DNA of 64,000 nucleotides from Daphnia pulex. Its lineage: Eukaryota > Arthropoda > Branchiopoda > Diplostraca > Daphniidae. Location: contig NC_060026.1 of assembly GCF_021134715.1 (NCBI RefSeq), positions 3,224,001-3,288,000 of the forward strand, in the 5' to 3' direction. Within the stretch, counting starts at the first letter, position 1, and the number at the start of each line of letters is the position of its first letter. The notes beneath the pieces were generated by a model. The model was not told the origin of the DNA and ran no database searches. It worked only from the letters and a program-made list of their open reading frames with translations. The position numbers and the translations under genes were made by a program. Positions 1 through 64,000 of this stretch are shown in pieces.

Positions 1-1833
1 TCAAAATTGGACTTTGGCGCGTCACAACCCGCCAAAGTCGGTCAACCAGAAGCGGTCGTTTCAACGTATCCTATTAATTTCCGCGAGCTTGACTTATCCG
101 CTTTTGTGTTATTATCTTCCGCGCTTGAGCTAACTGCAGAAGAATCGCCCGTCGCATTAAAGGTACTACAATACGCTTATTTAGGAAAACATAGCATCAA
201 ACGTTTTTCTTACAGCCAACAGATCTCGAATGGTTATTGGGTGATTTGTCCGCCAAATTAGAGCACAAACTCTTGACTTCAGCTCCAAAGCGACGCTTCC
301 CGATGAAACAAGACAATTCCGAAAATGAATCCTTCCTCATGCTAGATCTCTATAAACCGATGGAGGTAGCTAAGCGGAGCGTATCACTGATTAGGCGACT
401 AACACTCCACGTGGAGGCCATTTCGGGCTACTTCCAGCAACTGATCGAAATGAGCGATGGGATGCTAGATGGACCGGAAATGTACAGCGAACTTGCTCAA
501 AAACTCGGCAATAGCTACACGTTGATTTTTCGCATTCTGAATCGGATTTTGTCGTGGCACGAGTTCCAAAAGTCAACAGGGGCGACCTTACTAGAAGATG
601 CTCTAAGATCCATAGCCATTCGCGTACTTGATACCGCCAAAACTGCCGATGTGGATCAGCTTCATGCTTCTTCCTTTGATTATGTTGAGAAATTTTCCAC
701 TTCGATTACTTCGTTTGCCTGCGCCATTGAACACGTTCAATTGTTGGTCACCCTCTACAACCTCCGCCCTGATCCGGAACTTTCTGAACGGTAACAGTTC
801 TCTAAAGTGCCGTTTTGAACTTTACTAATCGCTCCCTAATTTTTGCATTCACAGATTGGCGACGGTGGCAGAAGGTTATCTGAAGCGTAGCTGGAATGAT
901 AGGGATGGAGAATCGCACAAAGGACAAAAGTTCAACCGAGACATTGAGTCTTTACTTCAGGTAAGAATTCAGGTTGAACGAGGGGGAAAAACAAGAAAAA
1001 TTATGATTGATGTTGTTCTTTTTTAGATTTACTTACTTCATGTTCCTAATATTTTCGCGAAACTGGAAGACATCATTAGCAATGCCATGGCAGAGGTACT
1101 CGCATCAGATGAAAAAGAAGGTAGCTCTGAATCGGAATCTTTCCGTACTTGCAACAAAGCTACATTCAGTTTCTACTTCCGGGCTTCATTCATCGCTTTG
1201 GTTGAGAATGTCAAGAAAATCCCGAGTCCTGCTGCAACTCCAAGATCAGTAAAGGCAACGTTTAAGACATGGGAGAAAGTAGTGAGTCTCCTGAACCAAT
1301 TGGTCGAAACAGTCAAAACTAACGACAAACGAAGCATTCTTATTTCTTGCCTAAAGTACGGCCGTTCTGTAATCGAGGTATTTTACAAGTCTGCCATGCC
1401 CTTGCTCGACAAAGAGTTCAAAAACATCAAGGAGGAATCGCAAGAATTGCTGAAAAATTTACAGAAGAGTACGCGGACGCTACAAAACGTGTGCAATCAC
1501 GCCAAGATATCGAGTGATCAGACCCTAGCTGCCAACATTCCAGCCATGACTAGAATTCGAGAAGCACTTTTCTACAGGGTTAAACACATGTTGGCCGCCC
1601 ATGGATGCGCCGAAGCTTTCTGGATTGGACATCTGAAGAACAAAAATCTTAAAGGTCAGGAGATCCTCAGCCAACGGAGTGTAGAAGAATCCGATGATGG
1701 GCGACAATCAGAGAGTGATTCGTCTTCAGAAGTAGAGGATACTGATGAAGAAGAAGACGATAATGTAACCGTTATGAGAGAGAACGCTCCGGAAGCTGGT
1801 ACTGATTCGGATTCCCGCAGTCGCGAATACTAA
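1..1833 (+). CDS. FANCD2: FANCD2, Fanconi anemia group D2 protein, C-terminal part (5' end outside window)
   Basis: This is the 3' end of FANCD2, which works with FANCI as the monoubiquitinated clamp of interstrand-crosslink repair in the nucleus. Exons read as 1-162, 216-790, 855-960 and 1027-1833, all with GT-AG introns of 53-66 bp, giving 549 in-frame residues. Diagnostic stretches are FRELDLSAFVLLSSAL near the window start, DLSAKLEHKL after the first intron, and near the end ALFYRVKHMLAAHGCAEAFW followed by IGHLKNKNLKGQEI, which closely match the vertebrate FANCD2 C-terminus. The protein ends in a strongly acidic serine-rich tail, as in known FANCD2. The monoubiquitinated lysine lies upstream of the window. 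The identification comes from remembered family motifs. Confidence 0.92.
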
Positions 1834-1974
1834 AACCCGGTTAATTTGGTTTCCCTTGGAAGGATTTCGAGTGGTTTTACCCTAAGTTTCCATTTGGTCA
1901 ATATTTTTATGAATTCAGAAAAATTTCTCCTCATGTATTTTTTGTTTTCTTACGGGAATTTTCGAAAGTTTTCG

Positions 1975-1980
1975 AATAAA
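1975..1980 (+). terminator. poly(A) signal of FANCD2
   Basis: AATAAA lies about 140 bp after the FANCD2 stop codon, in a 187-bp gap before the 3' end of the convergent ARFRP1 gene. The two genes must end within this short interval. Confidence 0.6.
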
Positions 1981-2020
1981 TAAAAATAAATGTAATCAGT
2001 ATTTCTTGCATGTCAAATTA

Positions 2021-2924
2021 TCAGTTATCACTCTGGTTCCTAGGCGGTCGGACTACATTATTACGTTTAACACACTGAACAAGCCATTTGATTCCTTCAT
2101 CCACTCCATCCCTAAAATAAAACTTTGTCACAAAGAAATTCAAATAAAAAAATTTGAAAATATTCACACCCATTCAGAGCAGAAACAGGCATCACCATGC
2201 AGTCTCTTTGGCCAATTAAGTGGGCATTTTGATTAAATATGGGCTTCACTTCACGTACACCCATACTGTCTTGAAGATCTTGTTTGTTTGCAAGAACAAG
2301 CAAGGGAATACCCTTAAGCAGTTCACTGGCAATCATTTTATCTATGCAAATTAAATCATTAGTGCCTAAATGCATGTATAAAAATGGTCCTTAAATTACC
2401 AAACACAGCTTTGGATTCTTCAATTCTGTCACGATCAAAAGCATCAACCTACATCATATGAACTTTAATGTTTTGGCAAATAAAATAGATGATAAATTTT
2501 AAATACCACATAGATTACTGCATGTGATTCGGCATAGTACTAAATGGCCAAATAGAATAAATATAAAATTATGCATAACCAAAGACATATTCATTAAAAC
2601 ACCTTGTCCCAGAGTGATTGTAATTCTTCTTGGCCACCTAAATCCCAGAAATTTAAACTACAGCCGTCTGTGTCGATGACTCCAATATTTAGTCCCACTG
2701 TTGAGGTAATTTTGTTGGGATTAAGAGCCTTGTAGTTCTTCGTGAAGTGAGTCTTTGCTGCTTCTAGATACGTCTACATAATTTTGAAGCGTTAATTTAT
2801 GCATTTGATTCCACAACTTTATTTGCATTACCGATTTCCCTGCGTTATCGAGACCCAAAATAAGTACATAATATTCGTCTAACTGAAATAAATATTTATA
2901 AAACCCTGATAAAAGATGATACAT
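2021..2924 (-). CDS. ARFRP1: ARFRP1, ADP-ribosylation factor-related GTPase
   Basis: Arf-like small GTPase of the trans-Golgi network. Six exons on the minus strand, 2924-2832, 2773-2603, 2539-2507, 2448-2400, 2341-2170 and 2111-2021, join in frame to 202 residues; the family is about 201. GTPase motifs are all present: GLDNAGKS (P-loop, residues 24-31), the switch I region ITSTVGLNIG, WDLGGQ (G3), NKQD (G4) and SALNG (G5). The N-terminus MYHLLSGFYKYLFQ matches ARFRP1, which unlike classical Arfs lacks the myristoylated glycine at position 2. The predicted C-terminus is VVRPPRNQSDN. The gene is divergent from the OSER1-like gene and convergent with FANCD2. Confidence 0.93.
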
Positions 2925-3260
2925 TCCAATATTATTTGAATGCCCAACGAGGCAACGACAAAACTTTGTTTTGACAGCCAGACCTTCCACGAGTACTGAC
3001 AGTACTGCAGAGCAACAGCGTTGCCTATATTTGTGTTCTTATTTAAAAAGTAAAATATTATTGATCTGTTGTATAAAAAATCAATTTTAAATATTTAATG
3101 TCATATATTTAAAAATGTCATCTTCATATTTATTTTTATTATTTTTTTTTTCGTTTCTTACAAAATGTTGCAACTTCTTGCATGACATCAGAATCAGAAT
3201 TGCTAAATGCGTCAATGGCTGCTCCGTGTTAAAAATTTTGTGAAGGTCTGATTTGTAAAC
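2925..3260. promoter_or_regulatory. Shared divergent promoter interval of ARFRP1 and OSER1-like gene
   Basis: 336 bp separate the two start codons, so both 5' UTRs and promoters must lie here. The sequence is AT-rich with several T runs and no clear TATA box at a useful distance from either gene, which suits a housekeeping bidirectional promoter. This is inferred from geometry. Confidence 0.5.
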
Positions 3261-3890
3261 ATGTCGGATACAAAGCTTCCAAACCCAAACTGCGAAGATG
3301 TTGTTGAAGAAGAATTGAGAAAGTTACATTTACCACATGAAACAGAAGCTATTCCTCCAGAAAGTTTGTCAAAGTAGGTTACAATAAATAGTGAATGAAT
3401 GGCCTTGGTAAATACCTAACTATCATTTGCTACTTTTCTTTGCAGACCTGAACCTTCTGAAGAGCTGTGTGAAATATGGAACCGATGTTTGGTGTCACCT
3501 TGTCCAAATCGCGTCGCATCATCTCCCGTTTTCAAGACAATAACCTTGTACAAGACAAGCTCTTCAAAATCAAGGCACGCTGGAACTAAACCTTTGTTGA
3601 GGAAAGCCCGGTTACAGATTGTGAAAAAGTCCAGATACCTGAGGAAACCCAAGCTAAACTTTTTGAAGTTCAAAGATCAAGGAACATATATTGAATCTGA
3701 TGATGCTTCCCAAGAAAGTGGTGTCAGGAATCAAAACTCTCGTGTTTTTCAGTCATCGTGTTCTCAGCAAGCATTAAACCCCTGCCCAGAAGAAGATGAC
3801 ACCACCATAGAAGAACTGGCAGCCTACTTTGACTGTATTGTATACATCCCTCGAAAGATGTCCCAAATGGCCGAGATGATGTACACATAG
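3261..3890 (+). CDS. OSER1-like oxidative stress-responsive serine-rich protein
   Basis: Two exons, 3261-3373 and 3446-3890, encode 185 residues. The N-terminus is acidic (EDVVEEELRKL); the middle is basic and serine-rich (KTSSSKSRHAGTKPLLRKAR). The C-terminus YIPRKMSQMAEMMYT matches the highly conserved last residues of vertebrate OSER1 (C20orf111) as I recall it. OSER1 responds to oxidative stress and has no known enzymatic domain. The start is chosen because it is the first ATG that stays open to the donor at 3374. The rest of the protein is too divergent to use. Confidence 0.75.
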
Positions 3891-4078
3891 TTTCTCTTTA
3901 CAGTATCAAAGATGCAAGTGTGAAGCTACTCGTCATGTATGTAATTGCAGGGTAATATGGTTCTGGCTGTTTTTTCATCAAAATGTGAAAACTGTTCATT
4001 TGTAGAATATCTATGAAATCATTTCATTCAAAATTGAAATACATGTATCAAAATTTTTCTTAACATTTATTGCAAACA

Positions 4079-4643
4079 TCATTGATCATCAGCAGGTCTT
4101 TTAAAGCCTCTCTTGAGGGATTGCTTAGAAAACTTTCTTGAAACTGTCTTACTTAGGGACATAGTTCTAGACACTTCTTCAGCTCCTACATCAGCATCTT
4201 TCTCACCCTGCAACAAAGAATTTTCCTTAGGAGGTGGTGGTTCTGTGAATCTTCTCATAATTTTTTCAATTTCAGGATTGGCTCCTTTGAAGCTCATTCT
4301 GCCAAAACAAAGATTTTCACATGCAGAATAGCTTGACTCCATCAGAAATTTGCTTCTACAAAAAAAAAAAATCAAATGAGCTGTTTAATTAATTTTGACA
4401 CCTGCTGAGATTAAATTTACCCGTGTGACAACATTGCTGAAGTGATTTCATTTGCAAAAGTTGTTTGTCTTTCTTCATCTTCTAGTTCCTTTTCAGTCTT
4501 TTCTTTGGTCCTTTTCATAAACTGTTAGTGGAATATAACATTATTAACTCCACAGGTACTAAAGTTAAATTAATTGACGAAATGTATACCTTCATTTCAA
4601 GAAGATTTTTCGAGAGGAGGAGCCTTTTCTTTTGGGGGCCCAT
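4079..4643 (-). CDS. MPHOSPH6: MPHOSPH6, nuclear exosome-associated phosphoprotein
   Basis: Three exons on the minus strand (4643-4590, 4521-4421, 4355-4079) join to 143 residues. The N-terminus LSKNLLEMKFMKR and the signature FGRMSFKGANPEIEKIM match M-phase phosphoprotein 6 (MPP6), the RNA-binding cofactor that helps dock the MTR4 helicase on the nuclear exosome for 5.8S rRNA maturation and RNA surveillance. The C-terminus is basic (FKRPADDQ). Human MPHOSPH6 is about 160 residues, so the length fits. The acceptor of exon 3 follows a run of T on the coding strand. Confidence 0.88.
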
Positions 4644-5894
4644 GTTCTTGTGTCGAATGGAACGTTGAGAGGTAAGAGTTTTTAACACCAATTCACGCTT
4701 AGTTTTCTACAATTAATTTAGCTCTAATTTTATTTAAGAAAATAGGAATTCAGACAAAAACACACGTGTGAAAATGACTAAGATTGGTTGCCAGGCAACA
4801 AAACCAATGGCAAGAATTGTAAGTTGTCCTAATTCCTAAAATAAGTAAGCCCAACCCCAAGTTTTTGCATGCGCTCTGCGCTACTGCGCATGGCCAGCAG
4901 TCCAGCATGACTGGGCAAACTGGCAATGGCACGTTAAATTGTCAATTATTAATTATCGCGGTTCATGTGCGCACAAGGCGTCACGAACTCTATAGGAATT
5001 TTCTCGGAAAAAAATCATTGAATCAGAAAAGAAAAACTTTATTTTAGATCAGGGTAATCAGGGGGTGATTTTAGACCAGGGTGATCGAGATATACATTTA
5101 GAAAGTGCACCAACAATTTCCAGCTTCACCAGTTTCAAGCCTTGCACAAATTTCCCTATTTCAACAACTGGCTCCTTATCGTTACTTTTTTTTTTCGTTT
5201 TCTCTTTGAATTCTTCCCACGAGCCAAATGACCATAAAAAAAGATAAACGCAATTATCCTCTCTTCTTGGGATAAAAGTACTGTAAGACAAGAAAGTAAA
5301 AGTTGAAATATTTCCAAATAACTCTATACAAAAACCAAGTTTTTTAAAAAGATAAAATTCCCCAAAGTTATCGACCTCGATCTTAATTATTATCAATCCT
5401 GAAATTTACCAATTATTTAGTTCATTAGAAGTAAAAAAAAAAAAAAAGTTGAATGTAAAAATGTTTGAATTGCGCAGCAGGAAATCACCTAAATCGAGCA
5501 GCAGATAGGAAAAGTCACATTGAATTTTTACCCCCAACTGTTCAGGGGGTGTTGTTGCCTTTCGTTTATTTTACGATAGGAGTCGATCAGCTGTTTTTGG
5601 GAAGCCAGTTATTTGGCAGCGAGCCATGACGTCACAACGCTCACAACAAAGCCACGTTACACGCGCTGCGATGTTAGTCAACACAAGTAAAGTCGGGAGT
5701 CCCGAGCTCCTGCGCAGACAAAGACCAGCCAGACTCTGAGCCTGACAGTTGCTTCTCTTTCGGCTCTCCAAAAGTCGAAGAAATTTCATCGCAATTAACT
5801 TTTCTTTACTGCGACTAAAACAAAAAATTGAATTTGTAAATTTCACAAGTCCATTTTGATCGTGCGCTAATTTACTACGTTTTAAAACAGCGAA
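4644..5894. other. Intergenic, no recognised gene
   Basis: This holds the 5' flanks of MPHOSPH6 (leftward) and the FBXO gene (rightward). The only longish open frame is 5396-5058 on the minus strand (112 codons, ending in SPWSKITP); it is AT-rich, has no recognisable domain and I do not call it a gene. A GC-richer stretch at about 5630-5720, with a TGACGTCA (CRE-like) site at 5627-5634, probably belongs to the FBXO promoter. Confidence 0.4.
5627..5634. promoter_or_regulatory. CRE-like palindrome upstream of FBXO25/32
   Basis: TGACGTCA, the consensus for CREB/ATF-type bZIP factors, occurs about 260 bp before the F-box gene start codon. Function is inferred from the motif alone. Confidence 0.3.
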
Positions 5895-8800
5895 ATGCCT
5901 TTTTATGCCAAAGATTGGCGTTCACCAGGCGAATCGTGGATCAAAACGGAAGATGGCTGGGAGAAGCTGAAAGTCTTGGAAACTAATCGAAAAAGATTAA
6001 TTACCGACGACGGTGTTTTCTACAGGTTAGTCATCTTATTCATCATCTCTTTTGTTTTGTGTGTGTACATTTTCTGTTGCTATGACGTTTACTTGCTTCA
6101 CTGGAGCGCGTGTTACCTGCTGTCCAATGACACCAGCAAGGCCAATGGCGAAGCTTCCCTGCTGCTCGTGATGCAATCATCACGAACTTTTCTTTGGCTC
6201 AAAAGCGAAGCCAAAAGTGAACTACGTCTTGTTCTCTTTCAGGGTCGTAGATTCTTTCTTTTTTTCTTTTCTTTCTTCATGGGCGAAAATAACCGGATGT
6301 GAGGGCGCTATACCCCCCGTCTATTCTCCTTGCGTTCACTGTCGTGAAATTTTGTTTGATTTAGTTTATCCCTTCCAATTTCTTCACTCGGGGGTTCGTG
6401 ACGGACAGTATACGTTGTTCAAGATTCTTTGGCTGTCGGCCAATTTGATTGCGACTCTTTTTTTATTCTGGAAGGGGGAGGGGGAGGTTGACGGCCTGTT
6501 TGCTCACGCACCCAGCGTGAGCCAAGACGCTATTATCCCGATGTGGGGAAATTTCTTTTCACGACGAGCTGATTGAGAATCGATAAGTAGACTTTAATGG
6601 TCCTCTTTTTGGCGTTCAAAGTTGGGAAGTATTGTAGCTTATTGATATTATCTAGTAGTACTAGAAACGGACCCGCGTTCATTCACGCTGGGCTCTCGAC
6701 ACTTTTCGTTCTCAGCTGATGACGGTGTGGAGAAAATCAATAGGGCGCCCTGGGAAACGTTGCCGTCGTGTTTTCTCATTCTTCCTCCTCCTCCATCCAC
6801 CGTCTGTTATGATCGAAATTGTATGGAATTGAGGGCACAAACCTTAGTAGCCGAGTGACGCAAAAAGTACAGATATAAAAATCGGACGAAATTTCTAAAA
6901 ATCGTGCAGGCTTATGTTTACTACGGGGGGGGAAGTTTGACGATGCCTTTCACGCCCGTGAGAATTGTTACAATGTTCGCTTGACTGCCTGTGCGTGTCC
7001 TTCAATATCCGAACGAAAAATGACGTGTGTTGGTTGAAAAAACTCTTATCGCGCAATTTAGGCGCACATCACGCCAACGAATTTATCGACTAATTGCATC
7101 ATATCATGTTAATAAAATTGGGTCTATTTTTTTTTTGTGTGTGTGTATATTTTTATCCAGGTCAGTAGATGATGACAAAGAAAACTGCGCACTCGATAAC
7201 AGCCCGGAACTCGATAAAACCAAAGGTCAGCTAGCTCATTTCGGTCATTGGCACTTTTTTTTCACGTTACATAATAAAAACATGGCGGTCGTAAAAAAAC
7301 AAAACAAACTCACGTTTTTTCTTTGTGTTTTTTGGGGGTTTCATCAGGTTGCGTTCCACCTCACTGCCAGATCACATTGAAATGCACAAAAGAGGTAACG
7401 TGTAGTCTCTTATTGATATGATCTCCGTCCGTGTGCTGCGTCAAAATAAGTCACGAGCTTGTGAGGTACGATGAAATGATAATAAAAATGTTTTGTTTGA
7501 CTATCGGTATATAGGTGGCGGGTTTCAATGGGCTGAGCGATGCCCTGCGTCGCCTGGATTTCCGCAGCGCCGTTCACGACCACCGACGATTTCCCTACAC
7601 GGCCAAATTGCTGGAATTGTTGCTCTCCCAGCATCGCATCACCAATCTGTCGGGCTGCGCTCAGAAATCGGTTCTCAATGTCCTGGAGGAGATTGCAGTT
7701 CAAGGTAATGATGACGGTGAAAGTCTACATACTAGTTCCGAATAATGTTGTACAGTACATTGAATTATATTTTCATTTTTCCAGCCCAAGGAAGCCAGCA
7801 AAACATGCACGTTCTAGTCAAATTGCTGACTGATTTGCGTACCATCGTACGAGGTGATTCGTGGTGGGGAACACCGCTGGGCTCGTCCCAACTCTGGGGC
7901 AAACACGTCCGCACTATCGATCGTATAGGCGCCATTGCTTCCAGCATTCGTCATGCCGAGGTATAATGCTAGCACATACAAATTTCATAATGATGGTCCT
8001 TATTATCCCATTCCAACTTTCGCCTGTCATCTATAATAACGGCTGATTGTGCGACAAGCGAAAGTTGGAATTGAATTTTTCACGTTCAATCATGAATATT
8101 CCCGGATTCATCCACATCCAGGCAGTTCCTGGCAGTAACGACGGGGATGATAAACCGAAATTCGAGGATTTGCCAGAGGAATGCGTCAGGGAGATCCTGT
8201 TTCGGTTGGCCGATCACCGGGACTTGTTATCGGCGGCGGAAGCGTGCGGAGTTGTTCAGAAGCTGAGCGCCGAGCAACGCTTATGGAAACGCCTCTGTCG
8301 CTTCCATTTCACGCCGGTTCAAATTAGTTTCGCACTCCGGGAGATACAGAAAGAACGGGAGAAACCTCCGTTGAACGTGACGGCAGCCCTTAACAAGAAC
8401 AACCGCAGTAGCCGAACGCCCCATCCTTATCTGAACCCCAGACGCAGTCCCGTCCGTAGTCACGATACGGATTCTTCTAAACCGGAAGAGGTCTATACTT
8501 TCCCCCATATTATCTACTATTTTTAGAATTGACAACATTCTAAAGAGTGGGGGACAATGTTACTTGTTCTTTAGTTACTGGATAACGCCTCATCCGCAGA
8601 TACACGCGGACGTGTATCGAGTGCATTTCACGAGCATTTGAAGCGCCACCGTGAAAATCTATTGAGTCTGCAAAGTGAAGACCAGGACCAGTCGAGCCAT
8701 CAGGTCATTAACGCCAATCACAACCGATTGGTGAGCTTTCAAGACGTCAGGAACCATTTCGATCAGCGGGAAATGTTGGATAACGAGCCCAGGATGAGTC

Positions 8801-9228
8801 CCCGGACGACGAATCAACTTCCGCCCAGGAGGAAAAATAACGAGAAAGATGACGACATTAGTCAGCAGACTGGTGGTAATCAGTCTAATTTGGAAACAGA
8901 CTGGGAGGATGTCTTCCATCGGGCTCGCAGGTGAAACATCTGTTTCCTGGAGGGGTGTTTCCCCTCCTCCCTTCGAAACTATTCGAAAATGTACATACTC
9001 ACGAAATTTACGTTTCTCCGCAGGTTATTTGGGCTGCGTGAAGACTACGCCGAAATTCTCCATCTGTGCCGCAACTGCCGTTGCCTATTTTGGAAGACGT
9101 ACGGACATCCATGCATAGTCGATCATCAACAGACAGATAACAAATCTGATGAGCCCAGCAGCTGTGACCCAGAAGCTTTTTACGTACCCGTCCCGCCTCA
9201 GGCTTTCCTCAAATTTTTCTCTCTTTAA
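5895..9228 (+). CDS. FBXO25/FBXO32 (atrogin-1/MAFbx) F-box protein
   Basis: Substrate receptor of an SCF ubiquitin ligase. Eight exons join in frame (5895-6025, 7161-7225, 7348-7394, 7515-7704, 7785-7960, 8122-8490, 8575-8930, 9024-9228) to 512 residues. The N-terminus MPFYAKDWRSPGESW matches the FBXO25/FBXO32 start. LSDALRRLDFRSAVHDHRRF and ITNLSGCAQKSVLNVLEEI match the leucine-zipper/charged middle. The F-box is FEDLPEECVREILFRLADH to LWKRLCRFHF in exon 6. The end, LHLCRNCRCLFWKTYGHPC to VPPQAFLKFFSL, matches the family's Cys-rich terminus. Vertebrate members are about 355 residues; most of the excess is a charged low-complexity insert in exons 6-7 between the F-box and the C-terminus. Intron 1 is 1,135 bp; the others are short. 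Confidence 0.9.
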
Positions 9229-10517
9229 CAAAGATGACAATTTCTATACTATACTTGTGTACCACAAGGTTTAAAAAAAAGCCTTTTGGTTCGATTTCGA
9301 GTCTTACAGCACCGGAAGACATTCTTATATATTTTCAAGCCACCCTCCGCATTCTCTCTATGATACATTTTGGTATTTTGGCGTAAACTATTTCTATTTT
9401 GGGAACTCGTCCTTAAAATGATGGTGACTCTTTTGGAATAAGGAAAAGCTTCAAATCAGATATTATTGCAAGTCCTCGAAGATCAACTTGATGATTTTAT
9501 TTTAGCTGTTTTTTAATAGACAATCATTTTTTGATTTTATTACTACGTACAGTATGTTGACCTTACACTGTGATAGTTTTGTTAGAGTGATTGATGGATC
9601 TGTGTACACTTTTTCTTTGGTCGTGCTCGACTTTTTCCCTCTTTTATTGGTGTCGTCTTTTGATATAACCGTCAGTTTGAGCGTCTAGAAAAACTGCACC
9701 ATATCTTCTGTCATTTTGATCATAGTCGTCCATCACTCAGTTTGTCTCTTAGGAATCTAATTTTCGCAGAAAATCTAATAGAATAAACGGTGTTTGAAGA
9801 GTCGGACAATGGGCATTGATTTTCTGTTAGGAGATGAGCGTTTCAAACAGATGTTGAATATAAACTCGCTATGCGCCAGCAGATGAGAGATAGTGAGCGT
9901 AATAAGCTCTTGAGACTTGAGAGGAAAAGAGATAGGAAAAATTGTTTAGAAAGTGATGCGCGCCTGTCTAGCGTTCAAGGGTCATTCAGATTTCCAGACG
10001 CTCACTACACAAGTTCCGTGCTGAACCCTTTGGATGGCGTGTAAAACAAAATCTAAGAAAAATGAGGATATCCAATTTCCATGAAATTTGTTTTACGTAA
10101 CTGTTTTTTGAACCACATGTTTATTCGAAGCCGATTTGTCCAACAAATATGTAGAATGGCCACACGTGCGCGGACATTTTAAAGTCGATACGCAATAGCG
10201 TGAATGTCAAATTGAAAAATTGCATGGCTAAAAGCCAAAAAACAACCCTTTGTTTGGCAATCACATGGCTGTTTTTAGAGCTGAAATTCGTTTGGAATTT
10301 GACATGGGGTAAAATATCAGGCGTATGATCATGGCCGAATTCCGCAACTACTTTAGAATAGCCGTACCACCCAAAAGGTCAACTATTTTCGTTGTGACTT
10401 TGCCAACTTGTTCTCGAAAGAAACCGATCACGTAATTGCAGAAAGATATACTGCACTTAAAATTAATATTTTTGTTTGTAAAATGCATTTAGAAAAATGA
10501 AATTAGCCTAGATTCAT
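9229..10517. other. 3' flank of FBXO25/32 and intergenic
   Basis: No coding sequence is recognisable. AATAAA at 9781-9786 is the best poly(A) candidate for the F-box gene, which would give a 3' UTR of about 560 bp. Beyond it the sequence is unique and AT-rich with no repeat or RNA gene that I can identify. Confidence 0.4.
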
Positions 10518-10555
10518 AATCGATTATTTTTCAATCGATATTTTTCAATCGATAC
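10518..10555. promoter_or_regulatory. Cluster of three AATCGAT motifs upstream of TMEM14 gene
   Basis: AATCGAT occurs three times within 38 bp, the last two inside a direct repeat TTTTTCAATCGATA. The motif resembles the TATCGATA site of the arthropod factor DREF, common at housekeeping promoters. It lies 110-150 bp before the TMEM14 start codon. Confidence 0.4.
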
Positions 10556-10664
10556 TGAAGACGTCACTATTTTGTTTACAAAAACGCGTACAAGACGAAA
10601 GTTGACGTGCAGATTAAACAACTTGTTCACTCGTATTAATAACCGACTTCGAAGAAGACTTAAA

Positions 10665-11235
10665 ATGTCGAGCACTGATTTTCTTACTTATGGCTATGCA
10701 GCCCTCGTTGCCACTGGAGGCATCATCGGATATGTTAAAGCTAGTATACATAATTTTTAAATATTTTTCTCGGCTGAAACAAATATTTAATTTATAAAAG
10801 TGTATTTGATGTCATGCAATATGCATTGAAACCATGATTTAAAATTTTGTGGTTAGGATTGATTTTTTTCTATGCCTACACTTAACATAGTTTACCTTAA
10901 ATATTATTTGTCTTTCAGAGAGCATCCCTTCTCTTGCGATGGGACTGCTATTCGGTTCCTTGATTGGATTTGGTGCATACCGTACTTCCAATAACCCCAA
11001 CAAATATTACTTGGCACTTGGTACCAGTGTTGCGTTGGGTGGTTTCATGGGAAAGAGGTACATGGACAGTGGAAAGATCATGCCTGCTGGACTTATTGCA
11101 GCAGTGAGGTAAAAGACATATTCTTGCTTTTTTTAAGTAATATATTTCATATAATGTCTTTGCATTTACAGCTTGTTAATGGTTCTTCGTTTCACAGCAA
11201 GAGCTGTTGGTCTGGTTTCCGTGAAAAAGGATTAA
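10665..11235 (+). CDS. TMEM14 family membrane protein (TMEM14A/C-like)
   Basis: Three exons (10665-10743, 10919-11108, 11172-11235) encode 110 residues, the usual family length. YGYAALVATGGIIGYVKA and IPSLAMGLLFGSLIGFGAY match TMEM14, as does SGKIMPAGLIAAVSLLMVLR. The protein is nearly all membrane, with about four helices separated by short polar loops. TMEM14C is a mitochondrial inner-membrane protein needed for porphyrin import in heme synthesis; A and C paralogues cannot be told apart here. The start is the ATG at 10665; an upstream in-frame ATG at 10572 would add a basic leader not seen in the family. Confidence 0.9.
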
Positions 11236-12505
11236 TCAATGAGGAGAGTCTTTAAAGACACAAAAACTATCAACAAATGCTATCCTGAATTCATTATTAT
11301 TTGATATTTAGTTGGGATCAAGTAAACAATACAAACTTTTGGTATATTCCTTTAGCTTTTGGGGTACTCTTGTTTCAAATTATTGTGTATTTTCTAAATA
11401 CTTATCAGTTAAAATTTCTAGTGTTGCTGATGTGAATTAAACAGTGACGGCCGAATCTATTACATAGGTATTTGAACATTTTTAGATTATGAGAATTTAA
11501 ATGTTCCTGATATAATGGGAGACAGTGAAACATAATCTATGTTCTAGGCTACAAACAGATTTTTGCAGGTTAATATTTTGAGTAATAGGGGAGCATTGAT
11601 TTATTTTGTGTGAAATATAATGTAATAAGACATAATTATTCCATCAAAAAGTAACTACAGGGAAGTTTAAAATCCACCTAAATCACAGAATAATCCTCTT
11701 TTCTGCTTTGAGAAAAGTTATGTTTTATTTATAGGACCATATTCAATTCATTTTAGGACCATTCCAATACTACGAAACTCCTACAAGTACGGACTGGAGA
11801 TACTCAGCATAGACACGTGATTTGGTCAAAGACAAGAGAAGGGGGACACGTCAGACGTGTCACTTTTTTAGGCTCCAGAAAAAAATAAGAAAGCCAAAGG
11901 AAAAGAACATAGAAGTAATCAGAACTGAATCAATTACTCTGAGATCAATTATCGAATGCAAAAATTTGTTGTAAAGGATAAGTCTCTCAATCCCTCAAAT
12001 CTCTCTTACACCCATTTTCCTTTGCTTCCCTTCGTAAAAGCGGAGAGAGCAATCCACTTCTACAAATAGGTTTTTGAGAGGTCGCGCCGTTTTAAATGTT
12101 GTGTGAGCTCAAATTTTGGCCGCTAGATGGCTTTTTTTTGTTTATTTTGTCGTCTGTGTTCTTGTTTAAAATGCTATATTTATTAAACAATTAGGGATTT
12201 GGAATTTGCATATAAGTGATGGGATTGAAAGAATTAGTGGCGAGGATCACAAGGATGAACCGTCTGCCAGATTTCGTTTGCAAACCAGGTTGGTTCAAAG
12301 TTTTCAGTTTCCTGTTATACTAACTCATACCCATTACTGTTTACATGGTTTGTGGTTATTGGTGGCGAAGTTCCAAATTAGTGCATAATGTTTAAATGTG
12401 TGCTCGTTTGCCTAAAAATTAGCAATTTTCCTTTGCACATTGAAATTATCGAAAAGGGAGGACATTCAGATGGAACCAGTAGTTAGTGATATCTTTTCTT
12501 TAGTA
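11236..12505. other. Intergenic between TMEM14 and histone palindrome
   Basis: AT-rich sequence with no open frame above about 60 codons that resembles a protein. It ends where the palindrome's left arm begins, just past the H3 3' end. Confidence 0.4.
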
Positions 12506-12511
12506 AATGGT

Positions 12512-12527
12512 GGCCCTGAAAAGGGCC
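12512..12527 (-). terminator. Histone 3' stem-loop of H3 (left arm)
   Basis: On the minus strand this reads GGCCCTTTTCAGGGCC followed by ACCA, the canonical replication-dependent histone mRNA 3' stem-loop bound by SLBP. It lies about 30 bp past the H3 stop codon. Confidence 0.95.
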
Positions 12528-12556
12528 GATTGGTAAGTCAAAAGGGAATAGGTCGC

Positions 12557-13573
<1,017 letters not shown>

Positions 13574-13617
13574 ATTTGATTCCGATTTATTATTTTAACT
13601 CCTGACTCAATCCAATC

Positions 13618-13633
13618 GGCCCTTTTCAGGGCC
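13618..13633 (+). terminator. Histone 3' stem-loop of H4 (left arm)
   Basis: GGCCCTTTTCAGGGCC followed by ACCA, 45 bp after the H4 stop codon. Confidence 0.95.
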
Positions 13634-14210
13634 ACCATTTACTTAAAGAAAAAGATTTCTTAACCACTTTTTAAACCATATTCTTGTCGACTTTATGCTG
13701 CTACAAGAACAAAATCCTTGAATTTTGAATTAATAAGCATCATTCTTTTATTTCATCTTTGAAAGATTTGATTGACATAGCAGGTGTTGGAGCAATGCGT
13801 CCTAAAGGATCTTGTGATCTGAAACTATGTTAATCCAAATAACTCGATCGAAAAATATCGAGATGCTGTTATGTTATTGATATTGTTTTCTCAGATTTTA
13901 CGCAGTATTTTTATTTTTAACTTTCATATTTAACAAAAATCTTCCTTAGTTCCTTAGTATGTAGAAGGAGTTGCTAACGGAGATAAATTTTAATATCAAT
14001 CATTTTCTAAATCAAATGAATATGTAAAATCAACGCATTGAACCGGATCTGCCAAACTTAAAATTCAGCAGAAAGATAGAGAAAAGCTCTTGATCACAGT
14101 ATTTCCTAACGTTCCGTCGCACTAATCAACAATATGGGTTCAGTTTAGAACTCGATTAGATAATAAATGTCAAAAGTAGTTAGATGTTTTTCCTTTCTTT
14201 AAAATTTGGT
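13634..14210. other. Spacer between H4 and H2B, left arm
   Basis: 577 bp of AT-rich DNA between the convergent H4 and H2B genes. I see no H1 gene or other ORF. The same spacer lies inverted at 36066-36642. Confidence 0.6.
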
Positions 14211-14226
14211 GGCCCTGAAAAGGGCC
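14211..14226 (-). terminator. Histone 3' stem-loop of H2B (left arm)
   Basis: On the minus strand GGCCCTTTTCAGGGCC followed by ACCA, 32 bp past the H2B stop. It is also the first strong 3'-processing signal downstream of the retrotransposon's 3' end. Confidence 0.95.
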
Positions 14227-14258
14227 GTTTGGTTTGTAGAGAGAACAAGAGGATCACT

Positions 14259-14630
14259 CTACTTGGTGCTGGTGTACTTGGTCACTGCCTTGGTGCCTTC
14301 AGACACGGCGTGCTTGGCCAACTCACCGGGCAAGAGCAGACGGACGGCCGTCTGGATTTCCCGGCTGGTGATGGTCGACCGCTTGTTGTAGTGGGCGAGA
14401 CGGGACGACTCTCCAGCGATGCGCTCGAAAATGTCGTTGACGAAGCTGTTCATGATGGTCATGGCTTTGGAGGAGATGCCAGTGTCGGGGTGGACCTGCT
14501 TCAACACTTTGTAGATGTAAATGGCGTAGCTCTCCTTCCTCTTGCGCTTCTTCTTCTTGTCGCCCTTGGCGATGTTCTTCTGGGCCTTGCCGGCCTTCTT
14601 CGCAGCTTTACCGCTTACTTTAGGGGGCAT
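14259..14630 (-). CDS. H2B: Histone H2B, left arm, cut off from its promoter by a retrotransposon
   Basis: Intronless 123-residue H2B: basic tail [17 protein letters not shown], histone fold [19 protein letters not shown], and C-terminus [17 protein letters not shown]. Coding sequence and stem-loop are intact and the same as the right-arm copy. A 5.87-kb non-LTR element inserted 23-34 bp upstream of the ATG has moved the TATA box and divergent H2A/H2B promoter to 20.5 kb. The element is in the same orientation, so H2B could be transcribed only by read-through from it or from a new promoter. The right-arm copy keeps its normal promoter. Confidence 0.97.
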
Positions 14631-14652
14631 TCTTGGACTTGGAAATCTCAGA

Positions 14653-14664
14653 AAGTGAAGTCCG
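14653..14664. repeat. Target-site duplication, 3' side of retrotransposon
   Basis: AAGTGAAGTCCG, repeated at 20533-20544. The right arm holds one copy (as its complement) at 35612-35623, which is the empty site. Confidence 0.93.
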
Positions 14665-14683
14665 GTTGGTTGGTTGGTTTTTT
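14665..14683 (-). repeat. AACC-repeat 3' tail of the retrotransposon
   Basis: In the element's sense orientation the 3' end is six A followed by CCAACCAACCAAC and then the target site. A short tandem tail instead of poly(A) is known in I-like elements and suggests slippage during target-primed reverse transcription. Confidence 0.7.
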
Positions 14684-14790
14684 GGGGATGGGGGTTTGAC
14701 GTTTCCAGGCCGGCAGGCCTATTTACGCCACTTGCACATGCGTTTTAGGGAGAAAGCTGGGCACCGGCTTTAGGTTTTTGGTTTCTCTTG

Positions 14791-17700
14791 CTAGAAACCG
14801 AGTCGGGCTTTGATGCCTATGGCATTAAAGAAGTCCAAAACGGCTTTGAGAGTTACCTCGTCGTTGAAATTTAGCAGCTCTTGCAGTGTGGGAGTGTTTT
14901 CGCTCACTACGTACACCATTTCTTCTCGCTCCTTTGCGTACGCCGGGCAGGCCAGCAGTACATGTTCGACATTTTCTTTTTCTTCGGCGTCGCAGTTGCA
15001 GCAGAGACCGGTCGGATGTTTTTTGCGTTTGAACAGACGATAGTTTAGCGGCAGCATGTCGAGGCGAATCTGCGATAAGAACACTTGCTCACTTCTTGAC
15101 TGGCCGAACAGGGAGGCGATTCTTGACACGACTGGACTGTGTCTGTGGGTGAAAAGTCCACATTCCGTTTTCGGCTTGTCCCAGAGGCCTTGCCATTTTT
15201 TCAGGAGGAGGTCTTCAACGTTTTCACGGATGTCGTTTGTGTCTCTTCTGCAGCTGAGGCTAGGTTTTAGCTCCAGCCCATTTTTGGCAGCACGATCAGC
15301 TTGCTCGTTGCCGGATATTCCACTGTGTCCTTTTACCCACGAAAAACTGACAGTTGTGCCAGCTCTGGAGAGTGCTCGCCAGGTGTCCACGGTGCTTGTT
15401 TTGACACTGTTGTTTTCACTACTTGAGTGGAGTATTTGCAATGCCTTTTTTGAGTCTGTTAGGATAACAAAGCTCCCCAGTGTTGCGTGTGCTTCTGCCC
15501 ACTTTACTGCCAGGTGTATTGCTACGAGTTCACACTTTGCTGTCGCCAAACCGTCCACCAGACGCTTCTGCTCAACGATGACTTTCTCTGGTACCACAAA
15601 GGCAACAGCACATCGCCCGTCTTTTGATTTTGCTGCGTCTGTGTAAATGTGGACCACATTTTGCCATTTCAGGTCGTTTGGTGTGTACGTCGTGACTTCC
15701 GGAAGCAAAGCCTGCCATGGCGGGTGCTTGCTGATGGATAATTTCTCGACTGATTTAGGATGATGGTCCAAGGTGTTTGTAACGGACTCGACTCTGGAGA
15801 GAAAACACTGCTCGGCGTTTTTGAACCACTCTTCTTTTTCTGCTAGCAGGTCAGACTTCACCTCGTAGCACCTTAAATAATGTTTGACGCTGGCGAGATT
15901 TCTCCTAAGGTGCAAGGGCATTTCGCCCGTCTCTCGTAGCAGGGCCTCTGTTGCAGTGTCCCTTGGCGCACCCACCACTGTTCTCAGCGCTTGTGCTTGG
16001 ATTTTGTCCAGTTTTTTCTTTGCTGTGATAGAGGCGGACTCGATGAGTTCTCCTCCATAGTCGAGTTTTGAGCGGATCAGAGCCTGGTAGATTTGTAGCA
16101 TGGGCTTTGCGTGTGCGCCCCATTTCGTTCCAGATATGAGGCGTAGTAAATTTAAAACTTTTGAGCACTTGCTGACGACGTCGTCTATTTGTTTGCACCA
16201 ATTTAGTTTGCTGTCGAGTGTCATGCCCAGTAGTTTGATTGACTTTTGCACTTGGATGCTAGCTCCGTCTACTGTGATGCTCAAATTTTCGGGTATATTC
16301 CGCTTGGAAAAAACTATTTCTCCGGTTTTTGCTGCCGAAACTAGGAAGCCCCATAGTCTGAGCTCGACGATAACATCTTGTGTGTCCTTTTCTACCTTTT
16401 TTCTCAGGAAGTGTAAGTTTCGGTGCTTCTGCCAGATGAAAATGTCATCGGCGTACATTCCCGACATACAGGAGCGGCGTTTCTTGGCAATGTCGTTAAT
16501 GAGGATGATGAACAATAACGGGCTGATGACACTTCCTTGTGGTGTGCCGTTTAGGCAGGAGAAGAGCTCGGACCGAGTTCCATTTAACGATACTTGTGCT
16601 GTCCGACCGACCAAAAAGGAGGTAATCCACTTGAGCATGTTGCCTCTTATGCTGAGCTTTTTGAGCTTGTAAATTAGTCCTTTTATCCAGATCATGTCGT
16701 AGGCTTTTTCAAGATCGAGCGTGACTGCCATCACATATCCTTTGTTGTTTAGGGCTGATTGGACCGAATTTTCGAGCCTCACTAAATTGTCCATAGTCCC
16801 TCTGTTTCGTCGGAAACCACTTTGATTTGGGGCGAGGAGGAGATTTTTCTCAAGGTACCAAGAGAGTCTGATTTTAATCATTCTCTCCAGGACCTTGCAT
16901 GGCACCGGGGTAAGCGAGATCGGCCGGTATGACTCCGGTTTCGATGCAGTTTTGTTTGGCTTCAACAAGGGGATGATCAGCGAGTGCTTCCATCCTTTCG
17001 GTAGCGTGCCTTGTTTCCAGGACTCGTTGTACAGGGCCAGTAGCGTACGTAGGGCTGTATCCGGTAGGTGGCGTAGCATTGATAAAGATATTCGGTCGCT
17101 TCCCACTGCTGTATCTTTTGCTTCTTTTAGGGCGGTCGTCAGCTCTTGCATTGAGAAATCTGCATTCATTTCTGCGTCTTCTATCCGTCCGTCCGGCTCG
17201 TCCGCTTCACCATCTTCCATGGACTGTTCGGAAATTCGGCGGTGTTGGAGAAAGGATTCTGATAGGTTGGTGTCACTACTCACTGCTTTGTAATGCTTTG
17301 CAAATAGGTTGGCTTTTGCTGATGACTCCGTAACACACGTCCCATTTTTGTCGAGTAGCACCGAGATCGGTTTTGTTTTGTTGTTTCGCCCCAGCATTTG
17401 GTTGGTTTTTTCCCAGAGATCACGGGACGTTGTGTTCTTGTTTATTGTGCTACAGTGAGCTCGCCAGTGCTCTTTCTTCGCGTTTCGCATCACCGATCGG
17501 CTTTTGTTACGTAAAGTGCTGTATATTTTGTAGTCGTCTGGATTTCTTGATGCGTTTGCTCTCACCCAGGCCTTTTCTTTTTCTTTGATGGCGTCTGCAC
17601 ACGCTGCATTCCACCATGGGACGCCCGGCTTGTGGTGTCCTTGTCGCACGACTGGGATGTGGTTGCTGGCTGCTAGGATGATGGCGTGAGTCACATTGTT

Positions 17701-18534
17701 ATTGAAAACATCAATATCGGTGGAGAAGAGGTCCATGTAGGATATGTCTGCGCACGTTTGAGCAAAGCCGACCCAGTCAGCTTTTTTAAAATTCCACCTA
17801 GAGTTGTTGCTGCGTTCCACGGGGACCGGTATGGCGATGTTTGTCATTACTGGATGGTGATCACTGCCGAACGTTGATTCAGATACGACCGACCAGCTGC
17901 ACTTTGCAGCAATATCTGGCGTTGTTATGGTCAAGTCTAGGACGGAGGATGCTCCTGAACTGGATCTGTACGTTATATTCCCGTCGTTAAGTGCAACTAG
18001 CCCGTTTTCTTCGATGAAAGATACAAGACTGAGCCCTTTGTGGTCGTTTTTCTTTCCTCCCCACATTTCGTGGTGGCTGTTGAAGTCTCCGCACAGAAAA
18101 GGAGTGGAGTCAGGGGGTAAATCTCTGAGGATATTTTCAAAAACTTGCACATCGTTCTCCTGACTTGAGTGGTAGATATTGCAAATGGAGATGCTTTTTC
18201 CGTCGGTGAAAACCTCTACTGCGACTACTTCTAGTGTGGATGGCGGCAGATCAATCTGTCGGAAGGGGGTGCCGATGGCGACAAAAGTCGCTACTCCTCC
18301 TCCAATCCTGTCTCTTCTGTCCGCTCTGATGTGATCGAAGCCGTCAATTTCGAACTCTTTAGACTCGTCTAGCCACGTCTCTTGAATGCAAATAATATTT
18401 GGAGGAGATGTCATTTCAGATAAAAACTTTACGAACTCGGTTCCGTTTGAGTTAAGGGACCTTGCGTTCCATTGGAGTATCCGGATTTGAGTCTTGGGGT
18501 TGTTAAAAGAGAATGCTGTAGATCTGGTCATCAT
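14791..18534 (-). CDS. Retrotransposon ORF2: AP endonuclease, reverse transcriptase, RNase H
   Basis: 1,247 residues. Residues ~15-235 form an exonuclease-endonuclease-phosphatase domain with QWNARS, QET (51-53), GDFN (149-152) and SDHH (224-227). Residues ~500-780 are a reverse transcriptase with SYRPISLTPVPCKVLE, LDLEKAYD, GTPQGSVISPLLF and the catalytic YADD (694-697). A ribonuclease H follows: YTDAAKS, CELVAIHLAVKWAE, LTDSKKAL and WVKGHSGISGNEQADR supply the D-E-D-D/H residues. A CCNC...H...C zinc-binding motif lies near the C-terminus. The ATG overlaps the ORF1 stop as ATGA, implying termination-reinitiation. It makes the cDNA and nicks the target; no breaks are seen. Confidence 0.95.
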   Translation of the reverse strand: MMTRSTAFSFNNPKTQIRILQWNARSLNSNGTEFVKFLSEMTSPPNIICIQETWLDESKEFEIDGFDHIRADRRDRIGGGVATFVAIGTPFRQIDLPPSTLEVVAVEVFTDGKSISICNIYHSSQENDVQVFENILRDLPPDSTPFLCGDFNSHHEMWGGKKNDHKGLSLVSFIEENGLVALNDGNITYRSSSGASSVLDLTITTPDIAAKCSWSVVSESTFGSDHHPVMTNIAIPVPVERSNNSRWNFKKADWVGFAQTCADISYMDLFSTDIDVFNNNVTHAIILAASNHIPVVRQGHHKPGVPWWNAACADAIKEKEKAWVRANASRNPDDYKIYSTLRNKSRSVMRNAKKEHWRAHCSTINKNTTSRDLWEKTNQMLGRNNKTKPISVLLDKNGTCVTESSAKANLFAKHYKAVSSDTNLSESFLQHRRISEQSMEDGEADEPDGRIEDAEMNADFSMQELTTALKEAKDTAVGSDRISLSMLRHLPDTALRTLLALYNESWKQGTLPKGWKHSLIIPLLKPNKTASKPESYRPISLTPVPCKVLERMIKIRLSWYLEKNLLLAPNQSGFRRNRGTMDNLVRLENSVQSALNNKGYVMAVTLDLEKAYDMIWIKGLIYKLKKLSIRGNMLKWITSFLVGRTAQVSLNGTRSELFSCLNGTPQGSVISPLLFIILINDIAKKRRSCMSGMYADDIFIWQKHRNLHFLRKKVEKDTQDVIVELRLWGFLVSAAKTGEIVFSKRNIPENLSITVDGASIQVQKSIKLLGMTLDSKLNWCKQIDDVVSKCSKVLNLLRLISGTKWGAHAKPMLQIYQALIRSKLDYGGELIESASITAKKKLDKIQAQALRTVVGAPRDTATEALLRETGEMPLHLRRNLASVKHYLRCYEVKSDLLAEKEEWFKNAEQCFLSRVESVTNTLDHHPKSVEKLSISKHPPWQALLPEVTTYTPNDLKWQNVVHIYTDAAKSKDGRCAVAFVVPEKVIVEQKRLVDGLATAKCELVAIHLAVKWAEAHATLGSFVILTDSKKALQILHSSSENNSVKTSTVDTWRALSRAGTTVSFSWVKGHSGISGNEQADRAAKNGLELKPSLSCRRDTNDIRENVEDLLLKKWQGLWDKPKTECGLFTHRHSPVVSRIASLFGQSRSEQVFLSQIRLDMLPLNYRLFKRKKHPTGLCCNCDAEEKENVEHVLLACPAYAKEREEMVYVVSENTPTLQELLNFNDEVTLKAVLDFFNAIGIKARLGF

Positions 18535-20231
18535 GTGGCGTCTTTTGACTGGCTGGTTTGTGCACTGGCGGTGCTAACTGCAACGGGGTCGTCTTCTTTC
18601 TTTCTTTTGTTCTTTTTTTTCTTTTTCTTCTTTTCTGGTGTTTTCTGGATTCCTGTAGTGAAGGGAGCAGGTGTAATTTCCTCTTCCTCGACATCGTCGC
18701 TGTCACTGCTTTTGTCGTCTTTGCTGCTGTCGCTGTTTTCACTGCTTTCGTGTGTCAACAGAGCTTTGGCTGCTCCGGCGAGGGTTCTTAGGTGTTGGTT
18801 GTTTGTGCATGCACTCAGGATGTCCATGAATTGCGCCATTATCTTCATGAAGGCTTCCAGCTTTTTTTCTACGCTGGACAATTTATCTTTTCTCCCTCTT
18901 TGCTGTGCCACCTCTTGGAGGGGCTCGGTTGTTTGAGCATTTTTGTCTGGTGATTCGTCGGAGGAGCCTGCGTTTTTCGGTTCCGAGGTTTTTTCTTTTT
19001 GTGTATCGCTCTGATCCGTTGCTTTTGCTGCCGCGGCATATGATTGACCACTTCTTACTTTGGCCACTGCTGCAGATCGAGGGATGTTTTCCACAACTGC
19101 TATTCTGATGACAGCCTTTGCTTCTTTCCACTGGGGGCAGCCACGGAAAGCTGCACTATGGGGGCCCTTGCAGTTTGGGCACTTCCAGTGCTCTCTCGTT
19201 ACCGTGCAGTCTTTGGTGAGGTGCACTCCTCCGCATCTTGCACACCGTTGCTTTCCTCCGCATTCCTTGGCAATGTGTCCCGGCCGGCGACATTTGTAGC
19301 ACTGGGTAGGCTCTGGGATGTATTGGGTTACCCGGTGTATACTGTTCAGTATTTTAACCGAGTCAGGTAACTCCGCCGCTTCAAACGTGACAATGACGCT
19401 GCTTGTAGACTTGTATGGGCCCCCAGGTCGGCTTTCTATGCGCGCAGCGTTTACAATTTTGACGGCGTTGCCCTGGTTGACTGCACTTGCTTCTTCCAGG
19501 AACTCTTCCATAGTAATGAGGTGATGCACTCCATGTACTACACCTTTGCACGTTTTTGGTACCAACGATATGGTCCATGATCCCATGGTTTGGATGGCCA
19601 TCACCTCTAGTAGCTCAGCTGCGCCCGTTGCGACAACGGTTAACGAGCCACCCGGGTTTATCTTCCAGCTGGAGACTGAGCCCTTGCTTACTTGCTCGCT
19701 AAGGCGCTTATTGATTAGAATCGGGCTCACCTTCTTTAGATCTACGATCATGTCGTTTTCTTTTGCTACAAGGCGGGTTTCGAATGAGGTTGTCATTCTG
19801 TTGGCCGGTGGCTGTTTGAATTGTTGGCTTGACTCCGTGGTCGCTTCTGACCTACGGGGAGGAATTGGTGGTGGTTTGCCTCTTGAGGGGAGAGAAGATG
19901 ATTCTGTTTCTCCTGCCGGGCTTGGGGTTTCGATGTCTTTTCTGCCTCGCTTGTTGGACGGTTCTCCTTTTTTTCCTCTTTGCACAATGGTAAAACCCTT
20001 GTCTCGAAGCCACTTATCGGCAGCTGCCTTGCGGCGCCTCCTTTGCTCTTCTTTTTCAGCTTCCGTAGTGGCCTCCTGTTCTTCCTTACGCGATTCCTCA
20101 AAGAAATCTTCTTCCATCGAATCGGGTTCCGGCTCTTCTGCGATCCCCTGCTCGTTGAGCATCAACGGGGCCAGGGACGCCCGAGCGCTAGCGGCGGCCG
20201 CCTTTGCAGCCCTGATCTCCTCTTCATTCAT
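18531..20231 (-). CDS. Retrotransposon ORF1: gag-like nucleic-acid-binding protein
   Basis: 566 residues. The N-terminal ~80 are alanine- and glutamate-rich with a basic patch (EEQRRRRKAAADKWLRDKG), followed by a proline-rich linker (GKPPPIPPRR). The central part resembles the RRM-like region of I/Jockey ORF1 proteins. Three zinc knuckles follow: CYKCRRPGHIAKEC, CARCGGVHLTKDC and CPNCKGPHSAAFRGC. The C-terminus is acidic then lysine-rich. It should coat element RNA and form the RNP that ORF2 joins. The start ATG is the first in the frame and leaves a 301-bp 5' UTR. Confidence 0.92.
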   Translation of the reverse strand: MNEEEIRAAKAAAASARASLAPLMLNEQGIAEEPEPDSMEEDFFEESRKEEQEATTEAEKEEQRRRRKAAADKWLRDKGFTIVQRGKKGEPSNKRGRKDIETPSPAGETESSSLPSRGKPPPIPPRRSEATTESSQQFKQPPANRMTTSFETRLVAKENDMIVDLKKVSPILINKRLSEQVSKGSVSSWKINPGGSLTVVATGAAELLEVMAIQTMGSWTISLVPKTCKGVVHGVHHLITMEEFLEEASAVNQGNAVKIVNAARIESRPGGPYKSTSSVIVTFEAAELPDSVKILNSIHRVTQYIPEPTQCYKCRRPGHIAKECGGKQRCARCGGVHLTKDCTVTREHWKCPNCKGPHSAAFRGCPQWKEAKAVIRIAVVENIPRSAAVAKVRSGQSYAAAAKATDQSDTQKEKTSEPKNAGSSDESPDKNAQTTEPLQEVAQQRGRKDKLSSVEKKLEAFMKIMAQFMDILSACTNNQHLRTLAGAAKALLTHESSENSDSSKDDKSSDSDDVEEEEITPAPFTTGIQKTPEKKKKKKKNKRKKEDDPVAVSTASAQTSQSKDAT

Positions 20232-20473
20232 GTCACCTGCTACCGACAGGTGGCAGTGACAGTGGAAGTGGGGGGTGGGTTTTTGATTTCACTGGGGAAA
20301 AAACAAACACGAGAAATTAAGACTTGATGCCTCCCTTAATTGTCCCAACTTGTGGAACTACAAGAGAGAGCACACTTTGTTTCTTAGATGAGCACTATAA
20401 TTACACACTGATCGAAACTTGTTACACTATATTTCGCAAAGTTATTACGAGCTGCGAGACACAGGTGTACACC

Positions 20474-20481
20474 TATCGATA
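20474..20481. promoter_or_regulatory. DREF-type site TATCGATA in retrotransposon 5' UTR
   Basis: Exact TATCGATA next to the 12-bp palindrome AGGTGTACACCT (20463-20474), about 50-70 bp into the element. TATCGATA is the binding site of arthropod DREF, a regulator of replication-linked genes. A role in element transcription is inferred. Confidence 0.4.
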
Positions 20482-20502
20482 GCAGACGACGTCTCACTCT
20501 GA

Positions 20503-20530
20503 CTCCTTCGCTGATTTTTCAGTGAAGGAG
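20503..20530 (-). other. 5'-terminal hairpin of the retrotransposon
   Basis: Nucleotides 3-30 of the element in sense fold as CTCCTTC, one mismatch, CTGA, an AAAA loop, TCAG, one base, GAAGGAG: an 11-bp stem with a single A-C mismatch at the extreme 5' end of the RNA. Such structures may mark the complete 5' end or act in translation or packaging. Confidence 0.6.
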
Positions 20531-20532
20531 TG

Positions 20533-20544
20533 AAGTGAAGTCCG
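20533..20544. repeat. Target-site duplication, 5' side of retrotransposon
   Basis: AAGTGAAGTCCG, second copy. On the minus strand it overlaps the predicted H2B transcription start. Confidence 0.93.
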
Positions 20545-20830
20545 CTTGTCCGAATTTCTTCTTTATACTGATATCGGCTCCCCTTCACTACTTGATGGTA
20601 GCCAAAACTCTCGTCTCCAGAGACTTGCGTGTATCACGTAGGTGTTCACTCAGGGGCGGAGCTATAGAAAAGGGAAAGAATTTCGAGGCAAGTGAAGATT
20701 TACTATTGGCTACCAAAATTGTATTCTGAATCCAACTTCAAGTCCCTATATAAACGTCGATTTTTCAAATTGTATTCATCACTCGTTCCTTGATTTTAGG
20801 AACCGCGTTTTATCTACTCTCAATCCTAAC
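20545..20830. promoter_or_regulatory. H2A promoter and displaced H2B promoter, left arm
   Basis: Ancestral divergent H2A/H2B promoter. TATATAAA at 20747-20754 on the plus strand serves H2A (ATG at 20831). TATAAAG on the minus strand at 20567-20561 served H2B but now lies about 30 bp upstream of the retrotransposon 5' end, pointing into it. The intact arrangement is at 35326-35645. Confidence 0.85.
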
Positions 20831-21211
20831 ATGTCTGGTCGTGGTAAAGGAGGCAAAGTCAAGGGAAAGTCAAAGACTCGTTCCAGCAGGGCCGGACTTC
20901 AATTCCCCGTCGGTCGTATCCATCGAATGCTCCGCAAAGGATCGTACGCTGAGCGTGTTGGTGCCGGTGCCCCCGTCTACTTGGCTGCCGTCATGGAGTA
21001 CTTGGCCGCTGAGGTCCTCGAGTTGGCCGGTAACGCCGCCCGTGACAACAAGAAGACCCGCATCATCCCTCGTCACTTGCAATTGGCCATCCGCAACGAC
21101 GAAGAGTTGAACAAACTTCTCTCCGGTGTCACCATCGCTCAGGGTGGTGTTTTGCCCAACATCCAGGCCGTTCTCTTGCCCAAGAAGACCGACAAACCCG
21201 CCAAGGCTTAA
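20831..21211 (+). CDS. H2A: Histone H2A, left arm
   Basis: Intronless, 126 residues, [19 protein letters not shown] at the start; the histone fold [20 protein letters not shown] and the acidic-patch segment [12 protein letters not shown] are intact. It ends [12 protein letters not shown] with no SQ(E/D) tail, so it is canonical H2A rather than H2A.X. TATA box and 3' stem-loop are present. Confidence 0.98.
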
Positions 21212-21234
21212 ACTTCTCCCGTCTTTTAATAAAC

Positions 21235-21250
21235 GGCCCTTTTCAGGGCC
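21235..21250 (+). terminator. Histone 3' stem-loop of H2A (left arm)
   Basis: GGCCCTTTTCAGGGCC followed by ACCA, 24 bp after the H2A stop. Confidence 0.95.
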
Positions 21251-23727
21251 ACCAATTTATTTTGGAAAAAAGGAATTTGCTGAGTGCTATATTTCGAACT
21301 TAGTTTATTGCGCACTTCATTTTAATCTAGTTGTGGAAATGATAACGTGCATGTTGTCTGATTCGCAATGGGGTACGCTTGAATTGTTTTTGTTTCAACC
21401 TAATTCTTGGTATATGAAACGGTAAATGGCAGTACTACTACAAATAAAAGTTGTTAATTAATCACTTCAATTTTTTAAACCATTTCTCTTTTGAACTTAC
21501 CACTGCCCGATAACTTTCTCCTGATGTCGCGAAATGGGATAATAAGTTATGTGGCGAGGATCTACGTTGATTTTGTTCACTTTATTAGCGAGTTATTGAA
21601 CGTCACATGCCTTATTTTAATAAATGAAACAGCTCTTCGAGGTTTGCTGTCATTTTAATTCGTCCCCATTTAAAAATTAAAAAAGTAATTGGGTAAATAA
21701 ACTCCGTTTGGTATCGTTTGGTGTCGCTAAAATCGCATTGTGTTGTTATGTCGAAAGTTCGTGCTGCTTTCTTTTTCTTTTTTCCCTTTGTTTTTTGAAA
21801 AAACAACACCATATTAAATGTTAGTGTTCTTAACTGATTCTAGAACCTGCCTAGTTTATACCAACATCTTTTTTCTATTTGAATTCTAGATTGCGAGCTT
21901 TCAACAATGTCAGGTTTTCTCACCATACTACAACTAATGACTGAACTGTTTTTCATCTATCTGATCAATCCTTCTGATCTTTCTACTGTGAAAATCATCT
22001 TTACTTATCAGATGTTAGAATGAGATACAGATACAGGTAAACATACAGACTTTTCTTAACTAAACACAGTTTCACTTGAACTATGTATGACTTTGAATTA
22101 GGTGCCTTCAGCAGTGTGGAGTTAAATTGCTGTTACACTGTGCTGTATTTCTTGATCACTTGAAAGCAACTTGACACTAAAAGAGGTAAACATTTGTCGC
22201 TGTTTTCTTCCAAAAGCATTTAAAAGAACTTCATTATTTTGATGTGTATTTCAGAAATATGCCGATGGCTACACAAATAGTATCCACATATTCTTCTTTA
22301 TTAATCCGTAGCCCTAATGGGATATGTGAGCAGGATAGCACCTCCCTGGAGTTACCCTAGCCCGGTAATGGTAAGGTTTTACTAGATCACACAATAGTAG
22401 TTCTGGCTTTTTAAAAAGTGAAACTTTATTTGCTTAGTCGATTGTTGTCGGCTTCTAGAATTTTTTCCATCTCTTCTTTGTGCCTTAGTTACTCTCATTT
22501 CTTTTTTTTTGTTTGTTTTGCCCTTGGTTTTCCAAACGCGCTTCTACAGTTACAGATTAACCGGAAATCTCCTCCCCATTACAAGGGTAAAAGAAACATC
22601 GACATCGAAATGATCCTTCTTTGCAATTAAAAATCTTTTTTACATTAAGTTCCCGAACTTATGCCCAAATTTGACCGTTTTTTCCTTCGAGTAAGTTATA
22701 AACTAGATTTGCTTAAAAGCGTTGTATGTGTGAAAATCACAACCTCCAAATCTCAGAGAAATTTAATATTGTTGTTGATCAAACTTTGTTTTCTCTGCGC
22801 GTAGAAAAAGTTAGCAGTGACTTAACCGTCCACAAATCCACTCCATTTCTAAAAACCTTGGAATTTGATTTTTAATGAATAGATCAGATTGCGTAGCATT
22901 TAGTTGATTCCCGCACTACTAGAAACTTTTGAAAAGTCGTAGTAGACACGTTAAAGCGTTGCAGCTCCCACAATCGAATAATCCAACGAAGATCCCCATA
23001 AGGCCTTGCCACCTTGATATATTTTACCACCATTCGTTTTCCCTGTGCATTTGCATTTTTGCCAAGGTGACTTAAAAACTGTGCCATTCCCCGGTGACTA
23101 CGAAGTGAATGCTTTCGGCGAAATAAAAGCTTTGACACTGATGTTACTTATTGTTGACTGATTGTAACTTAATGTTGTTTGTTTTTTGTTTTCAAGGATC
23201 AAGGACTGACGCCGATTATCACCTTCAGATCTGCAGATTGAAGCTTTAGCTGTTTGTGGTGCGTTGCTTGATTCTTGGTGACGACGGGATGATCGTAATT
23301 TGGTGAGTAGATGAGGCGTAAGTCTTGAGCTCTTTTGTTTTGAGACCTCTGTTGCTTGAAATCAATCGTGTGTCGACGAGTTAGAGCGTTAACGTCAGTT
23401 TTCAACTTTCTCCTTTACTATTTCTTATTTTTAATGCTAGATTGCTATAACATGGTCTTTGGTCATTTCCCAGTCAGTTTCAGTTACTTTATACATCTCT
23501 AAATACTTTATTGGCAATTACTATAAGGTAATTTGGGGTGATAACTGATAGTAACAGTTCCAGCGACAAAGCTCACTTGTTAAATTTTCGATTAATATCC
23601 ATTTTATTTACTTCCGGTTCTAGTTAAGAGTTCTATAAATATTCATTTTGACGCTCAAAAGAAACAGGTTTTCGTGATCCTCGTCCAATTTGGGGTTGAT
23701 TTATTCACGTATCAGTAAAAAATATCG
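21251..23727. other. H2A-proximal 2.5 kb of left arm, no recognised gene
   Basis: Present almost unchanged as 32429-34905 in the right arm. Small open frames (22418-22630 plus; 23138-22884 and 23405-23199 minus) are intact in both arms but have no domain I know. A GC-richer island at 22307-22375 breaks the AT-rich background and could be a small RNA gene, though I could not match it to any family. Confidence 0.4.
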
Positions 23728-23935
23728 TAAAATCGCTTAATTTGTATTTCGTTTAAAATCACACCTAAGCGACCGCAAATCTCATAGAGATCACGAATTT
23801 TTGGTTTAATTTGACGACAGCGTAATGGTTAAAGCGCTTTCGCTTACTTCCGGTTTTTTCCGGAAATTTTTCTTAAAACTATCAATTGAGCTTTGTTCTG
23901 CTTACAGTTCTCAATACTGTATTGCAAGCGTGCAA
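23425..23935 (+). repeat. Dispersed repeat, copy A (spans palindrome inner boundary)
   Basis: About 510 bp that match, with many substitutions and small indels, 25350-25549 plus 29723-30075. Shared landmarks are CAGTCAGTTTCAGTTACTTT, CAAAGCTCACTTGT, GGTTTAATTT.ACGACAG and GAGCTTTGTTCTG. The palindrome's inner edge (23727) is inside it, so the right arm carries only its first part. No ORF; family unknown. Confidence 0.75.
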
Positions 23936-25349
23936 CTAACTCATCGATTCAAAATTCGTTACTAGATGTCGCCAGTATCGCCCATGTTGTTCTGACATCG
24001 TGAAACCAGGCGAAAAGGGCGAAAGAAATTATAGCTAATTTATACTTATATTCCTATGATTTCAATTACCAAATCGAACTTCGTATTATATGTAGATTTA
24101 TCTTGACCAAATTTCCTTATTTTTATACTGTACTAACCACCAACTTATTTCTTCAAATTCTAGATGCAAACTGTCAGTTATTCCAACAAGTAGACTTAGC
24201 GCGCTCAGTCGATTTCCATCCATTAGGCCCATCATGCTGTCAAAAGCCTAATAAAACTCATGTTTGAAGTACACATATATCGACATATATTGAAATACAA
24301 ATGTGCCGAGATAAGGTATTTACCAACTACTGCTTCCAGACTATTACAGATTTTCATATAACATAGGTATTCTTGCTCATGAACAATAGGATCTTTTCTG
24401 AATCTCGCCTTTTTTGGTGGCGTACCCTGCAACAGCATGTTTCTTGTTATGGCTGTTTTTACTTCTGTTTAGAAGGCAACTCTAGAAACTCAAAGCAAAA
24501 GCGGCAAACTAAGAGATAGGTAGAGTTTTATTTCTCTAGGTAAATTTGTGTAAATTTGTAAATAACGAAGATAATTTCCTTGCCCATTCCCACTTAGAGT
24601 TTCAGAGACATGAAGACTGTGAAGTGACCTGCCATGTATGTACCATATCTCCTTGATGAAAGTCAAATGCCTTATTAAATTCATCACCAATATGATAAAG
24701 GTAAGCATCAATACCACCGATCACCACACTACTGCAATACTTCATGACACTTTCTTTAGCATCAGGAAATTTATCTCAATATGTGGAGTAATGCTGTTGG
24801 TTCACTTGATTGCTGTGAATTCCATTTTTTACGGTTTTTTCATCATAAACATATCAGCGGGCTTCTTAGAAAAGGTAACGATTTGATATGCTTTTATTGC
24901 TTTATTCATTTTTATATGTTCATTAATGTAAAATATTTTTTTTTTACAGAGCACGCAGTTTGTTTATGGAATCGTGTGGTCCTGGCACGGAGATTCTTGT
25001 GCCAATGCTGACCTTTGTCCATGACGGAAGAGGGACTTCCATCAACGTTCTTCTCCATCCTTATCTTCGCGACGCACGCTCATCTAGCTTCAATAACAAA
25101 ACTAAACACAATTTGTTTTACTTCACTGCGACTTGGCGAGTTTCTGGACCACTTCAGTGATCGCTTCCGCCCGCTGTTACACACCTGCAGTCACTCACTC
25201 ACCACGTAATTATGCCCAGGTTCCCAACAATTGAATTATTTTCGTAGGTTATCTACCAATAGTCTAGTTGCGTTAGACTCTGTCTGTGTAATAGTTTTCA
25301 AAATCAGGCCCTTCTTACGCGCCAACGAAGTTTTACTTGGACGTTTCTT
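23936..25349. other. Spacer DNA, no recognised gene
   Basis: AT-rich. An open frame at 24638-24886 (+, 82 codons) is hydrophobic (LLVHLIAVNSIFYGFFIIN), which could be a decayed membrane-protein exon, but I see no family match and no clear splice context. Confidence 0.3.
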
Positions 25350-25549
25350 TTTTCTAACGCTAGATGGCTTTTTGATAATTTGCAGCTGTCATAACAGTCA
25401 GTTTCAGTTACTTTTCACGTCTATTTAAACATTTATTGGCAGTTATTTTGTTAAAATATTTAGAAATAACTGACGATTACTATTCCAGCAACAAAGCTCA
25501 CTTGTAAAATTTTCGATAATAGCTCTTTTTTTCTACTTCCGGTTTGCTC
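25350..25549 (+). repeat. Dispersed repeat copy B, first part (interrupted by LTR element)
   Basis: Matches the first part of copy A and stops at the 5-bp target site of the LTR element; the rest resumes at 29723. Confidence 0.7.
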
Positions 25550-25836
25550 TGTTGGAAATGGAACTCTTGTTGGCGGTGTCGACCGTTCAACTTCCAAGAT
25601 TGAGATAAGAGATGACACCTTTGTTGTTGCTAGTTCGTCCTTATATTTCACACTGCCGTATAATACAGCATTTTGGTATTTCAATAGTTGGTTTAGGGTT
25701 GAGTAGGGTAGGGAACAATAGATTGAATGGGAAGAGAGGGTAAAATTGGGGCCCTCTGTTGAGGTCCCTACAAATTACACAGAATTAACAATAGCAATAA
25801 TGTCGATCACTGTTGGGATGCAATAAATTCCCAACA
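25550..25836 (-). repeat. 3' LTR
   Basis: 287 bp, TG...CA ends with 6-bp inverted termini TGTTGG/CCAACA; matches 29431-29717 base for base as far as I can read. A GGGGAGTG purine tract lies on the sense strand just upstream and may be the polypurine tract. Confidence 0.93.
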
Positions 25837-25971
25837 CACTCCCCAGTAGAGCCCGTTCAATTGGCTCGACATCCTGATCGACTTGATATCCGTTGGATTG
25901 GAGATCTGAAAATGCGGTTGAAGATGGATGGCCTGGATTAAGAGGAGCTGTTTCGTTGACTGGCTACGGAT

Positions 25972-27963
25972 TCAGTTAATTGTCCATTCCATTTGATTCC
26001 GATTGAGAGTTGGCTGACTCTTTGGAAGTTTGCCACCAGGATCCCATACCGATTGGTGTGTGTTGGAATCTTCTTCAATGTCCTTTAACACAAGAATATT
26101 TTTTAGTAGATGTGAAACGATTTTGTTTGGTACCTGGGTTAACGAATAAGAGAACAGCAACTGGTTGATGAGATGTTCTTCTATACTTGGTAACCTTGAG
26201 ATGCGTTTAGGAGCTGGTTTTACTGGCTCCAAGCGCTTCCGTTTCATTGAGTTTTGTTGATTGGCCAATTCCGGAAGAATTGCTGCTTGACTGCACGGCG
26301 ATCTGAACTTCGGAATGATTTCTTGGTTGCTTTCTACGTTTGTTGAATTGACAAATGCAGCGGCTTCTTGAGGATTTTCTTTCGAAGCTTCCTGGATTTC
26401 TGGCGACGATGATAAATTTCCAGAAGAAGAGAAGTTGGTTTGTTTAAGTTGACTCGGAAAAGAGTTAAGTGTTTCCAGCGATGCAGCTGGCCTTCCCGAG
26501 GGGAAAAAAAGAAAGGTAGGAATATCCTTTTCTTTGGAGCCGGCTGGCGGAATCCTAATAATTGAATCTTTAGTTTTTAGACAATTGAATGTGTCAGGAA
26601 CTTCTGCTTGATAAGTAGGAGTTTCTTGATGACTAAGAGAGTGAGGAGCTTCTGCCGGATTGGCTGGAGCTTTTTGAAGATTGAGAGTACCAGGAGCTTC
26701 TGCCGGAGTAGCTGGAGCTTCTAGAATAATGAGAGGACGAGGAGCTTCTGCCGGAGTAGCTGGAGCTTCTTGAATAATGAGTGTGCAAGCAGTTTTTTCG
26801 TTGCTAGAGGAGCTCAAGAGATTTTTGGACTCCACTGCATCTACACCATCTAAGTTTGCAAATTTGAGGTTAGTTGCTTTCAGCTCGTCTTCAAACCTTT
26901 TTTCGTCTTTGTTTCCACTGGATTTGACCGGAATATCTGAGATTGATAGCCCTTTTTTTGGTCGTTGTTGGAGACTGGCTGTTCCAGGCTCCTTTTCCAT
27001 CGGGACTTCTTTTGACTGGGCTGATTTGACGTTTTGGTCGCTGTAGCAACTTTTCGCGTTCGATGATGGGATTTTTTCTGCTCCTTCCAGATTTGCTGAG
27101 TTTTCTAACTTTGAAACAAAGGAATTATTTTCTTTTATTTCGTTCCTTTCAAACCTTTTTTTGTCGGGATATCCGTCTGGCCCATCCGGAGAATCCGAGA
27201 GTGAGTCTCCTTTTTTCGGTGGGTGAGGGAGACTGGCCGTTCCAGTCTCTTTTTCTTCCGTCTGGATATTTTCTTTTGACTGGTATGAAGGGGTGTTTTG
27301 AAAACTACAGCTTGTTGTCGTAAGCGACGACACTTCTAGTGGAGTTGGGTTTGGCACTAATACTGCTGCAAATTGAGATGTTGAGAGGGTTTTGAGAATT
27401 GACTCTATTACTGGATTTGTTTGAGAAGCTGGCTCCTGAGAAGCTGTTGGTGATAAGTTGACATCTCCTGGAGCGACGGGCACTGAAAAGGCTGTTGAGA
27501 TGGCTGCGATCACCTGACTGATTATGTCCCGATTGAGTTGTGCTTGGGTTGCTGCCTGGTTTGCTGCCTGGGTTGCTGCCTGATGTTGGAGAATTTGGAG
27601 CATTCTTTCTCTGTCCTTCTCCCATTCTTCGTCATCTGCTTCCTTTTCGAGTTTGTCTAACCATTCTCTTCGTTTTTTCTTTAAGATGTGAATTTTGGCG
27701 ACAATAACATCGTCCATTGTTTGGTACATGGTGTCGATGTCTGCATTGATCTCTTCTTGGTCTTCGCCTTCTTTGTACATTTCAGCCTGGACCCTTTTTG
27801 AGAATATCTCATAAGTTTTGTAGAATCCATCTAGCTTTTTTTCTAATTTTTCGACTTCGATAAACGCTTCCAACGTCATTTCTGTTGATTTGTACGTTTC
27901 GACGAGGTTAATGATACGGGTGATATGCTTTTTAATTAAAGTTCTTGCGTAATTTGGAGCCAT
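25972..27963 (-). CDS. Gag-like protein of the LTR element
   Basis: 663 residues, uninterrupted. The N-terminus (HITRIINLVETYKSTEM, EKLEKKLDGFYKTYEIFSK, then an acidic KEGEDQEEINADIDTMYQ) resembles the helical start of BEL/Pao gag proteins. A Q/A-rich stretch (HQAATQAANQAATQAQL) follows. The middle has an internal duplication of ~75 residues (two blocks starting QSKE and containing GTASL, PPKKG or RPKKG, and KRFE). Next is an array of four 16-residue units around PAEAP (26589-26780). The C-terminus is basic and proline-rich. No CCHC knuckle or protease motif is seen. It could form particles for RNA mobilised by a partner element; this is inference. Confidence 0.7.
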   Translation of the reverse strand: MAPNYARTLIKKHITRIINLVETYKSTEMTLEAFIEVEKLEKKLDGFYKTYEIFSKRVQAEMYKEGEDQEEINADIDTMYQTMDDVIVAKIHILKKKRREWLDKLEKEADDEEWEKDRERMLQILQHQAATQAANQAATQAQLNRDIISQVIAAISTAFSVPVAPGDVNLSPTASQEPASQTNPVIESILKTLSTSQFAAVLVPNPTPLEVSSLTTTSCSFQNTPSYQSKENIQTEEKETGTASLPHPPKKGDSLSDSPDGPDGYPDKKRFERNEIKENNSFVSKLENSANLEGAEKIPSSNAKSCYSDQNVKSAQSKEVPMEKEPGTASLQQRPKKGLSISDIPVKSSGNKDEKRFEDELKATNLKFANLDGVDAVESKNLLSSSSNEKTACTLIIQEAPATPAEAPRPLIILEAPATPAEAPGTLNLQKAPANPAEAPHSLSHQETPTYQAEVPDTFNCLKTKDSIIRIPPAGSKEKDIPTFLFFPSGRPAASLETLNSFPSQLKQTNFSSSGNLSSSPEIQEASKENPQEAAAFVNSTNVESNQEIIPKFRSPCSQAAILPELANQQNSMKRKRLEPVKPAPKRISRLPSIEEHLINQLLFSYSLTQVPNKIVSHLLKNILVLKDIEEDSNTHQSVWDPGGKLPKSQPTLNRNQMEWTIN
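26589..26780 (-). repeat. Coding 48-bp tandem repeat in gag (PAEAP units)
   Basis: Four 16-codon units of the type LIILEAPATPAEAPGT. The two sense-upstream units are nearly the same and the others more diverged, a gradient typical of tandem growth from one side. Confidence 0.75.
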
Positions 27964-28259
27964 TGTGAGTTGGAGGTGGCTCCTAAGGAGCTGCTGAGAG
28001 TACGAAAAGAAGATAATTAGTTTAAATTAATGTTTTGATTAAGTTGATTAGCCTTTTTGTTTGTTGTTCTGCTCGGTCTTCGGAGATTCGTGGTGCCGAA
28101 TTAAATTCTGCTGTCTTTTCCACTTTCTTTGAATTCCTTTATGTGAAGATATCTGCAAAAACTGAATGATTTTGGAGCTAGGGTAATTTTCTAGCTCCTT
28201 ACAATCCCACAAACGGCATAATAACAATTTTTAGGAAAGAGAATTTAAAGAGTTTTTGC

Positions 28260-29410
28260 CGCAAGACGGCGGTTTCTAATTCCCAATTTTGTGCTCAGAG
28301 GGCGCTTTGTGCCTTCTCAGAAAAAGAGAAAGATTTCCCTTTAAGCAAACAAAAAATGCAAGAGCGTAAGAGCGCGAGATTTGTTTCGAAATGGCGGAAG
28401 GCCTTTGTAAATAGAGAGAGAGAAAAAAAATTCAAGTTTTAATCACCCTAAGGCGCACACGAGGCGAACGCGTTGAAAGGGTAGAGAATTTTCCCGCGTT
28501 TTTTCCAGTTTAAAGGGGAAACCGGCCTAGCCCCCCAAAAAAGAGAATATTTTTCTGTCGTATTTAGAGAGATCGTTGTGCCTTCTGAGACAGAGAGAGA
28601 TTTACCCAAATGATTGAATAACAAACAATGCAAATTAATTCAAAAAATGAGAGAGATTTGTTTTCGGGAAATGGTCTAAGGCCATAGCAAAGAGAGCGAT
28701 AATTTATTTAAGTCTTTTCACCCTGGGGCTCACACGAGGCGAACTCATTGAAGGGTTAGAGAAGTTCCCGCGTTTTCCCAATCTAAGAGGTAGGGAAGCA
28801 AGCCCCCCCAAAAAAAAATTCTTGAAAGGAAAGAGATTCCCGCGTTATCCCATTTTTAAAGAACGGGCAGTGAACCCAATCAGCTGAGATTCGTTTTTAC
28901 AATGCCGGGAGGCGTATCAAGAGATAGAGAGGGAATTTAACCTAAGGCTCACACGAGGTGAACACGTTAAAGAGGTAGGGAAGTTCCCAAGTTTGCCCAA
29001 TCTTAGATATTGGAAAGCAATATCCCCCCAAAAAAAAAAAAATTTGTTGAAAGGGAAGAGAGAATAATCAACTTAGGCGATGATAATTTACGTGACAAAA
29101 AAAGAAATCCCCCTTCAAAAATGATTTAGGAATCCTATTTTAATTTTAAGAAACTTTGAGGAAATATTTTAGCTTTAATTCAAGAGAGAGAAGAAAAATA
29201 ATTTACTGTTTAGAGGGATCTATTTGCTTACTAGACCCCTGAGAACAAGTTAAACTCAGAGAGAGAGAAAAAGATTCTAATAAATGACTGACCTGCCATA
29301 ATTAAACACAATTTTCTTTGATAAATGGCGGCAATGATTAAGCAAAAGGAGATAACGAGAGAAAGATTTGAGTGTGATAGAGCGAAACTAACTTAACACT
29401 GGTTGGAGAA
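28260..29410 (-). other. Leader of LTR element with degenerate repeated blocks
   Basis: Noncoding 5' leader between primer binding site and gag. Three blocks share CACACGAGG(C/T)GAAC, then AGGGTAGAGAA or similar, a CCCGCGTTTTCCCA-type box and a CCCCCCAAAAAA run, at about 28449, 28727 and 28944 (spacings ~275 and ~217 bp). Runs of AGAGAG are frequent. Confidence 0.55.
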
Positions 29411-29412
29411 AA

Positions 29413-29430
29413 CTCCGGTTCGAAGGACCA
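29413..29430 (-). other. Primer binding site of LTR element
   Basis: Immediately inside the 5' LTR the sense strand reads TGGTCCTTCGAACCGGAG, starting with the TGG that pairs with a tRNA 3' CCA. I cannot name the tRNA from memory. Confidence 0.65.
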
Positions 29431-29717
29431 TGTTGGAAATGGAACTCTTGTTGGCGGTGTCGACCGTTCAACTTCCAAGATTGAGATAAGAGATGACACC
29501 TTTGTTGTTGCTAGTTCGTCCTTATATTTCACACTGCCGTATAATACAGCATTTTGGTATTTCAATAGTTGGTTTAGGGTTGAGTAGGGTAGGGAACAAT
29601 AGATTGAATGGGAAGAGAGGGTAAAATTGGGGCCCTCTGTTGAGGTCCCTACAAATTACACAGAATTAACAATAGCAATAATGTCGATCACTGTTGGGAT
29701 GCAATAAATTCCCAACA
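29431..29717 (-). repeat. 5' LTR
   Basis: 287 bp, the same sequence as 25550-25836; followed on the plus strand by the TGCTC target duplication. Confidence 0.93.
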
Positions 29718-29722
29718 TGCTC

Positions 29723-30075
29723 ATTTCAGGCAGTAGTTCAAAAATTATTCATTCGAGGAGCAAAAGAACCACATATTCGTAATCCTCGTCGAATTTGTGG
29801 TAAAGTTCATGTTATCTTTTTTACGTACGCGTACTTCCGGTTTCGAAAATTTTCCTGAACTATAGTTCAGGAAAATTCTCGATTTTGGCCAAATTTTGGA
29901 TTTCGTTTAAATCACATCTAATCGACCCTAAATTTCATGGGGATCACGAATATGTGGTTTAATTTCACGACAGCTCAATGGTTGAGGAGCTGTGGTTACT
30001 TCCGGTCTACTTCCGTAAAATTTTCAAAAAACAAGCAAGTGAGCTTTGTTCTGTTTACAGTTCTCAATATTGCAA
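29723..30075 (+). repeat. Dispersed repeat copy B, second part
   Basis: Continuation of copy B after the LTR insertion; it aligns with 23640-23935. Contains CAGCTCAATGGTTGAG, which looks like a tRNA A-box, but no matching B-box was found. Confidence 0.65.
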
Positions 30076-30312
30076 GCTTGATTTTAAGTTTAAAAAATTG
30101 CATCTTTAAATCTTTGAGCTAAAAAACCTGACTATTGTTTCTATCTGTACTACGTTACTTTAATTGGCATGTCACTAAATAAGAATTGTTTTCTCTTTAT
30201 TCAGGTAATGCAGAGGAAACGTCGAGAAGATGGACACAAAAACATCGCCGGTATCTCCAAAATGTCAGCGCGGATCATCATTTGTTATTGGTAATATGTT
30301 TGTGTTAGTTAA
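30076..30312. other. Spacer DNA
   Basis: No gene recognised; ends at the TTAA target of the MITE. Confidence 0.3.
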
Positions 30313-30635
30313 CCCGTTGGCTGCCACGCCTTTGTTCTCCCCGCTCCTTAGCACGGGCCGCGCTGTTCGGTCTCGTGGTTTACATGCCGCGGGGTCGGAC
30401 AGTCGCACCAGCCCCAGATTCGCCGAAAGGCTCCGTTAGGCAGTGCACCATAGGGACTTCCCCCTTGTCGATACGGTGATGGATTCTAGAGGCGTGCATT
30501 CCATCTTCTCCTGTCACCGTGTCAGCCCGGACTTGTCAGCAATGGCAAGTCCCACTTTGGTCATGGATCCTTCAGACGTGGCGCGTAGAGTAGTAGAGAG
30601 CAACCTACGGGTTGTATGGCGTGGCAGCCAACGGG
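30313..30635. mobile_element. piggyBac-type MITE
   Basis: 323-bp GC-rich element with perfect 18-bp terminal inverted repeats CCCGTTGGCTGCCACGCC, flanked on both sides by TTAA (30309-30312 and 30636-30639). TTAA duplication and CCC-starting termini are the marks of piggyBac transposons. It is too short to encode a transposase, so it needs one in trans. Its base composition stands out from its AT-rich surroundings. Confidence 0.9.
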
Positions 30636-30639
30636 TTAA

Positions 30640-31078
30640 CTTAAGTGTATGTATGTATATGTGTATGTGACTGTAAAATGTGGTGGAATTGTGGGTGGAG
30701 GTGGGACAATAAAGCAATTCCCGATTGAAGTTTTTTGTTTGTTGTTACTTGACACTTGTAACCAAATGGGTAAACTTATACGTTACATATAAGTTTTGGC
30801 AAGTGACTTGTTACATACTTCCAAGTACTTATTTCCATACTCGAAATTTCTATGAAGTATCCAACACTATCTACAACTCCTTTATTACTCCAACTTAAGT
30901 TAAAAATGAATTCAAAAATTTAGAGTTAATTCTAACCAATACGTTTCTTTCGTTACTTACCCTGAAAATAAGTTCGTCCAAGCATCAGAACTATATGTCG
31001 TGTTAAGAGATTTCGTAGAAGATAGTTACCATTAAAACATTTATTTTCTCATTTAAAATCAACAACGATTCCCAGTCA
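30640..31078. other. Spacer DNA, no recognised gene
   Basis: AT-rich unique sequence between the MITE and the decayed tyrosine-rich gene; a short TGTATG-type run begins at 30646. Confidence 0.3.
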
Positions 31079-31945
31079 CTAGTAACTATTGAGATATGAC
31101 CAACAATTATGAACACAAGATAAATTAGAAATTTCGGCTCTGGTATGTAAAACCTCCCTGTAGTAAACTGGAGAAGCGAAGGTAGTGATGTAACATTCAG
31201 GTGCCTTGGCGGTGTAGTAACTCTGGGCAGTGGAATACTTCGCAACTTCGGTGCAGTAGGTCGAGTGCCATGGTTGTGTAGTGCTTGGAAGCATCGGTAT
31301 TGGAGCGGAGCCTCGGCATGGTAGCTGAGGGCAGCGTGGGTTGTAGTGCAACATGCGAACTCGTCGATGTAGTACTTGGGTGCCTTGATGTATTAGCTAG
31401 GTGTAGCAAGGTGCAGCTTAAGTTGTAGTGAAGTAAACTGGAGCCTCAGTATAGCATTTCGGTCCAACGTAGTACGAAGGAGCAACCGCGTGAAGTAATT
31501 CGGGGCAGAGCAGTACTTGGGCGCTTCGGTGTAGTTTTTGACCGCGTTGTGGCGTAATAAGCTGGAGCCTCGGTGTAGCTAGGAACGGACTAAAAGGCTG
31601 GGGCAGCATACGCAGTGGTGTAGTACTCCGCTGACTTGGTGGTGTAGTACTCCGCTGACTTGGTGGTGTAGTACTCCGCTGACTTGGTGGTGTAGTACTC
31701 CGCTGCCTTGGTGGTGTAGTACTCCGCTGCCTTGGTGGTTTGTTATTCATCATACCCAAGAGACATCGGTACCCCAGTAGTCGATCCAACCATCAAGGAT
31801 ACAACCAACAGCAGCACGACACCATAGTTAACTAGACGGTAGTACGTAATTTGAACATCAATTTTTAATCATAACTGGCATATTAACAAACAAACAAAAT
31901 ATTAAAGTGATACAAAACTCCATGTAAAAAAATAAAATTCACCAT
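31079..31945 (-). pseudogene. Decayed tyrosine-rich (YYTT-repeat) secreted protein gene
   Basis: On the minus strand the first ATG (31945-31943) sits at an exon end before GTGAAT; exon 2 begins at 31831 after CTAG. It encodes a hydrophobic leader (VVLLLVVSLMVGSTTG) that reads only after a frameshift, then an in-frame stop before TTKAAEYY repeats. Further along are TEAPAYYATT, YTEAPKY, YTEAPVYFTTT, KAPKYYIDE and SYYTAKAPECYITTFASPVYY, spread over different frames with several stops. This is the repeat style of cladoceran tyrosine-rich extracellular proteins; the exact function of the parent family is unknown to me. Frameshifts and stops make it a pseudogene. Confidence 0.7.
31614..31733 (-). 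repeat. 24-bp minisatellite, five units, within the pseudogene
   Basis: Five tandem 24-bp units starting at 31614, 31638, 31662, 31686 and 31710, of the type GGTGGTGTAGTACTCCGCTG plus ACTT or CCTT. On the minus strand each encodes TTKSAEYY or TTKAAEYY. Confidence 0.9.
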
Positions 31946-32032
31946 TTGGTTGCGAAACGGTATTACGATGAAGAATGCAGTTAGTGACAAATAGTCCACA
32001 GCAGTTGTTGCCGTGTCGGAGATGCTCACTCG

Positions 32033-32067
32033 ACTGATTTCCGACGCCTTTTCTCTCTCCTTTTATA
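32033..32067 (-). promoter_or_regulatory. TATA box and initiator of the tyrosine-rich pseudogene
   Basis: On the minus strand TATAAAAGGAG (TATA at 32067-32061) is followed about 31 bp later by ATCAGTCGAG, an arthropod TCAGT initiator (32037-32033). Spacing is canonical, so the core promoter looks intact despite the broken coding sequence. Confidence 0.65.
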
Positions 32068-32096
32068 CGACTTTTTCTCACCCTGACCCCTCTCTT

Positions 32097-32215
32097 AAGC
32101 CTTACGGCTATTGTACCTGCTTGATAATGATGCAACACGTGTCGTCCTCACCCAACCTCTCCCCCGTCGCATGACACGTTTTACGTTAAGATCTCCGTGA
32201 CCTTCGAGCGTGAAG
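32097..32215. repeat. Tandem duplicate block, copy 1
   Basis: AGCCTT(A/G)CGGCTATTGTACC, GCTTGATAATGATGCAACACG and a GACCTTC(G/A)AGCGTGA end are shared with 32305-32422, about 208 bp away. Confidence 0.8.
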
Positions 32216-32304
32216 GAAATGAAAACTGGCCTTTCCTTCTTTAGGTTGACGTCGTTAGGGATGGGTCTACAAAAACCGAATATCAAAATGAATACAAAAT
32301 GGCT

Positions 32305-32422
32305 GAGCCTTGCGGCTATTGTACCTGCTTGATAATGATGCAACACGTCCAATTCTCACCCAACCTCTACACCACCGCATTGACAGTTTTACACGTTATG
32401 TTCCCCGCGACCTTCAAGCGTG
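32305..32422. repeat. Tandem duplicate block, copy 2 (abuts palindrome)
   Basis: Second copy of the block; it ends 6 bp before the inner edge of the palindrome's right arm. Confidence 0.8.
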
Positions 32423-32428
32423 ATTTTC

Positions 32429-34905
32429 CGATATTTTTTACTGATACGTGAATAAATCAACCCCAAATTGGACGAGGATCACGAAAACCTGTTTCTTTTG
32501 AGCGTCAAAATGAATATTTATAGAACTCTTAACTAGAACCGGAAGTAAATAAAATGGATATTAATCGAAAATTTAACAAGTGAGCTTTGTCGCTGGAACT
32601 GTTACTATCAGTTATCACCCCAAATTACCTTATAGTAATTGCCAATAAAGTATTTAGAGATGTATAAAGTAACTGAAACTGACTGGGAAATGACCAAAGA
32701 CCATGTTATAGCAATCTAGCATTAAAAATAAGAAATAGTAAAGGAGAAAGTTGAAAACTGACGTTAACGCTCTAACTCGTCGACACACGATTGATTTCAA
32801 GCAACAGAGGTCTCAAAACAAAAGAGCTCAAGACTTACGCCTCATCTACTCACCAAATTACGATCATCCCGTCGTCACCAAGAATCAAGCAACGCACCAC
32901 AAACAGCTAAAGCTTCAATCTGCAGATCTGAAGGTGATAATCGGCGTCAGTCCTTGATCCTTGAAAACAAAAAACAAACAACATTAAGTTACAATCAGTC
33001 AACAATAAGTAACATCAGTGTCAAAGCTTTTATTTCGCCGAAAGCATTCACTTCGTAGTCACCGGGGAATGGCACAGTTTTTAAGTCACCTTGGCAAAAA
33101 TGCAAATGCACAGGGAAAACGAATGGTGGTAAAATATATCAAGGTGGCAAGGCCTTATGGGGATCTTCGTTGGATTATTCGATTGTGGGAGCTGCAACGC
33201 TTTAACGTGTCTACTACGACTTTTCAAAAGTTTCTAGTAGTGCGGGAATCAACTAAATGCTACGCAATCTGATCTATTCATTAAAAATCAAATTCCAAGG
33301 TTTTTAGAAATGGAGTGGATTTGTGGACGGTTAAGTCACTGCTAACTTTTTCTACGCGCAGAGAAAACAAAGTTTGATCAACAACAATATTAAATTTCTC
33401 TGAGATTTGGAGGTTGTGATTTTCACACATACAACGCTTTTAAGCAAATCTAGTTTATAACTTACTCGAAGGAAAAAACGGTCAAATTTGGGCATAAGTT
33501 CGGGAACTTAATGTAAAAAAGATTTTTAATTGCAAAGAAGGATCATTTCGATGTCGATGTTTCTTTTACCCTTGTAATGGGGAGGAGATTTCCGGTTAAT
33601 CTGTAACTGTAGAAGCGCGTTTGGAAAACCAAGGGCAAAACAAACAAAAAAAAAGAAATGAGAGTAACTAAGGCACAAAGAAGAGATGGAAAAAATTCTA
33701 GAAGCCGACAACAATCGACTAAGCAAATAAAGTTTCACTTTTTAAAAAGCCAGAACTACTATTGTGTGATCTAGTAAAACCTTACCATTACCGGGCTAGG
33801 GTAACTCCAGGGAGGTGCTATCCTGCTCACATATCCCATTAGGGCTACGGATTAATAAAGAAGAATATGTGGATACTATTTGTGTAGCCATCGGCATATT
33901 TCTGAAATACACATCAAAATAATGAAGTTCTTTTAAATGCTTTTGGAAGAAAACAGCGACAAATGTTTACCTCTTTTAGTGTCAAGTTGCTTTCAAGTGA
34001 TCAAGAAATACAGCACAGTGTAACAGCAATTTAACTCCACACTGCTGAAGGCACCTAATTCAAAGTCATACATAGTTCAAGTGAAACTGTGTTTAGTTAA
34101 GAAAAGTCTGTATGTTTACCTGTATCTGTATCTCATTCTAACATCTGATAAGTAAAGATGATTTTCACAGTAGAAAGATCAGAAGGATTGATCAGATAGA
34201 TGAAAAACAGTTCAGTCATTAGTTGTAGTATGGTGAGAAAACCTGACATTGTTGAAAGCTCGCAATCTAGAATTCAAATAGAAAAAAGATGTTGGTATAA
34301 ACTAGGCAGGTTCTAGAATCAGTTAAGAACACTAACATTTAATATGGTGTTGTTTTTTCAAAAAACAAAGGGAAAAAAGAAAAAGAAAGCAGCACGAACT
34401 TTCGACATAACAACACAATGCGATTTTAGCGACACCAAACGATACCAAACGGAGTTTATTTACCCAATTACTTTTTTAATTTTTAAATGGGGACGAATTA
34501 AAATGACAGCAAACCTCGAAGAGCTGTTTCATTTATTAAAATAAGGCATGTGACGTTCAATAACTCGCTAATAAAGTGAACAAAATCAACGTAGATCCTC
34601 GCCACATAACTTATTATCCCATTTCGCGACATCAGGAGAAAGTTATCGGGCAGTGGTAAGTTCAAAAGAGAAATGGTTTAAAAAATTGAAGTGATTAATT
34701 AACAACTTTTATTTGTAGTAGTACTGCCATTTACCGTTTCATATACCAAGAATTAGGTTGAAACAAAAACAATTCAAGCGTACCCCATTGCGAATCAGAC
34801 AACATGCACGTTATCATTTCCACAACTAGATTAAAATGAAGTGCGCAATAAACTAAGTTCGAAATATAGCACTCAGCAAATTCCTTTTTTCCAAAATAAA
34901 TTGGT
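32429..34905. other. H2A-proximal 2.5 kb of right arm, no recognised gene
   Basis: Mirror of 21251-23727. Small frames at 32751-32957 and 33018-33272 (+) and 33738-33526 (-) are unchanged between arms; I recognise none of them. Confidence 0.4.
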
Positions 34906-34921
34906 GGCCCTGAAAAGGGCC
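34906..34921 (-). terminator. Histone 3' stem-loop of H2A (right arm)
   Basis: GGCCCTTTTCAGGGCC on the minus strand, followed by ACCA. Confidence 0.95.
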
Positions 34922-34944
34922 GTTTATTAAAAGACGGGAGAAGT

Positions 34945-35325
34945 TTAAGCCTTGGCGGGTTTGTCGGTCTTCTTGGGCAAGAGAACGGCCTGGATGTTGG
35001 GCAAAACACCACCCTGAGCGATGGTGACACCGGAGAGAAGTTTGTTCAACTCTTCGTCGTTGCGGATGGCCAATTGCAAGTGACGAGGGATGATGCGGGT
35101 CTTCTTGTTGTCACGGGCGGCGTTACCGGCCAACTCGAGGACCTCAGCGGCCAAGTACTCCATGACGGCAGCCAAGTAGACGGGGGCACCGGCACCAACA
35201 CGCTCAGCGTACGATCCTTTGCGGAGCATTCGATGGATACGACCGACGGGGAATTGAAGTCCGGCCCTGCTGGAACGAGTCTTTGACTTTCCCTTGACTT
35301 TGCCTCCTTTACCACGACCAGACAT
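34945..35325 (-). CDS. H2A: Histone H2A, right arm
   Basis: 126 residues, identical to the left-arm product at 20831-21211, including the ending [12 protein letters not shown]. Intronless, divergent from H2B across an uninterrupted 320-bp promoter, with its own stem-loop. Confidence 0.98.
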
Positions 35326-35645
35326 GTTAGGATTGAGAGTAGATAAAACGCGGTTCCTAAAATCAAGGAACGAGTGATGAATACAATTTGAAAAATCGAC
35401 GTTTATATAGGGACTTGAAGTTGGATTCAGAATACAATTTTGGTAGCCAATAGTAAATCTTCACTTGCCTCGAAATTCTTTCCCTTTTCTATAGCTCCGC
35501 CCCTGAGTGAACACCTACGTGATACACGCAAGTCTCTGGAGACGAGAGTTTTGGCTACCATCAAGTAGTGAAGGGGAGCCGATATCAGTATAAAGAAGAA
35601 ATTCGGACAAGCGGACTTCACTTTCTGAGATTTCCAAGTCCAAGA
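35326..35645. promoter_or_regulatory. Intact divergent H2A/H2B promoter, right arm
   Basis: TATATAAA for H2A on the minus strand (35409-35402) and TATAAAG for H2B on the plus strand (35589-35595). The 12 bp duplicated by the left-arm retrotransposon are at 35612-35623 (CGGACTTCACTT), 23-34 bp after the H2B TATA. They include a TTCACTT initiator-like site with A at 35620, the expected H2B transcription start. Confidence 0.85.
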
Positions 35646-36017
35646 ATGCCCCCTAAAGTAAGCGGTAAAGCTGCGAAGAAGGCCGGCAAGGCCCAGAAGA
35701 ACATCGCCAAGGGCGACAAGAAGAAGAAGCGCAAGAGGAAGGAGAGCTACGCCATTTACATCTACAAAGTGTTGAAGCAGGTCCACCCCGACACTGGCAT
35801 CTCCTCCAAAGCCATGACCATCATGAACAGCTTCGTCAACGACATTTTCGAGCGCATCGCTGGAGAGTCGTCCCGTCTCGCCCACTACAACAAGCGGTCG
35901 ACCATCACCAGCCGGGAAATCCAGACGGCCGTCCGTCTGCTCTTGCCCGGTGAGTTGGCCAAGCACGCCGTGTCTGAAGGCACCAAGGCAGTGACCAAGT
36001 ACACCAGCACCAAGTAG
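35646..36017 (+). CDS. H2B: Histone H2B, right arm
   Basis: 123 residues, same product as the left-arm copy, [17 protein letters not shown] to [10 protein letters not shown]. The frame is open upstream into the promoter, but the ATG at 35646 gives the conserved start and lies downstream of the TATA box and predicted start site. This is the copy with a normal promoter. Confidence 0.97.
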
Positions 36018-36049
36018 AGTGATCCTCTTGTTCTCTCTACAAACCAAAC

Positions 36050-36065
36050 GGCCCTTTTCAGGGCC
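36050..36065 (+). terminator. Histone 3' stem-loop of H2B (right arm)
   Basis: GGCCCTTTTCAGGGCC followed by ACCA. Confidence 0.95.
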
Positions 36066-36642
36066 ACCAAATTTTAAAGAAAGGAAAAACATCTAACTAC
36101 TTTTGACATTTATTATCTAATCGAGTTCTAAACTGAACCCATATTGTTGATTAGTGCGACGGAACGTTAGGAAATACTGTGATCAAGAGCTTTTCTCTAT
36201 CTTTCTGCTGAATTTTAAGTTTGGCAGATCCGGTTCAATGCGTTGATTTTACATATTCATTTGATTTAGAAAATGATTGATATTAAAATTTATCTCCGTT
36301 AGCAACTCCTTCTACATACTAAGGAACTAAGGAAGATTTTTGTTAAATATGAAAGTTAAAAATAAAAATACTGCGTAAAATCTGAGAAAACAATATCAAT
36401 AACATAACAGCATCTCGATATTTTTCGATCGAGTTATTTGGATTAACATAGTTTCAGATCACAAGATCCTTTAGGACGCATTGCTCCAACACCTGCTATG
36501 TCAATCAAATCTTTCAAAGATGAAATAAAAGAATGATGCTTATTAATTCAAAATTCAAGGATTTTGTTCTTGTAGCAGCATAAAGTCGACAAGAATATGG
36601 TTTAAAAAGTGGTTAAGAAATCTTTTTCTTTAAGTAAATGGT
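36066..36642. other. Spacer between H2B and H4, right arm
   Basis: Mirror of 13634-14210; no H1 gene or other ORF seen. Confidence 0.6.
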
Positions 36643-36658
36643 GGCCCTGAAAAGGGCC
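36643..36658 (-). terminator. Histone 3' stem-loop of H4 (right arm)
   Basis: GGCCCTTTTCAGGGCC on the minus strand. Confidence 0.95.
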
Positions 36659-36702
36659 GATTGGATTGAGTCAGGAGTTAAAATAATAAATCGGAATCAA
36701 AT

Positions 36703-37719
<1,017 letters not shown>

Positions 37720-37748
37720 GCGACCTTTTCCCTTTTGACTTACCAATC

Positions 37749-37764
37749 GGCCCTTTTCAGGGCC
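37749..37764 (+). terminator. Histone 3' stem-loop of H3 (right arm)
   Basis: GGCCCTTTTCAGGGCC followed by ACCA; the palindrome ends 6 bp beyond. Confidence 0.95.
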
Positions 37765-37770
37765 ACCATT

Positions 37771-38569
37771 AGTTGCTTGAAAAGATTTTTCCTGCCAGAC
37801 ATTTCAATATCTTGGATTAAACTAGATCAGTATTGTTTAATTACCAACTTCTTTCTAATTTTCTGGAAATTAATAGTTGTATAAATTTCTTTCATCCAAG
37901 GTTGAATTTTAGAATAATTAGTTAGTTGCTATAAGAAGTGTAACGTTATATAAGACCTAAAACTAATTTAATTAAAAGTAACCCAGTAACATGATTTGGT
38001 CGACTTCTGTTGGGTTCGTCATTTTCAGTTAAAGTACGGATTTCGATAATTACTTATGTAAATAAACGTGTAGGTATGACCGAAAAAGAGGGGCTTACGA
38101 AAGAGGTTAAGTATATCAAGGATTTTTCGACATTACTTATTCTAGAAATTTACAGCAGTTTTTAGTTTGACAAGTTTAAGTTGACCTTCTAGAGCCATAA
38201 AAGCCTACAAGCCACAATCTCACTAAACACCAGAATAACAGATAATTTCGTTACCTTTTATATACTCTGCTAAATATAATAAGACGAAGTTGACTTGTTG
38301 ATGAGAGTGACGAAGAGAAGGTGCTAGCGTCAACCTACTAACTAAATATTATGACGAAATTGTTGCTAGTCCATTTCACAGCAGACTGCAGACGACGTTT
38401 GTTCCAATTCATTTCAACCGAAGCCAACGTAAACAATATTTTCAGTTCGTGCCGGTATGCAATATAAAAATATAAAATATTTTTGGTTATTTAAATTATA
38501 CATTTTTTACGTAGATATCTCGCTTTCATAATGTTCTTCAATCTTGGGTTTTTCACGTAAACCTACAGA
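37771..38569. other. Intergenic between histone palindrome and parkin
   Basis: AT-rich unique sequence; presumably holds the parkin promoter. No ORF or repeat recognised. Confidence 0.4.
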
Positions 38570-40403
38570 ATGATTAAATGGCTGTTGTCGCTCATACGTT
38601 CATTATTGAACAGAATTTTGAGATTTTTTTGGCCCAGTGATTCAAGTGAATTTACCCTGCCTGTTCACATAAAAGCTGCAGGAGGTAAAACATTTCTTAT
38701 CGAAATGAGTCGAGATTGGGATGTAGCTCGGATCAAGAAATTTATAGCCCCTAAAGTTGGTCTGAAAGTTGAAGATATCAGCATTATTTTGGCTGGCAAA
38801 AGTCTTGCTGATGACTTGTTACTAGAGGTTTGTTAATTTCTTATATTGCTTTTGTTGATATTCTAAGTTTAATTTACCCAACAAATTTTTAGGAGTGTGA
38901 TCTTGGTCATAATAGTATTCTAAATGCTGTTAAACTTAAAGTCATAAAAAAAACTGATGCAACTTCTTCCGAAGACAAAAATAGGAGAAATACACCATTT
39001 CATCAAGACAAGCCTCTTTGTGAAACATTGCTCGACTTGCAGTTAACTGAAGAGGAACAGAAATTGTTGCACAAATCTCTGGGTACGTCTGCAAATAGTT
39101 TTCCAAATCATTTTATGAATTCTGACAACTTCCTCGTTTTTAGCTTGTAGTTCTCCAGAGTATAAGCAAAAGAAAGCTCAGTTTTATGTTTACTGTGAAT
39201 TTCCATGCAAATCAATACAAAGTGGTAAACTTCGAGTTCGATGTAGCCTTTGCAAAGCTGGTGCCTTCACCGTGGACCGAGATCCTTGCTGCTGGGATGA
39301 TGTTTTACGACCGGAGCAAGTTAGTGGTACTTGTCAGATGGAAGATTGTGATCATTCGTGGGCCGAATTCTACTTCAAGTGCGCACATCACCCTTCACGA
39401 GGAGAGACTGACTCAACTCTTCCTCTGAATCTCGTCAAATCAAACTTCAAACAGGTTCAGTGCCTGGCCTGCATGGATATTAGGTAGCAATCGTTTTAAA
39501 GTTAAGATAGAATTCAGTAACTTGGCAACTTATTTTAATATCCCACTTTAGTGATCCTGTTTTGGTATTTCAATGTACCAACTCTCATGTGATATGTTTG
39601 GAGTGCTTCCAGCAATACTGTATGTCTCGATTGAACGAAAGGAGGTTTGTCTTCGATCCCAATATCGGTTATACCCTGCCTTGTCCAGCTGGATGTGAGA
39701 ACTCATTGATCGACGGAACCCAGCACTTTAAAATTCTAGGAAATGAGCAGTACCAACGACTCCTGCACTTTGGAGCAGAGGAATATGTTATGTCGACAGG
39801 TGGTGTGCTTTGTCCACAACCTGGCTGTGGAATGGGCTTACTTGCGGACCCTTCTTGTCGCCGAATTCAATGCACAGGGGGATGTGAGGTAAGCATATTC
39901 TCATAAATATAACCTTGTTAAAAAATGTCTAAATGTTTTTCGCAACTCAGTTCGTGTTCTGCCGCGATTGCCTACAAGGCTATCACATCGACGAGTGTCA
40001 GACAAATGGAGAAAACAACTTTCAATCCATGTTGACAACCACCGAGTACGTTGTAGATCCCGGACGAGCTGCTCAGGTTTCTCTAATATCCACATTTGAG
40101 CTTGATTCTAGATTAAATGAGTAACATGAAATTATTTACTTAGGCGAGGTGGGATGCAGACAGTCGCGTTACCATACGTGTTACTTCAAAACCTTGCCCA
40201 AAGTGCCGAACGCCAACCGAGCGAGATGGTAAATTAAATTATGATCTGGGATTATTTCTCTAACGGTGTAGCTAATTTCTTGTTTGTTCACAGGAGGTTG
40301 TATGCACATGATCTGTACTCGACAACAGTGTGGATTTCATTGGTGCTGGGTTTGTCAAACGGAGTGGACAAGAGAGTGCATGGGAAGTCACTGGTTCGGA
40401 TAA
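38570..40403 (+). CDS. park: Parkin, RING-between-RING E3 ubiquitin ligase
   Basis: Seven exons (38570-38827, 38893-39082, 39144-39483, 39552-39888, 39951-40076, 40144-40228, 40294-40403) join to 481 residues. Order: a hydrophobic N-terminal stretch ([20 protein letters not shown]), ubiquitin-like domain ([20 protein letters not shown]), RING0 ([17 protein letters not shown]), RING1 ([20 protein letters not shown]), in-between-RING ([12 protein letters not shown]) and RING2 with [19 protein letters not shown], whose last Cys in GGCMHM is the catalytic thioester residue. The end MGSHWFG matches the human MGDHWFDV region. Parkin ubiquitinates outer-membrane proteins of damaged mitochondria downstream of PINK1. 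Human parkin is 465 residues; the extra N-terminus is also known in Drosophila. Confidence 0.96.
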
Positions 40404-40906
40404 GACAACCTTTCCGCTTTCTTTATCAACCCTTTTATAAAGTACCGTGGTTCCTTGGTGTCGGGTAGTATAAGGGTGGAGAGTGTACATTTCTTTACGC
40501 TATACTAGTCAAGAAATTGATGACATTTGGTTCCTATAATAATCTAGACAAATCTGTTAATTGAAAATTGAAATGAATCATTTATCCGAAATATTCAAAT
40601 GCTGTTCTAGGGAAGTCTTAAGAAGCCTTTAATTTTCCAACTGTCACAATCAAAATATTGCAAACATCCCGTGTTTCACCGATTGAAGGCCTAGACAAGA
40701 TTTGTGTAATCGGCAGTCGAGGTATAGGGAATGATAAATACCCATATGTATAGCCAATGAAAATAAAGCCAGAAGATTCCCACTAGAAATAAATTTTTCA
40801 AGATTTTAAGCCTTTACAAGACGGTGATGAAATTGAATCCTTTTTCCCAATGAACAGAATGTTGAAGTCTCTGGCAAGTGAAAAAAAAGTCTCATTTCTA
40901 CTGCAA
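40404..40906. other. Convergent 3' region of parkin and SEC63
   Basis: 503 bp between the stop codons of two convergent genes, containing both 3' UTRs. AATAAA-type motifs occur around 40760 and 40788. No other feature seen. Confidence 0.4.
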
Positions 40907-43900
40907 TCAGTCCTTGCCACTCTCTTCGTCATCATCATCGGTAGCAAATTCAGATTCGGAGCCTCCAGAGTTCTTATCTTCTTCATCCTCATCATCGGAA
41001 ATATCCCATTGTGGATGCTCAGTAGGAATCTCCTCTGCTTCTTTAACGTCCATCTGTGAATTAAAATTTTAATCAATCAATAACCTATTTAGCAAAATTA
41101 AAATAATTAGCCGGAATATACCTTGATATCCTTCATTTGATCAAAACCAAAATATGAATCGGAGCGTAAACACACGGCGAACGTGTAGAATCCCGGCTTG
41201 AACGGAGCTGTGAATTTGAGTTGGATTTCTTCGTGCTCTACTAGATTGGTAATGTGATAGGGGGCGGTCAGAAGCATTTGTTGTTTCCGGTCCGTAATAT
41301 AAGCCCACCAATATTCTTGTTTGTCTTCGGGATAGAACGGGCAGTACACCGAGTGCGAAAACTGACTTTTACCCTCCAGCAGCCTCTGGCGACGCATTGC
41401 AACATCACTCTGTAGCTTTTCTAATTGATCGTCGTCTTTCTCGGGCAAAGAACCATCATTGTTGGCTGCTTCCGCCTCGCCGTCGTCAGATTCGTCCAAT
41501 TCAACTTCGTCCTCGGCTTCAACTTCACTACAACTTTCGGATTCTTCTTCCTTTGTCTTGTTAGCTGTTTTACTTGATGCTGCTGCAGTCTTCTTCTTAT
41601 CTTCTACTTCCTTCTTTATTGGCTTTTTGCTGCCTTTTTTATTAGTAGCTCTCTTGCCTTTGTTTTTCTGCCACGGTAGTGACTTCTTTTTGGGTTCCTG
41701 TTTTTCTTCTTCTTCCGCTATCACTTCACCGTTCTCGAAAACTTCATTTGTTGTTTCCTTCTCGTTAGCGAACAGAACGCTCAAATCTCTCCTTGCCAAG
41801 GCGATCGTAACCTGATTTAAAAGAATGAGTTCTCCGACCGTTGAAACTATTTTGTAAAAATTCATCTTACCGTGACGATAGCGCCAGCTGTGTACTTTGT
41901 GGTGGATTCGTCATCCACTACTTCATATTTAATATTCATATCCACATAAGGCATTCCTCCCAGAGCGAGAACCAAATCATTGTATTGATTGTCGTCAAGA
42001 TGACGTAAGCACTCGCGTCTATCTTCGTCCTTCAGTCGGGCTAGCTGTTCCAGCGAGCGGATCTGTTGCGACACAATGGCTCGTTAAAAAAACCATCTAA
42101 CTTTTCAGCTTGATTAACACACAAAAATAATTACCTGATATCGCTTGCTGGAAAAGTACTTGAGATTTTCGTCGGTGATGTGAGGCAATTGCATGAGAGG
42201 ACTCTTGCATTCCCAAAGTCCTTGAACGACCATGGCCGAAAGTTTCATACAACCTTCCAATGTGACCAGAGACGGCATGCGGCTCAGCCGCCCTGCATGG
42301 GCCAACATGATGAGTTGAGATACGCACACAACCATTTCTTGAATTAACGCGGGGCACTTCTTGATCTGTTGAAGAATGAATGTTCAAAGAAAATTTCTAT
42401 GCGGTGTTTGAAATTAAAAAAAAAAAAATGCATACCACAGCACAGCGATCCTCTTCCAACGTCGACTGCGGCAGATCTAGTCGGGTTAAGTGAGCGTGTA
42501 AAAGAGCGCGAGCTTTGATGGAATACAGGAAACACAGCGGCCGTTCTTTATTCTTTTCATTGAGCTGAGGTAGTCGCTTCATCAGTTGGGGCACTTCGGT
42601 ATTGTCACTGCGACGTTCTTGTATTTCTGGATTGTTGCGTCTGTGGAACTCGGCTGATGCACCGAGGATCATCAACACTCGCTTGATTGCCATGTGCGGA
42701 GTCTTGTGGAAAAAGTAGTAGTACATCTGTGTCGTATCAAGCAGCACTTGTTCTCCCGAATATCGAATCGAACGATACCACCACGTCCCAACGCTCACGG
42801 GTAAAGCAACCATGAACAGCAAAGCGTACAGCCCTAAAACCCAAATCGAGTTTTCTTTCTCTACAATCCATGACGGTAGAGCGATGCCAAAACTAATGGC
42901 TTCAGGTCCATCTGGATTGCCGTACATTTCCCAGTTTCTTCGTGCTGTTTCATCCGTCAAAGCCTTCGAAGCAAAACGAGAAGATTAATACTGATAATTT
43001 GTTGCAAAACTAGTACTCCTTAATACCTGGTAAGCTCTTGTAATTTTCATAAAGGTTTTTTCATCACCAGTCTTCTTGTCAGGATGGTAAATGACAGAAA
43101 GCTTGCGGTAAGCACTCTTGACAACTGCCGCGGAAGCGCCAACTTCCACTTGCAGGATTTCATAAGGATCAAATTTGGCAAACTCATAGTCATATTGAGT
43201 TGTTTTATAAGCAACATAACAGAAGAGCACCCATCCTAGGATGATGGCTAATTTTCTATAAGGAAAATAATGAACATATTAGTCAATTAATACTCTGTAA
43301 AGGAAGATAACTTAAGATAACACACAGGTGGCTTTTTTTTAGTTAGGTAAAAAAAGTTGATTCTTGAATTACTGCGGCTAGCTTTTACTAGCTTATCAAT
43401 TCATCATCATTAACTCGTTATGAGAGAACTTCACAGAAATACAAAAAAACTAGAATGTGTGATTGAGTAATTGATGATGTGCGATGATGAATGGTTGAAT
43501 ATTAGCCAGTAATGGAATTAAGCTTAAGTACGTAATTCCAATATGGTAAAATGTTAAACAGTTAACTTACATCAGAAGTTGTTTAATTATGTCTCCAGGA
43601 TCCTTCCGTTCTAGCCTTGCCCATTTGTTCTTGCAAGGCTGAAATGTACTTAGCTGTTCTAAGTTGAGTTTTTCTAGGAAAAAAAAGGAAACGAGAGAAA
43701 TGACAATTAATAAAATTCCACAGATGTTGTGACCGTTCACCGGCTAAAGTTCGTTGACCCGGTGGACAATAAAAAAACAACGGTACTAGGAAATATAATA
43801 CGAAGAACGTCACAACTACGTCAAGCTTTTCACATAATTTTGACATTGAATTATCTTTATTAATTTAAATAAATAATACTAACTTTCTTCCTTCGGCTTG

Positions 43901-44007
43901 ATTAAGCAATAATATGTGCAGGGAATCAATATGAGCGCCAAAAAAGAGAGAAGGAAATAGACGAAAGTCGAACCACTCTCATCATACTGAAATTTTTGTC
44001 CGCCCAT
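40907..44007 (-). CDS. SEC63: SEC63, ER translocon J-domain protein
   Basis: Eight exons on the minus strand (44007-43884, 43673-43571, 43255-43027, 42963-42436, 42365-42135, 42062-41871, 41811-41122, 41053-40907) join to 747 residues; human SEC63 is 760. MGGQKFQYDESGSTFVYFLL starts the first membrane segment; a second (LAIILGWVLFCYVAYK) precedes the lumenal J domain with the HPD motif in VIYHPDKKTGDEKTFMKI. FGIALPSWIVEKENSIW leads to the third membrane helix. Two Brl (SEC63-type) regions follow, split by a lysine/acidic-rich insert, then WWAYITDRKQQMLL and LRSDSYFGFDQMKDIK, and an acidic tail (DDDDEESGKD). SEC63 recruits BiP to the SEC61 channel for post-translational import. Confidence 0.95.
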
Positions 44008-45683
44008 TTTCGGTTTTTAACTTAAACGTCGAACGTTGATATAAATTATTTACAAAACCTAGTCACTGCCACCACTTTTTGAAAATACTTAGGCTAAAGG
44101 TCTGGGGTTAACACACGGGAAACACACAATTTCATTCGAAAAAGATATTCACTTTTTAGCCAAATACGGCTACTTCACACAGTATTTTCCTCACTCTGTT
44201 CTTCCCTACATCTACTACATGCTACATCATTCCAAAGAGCATGATTTGAGTCCAAAAATCATAGGGCCTTCCACGTCCATGCCAACACTGCAACGAATAG
44301 CGCCACCTGTGTCACGTTATTTCATTTACTTTAATATTAACTACGATAACAAAATATGAAATACTTGATTACAAAAGAATAGAATACAAATACAATACAA
44401 TATTTAAATAGTTTGATGAATCATAATTAACCAACGAATAAGATATGATATAGTTAAAAAAACAAAAAGTTGTGAAATTCTCTCGCTAGTTGGCGGGAGT
44501 TGAGCCTTACTCGAAACCTGGGTGACAGATGAAAAGAGACAGGGGCCCGGGAAAGTTGTTTATGGCGCCTTTTGAAAAAAGTCCGTTTTCAAAGGCAAAC
44601 TTGTGACGTAGGCACGCGACGTGGCTTAGGAAGCCTATACTTGCCACACCGATCAGCGGAAACTAGACTCTAGATATGTCTAGACTTTTCAAATCAAAAA
44701 ATCAAATTTCGTTCGTGCATGATAAAGAAAAGGCCCACCTCACATGGCCTACTCCACGGGAAATACATATACAGAAATTCCGATGCACTTGAATAAGCTA
44801 TCAGTTTTGACATTGCAGTCAGAGGATTGTAGAGACAGGGTTTTAGCCTTTGTTAAATTTCAGGTAGCATCACCAGTAAGAGTTGGAACGCGGCGGTATC
44901 GTCCGATATGATATTCGGGAGAATAATAATCGATGGCGTAGTTTTTTTCTTATTATTACTTGACTGGAAATGTGATGACAGTTGAAGTCTGAACCTGTGA
45001 CGCAGGCACTCGACGTGGTCAGAAAAAAACCTGCTTGATGAAAAACTAGACTTATACAGCAATGCACAAAATTGTTGCCTTACCAAACGAGCAAAAGGCC
45101 CAACGCCTATCAAGCTGGAATGCTTGATAAATGTTTGACAAATTAATTTACAAGTGTGAACAAAGGCCAGCAGCTTTGAGTTGGGAAACACGACTTGACG
45201 AAAAGAAATAAAGCGTCGAGTTTAAAATAATAGGGCAATAAAAAAGAAAATACAAAAACATTTTCGACATTTAGTTTATGACTAATAAAGACGTCTGAAG
45301 TCCACAGTCTATTAGGAAACGAATGAGTATGTAGGCACTGTACAGGCCTCCTAACGGGAGTGCACGAACGAAATGGAAATATTAGGAAAATACCAGTATT
45401 TCTCTTATCTTTACAAGTGCGGATAGTTAAAGCGGATTAAAAATCATTGCGCCGCTGCTCTACACACAGGCGGCAAGCTTTTTGAGATTATGATTAGAAT
45501 CGTGAGCGCTTCGCTCTACAGGTGAGAGAAAAAAAAAACGGATGCCCGTGTCGATCCATATTTCGCCAAGTTTACGTGGGTCCGAAGCGTTGCACAGTTT
45601 CGTGGCAGTACACTTGCAATCGTCACGGTTAAAACAAGTGTTTACTCCGAAACAACAAACGAAAATTTTCCATTCAACGGATC
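44008..45683. other. Intergenic between SEC63 and SLC16 gene
   Basis: Divergent promoter region of the two genes, 1.7 kb. Two diverged blocks resemble each other: GTGACGTAGGCACGCGACGTGG near 44603 and GTGACGCAGGCACTCGACGTGG near 44996, each followed by AAACTAGACT. No ORF with a recognisable product. Confidence 0.4.
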
Positions 45684-48256
45684 ATGGCTAAAGAGAAGAA
45701 CGGCAAAGAAACCACCAAACTGACGACAGCTCCGCTTAACGTTAAGCCCAAAAATGTCAAATTGGTGCCTCCGGATGGCGGATGGGGTTGGGTCATCATC
45801 TTAGCTACGAGCATCAATCTGGTAAGTCGAAAAAAACTTAAACTAACAATTTAAAAAAAGTTAATTTTTAAAAAATATTTTGAATTAGTTTGTGAAAATT
45901 TAATGTCAAAACTTCTATTTTGTCGTAATACACCAAATGGTGCCATGCCGTCATGCCGTTAAGGATTGAGTAATGTTCAAGCACTTAGACTTTAAATACT
46001 TTTATGGCAGGGTGCCGTGACAAAGTACAACTGCACTATTTTTCCCAACTCCAAAGATACGCTTAGTCGTAAATTCACTAATCCTCTGAAGTAACCTTTT
46101 GTCCCGAAACTTAACTTTTTATTTTTACAAGGTCCAAAGCAGTAAATTCTAGCGTCTACAAAACAACTTTTAAGAACGACAATTAAGGGCTCAAATTTTT
46201 GCTTAGTCATTGGGAAAAGCAATAGTTACCGTAGATTAACGAAAGAATTAAATACGGTGCGGATCAATAAATTTATCTCCGCCCCGTCTAATATGTTTGA
46301 CAGATGGTACTCCCGACGGCCGTGACTTGTTTCGGTGTTCTGGTGCCATTTATCATTCGCGAGTACGAATCCGCAAACATTGCAGGCGTCTCATGGATTC
46401 CCGGAATAGCTGTAGCCGTCCTCAACTTGACAGGTACAAAGCTGATGAATAGTTAGCAAATTTAGATCAATCAGTATGCCTTTAACAGCTTAATTTCTTA
46501 CTAAATAAAGGTCCGTGGGTCTCTGCCATGTTGAAGATTTACTCCCACCGACGTCTAGCAGCTATTGGCTCCGTCACGATGGTGGTGGCCATCATAGCAT
46601 CCTCTTTCGCCGGAAGTATGCTCATTTGGTATGCAACTTACGGACTCTTGCTAGGATTTGGCTGCAGCCTCAGCGGTGTCATGGGTCTTCTGCTATTACA
46701 AGAATATTTCCTGAAACGCCGGCATTTAGCTAATGGTAGTACTACCACACCATGGCCATTTGATTCAATTAATAGTCATAATTTAATTACCTGAAATTTG
46801 CATAAAGGAATCGCCATGGCCGGAGGATCGATTGGACAGATGTTGATTCCACTCATCATGCAAAGCTTGTTTGATGGATTCGGACTTCGTGGCGGATTGT
46901 TGATCTATTCCGGCGTCGTGTTGCAAGCACTGGTGGCTGCTCTCCTTCTCCAGCCGTCTAGGTGGCACTGGAAATTAGACGACACTCCAAACGTTGAGGT
47001 TGAATTGCTTGAGAAGCGACCCGAAACACCGCCGGTCCTACGAGAAGTGGAAACTCTTTCGGCTGTTGGTAAAAGTCGACCGACCAGCTGGACTGGTAAC
47101 GTCATGGTCAAGGCATCAGCCGATATCCGGCGAGTTCAACAGATGGATGGAGACATAGTAATTCAATTTCACCTGCAAATTTTCGTTAAAATAAAAAAAA
47201 TGTTATGAGATGATTTGGACATTTTTCAGAGCAGATTGCGATCGCGATCAGTAATCAGTGGACGGGGTAGCATTCACGACTCTTTGGCCGGTGATTCCAG
47301 ACCACCATCTATGCATGTCCTGAATTACCTGGGTAGCGTAGGCTCCTTGATTTCTCTGGAGCAGAGAACGGCCCAAGAGTTGCCAGTCACCATGTCCCTG
47401 TCAAAGATGAGGGGACAACTCAAAACCAGGACTCAGGTTGACGAACGACCCAAATGGCTCCGCTTTATGCCACGATGCCCAAAGGCTTCCAGCATCCTCG
47501 ATCTGAACTTGATTAAAGATCCTTTCTTCATCGTCATGTCCGTCGCTATGGCGTTGGGCCGTCTGTCCTACCAACAGTTCAACGTTTTCGTCCCATCATT
47601 CGCTCAAAGTGTTGGGGTTCCACCGACAGCCGCCGCATCTCTCGTCACCATCTTGGCTGCCTCAGATACCGTCGCCCGCCTTGCCGTCCCGATCCTGGCC
47701 GACAAATTTTCCAAATACATTACGACCCTCACCGTCTTTTTCATCGAATTCGCCATCTGCGCCGTTGGCAGTTTTGGTAAGTCAAAAAATTCAAACGTCT
47801 CAATTCCGCTCGTCTAATTTCTAATTGGATTCATTTTTCCCCCCACCTGTTAAGCCATCGCATTATCATCCGATTTCGTCGGTATGGTAATTAGTTGCGT
47901 CATCTACGGAATCGGTATTGGGGGTATCACTGGCCTGCAAGTCGTCGTCATCGTCCAAACTCTCGGAATGGACAAACTAGCCTCCGCTTTCGGCCTCAAT
48001 CTTTTCATTGGTGGACTAGTGGTTTTCCCAGGAATCATTATCATCGGTAAGTCCGCTTAGAAAGACGTCCAAACGGCGATAAAAATAATAAAAACCGCAA
48101 ACACCGTTTGGCTTTTTGACAGGCTACATCCAAGTGTTAACCGCAAGTTTTTCCATATGTTTCCACATTGTCGGCGGCATTTGTATCCTTTGTTGCTGCT
48201 TGTGGGCGCCGCTGCCAATGATGTTACGCCGAAGAAACGCCAACCTACCGAAATAA
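45684..48256 (+). CDS. Monocarboxylate transporter (SLC16 family, MFS)
   Basis: Seven exons (45684-45821, 46304-46433, 46511-46735, 46808-47157, 47230-47776, 47855-48046, 48123-48256) join to 571 residues. The SLC16 signature PPDGGWGWVIILATS begins transmembrane helix 1. FGVLVPFIIREYESANIAGVSWIPGI and YGLLLGFGCSLSGVMGLLLL continue the first six-helix bundle. A large polar loop follows, rich in S, R, P and E. The second bundle begins around DPFFIVMSVAMALGRLSYQQF and includes ADKFSKYITTLTVFF. The C-terminus is short and basic. The family moves lactate, pyruvate, ketone bodies or other small substrates across the plasma membrane; many arthropod members have unknown substrates. Two acceptors have the less common AAAG form. 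Confidence 0.92.
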
Positions 48257-49257
48257 TACAGAATCAAAATGAATTTGTTGATAACCGTTTTTTAAATCTC
48301 GTCAGGAATAATTCCCGCCGTGTTTTTGTCAGATACCCGCCTCATAGTTTCTAATACAAAATGTGTGTCGTAAATGAATTGACGAATTCCTCTGATTGCG
48401 TCAACGAGAAAAAATATTTACAGAACGAACTGGCGAAGAAAGGGCAAAACTACGACGCTGTGGTTCCAGTTGAAATGTCGGAGAGTGAACACGAGTTTCT
48501 GGTCACGCGTGAGCAAGTGCAAAGTCACGGGGGACGTTCGTCGCTGATAACCATTGGACAGAATAAACACAGCGTAGCTGCAGTGTGTGTGTGGTGGCGC
48601 AGATTCGGTGAAGAATTGCACACGGCGGATGCCTCTCGACAACAAAGACGACGACGTCATTTGCCCCACTAAAATAAAAAAAAATAAAAAGATGAAAAAT
48701 AAAAAAGGACTTTTTCAGGCGTATCTGAGTTTGGAACATTGCCAAAGAAACATAAACACACGCTCGCCCTTCTGTTTTCGCAGTATAAAAATCGGCGGAA
48801 ACTCCGGTAACGTCGCAATTGAAAACCCGCATCCATAGCAACTGGAACTGTTCTCTCTCAACTGACAACGAGCGACTGGCGTCAAATTTCTACAAAAGGG
48901 AATTATTTTTAAAGTCTTCTTTGACATCTTTTCGGAAAAATCACCGCACATTGTCAAGATTTTGGGACATTTCAACTTTACTCCGTTTTAAAAAAAAAAG
49001 TAAGTTCACTGGCCGGTTCAATGACTTGGCAACATGTGGGTTATTATTGTTGTTCTTCTCCACCCCCCACCCTCTTCCTTTTCTACTGTTGCAGTCATGC
49101 GCTGTGCAATCAGTTAAAAATAGTCTTAAAGTCGACATAGTGCCAAGTTGTACACGGTGGCGTTTCGTCTCGCGTGTCTGTTTCTCGCTTCATTTTTTTA
49201 AGTCGACATTTGTGTTGGAAAACTGAAATCAGCTAACTTTTAATCATTTGCACAATC
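48257..49257. other. Intergenic between SLC16 and ASB genes
   Basis: Contains the 3' UTR of the transporter and the 5' region of the ankyrin gene. Several open frames of 80-135 codons overlap here, but none has a domain or consistent composition. Confidence 0.35.
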
Positions 49258-51107
49258 ATGTACCAAATCAAGATGCCTACCGAGTGCACTGCCAATCCAC
49301 TCCAGCGGGAATTGGCCGACAGCATTATCCGATTCTCTCCGTTGGTGAGTAACAAAAAAACGTTCAGGCGAAACGAGATGATTTGATTGATGAGCTGTTT
49401 CCGCCCAATATTTTCAGGATGATCTGAGGATACTCGTCGCCTGTGGTGCCAGCCCTAATGATCAAGTCACACAAGGTAAATGACCCTGTAAAACGTCAAA
49501 ATAGAAGCTTTTTTTTTTAAAAACAATCAATTCAAAAATGTTGTTTCTTTTAGGTTTGCGTCCGCTTCATTATGCGGTTTGGCAACGTTACCTCGAAGCT
49601 GTCCAATTCTTACTCGTCCGCGGGAGCGACGTCAATGCTCGCGATGACTGTGGATACACTGCTCTACACCTGAGTGCCGAACACGGCTACACTGAAATCA
49701 TGAGCCTTCTCCTGGAATACCAAGTGAGAATTAATAGAAACATAAGAAAAAACGCAGATTAAACTTACAGTCTACTTACTGTTGTTGTCTAAAAGGCCAA
49801 AGTGAATTTCTCTGATAAAATCGACGAAGACAAGGTAGACGCGAACAAACCCAACCTGTGCGACGAACCTCTGCACTTGGCGATCAAAAATGGCCATTAC
49901 GAAGCGGCGCGTATGCTGCTCGAAAACGGAGCTAACGTCAATGCTCGTTACTTTTTCGGCTGTGAAATTAGTCTCATCTCAGCGCTAAACCCAGAAGCCA
50001 TGGAACTTTTACTGATGTACGGTGCCTATCCCGATTCTAGGGATCGTTCCGGATTGACTCCATTGATGAAAGCCTGCAGAAATCCTCAGGTTAGTCGAGA
50101 GAAATTACTTAAATTACACACGAATATCATTCACAGTGCCCGCATATCTAACCGACAGGCTACAGAAACTGTTTTAAAACTCATTTCCTACGGAGCCGAT
50201 GTCAATGCCCAAGCGGATGAGCGAAATGATTACAGATCGGTGCTTCACTATGCCGTCCTATCGGGAAATCGTTCAATGGTCAGTCTCTTACTGAAACAAG
50301 GAGCCCGAGTCAGACCTTTACCTGGTGATCCAGCGCTCTCTAAGCCTTCGATATTGGATTTGGCTGTGCTGAAAGGGGACGTCGAACTCGTCAAGATGCT
50401 CATTGAAGCCGGTATGAAAATGTTTGAGAGATGCCCATAGAGGATTAAATAAATGTTTCTATTAATCATTTTAATTTAGGAGCTGATGTCAACAACACTT
50501 CGTCCATTCTGGGCTCAGCCTTACATGTGGCCTGCGCCGACAACATAGCCAACCGGGCAGATATCATCCGCGTTTTGCTTGAAAATGGCGCTGATCCCAA
50601 CATTGCAGCCAGGAGCGACGAGGGTTTGCTTCATCCTTCAGTATTGGCCGAGTACATCACTTCCAATGGCAACAAAGATAAACTTAGCCACGATGTTGTA
50701 GATTTACTTCTACGCCATGGGGCTCAGGTATCCATTTCTTTTCCTAAATTAAAAGAGAAAAAAGAAAATTAATAATTGTTTGTGGGCTTCAGGTGGTCCT
50801 CAAGACACAACACCGTCATCCTCTGGGACTGTATTCTGTCTTACCGATTATGGCCAAGCATCCACGAGTGTTTTTGAATATGATGGATGCAGCCGAAAGT
50901 TTCGATAACGTCATGCTCAAGCGCCTCAACAACTTCCCGCCTGAATTCAAAGAAATTATTCTCGAACTCGCCACCAAACCTCTTTCCCTCCAGCAGCAGT
51001 GCCGATTCTTCCTGCGCCAGCACTTGCAACCCAAGATTCACCTTAAAGTACCTTTGCTCGAAATCCCCACAATCCTGCAATCCTATCTGCTTTTTGAAAT
51101 CAGTTAG
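49258..51107 (+). CDS. Ankyrin-repeat and SOCS-box protein (ASB family)
   Basis: Seven exons (49258-49344, 49418-49475, 49554-49723, 49796-50089, 50159-50411, 50480-50727, 50793-51107) join to 474 residues. At least six ankyrin repeats are visible: GLRPLHYAVWQRYLEAVQFL, GYTALHLSAEHGYTEIMSLL, EPLHLAIKNGHYEAARMLL, GLTPLMKACRN, SVLHYAVLSGNRSMVSLLL and ALHVACADNIANRADIIRVL. The C-terminal segment KPLSLQQQCRFFLRQHL to LLEIPTILQSYLLFEIS has the SOCS-box pattern that binds Elongin B/C and Cullin 5, so it should be a substrate receptor of a CRL5 ubiquitin ligase. Which ASB number it matches is unclear. The 69-bp intron 50090-50158 could be retained without breaking frame, adding 23 residues. Confidence 0.88.
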
Positions 51108-54100
51108 TTTAACATGGCACGCTATTACTATACATGCACCGCACTGCTGTCCTTTCTCTTCAATTGTACAAATGTTACGCTCGTCTTGGGCAATCGTACT
51201 TTTTAAAAAACAAGAAACGACTGGAATTTGGTCGCAAATTCCAGTCTTGAGATTAAAATATCGTTATTACTGAAGGAATACGAGCGGATAAATACAAAAG
51301 TAAATTAAAAAGAAAAATGTTTTGAGGATTCCAAATCTTTTTGATTCGTCATTCTTCATTTAGCTGCTACTATACAGTCATAAATAATAATGAAAAAAAA
51401 AACTGAAATTCTCAACAGGAATTTCTGAAATAAATGAATAAACTGAAACATAATTTTTCTGCTCTCCTATGCCTGTTAAACCCAATAATGAAGTAAGATT
51501 GATTATGAATAAAAGAAAAGTTTAATCATCATCAGAGAGCTCAGAATATTACACTTTAATTAAAAATTTCTACTGAAAAATGTTGGAATAAATCAAATGA
51601 ATCGATTTAAGTTTAAAAAAATGTTTGAATTAATAATAAAATTTGGGTAAAACCACTATAAATCAGGCGCAATGAGATAATCGAAGAGGCGCAATAGAAC
51701 GTCAAATGGACATGTGGGACATACCCAACAATAAGGCAGGCTGCCATGTCTTTTACGATGTCGTCGTCTATAACAAAAGATGAACGACATTTGCTCCGAG
51801 AGAGTAGTATTATTACATCAATGACCTTTGCACATCTCTTGTCTGTCCCCCATTCAAAATGGTTTAGATCTAAAGATAATGATATAAATTCAATAACGTC
51901 TATTTCGGTTATCCAGCATTCGGCTTGGCCAACGAAACACATTCAATCCGACTCGCAATCCGATTGATTGAGGTTCTAAATGATAAATGTTGAGGGGTTT
52001 TTTAAAAACAACTTTTTGATTTGTCATAACCAAGGCAACCTGTCGCTCTTGGTCGGTCACGTCCGCCATTCCCGATGAATAGTGTACATATTCCAAAAGG
52101 ATCGATTCATTTAGCGGATGGAAAGCCAAGATTCCAATGTTGCCCGGCATTCCGTCGCCAGCGCAACACACGCGCAGCTATAAAGCAAATGTTTTAAAAA
52201 GAAAAATGCTGTGACATCTCTTGTACGTGCACTTGGACCGACTTTCATCGGGGATTATATAATTTTCGAAGCGTGTGTGCTTGTGTGTGGCAAACGAGTT
52301 TGACGTCACAGCAGATTTCGCTTTGCGGGAAAACCCGTTCAAACGGCGCTCGAGTGTGTTAATCCATCAGCGGAACAAGTGTTGACAGTGCATGCGTCTA
52401 CAAATGTTGTTGGTTTTTTGTATAGACCTTTAACCGCTCTTTGTTTGGCTAGACGAGGCGTCAAATAAAATGCGAATAACATTTTCATGTCGGGTCTGGT
52501 GCGAGTCCGAAAGGTTATTAAACGTTTATAACAGCTAATTATTTTAATTCGTTCTACATCACCCTTTAATTATTTTTATAATTTTTAATTGTTGAATTGA
52601 ATAATAGAAGAGGAACATACCACTAATTGGATTTGGAAATACGCAGTTGAATGAACGATGTATATAATATCCTTGACAATATAATATGTTTGATCAACGA
52701 GTTATATAACTCGTTTTACTACCCCCAAGTTTCGGTGTCTGCGGAGTTGGGTGAGCAGACGAACGAATAACTGACGCCTTTGAAATTTAATAATTAATGG
52801 GCGGGTCCTCCGCCATCGGCTGTCGCCATTGTCTGCTGTGTGTGCAGGTTTTCGGTGTTTTGGCTTCATTAACGGTCTATCATCAAAATCTGAAGTGAAC
52901 CAACTGCTGCTTTGAGCACCATCTCGAATAGCTTATTATACTATCATAGTTAATAATTAATTGCGCTATATAGCCAAGCCAAAAGCGTCCACGAATATAG
53001 CTCAATGTGTCGCAATTTTTTGGACACAGCCACCGCTCAGTGGTTCCGCATAATAATAAAGGGACGACGAGAATAGCTATCAGGATATATCGCCGTCAGC
53101 ACTGTTTCCCATTCACAGTCAAGGAAATTGAATATTCTTCCGGCGTGAAAAAGAGAGAAATAGCTATAGGTATAACTTCAGCTGGATGCTGGATTCCGTC
53201 ACGCGGAAGCCAAAGCTAAACTCGCACCAGGGTAGGCTACTATATATACACTGTATTCATCTGTACAGCTTCAATATAGGACTTCCTGCTGCGGGTCCGG
53301 AATCGATCAGCTGTGTGCAGTACATTTATACCATTTGGCTGCGCTGGTGGGCAGTCGAACGGCCTCCTACATCCGCGTGTGTTTGCCAAGACAACTGGTT
53401 TGTTTTGGCTACGCACAGAGAGAAATCCCGCGCATCTGTCGGCGATTCTTTTTTCCAACTAGACAAAAAGGGCGGATGCTGACCGCTCAAGGTCACAGGA
53501 AATGAAAGAACCTTAGATGACATGTTTGAAATAACGATAAGCGGTTCGAAATCAAAACTGCCTATAGCCGATATACAACACAAATTCATAACCATTTGAT
53601 AGAAATATGAAATCCTGCTGACTGGCCGGATATTATATAATTTCTAATTTTATTTTTTCTTCCACCGGCGGATTGCGTATATATGATGTTATTCATCCGC
53701 CTACATTACAGCGGTTGTCCATCCGTCGCCATTTATTGCGGATGGGTTTTCTCGGTATCTCATTTGTGGGATGACATCATCATATATCCTTGACGAGAGA
53801 TGGAAAACGTTTGATGATACAAAGGGGGGGATGTCTTCAAAGTGCTTATCGTTTGTTTAGATCAATTTGTATCTCTTCCGCTTTAACCGATAGACTTCCT
53901 GCTGCTACTCCCTGCTGCACTGCTGAGCAAAATCAACTGGAAGGAAATGGCTGCTGGCCATATTCCGGAATCGTAATGAGAACATTATTGATTTGATCGC
54001 CATACATCCCATATGGTTCAAGTCCCTCGAGCAAATCAATCGGAAGAAGAAGAAGAAGAAAAAAAAACAATTCCGGACATCCGGTAGTGACAGGAATTTC

Positions 54101-54278
54101 TAATATGACATCATCCGATGGAAACATTTGTTTCCTATTGTTTGACGTAATAAGAAAACCAACCTGTTTGACTCTCCCGTGGGCTTTTATTTTTTGTAAC
54201 ATTGAACGTGATGAAATAGCATGAGCAAATAGAATTGTATAGGCCTAACGTCAAAATTGTTATTGATGTATTATTATT
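51108..54278. other. Intergenic, no recognised gene
   Basis: 3.2 kb. Minus-strand frames 52171-51890 and 51942-51613 (93 and 109 codons) overlap and could be exons of an unknown protein (one contains RQVALVMTNQKVVFKKPLNI), but neither shows a family or clear splice sites. The rest is AT-rich and ORF-poor. Confidence 0.35.
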
Positions 54279-54824
54279 TTACAACGGTGGCAGAATTTGA
54301 TCGGCTGTCGATTGGAAATAGTGCTGGAAGAGTTCGTCTTCCGTGTAGGGACCAGTTGTCGTCGTCTGCTGGGCGTCATTCTCAAACGGGCGGACATATC
54401 CGGCCGGAATGAAATAATCCGGAAAGAATAATTCCTCTTCCGTTTTGACGAGCGGATGATAAGGGACGTAGATGCGGAAGTTGAGCGACGATCGGATGCT
54501 GTGCTGGAACACCTTGAACGGCTCCTTGCACGTCGGACACTCCAACTTGATCCGGCACCAATCAACTAGACACTGGTAGCAGTAGACGTGTCCGCAGTGT
54601 GGATGCGACTTGTTCTCGTGCGGATTCAGGCAAATGGCGCACTGGCCGTCGTCGAACTTGTGCGGGAAATAAAATCGCTCCTTGTCCACCAGAAATTCGT
54701 AGATTTTCCGGCAAATGATGACGAGAACGGCCACGGAAATGATGATGCAAATTCCGACGATGAAACCGACGCTGATTGGGGGTCCATCTTGGTCGCTACT
54801 GACGACAACATTTATGCGATAGGT
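54279..54824 (-). CDS. Transmembrane RING-finger E3 ligase-like protein, last exon
   Basis: A minus-strand exon opens after an acceptor CTGTGTAG at 54825 and runs 181 residues to the stop. A short extracellular or lumenal part (VVVSSDQDGPPISV) leads into one membrane helix (GFIVGICIIISVAVLVIICR), then a C3HC4 RING: CAICLNP, CGHVYCYQCLVDWC and CPTCKEPF, with the C-H-C-C spacing of a zinc-binding E3 domain. The tail is acidic and aromatic with no other domain. The upstream exon is not identified, so the N-terminus is incomplete; MAVLVIICRK at 54734 is an internal alternative start. A specific RNF family could not be assigned. Confidence 0.75.
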   Translation of the reverse strand, partial: TYRINVVVSSDQDGPPISVGFIVGICIIISVAVLVIICRKIYEFLVDKERFYFPHKFDDGQCAICLNPHENKSHPHCGHVYCYQCLVDWCRIKLECPTCKEPFKVFQHSIRSSLNFRIYVPYHPLVKTEEELFFPDYFIPAGYVRPFENDAQQTTTTGPYTEDELFQHYFQSTADQILPPL

Positions 54825-57800
54825 CTACACAGCAACCGAAATGAAGACTGAAACAGCTCGGTATACTATTTTATCGCTCCATCTCCAACTGACGTTGGGA
54901 AATCGACATTGATTCAACAGCTCGTATAAACTTTGAAACACAAGTGAATAATAACCCTAAATAACTGAGCTGATTGCTTCAGAACAACTGCATTATCGTT
55001 AGTGGCTCCGTTAAAAGAGAAAGGGTATAGTATAGACAGCTGAGAATCTGTCAAACAACAATATTATTGGAGAGCTGTCAACTCTCCCGAGAGACGGTAA
55101 GGTCGATTACCTGTCGAAATGATACCTGTTGAAATGGAATTCCTAGGAAAAACAATCGAGGACATTTCAGAAGGTTTGTTTCATTTGTCACGTATAGGCC
55201 TGTATATATTACGCTCGGCGAGCTTTGATATCAAATAGGCACTTGAACAATACGCAGTCAAATCACGGCGGATCATTTCAAATTTTCAAAGACTCTACGC
55301 ACCAATTTTGAATATCGAGTTGCCAGCACTGAACGTCTTTTGTAATTCAATTGCATCAATTATTTTTCCCACGGGAACAATTTCCCCTCCGCAAGTCCGC
55401 AATTCAATTATTGTTTTTCGTCGAATCTAAACTTGCCGTTGTTCGATTTATATTTCCGTACGCGCATCTCTAATTACAACCACCAAGTTATATAGATTTG
55501 AACCGCAATATTATTTATTTGAAGTTGTGTACCATACAGGAACGTTAGATAGCAATAAGTCCCGAATCAAAAGTCTTATTGGATCCCGTCGAGTGACAGC
55601 AGGAGTGCCTATAGGCCTAACTAAACACCAGAGATCAATGAAGCAGCATGAATCTTCTGTCGGTTATACAACAACATCTTCCCTTATTCCCCAAAAAATA
55701 CATCAACAACTATGTCGAAAAATCCGTTCCCCGATAGAAATGAATAATCCTAGCAGCTATATTATATAACTCACAATAAAGTTGAGCAAATTCATCAACC
55801 AAACTTTTGCGCTTTAATTAATGGCTGATGGCAGCGTACATTCCCCGGGTTATTCTATTGTCCTCTGTGACCGGACTCTCTCGGAAGAAACCGGATACAC
55901 ACCGGCACTCCCGGAAGATCACCGGGAACCGGCCACACCCCCCAAAAAAGAAAAACAAGGGGATAATTATATCGTTCTTAGAGGTTGTGGCTGCTGTGCA
56001 TATCTAAACAAGTTCAGTACTTGTATTATAGGTTCTATTCGACCTGAATTTCTGGTTTGTAATAGCAATCAGCTCTAACAAATGCAACACTTCGGGGCTT
56101 CTTCTACTACTGCCCCCGCCGGCGGATCTTGTAACGGTATAACATTTGATACCAACGTGATTAGTAGCCAGTCGTCAGAGAGAGAGAGAGGCTAATAATC
56201 ATCTAAATATAACCGGAATATAATGAGACGAGTGGATGTGTCTCTCTTCCGGCCGGCCAACGGCCGTGTAATTCGGTCAAACAAGCACGTCTTGGTTTTT
56301 TTTTTCCTGATTATTATCAGGTACTCCTCCTAGAAACTCGTCTCACACGGAATACCTGTTGCAGGATGCGTAATAATAGAATTATTCCTTTATTTCTATT
56401 TTCTTTTTGAATAATTCGGTTTATATTAGATGCCTATTAATTCTAAAAGCTGATGTAGGAAAAACGATTGGTACATATCAAATTCAAATGGACGATGTAT
56501 ACATGGCCTTATTATGGGAATTGCATTTACGCAGGATTGTTGAGTTTGGACTCCTCCGTTCGAGGAGGAGTATTATTTCATGAAGCTACAGGCCTAATAC
56601 AGCGTCAAATAATGAATAATTCGCAGAAAAACTTTTCGTACGCGCGTACACGCATCTATTGCAACCCCTGAAATGAATATTTCATGGGAAAATCCTGCAG
56701 GATTGATGACGCAAAAAAGAGACCAGCCACCAGCCTTCGGGAATATGTATATAAGAAGCTTATACATCTATCACGAAAGTCTATAGAAAATTCGTGCAAA
56801 CTTTAAGACAAAGTGTATAACTAATAGCTATATATACGGAGTCGATTCCGTTTCCGAACCGAACCCCAAAATTCCGGCGGGAGGCTCTCAGACTGATGAT
56901 CTAAAGCAACTCTTGTCAGATTTCGACTCTTCATTCCGTTTGATGTCGCCACATTTTAGATTTGAACTCGATGAAACAGTTCCATCAGGAAAATCATGTA
57001 AAGGTTGCCGAATAATCATTGGCTTACCGAGTGCTCCTGAGCGACAAGTAGGCGTCTTCCGGATGGATGGAGGAGAGACTTGCAACGAGATGTGAACTTA
57101 GTACTATAAGGGTTTGTGGCCTCTCAAGGATCGACGGTCGATAAATCAGAATTTTTAAAATAAAACCAAAGTCAAACTTTGGATCCGATCGATCCTCGTT
57201 AGCGCGTTTGATGACCCACTCCAGTTTGAATCCGCATCCAATGGTGGGGGGTCCCACGTTGTTATTCGAAATGCCAAATTCAACTATACTAATAATGTCT
57301 CGACCGATGAGTAGCACTCAAGGAGCATTTCCTTCCGGCGGATTGTCGGAATGACCTTCCGGTCGGATGAGAACTGGCCTTTCTAAGAGGACTATATACA
57401 GGAATAAGTCTGGCAGCCGGAAGAGGTAATTGATTGTCATTCGCCGTCATCTGATTCGATGGAGAATCATTGGGATGGACCATCAGAATCAAAATGGATC
57501 CCGGCCGCCGTTTTCCATCCATTAGACGACAGGATGACGACAAGCCCCGGCAAATGATATTGGGCCGGATTTGATGGATGGGAAAGTGATGATGATGATG
57601 ACCTTACATATCGCGATGCAAACGGAGTGTGACAGATGTTCCAGACACTCGTCGTTAATACAAAAATAAAAATAATCAAAAGATTCAAATAAAGCGCCAT
57701 GCAGCGGTGCGGTGGTGGTGGCATATTGATTTCGTGCAGCTGAGTGGAACTTTGGTATATAGTACTATACGCTTAGTTGGATGATGAACGGCTATACACG

Positions 57801-59309
57801 TCTATTTGACATCCGCACTTCCCAGGACGGATGTGTTTTCGCCTTATTGCCGGTCTTTTGTGAGACTCTGATGAGCCCAGAATCTTCCGTCCTTCCGGGA
57901 ATTATAGCAGCAGCAACTATAATGAATAACTATTGATTCATAAAGCGACCAGACCTTCCCCCGCCTCGGCCGCTATATATATCAATCCAGTCAAAGTATA
58001 CGTAATAAAAGTCGCAACAGAAAAATAATAATGGCCCTTTTTAATATTTTTAAGGAGAAACTTGTTGAGTGGCGACAGTATTAAATTGGAGACTTGATGA
58101 TTTCTTCGAGATTCTGTCGAATAATAAAATCACAGAATGCACAACTTCATGTTTTGACTTTATAAACAACTGAACTTAACCGGACGATCTAGGAGTCACA
58201 CCCACACAATACTAGATTGGTTTACAGTGGCACACTATAAGCTATAATCGAACCCGTTCATACTGGATTCTATCCACCAGCGTTTAATTTTGGAATCCCA
58301 ACTTTTCTTTCAAGTCGAGACATCAAATTAGCTATTGGACCGTCAATGGACGGATTTGTAACGGGTCGCTGGACACAACCTTTTTTAACTAGCAACGGAC
58401 TTTGAATTATCCTTGTGTAGTGCAGTTGATTTTAATTTTGTTTGGCTGATCGATCGCTTTCGAGATATTCAAATGAATTTATAACATGTCAACAAAGTTC
58501 TTGTTGAATTTCTCCTCTTTCAAGGAAACCATTCGAACTGCTCTGCGTGCTGTAATCAAGTTCTTAATGTATTCGAAAAAGCTTGTCGTTAATTCAAGTG
58601 AATCATTTTGGGATAGTATTGGGTTGCGAATTAATTTTCTTGGAAAAATGTCACATGACTCATTAAAAACTAAATGAATCGCCTTTCTATACGTGACTCA
58701 CCGTGTGCGGGGCCGAAAACATGTTTATTACCACGTATCTATTGACAAATGGAATGCCAGATATTGGTGCAACACAATCAAACCCGGCAACGATCTCCAG
58801 TTGCGTCGTCTTTCTAGTCTACATGCTGGGTAAACATGTTATTGATGACAGGTGCGCAGTATTATTATTACGATCTATTATTTCCCATTTACATTTTCCG
58901 AATTCAATCAAGAGGAATGCTCACAATCCTGCAATCAAATTTCTCGTGCATTTTTGTTCGATAGTTATCAAACAAACGAAGACGATCAAGTTGCGCACGC
59001 GCCATGGAATGGCAGAATTCAATAAAATATTTATTGCCAGCGTCAATCAGAATTCTTTCGCCTTATTTTTACAATGTTTTGTATCGCCAACAGCGACTGT
59101 TTGTTTGACAGAATTTACCGACTTACCGTAATAATTTAGCTCACTTTTGTTAAATTTCTTCCGCGTTTGGCAACGCCTTTCAACCAATGCCAACGAGTTA
59201 CACAATTGCTGCAGTGGCGCTAATGCCGGAAAACCCGTCAGCCGGAGGGGAGGAGGACTTTAGCCAGGGAAAAGGGAACACAGGGAATACAGTACGTCAA
59301 TGAAGCAAC
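54825..59309. other. 4.5 kb without a recognised gene
   Basis: May contain the 5' exon(s) and promoter of the RING gene and a long intron. Scattered frames (55821-56078 +, 57724-57467 -, 58703-59131 +) have no recognisable domain. It is rich in TATATA-type tracts, GGAAG/CCGGAA motifs and a GATGATGATGATGACC run at 57587. I see no RNA gene or mobile element. Confidence 0.35.
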
Positions 59310-61800
59310 ATGGCTACGGCTAGCTACAGGAGCAGGCAAACGGCTGCTCAAATGAAGGACGAAAAAAAAGATGGCAATGAAAAGGAGAATATTTGGTAAG
59401 TTGTCGTTCAACGCTTTAGGAAATGGTGAGCTAAACTTGGCCGTTGTTTGTCGAGCAAACCAGGTCTACTGTCATCATTTTATTTACTTGTAACAGCATG
59501 GGTGTGACAATCCTTAAAAATTTACTTTTTTGTTTGACTTTGCTACTTTTGTCTTCTGTACAATCACAACAAGTTCTTTAGCTGGAAGTTGATTTCTAAA
59601 AAAGTATCGTGGTCTTTCTAGTTGAAATAGTTTTTGTTTCTTTTTCTATCATGTAATTTCATTTACTAGTGAAACCTTACGTTGACAGCTGTCTGAAGGA
59701 TGATGAAATCACCATCTCATTTATCTTGATTTTGTTTGATATATTTATTTTTAGGCCATCTGTTTTGAGTGAAGTGCAACTGAAAGGAACCAACAAACTA
59801 TCTCCAAATCAGCAAGTTGTTGTCATTGGTGAGTCATAGTATCAATTATTGCTTCCTATCTGCAATTTTTCTTTAACGTTTTGAAAATGTCTCGTGGCAG
59901 GTGACCGAGAATCAGGGAAAACCACACTTGTTGCAAAGTTACAAGGCAATGTTGCTCCCAAAAAAGGTTCTGGCTTAGAATATGCTTACATTGATGTTAG
60001 GGATGAATACAGAGATGGTAAGTCAAGTTTTATCAAATGTCAAGAGTTTTTTGTCTCACTGACAACTCCCTTCGATTTCTATGATTATTTATCTCAAAAA
60101 TTATTCTGCTTTACAGATCACACTCACTTGGCTGTCTGGCTGCTAGACGGCGATGCGAATCAGGCTCACTTGTTACGCTATGCATTGACGGAGGAAACCT
60201 ATTCATCAACCCTTCTGATGCTGACCGTTTCGATGACAACCCCATGGGCTATGCTAGACCTGCTAGATCAGCTACAAGAGTGGACTTCTCTATTACAAGA
60301 TCATATAGACAAACTTCCCTTTTCAGCTGAAGCCATCAGGGAATATCAGCACAAATGTAACAATAGCAATTTTCCAATTTCTCCTTTGTGCTTGTCGAAT
60401 TGAGCGTTTTGTTTATTTCATCGGTAGATGTCCGGCGATGGCAAGAATACGTGGAACCGGGCGATGAACTGGAAACGGCTCAACTGAGGCGGACATCTCG
60501 TCATGTGGATGGAGAAGAGGAAGGCATGGATCACCTGTTTCCTCTTCCGGAAGGAGTCCTCACGCGCAATCTCGGCTTGGATATTGTCGTAGTCGTCACT
60601 AAGGTAAAGCCATGATTCCCGGTTCAACAGAACTTTTTGTTTTACGACGTTGACGTAATAACGGCCACCATTCTTTTTATATAGACTGACTACATGGCGA
60701 CGCTGGAAAAAGATCTGGACTACAAGGAAGAACATTTTGACTTTATCCAACAGCACCTGCGCAAATTTTGCCTGCAATACGGAGCCGCCTTGTTTTTATA
60801 CGTCGGTGAAAGAAGACAAGAATTGCGACTTGCTCTACAAATATCTTGTGCACAGAATATACGGTCTGGTGTTTCCCACTCCAGCCCTGGTGGTTGAAAA
60901 GGATGATGTTTTCATTCATGTATGTTTTATTCATCTACCTTGCGTTCTGCTTATTTTTTAACCGCAATTTCTTATGTTAGTCCTGCTGGATGAGATAACG
61001 ACAAGAAGATAGGTATTCTTTACGAGAACCTGCAGTCCATGAAACCGGACGATGATTATTCGGACGCCATCAATCGACCGACGGCGCGTAAACCGGCCCC
61101 GCGAGAGGCCGAGCTCCACGCCGAAGATGAACATAATTTTTTATCTCGTTTACTGCAACAATTGCAGCAGCAACAGCCAGCTCCTGTTGGCATCACGGGT
61201 GCAGTAAACGGTTCTACTGCGTCACCCACGGCCGCTGGCACAGGTGTCAATTCACCTTCTGCCGGGACGCCCATCCGAGGCGGAATTCAAGTCCAGAAAC
61301 CTGTCGATCGTCGTAGTTCCTCTTCGGCCATTCCTAATCAAGTACGTTGTCAACTAACTGATCGTTATTCTTTGATCGAATGCGGTTTAATCGATAGATG
61401 GATCCCACAAAGACTGGAATCAGCGGCACTTCCGAAGGCGTTTTGGCCAACTTCTTCAATTCCTTGTTGAAGAAGTCATCTTCGACAGCCTCGCCAACAG
61501 GAATGCTTACACCTGGAGGTAATTTCCGCAATGCATCTATTTTTCGAATGACACATTTTGATTGACTGAAACGAAATTGAATTGTAGATCGAGTCAACGT
61601 ACCCAACTCTGGCGCTCCAGCGTCTGAAAGTGAAGGCTCTCCGGTTCCTGGTTCTCCCGACAAGCTGAAACTTGGTCAGTCGACCGGGAGAAGTGGCCGC
61701 TGAGCTAGACCGGTTGGCCCAATCCGCTTCTTCCCGGCTCAATCCAATACCATCAGTGCCCGTCTCGACCAATGTGGATAACTCTTCATCCGACTGCTGA
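59310..61800 (+). CDS. dlic: Cytoplasmic dynein light intermediate chain, with four frame-breaking differences
   Basis: Exons 59310-59395, 59755-59828, 59901-60017, 60117-60356, 60428-60603, 60685-60919, 60981-61341, 61398-61518 and 61588-61800. [16 protein letters not shown] is the P-loop of the GTPase-like domain; [14 protein letters not shown]-type and [19 protein letters not shown] segments and the C-terminal [14 protein letters not shown] helix (adaptor binding) identify DYNC1LI. It links the dynein heavy chain to cargo adaptors. The reading frame breaks at an extra T in the run 60793-60797, a TCAT duplication at 60912-60919 by the exon 6 donor, TGG to TGA at 60991-60993 in the invariant PAGWDNDKK motif, and an extra G at 61686-61688. 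Exons 1-5 are clean. Either pseudogene decay or local consensus error. Confidence 0.9.
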
Positions 61801-62952
61801 TCTTGTTTAGCTGCACCTTTCTTTTTTTCGTTTCCCCTTTCTCTTTCACACCCGAAACTCAGATCGGCGTAATTGTTTATCCCCCCTTCCTAGATATTTT
61901 TTTTTTCTAATTTAATTCAAGTCACGCTATTTTGGAATTGGAAGCATTGGGTTCACAATCTTTTCCCTTCCATGTCTGCTCTTGTATTGTTCAATATTTT
62001 TTTTTAATTACGTGCCTAACCAACAAAGCCGGGCGTAATGCTAAAGGTAAAAACCCCAGACGCGAGCCAAGGGAGAGGTTAACTAATTAATTTAATAATT
62101 CTGCAGCTTATTCTATTCAACATTTCTGTAAATAACCAGAATGAGAAAACATCAACATGTCCTCAATCCTTTGATTTCCGTCTTGGATTTTTGTGTTGTT
62201 GCCGGTGAGTCCATGTAGTGCCACTCTCCGTGTAATTTGCTTGCAAACTGGCGGATGATCAAGTATTACGGCCCACTGAATATACATAGATAAACCAGTC
62301 TATCAAACCAAATTCCCCATTTTTTTTTCTGTAGATGGAAATCGAAGATGATTGGACGACAATTAATTTGTTTGTTTCATTTTTTGTTTCCATTTTTTTT
62401 CCTGCTTGTTATTCAAATTGTATTGATTTAATTACTTTTTTGGGAAATTCAAATCTCAAAAAGGGTTAGGCAAAAAAAAAACTATCTTTGTTTACTTATT
62501 GATGGGCGGCCACATTGGCAGCTCCATCTCTATTTTCACGCTTTCAGCTGCGGCAAATCTTTCAGACGTTGGTAAAAAAAAAGTTAGTGGAAATCAATGA
62601 ATAAATTCTGTTTTGAATCATGGAAGCTTATTCTGAACGCTGTTTTTTTATTTTATTTTATTTGATGAAACGATAGGGATTTATAAAGCTTGGCAACGTT
62701 GCATCGTTCACCGGATGTTCCCCTTCCTTCTTTCGTAAACGTTTCTGGCTTGGCTTGGCTTGGCTTGGCTATTCAGATTTAGCCATCAGTTGGTTGAGAG
62801 CATTTTTCTCTTGGCTCGCGGAAAGTGTCAAGTCTTTTCTCATTCGAAGTGTTATCTAAGAAGGTTTGCCCATTTCACAGTTGGTAAGTTATTAATAATT
62901 GTTTAGTTGTTGAGTCTGTGCTAATTTTAAGTTTATAACATTACAGTGTTTG
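61801..62952. other. 3' region of dlic and promoter of Tudor gene
   Basis: T-rich 3' UTR-like sequence and then a likely 5' UTR with an intron: GT at 62884 to AG at 62946, ending just before the Tudor start codon. AATAAA occurs at 62600. No other gene seen. Confidence 0.4.
62746..62770 (+). repeat. TGGCT microsatellite
   Basis: Five perfect TGGCT units upstream of the Tudor-domain gene. Confidence 0.85.
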
Positions 62953-64000
62953 ATGCGAATACAGCAACTGTTGAACATGGCCGGAGCTAACATGTTGGTC
63001 CACGTGACGCACATTGACGATTCCGTTCGTGGACGGCAAGGCCCGTGTGTCTACTTTTGGGGTATGGAGTTGGTCAACGATGCTGAAGTTCAATTCATCG
63101 ACTACGGAAACAGTCTGCTGATACCGCGCTGCAAAATTTTGGCTCCTGTAGAAGGGTTGACTTGCTTACGAAATCCTTATGGCTTTCATTGCAAGATTGA
63201 TGGTGGTGTGATGCAGTCTATTCCCAACTGGCGCGAACTCGTTAATGAAAATCAGATTTCAGCTATTCAAAAGCAGTATACTTATATGCATCAAGCTCTG
63301 CCAGTTGCAAACAGTCAAGTGCAGTTAACTTGTGTTGTTGACCCAACCAGTTTCTATGTTCAGCTATCAGCTAACTCTACTATTCTTAATGAATTGGTTG
63401 AGAAATTGAATCTAGTTGACTGTGGTATGTTTATTTCTGTTGTTTACTCTATTTCGTCCATCTAAATTTTTTTTTCTTTTATCTAGATGAACTTAAACCA
63501 TTCATTCAAAACGCAAAGCCCGGCTCTGCTTGTGTGGTGCAGTATGAAGAAGACAGCCAATGGAATCGTGGACAAGTTCTTCAGTTGAGCGACCCCCCTG
63601 CCACGATCCAACTAGTCACTGTAAAACCAATTTCACAGTTGAAGCGAATGGTCCCGCGCTTCATGCAGTGTCCTCAGTTGGTAAATTCAATTTCTTTCTT
63701 CCATACTTATGCACCACATCTTAAACGTAATTTTCTTTAAGACTTGGCACTCGAGATTGAAGGGAGTCAAGAAGATGACTTCCGGACCTGTCAATCTGGA
63801 ACCCCAGAAACACATTGCTGCCTGCTTTTTAACTGGACAATCGCTTTCAGCATTGTTTCATTCTACTAGTCCAGGTAAAAGTTTAGATTTTTTATTTATA
63901 AAGAGTGAATGCAAGTATTCAGTTCATTTTTCTTAAAATTTAGATGGAAATAATGGGGTGTTTGAAGCGGGTTTCAATGTTCCTGGTGATGTTGCAAACT
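62953..64000 (+). CDS. Tudor-domain protein, N-terminal part (3' end outside window)
   Basis: Exons 62953-63424, 63487-63680, 63742-63874 and 63944-beyond, all in frame. The first Tudor core is VHVTHIDDSVRGRQ to EVQFIDYGNSLLIPRCKI, with the aromatic and acidic residues (FIDYGN) that recognise dimethyl-arginine; its staphylococcal-nuclease-like flank follows (LRNPYGFHCKI). A second extended Tudor module begins VQLTCVVDPTSFYVQLS and continues QYEEDSQWNRGQVLQL. Proteins with several such modules act in germline granules and the piRNA pathway by binding methylated Piwi proteins. The gene continues past the window; the number of Tudor repeats is unknown. The start is the first ATG after the 5' UTR intron. 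Confidence 0.82.

Follow-up and report, generated by a model that had tools for sequence, protein, structure and literature searches.

A Daphnia pulex LINE that probably integrates at TATA-type start sites

In target-primed reverse transcription by LINEs, the 3' junction of a new copy marks the first nick, which is made on the strand complementary to the element. R1 and TRAS1 have two ORFs with an AP endonuclease, and their choice of target is sequence-specific; R1, TRAS1, SART1, and R2 each target one sequence, in rDNA or in telomeric repeats, and R1 and R2 rely on the transcription unit of the host. The LTR retrotransposon Tf1 and the P element insert near Pol II promoters, within a broader window and with different enzymes. 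For TRE5-A, a non-LTR element of Dictyostelium with an AP endonuclease, one report describes insertion ~47 bp upstream of tRNA genes, interaction of the ORF1 protein with TBP in vitro, and frequent non-templated bases at the 5' junctions (PMC5391098).

The window analyzed here is a stretch of 64,000 nucleotides of Daphnia pulex DNA with two inverted histone arms. A LINE separates the H2B coding sequence from its TATA box in one arm, and the other arm is empty. The LINE is full length (5872 bp) and occupies positions 14665–20536 of the minus strand, with a 5' boundary ambiguous by 4 nt and a 3' boundary ambiguous by 1 nt. The interrupted H2B is on the same strand, and the insertion is therefore in sense. 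The H2B TATA box (TATAAA, 20562–20567, minus) is now upstream of the LINE, which is flanked by copies of the target-site duplication CGGACTTCACTT at 20533–20544 (5', minus) and 14653–14664 (3', minus). The H2B coding sequence (14259–14630, minus; 123 aa) is intact and separated from its TATA box, and the histone 3' stem-loop of the same unit is at 14187–14231 (minus, RF00032). In the inverted arm, the TATA box (35589–35594), a single copy of CGGACTTCACTT representing the empty target, and the uninterrupted H2B coding sequence (35646–36017) are all on the plus strand. These features bear out the initial annotation, which had placed a retrotransposon in sense at the H2B start, in a 12-bp target site that contains the predicted start A and has its empty copy at 35612–35623 (plus). 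The insertion point is 23–24 nt after the H2B TATA, and the predicted start A, at 20536, falls within the 5' copy of the duplication (20533–20544).

At the 5' junction there is a 4-nt overlap (ACTT), and the sequence common to the full-length copies begins at 20536, inside the duplication. This position is the A of TTCACTT, the 32nd base when the T of TATA is counted as 1, and it is predicted to be the real H2B start site. The arms pair as 12506–14668 with 35608–37770 and as 20533–23734 with 32422–35623; by ungapped comparison they differ at 7 of 2163 and 1 of 3202 positions, respectively, or 8 mismatches over 5.4 kb. Because the arms are nearly identical, the empty H2B site is a close paralogue of the occupied one. 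Their near-identity also points to a duplication or gene conversion that would have been recent and would have preceded the LINE insertion.

Both ORFs of the LINE are intact. ORF1 (18531–20231, minus; 566 aa) contains a CCHC zinc knuckle (PF00098, 2.1e-4; 21.7 bits vs. a cut-off of 20.8). ORF2 (14791–18534, minus; 1247 aa) is an open frame encoding an AP-type endonuclease (EN; PF14529, 9.5e-25; Exo_endo_phos, PF03372, 5.3e-14), a reverse transcriptase (RVT_1, PF00078, 7.4e-38), and RNase H (PF00075, 4.7e-15), with a weak C-terminal match to zf-RVT that fell under its cut-off. The best solved match to the EN domain was TRAS1 (E 2e-9). The 126-nt 3' UTR (14665–14790, minus) ends in AAAAAACC(AACC)n in place of poly(A), and neither AATAAA nor ATTAAA was present in it. 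EN with RVT_1, RNase H, and a CCHC-type ORF1 form the I-group-like layout of an AP-endonuclease LINE, and the target-site duplications and 5' truncation found among the copies are further characters of such elements. We consider it very probable that this is an AP-endonuclease LINE, intact and recently active, with TATA-type start sites as its targets.

Inspection of the 5' UTR by eye revealed no recognizable promoter. The 5' leader forms a predicted hairpin of −44.3 kcal/mol over 161 nt (z −2.9); a search of the window with Rfam at the gathering threshold gave only histone stem-loops and no ribozyme. In a search for an origin of the leader sequence ACTTCACTCCTTCACTGAAA elsewhere in the genome, the three full-length copies were joined only by matches with 2–3 mismatches (24 places in all vs. 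17 for the reversed control). No relatives of the element were found in viral contigs and plasmids.

Copies were sought in the 133-Mb assembly (13 contigs). A 701-base query taken from the 3' end matched at 9 places and a query of the final 134 bases at 8; every candidate of the first look was scored in both cases. These genome searches identified eight copies with a recognizable 3' end. A 20-base pattern from the 3' end had 17 matches, which were the eight copies at 0–1 mismatch and nine places at two mismatches, and its reversed control had 3 (1+2). The nine were rejected as copies; their similarity ends with the pattern (at most 24 nt), and they are therefore unrelated.

Three copies are full length, those in the window and at loci L010 and L011. 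Relative to the window copy, L010 has 0 differences in 5872 positions and L011 has 2 in 5872, both at the final two positions of the tail. L014 (97.8%) is close to full length, and L012, L013, and L015 lack 2815, 4579, and 2267 bases of the 5' end, respectively. Two more places are decayed: L016 (the same as L008; 90%) stops inside the element, and L017 (the same as L009) retains 130 bases at 93%. L016, having no intact 3' end, was left outside the site counts; L017 has a 3' junction and a left flank that does not match the target, and was left outside the TATA count. The family is young and small.

Duplications of 8–16 nt were found at five copies and a long one at L013. Because the duplicated target is present on both sides of the truncated copies L012 and L013, we conclude that these were 5'-truncated on insertion. 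The 5' side of L015 abuts interstitial CTAACC telomeric repeats and a C-run, and its 5' loss may be later than insertion; L015 and L017, whose 3' flanks are alike, may be descendants of one event. The 5' junctions of L011 and L012 are untidy and contain filler. At L012 (~4819–4829), reverse-complementing AGCAAAATC from the neighboring duplication gives the filler GATTTTGCT, a pattern that would fit an end folding back on itself while the second strand was being made. At L013 a leader of ~84 nt, duplicated at 6508–6593 and again past the element, has copies that differ slightly; this repeat would be either an unusually long target-site duplication or the product of exchange between paralogues.

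To compare the target sites, empty targets were rebuilt by joining the flanks, and distances to the 3' junction were counted starting at the first base of the TATA-like box; they are given as ranges where bases are common to tail and target. At all seven readable sites, a TATA-like box began 21–24 nt before the 3' junction. The box was an exact TATAAA at five of the seven, with the junction at 23–24 in H2B, 22–24 in L010, 21–22 in L012, 22 in L013, and 22–24 in L015; the other two had TATATT (L011, junction at 23–24) and AATAAA (L014, junction at 22). For L015 the script found no duplication, and its spacing was obtained by manual reading of L055, an intact unit of the subtelomeric repeat. For L010 the empty site is preserved in a paralogue (L052) that is 100% identical over the 311-base query. 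The mean match to TATAWA peaked at 20–24 nt (3.3–4.0 of 6) and was 1.6–3.0 at other distances between 8 and 35.

Past the junction we found TCAGT in L010, L012, L013, and L015, TCACT in H2B, and TCATT in the 3' flank of L017. An initiator-like TCA with its A 7–12 nt beyond the junction was thus present at five of the seven sites (H2B, L010, L012, L013, and L015) and absent from the expected place in L011 and L014. The bases immediately after the junction differ among sites (GGACTT, AGAGAC, AGATAA, GAAGCA, GACAGG, TGGAAA, and ACTAAG), and beyond the TATA spacing and the TCA no further common motif was obvious by eye. The second cut, as judged from duplication length, was 3 nt past the initiator A in H2B and L012, before the A in L010, and far downstream of it in L013. 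The 8-nt duplication of L010 stops short of the initiator A and so does not span the start; in this copy the first base common to the full-length copies is the 29th from the start of TATA.

The sites represent five target types: H2B, the YYTEAPK family (three copies), a homeobox gene, the L011 locus, and a subtelomeric repeat. At all five sites with a recognized gene the element is in sense. L010, L012, and L013 each precede a gene with YYTEAPKYYTTKAP-type repeats, recognized by eye, that belongs to a multicopy family; the one member tried had no match in Pfam. All 40 scored candidates for the L010 flank (the best 40 of 852) matched it. Several members of this family occur as inverted pairs ~6–12 kb apart, and the window itself has an apparent member at ~31418–32420 (minus) with TATAAAAG, ATCAGT, and a repeated upstream block. 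The gene downstream of L014 is a homeobox gene (Homeodomain E 1.8e-15 after two exons had been joined manually). L015 is within a subtelomeric tandem repeat containing TATA, TCAGT, and AATAAA, which may be an LTR; in its arrays the repeats are spaced mostly 3.5–3.9 kb, and the unit has its own TATA/TCAGT. At L011 no gene was recognized by eye in translations of the 8 kb downstream, nor did three stretches of flank match Pfam. ARAGORN found no tRNA genes in the eight loci L010–L017 or in the window. These insertions rewire genes: the TATA-like box has been separated from an H2B unit in one case and from a homeobox gene in another.

Judged from these sites, the target is TATA-type start sites and not histone genes. 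The initial annotation had suggested that the target sites of other copies be compared, and the spacing at all seven readable sites supports the targeting that it had proposed. Its suggestion of a preference for histone start sites was not upheld, with only one of the eight copies at a recognized histone gene. Promoter capture, which it had also proposed, stands as far as geometry is concerned in all three full-length copies, of which L011 has the imperfect box TATATT; the full-length, S-phase-timed element RNA that it foresaw is a prediction from this geometry.

The frequency of this spacing by chance was estimated from 112.8 kb of the window and flanking sequence, both strands. An exact TATAAA began 21–24 nt upstream of 0.23% of background positions, and the loose motif (TATAWA with one mismatch allowed) occurred in that interval at 5.3% of them. 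The chance of exact TATAAA at five of seven sites is ~1e-12, and at three of five target types ~1e-7; with the loose motif it is ~1e-9 for seven of seven sites and 4e-7 for five of five target types. The interval and motif were set after seeing the sites, which makes these probabilities optimistic, and the sample is seven events in five target types, with three events in one high-copy gene family; we judge that no reasonable correction would erase the significance of the spacing.

Two other LINE families of the same genome served as controls. None of their four sites, a small number, had an exact TATAWA at 21–24. One family (L030 and L031) has a CCAACCAACCA tail, similar to that of the element, and ~30% protein identity in ORF2; the other (L047 and L049) has a poly(A) tail. 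At control site L049, AATAAA occurs at 22 nt, and this is also the box of L014. L031 is within a THAP-type coding sequence, read by eye. The pattern CGTCGTCTGCTAT, shared by the element (at base 46) and the L047/L049 family (at the 5' end), was rejected as a meaningful link, its frequency being that of the genomic background (19+21 matches vs. 24+21 for the reversed pattern, with up to 1 mismatch).

Could these sites arise without targeting of a promoter complex? The H2B insertion alone could be a coincidence of an ordinary LINE landing by chance, but six other readable sites have the same spacing, and this explanation is hardly credible. Insertion might instead be broadly random, with only the promoter-captured copies surviving or being noticed. 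Full-length copies do need a promoter, and none was recognized by eye in the 5' UTR; yet L012 and L013, from which 2.8 and 4.6 kb of the 5' end are missing, could have gained nothing from a promoter and kept the spacing. L015 also lacks 2.3 kb, although that loss may be later. In addition, all eight copies found were inspected, whatever their location. We consider survival of this kind very improbable. Because the truncated L012 and L013 keep the TATA spacing, the enzyme or a guide appears to pick the site, a point in favor of targeting over the survival of expressed copies. L011 and L014, with imperfect TATA boxes, are the weaker cases for targeting.

A more serious alternative is that the endonuclease itself reads DNA sequence or shape, such as a bendable TATA-like stretch roughly two helical turns away from the cut, and that the promoter location is a by-product. 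Some AP-endonuclease LINEs, in the Tx1 and R1 clades, do pick targets by sequence, according to a published account (PMC4640811), and the resemblance of the EN domain to that of TRAS1 fits this possibility. Against it, the bases after the junction differ among the seven sites, two of the seven boxes are imperfect, and all five recognized genes were hit in sense at the predicted start. We regard sequence recognition as unlikely, while giving it considerably more weight than the two explanations above. Because the sites have no common cut motif and yet the same distance from TATA, positioning by an initiation complex is the best reading: very probably, the LINE integrates at TATA-type start sites, presumably those of RNA polymerase II, and is most likely guided there by the initiation complex.

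Integration could proceed as follows. The endonuclease would nick the template strand of the host 21–24 nt past the start of TATA, ~7–12 nt before the initiator-like A where one is present, and reverse transcription would begin at the nick, which would leave the element in sense. The initiation complex, assembled or open, would most likely set the position of the cut, by way of TBP/TFIIB/Pol II or of the melted bubble. Each full-length copy would thereby come to lie downstream of a core promoter, and the host gene would supply the start and probably 3' processing. The order of the nicks, the tether to the initiation machinery, and transcription from the captured promoter are what we infer from this arrangement; RNA from the captured promoter would be expected for the window copy, L010, and L011 (short leader). 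The stretch between the cuts resembles the bubble of a Pol II open complex. We offer, tentatively, a more specific version, in which the open Pol II initiation complex might be the landing platform, with the template nick at the upstream edge of the bubble, copies in sense and driven by the promoter of the host, and the 5' end of the element set by where its RNA begins. In the window copy, the base predicted as the H2B start coincides with the first base common to the full-length copies.

If this is true, recognition of Pol II core promoters by a LINE would add a new class of target, would account for the way in which a LINE might remain expressed from borrowed promoters, and would provide a natural means of writing DNA into start sites with a fixed orientation. 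Among the matches listed from the open-access literature, none described a LINE that targets Pol II start sites. The element resembles R1 and TRAS1 in its two-ORF AP-endonuclease layout, and R1 and R2 in its presumed reliance on a host transcription unit; unlike the target-specific members of the R1 type, it is not confined to one fixed repeat and was found at five target types with only promoter geometry in common. With Tf1 and the P element it shares a preference for Pol II promoter regions, but these do not use target-primed reverse transcription. TRE5-A is placed at a fixed distance from a start complex that contains TBP, and the Daphnia element, at seven of seven readable sites, at a fixed distance from a TATA-like box, where a complex of this kind may assemble. 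TRE5-A targets Pol III genes from outside, whereas the Daphnia element lies within the start region of TATA-type, presumably Pol II, genes and in sense, and none of its loci L010–L017, nor the window, had the adjacent tRNA gene of a TRE5-like insertion. By analogy, TRE5-A is the closest precedent for positioning guided by a complex.
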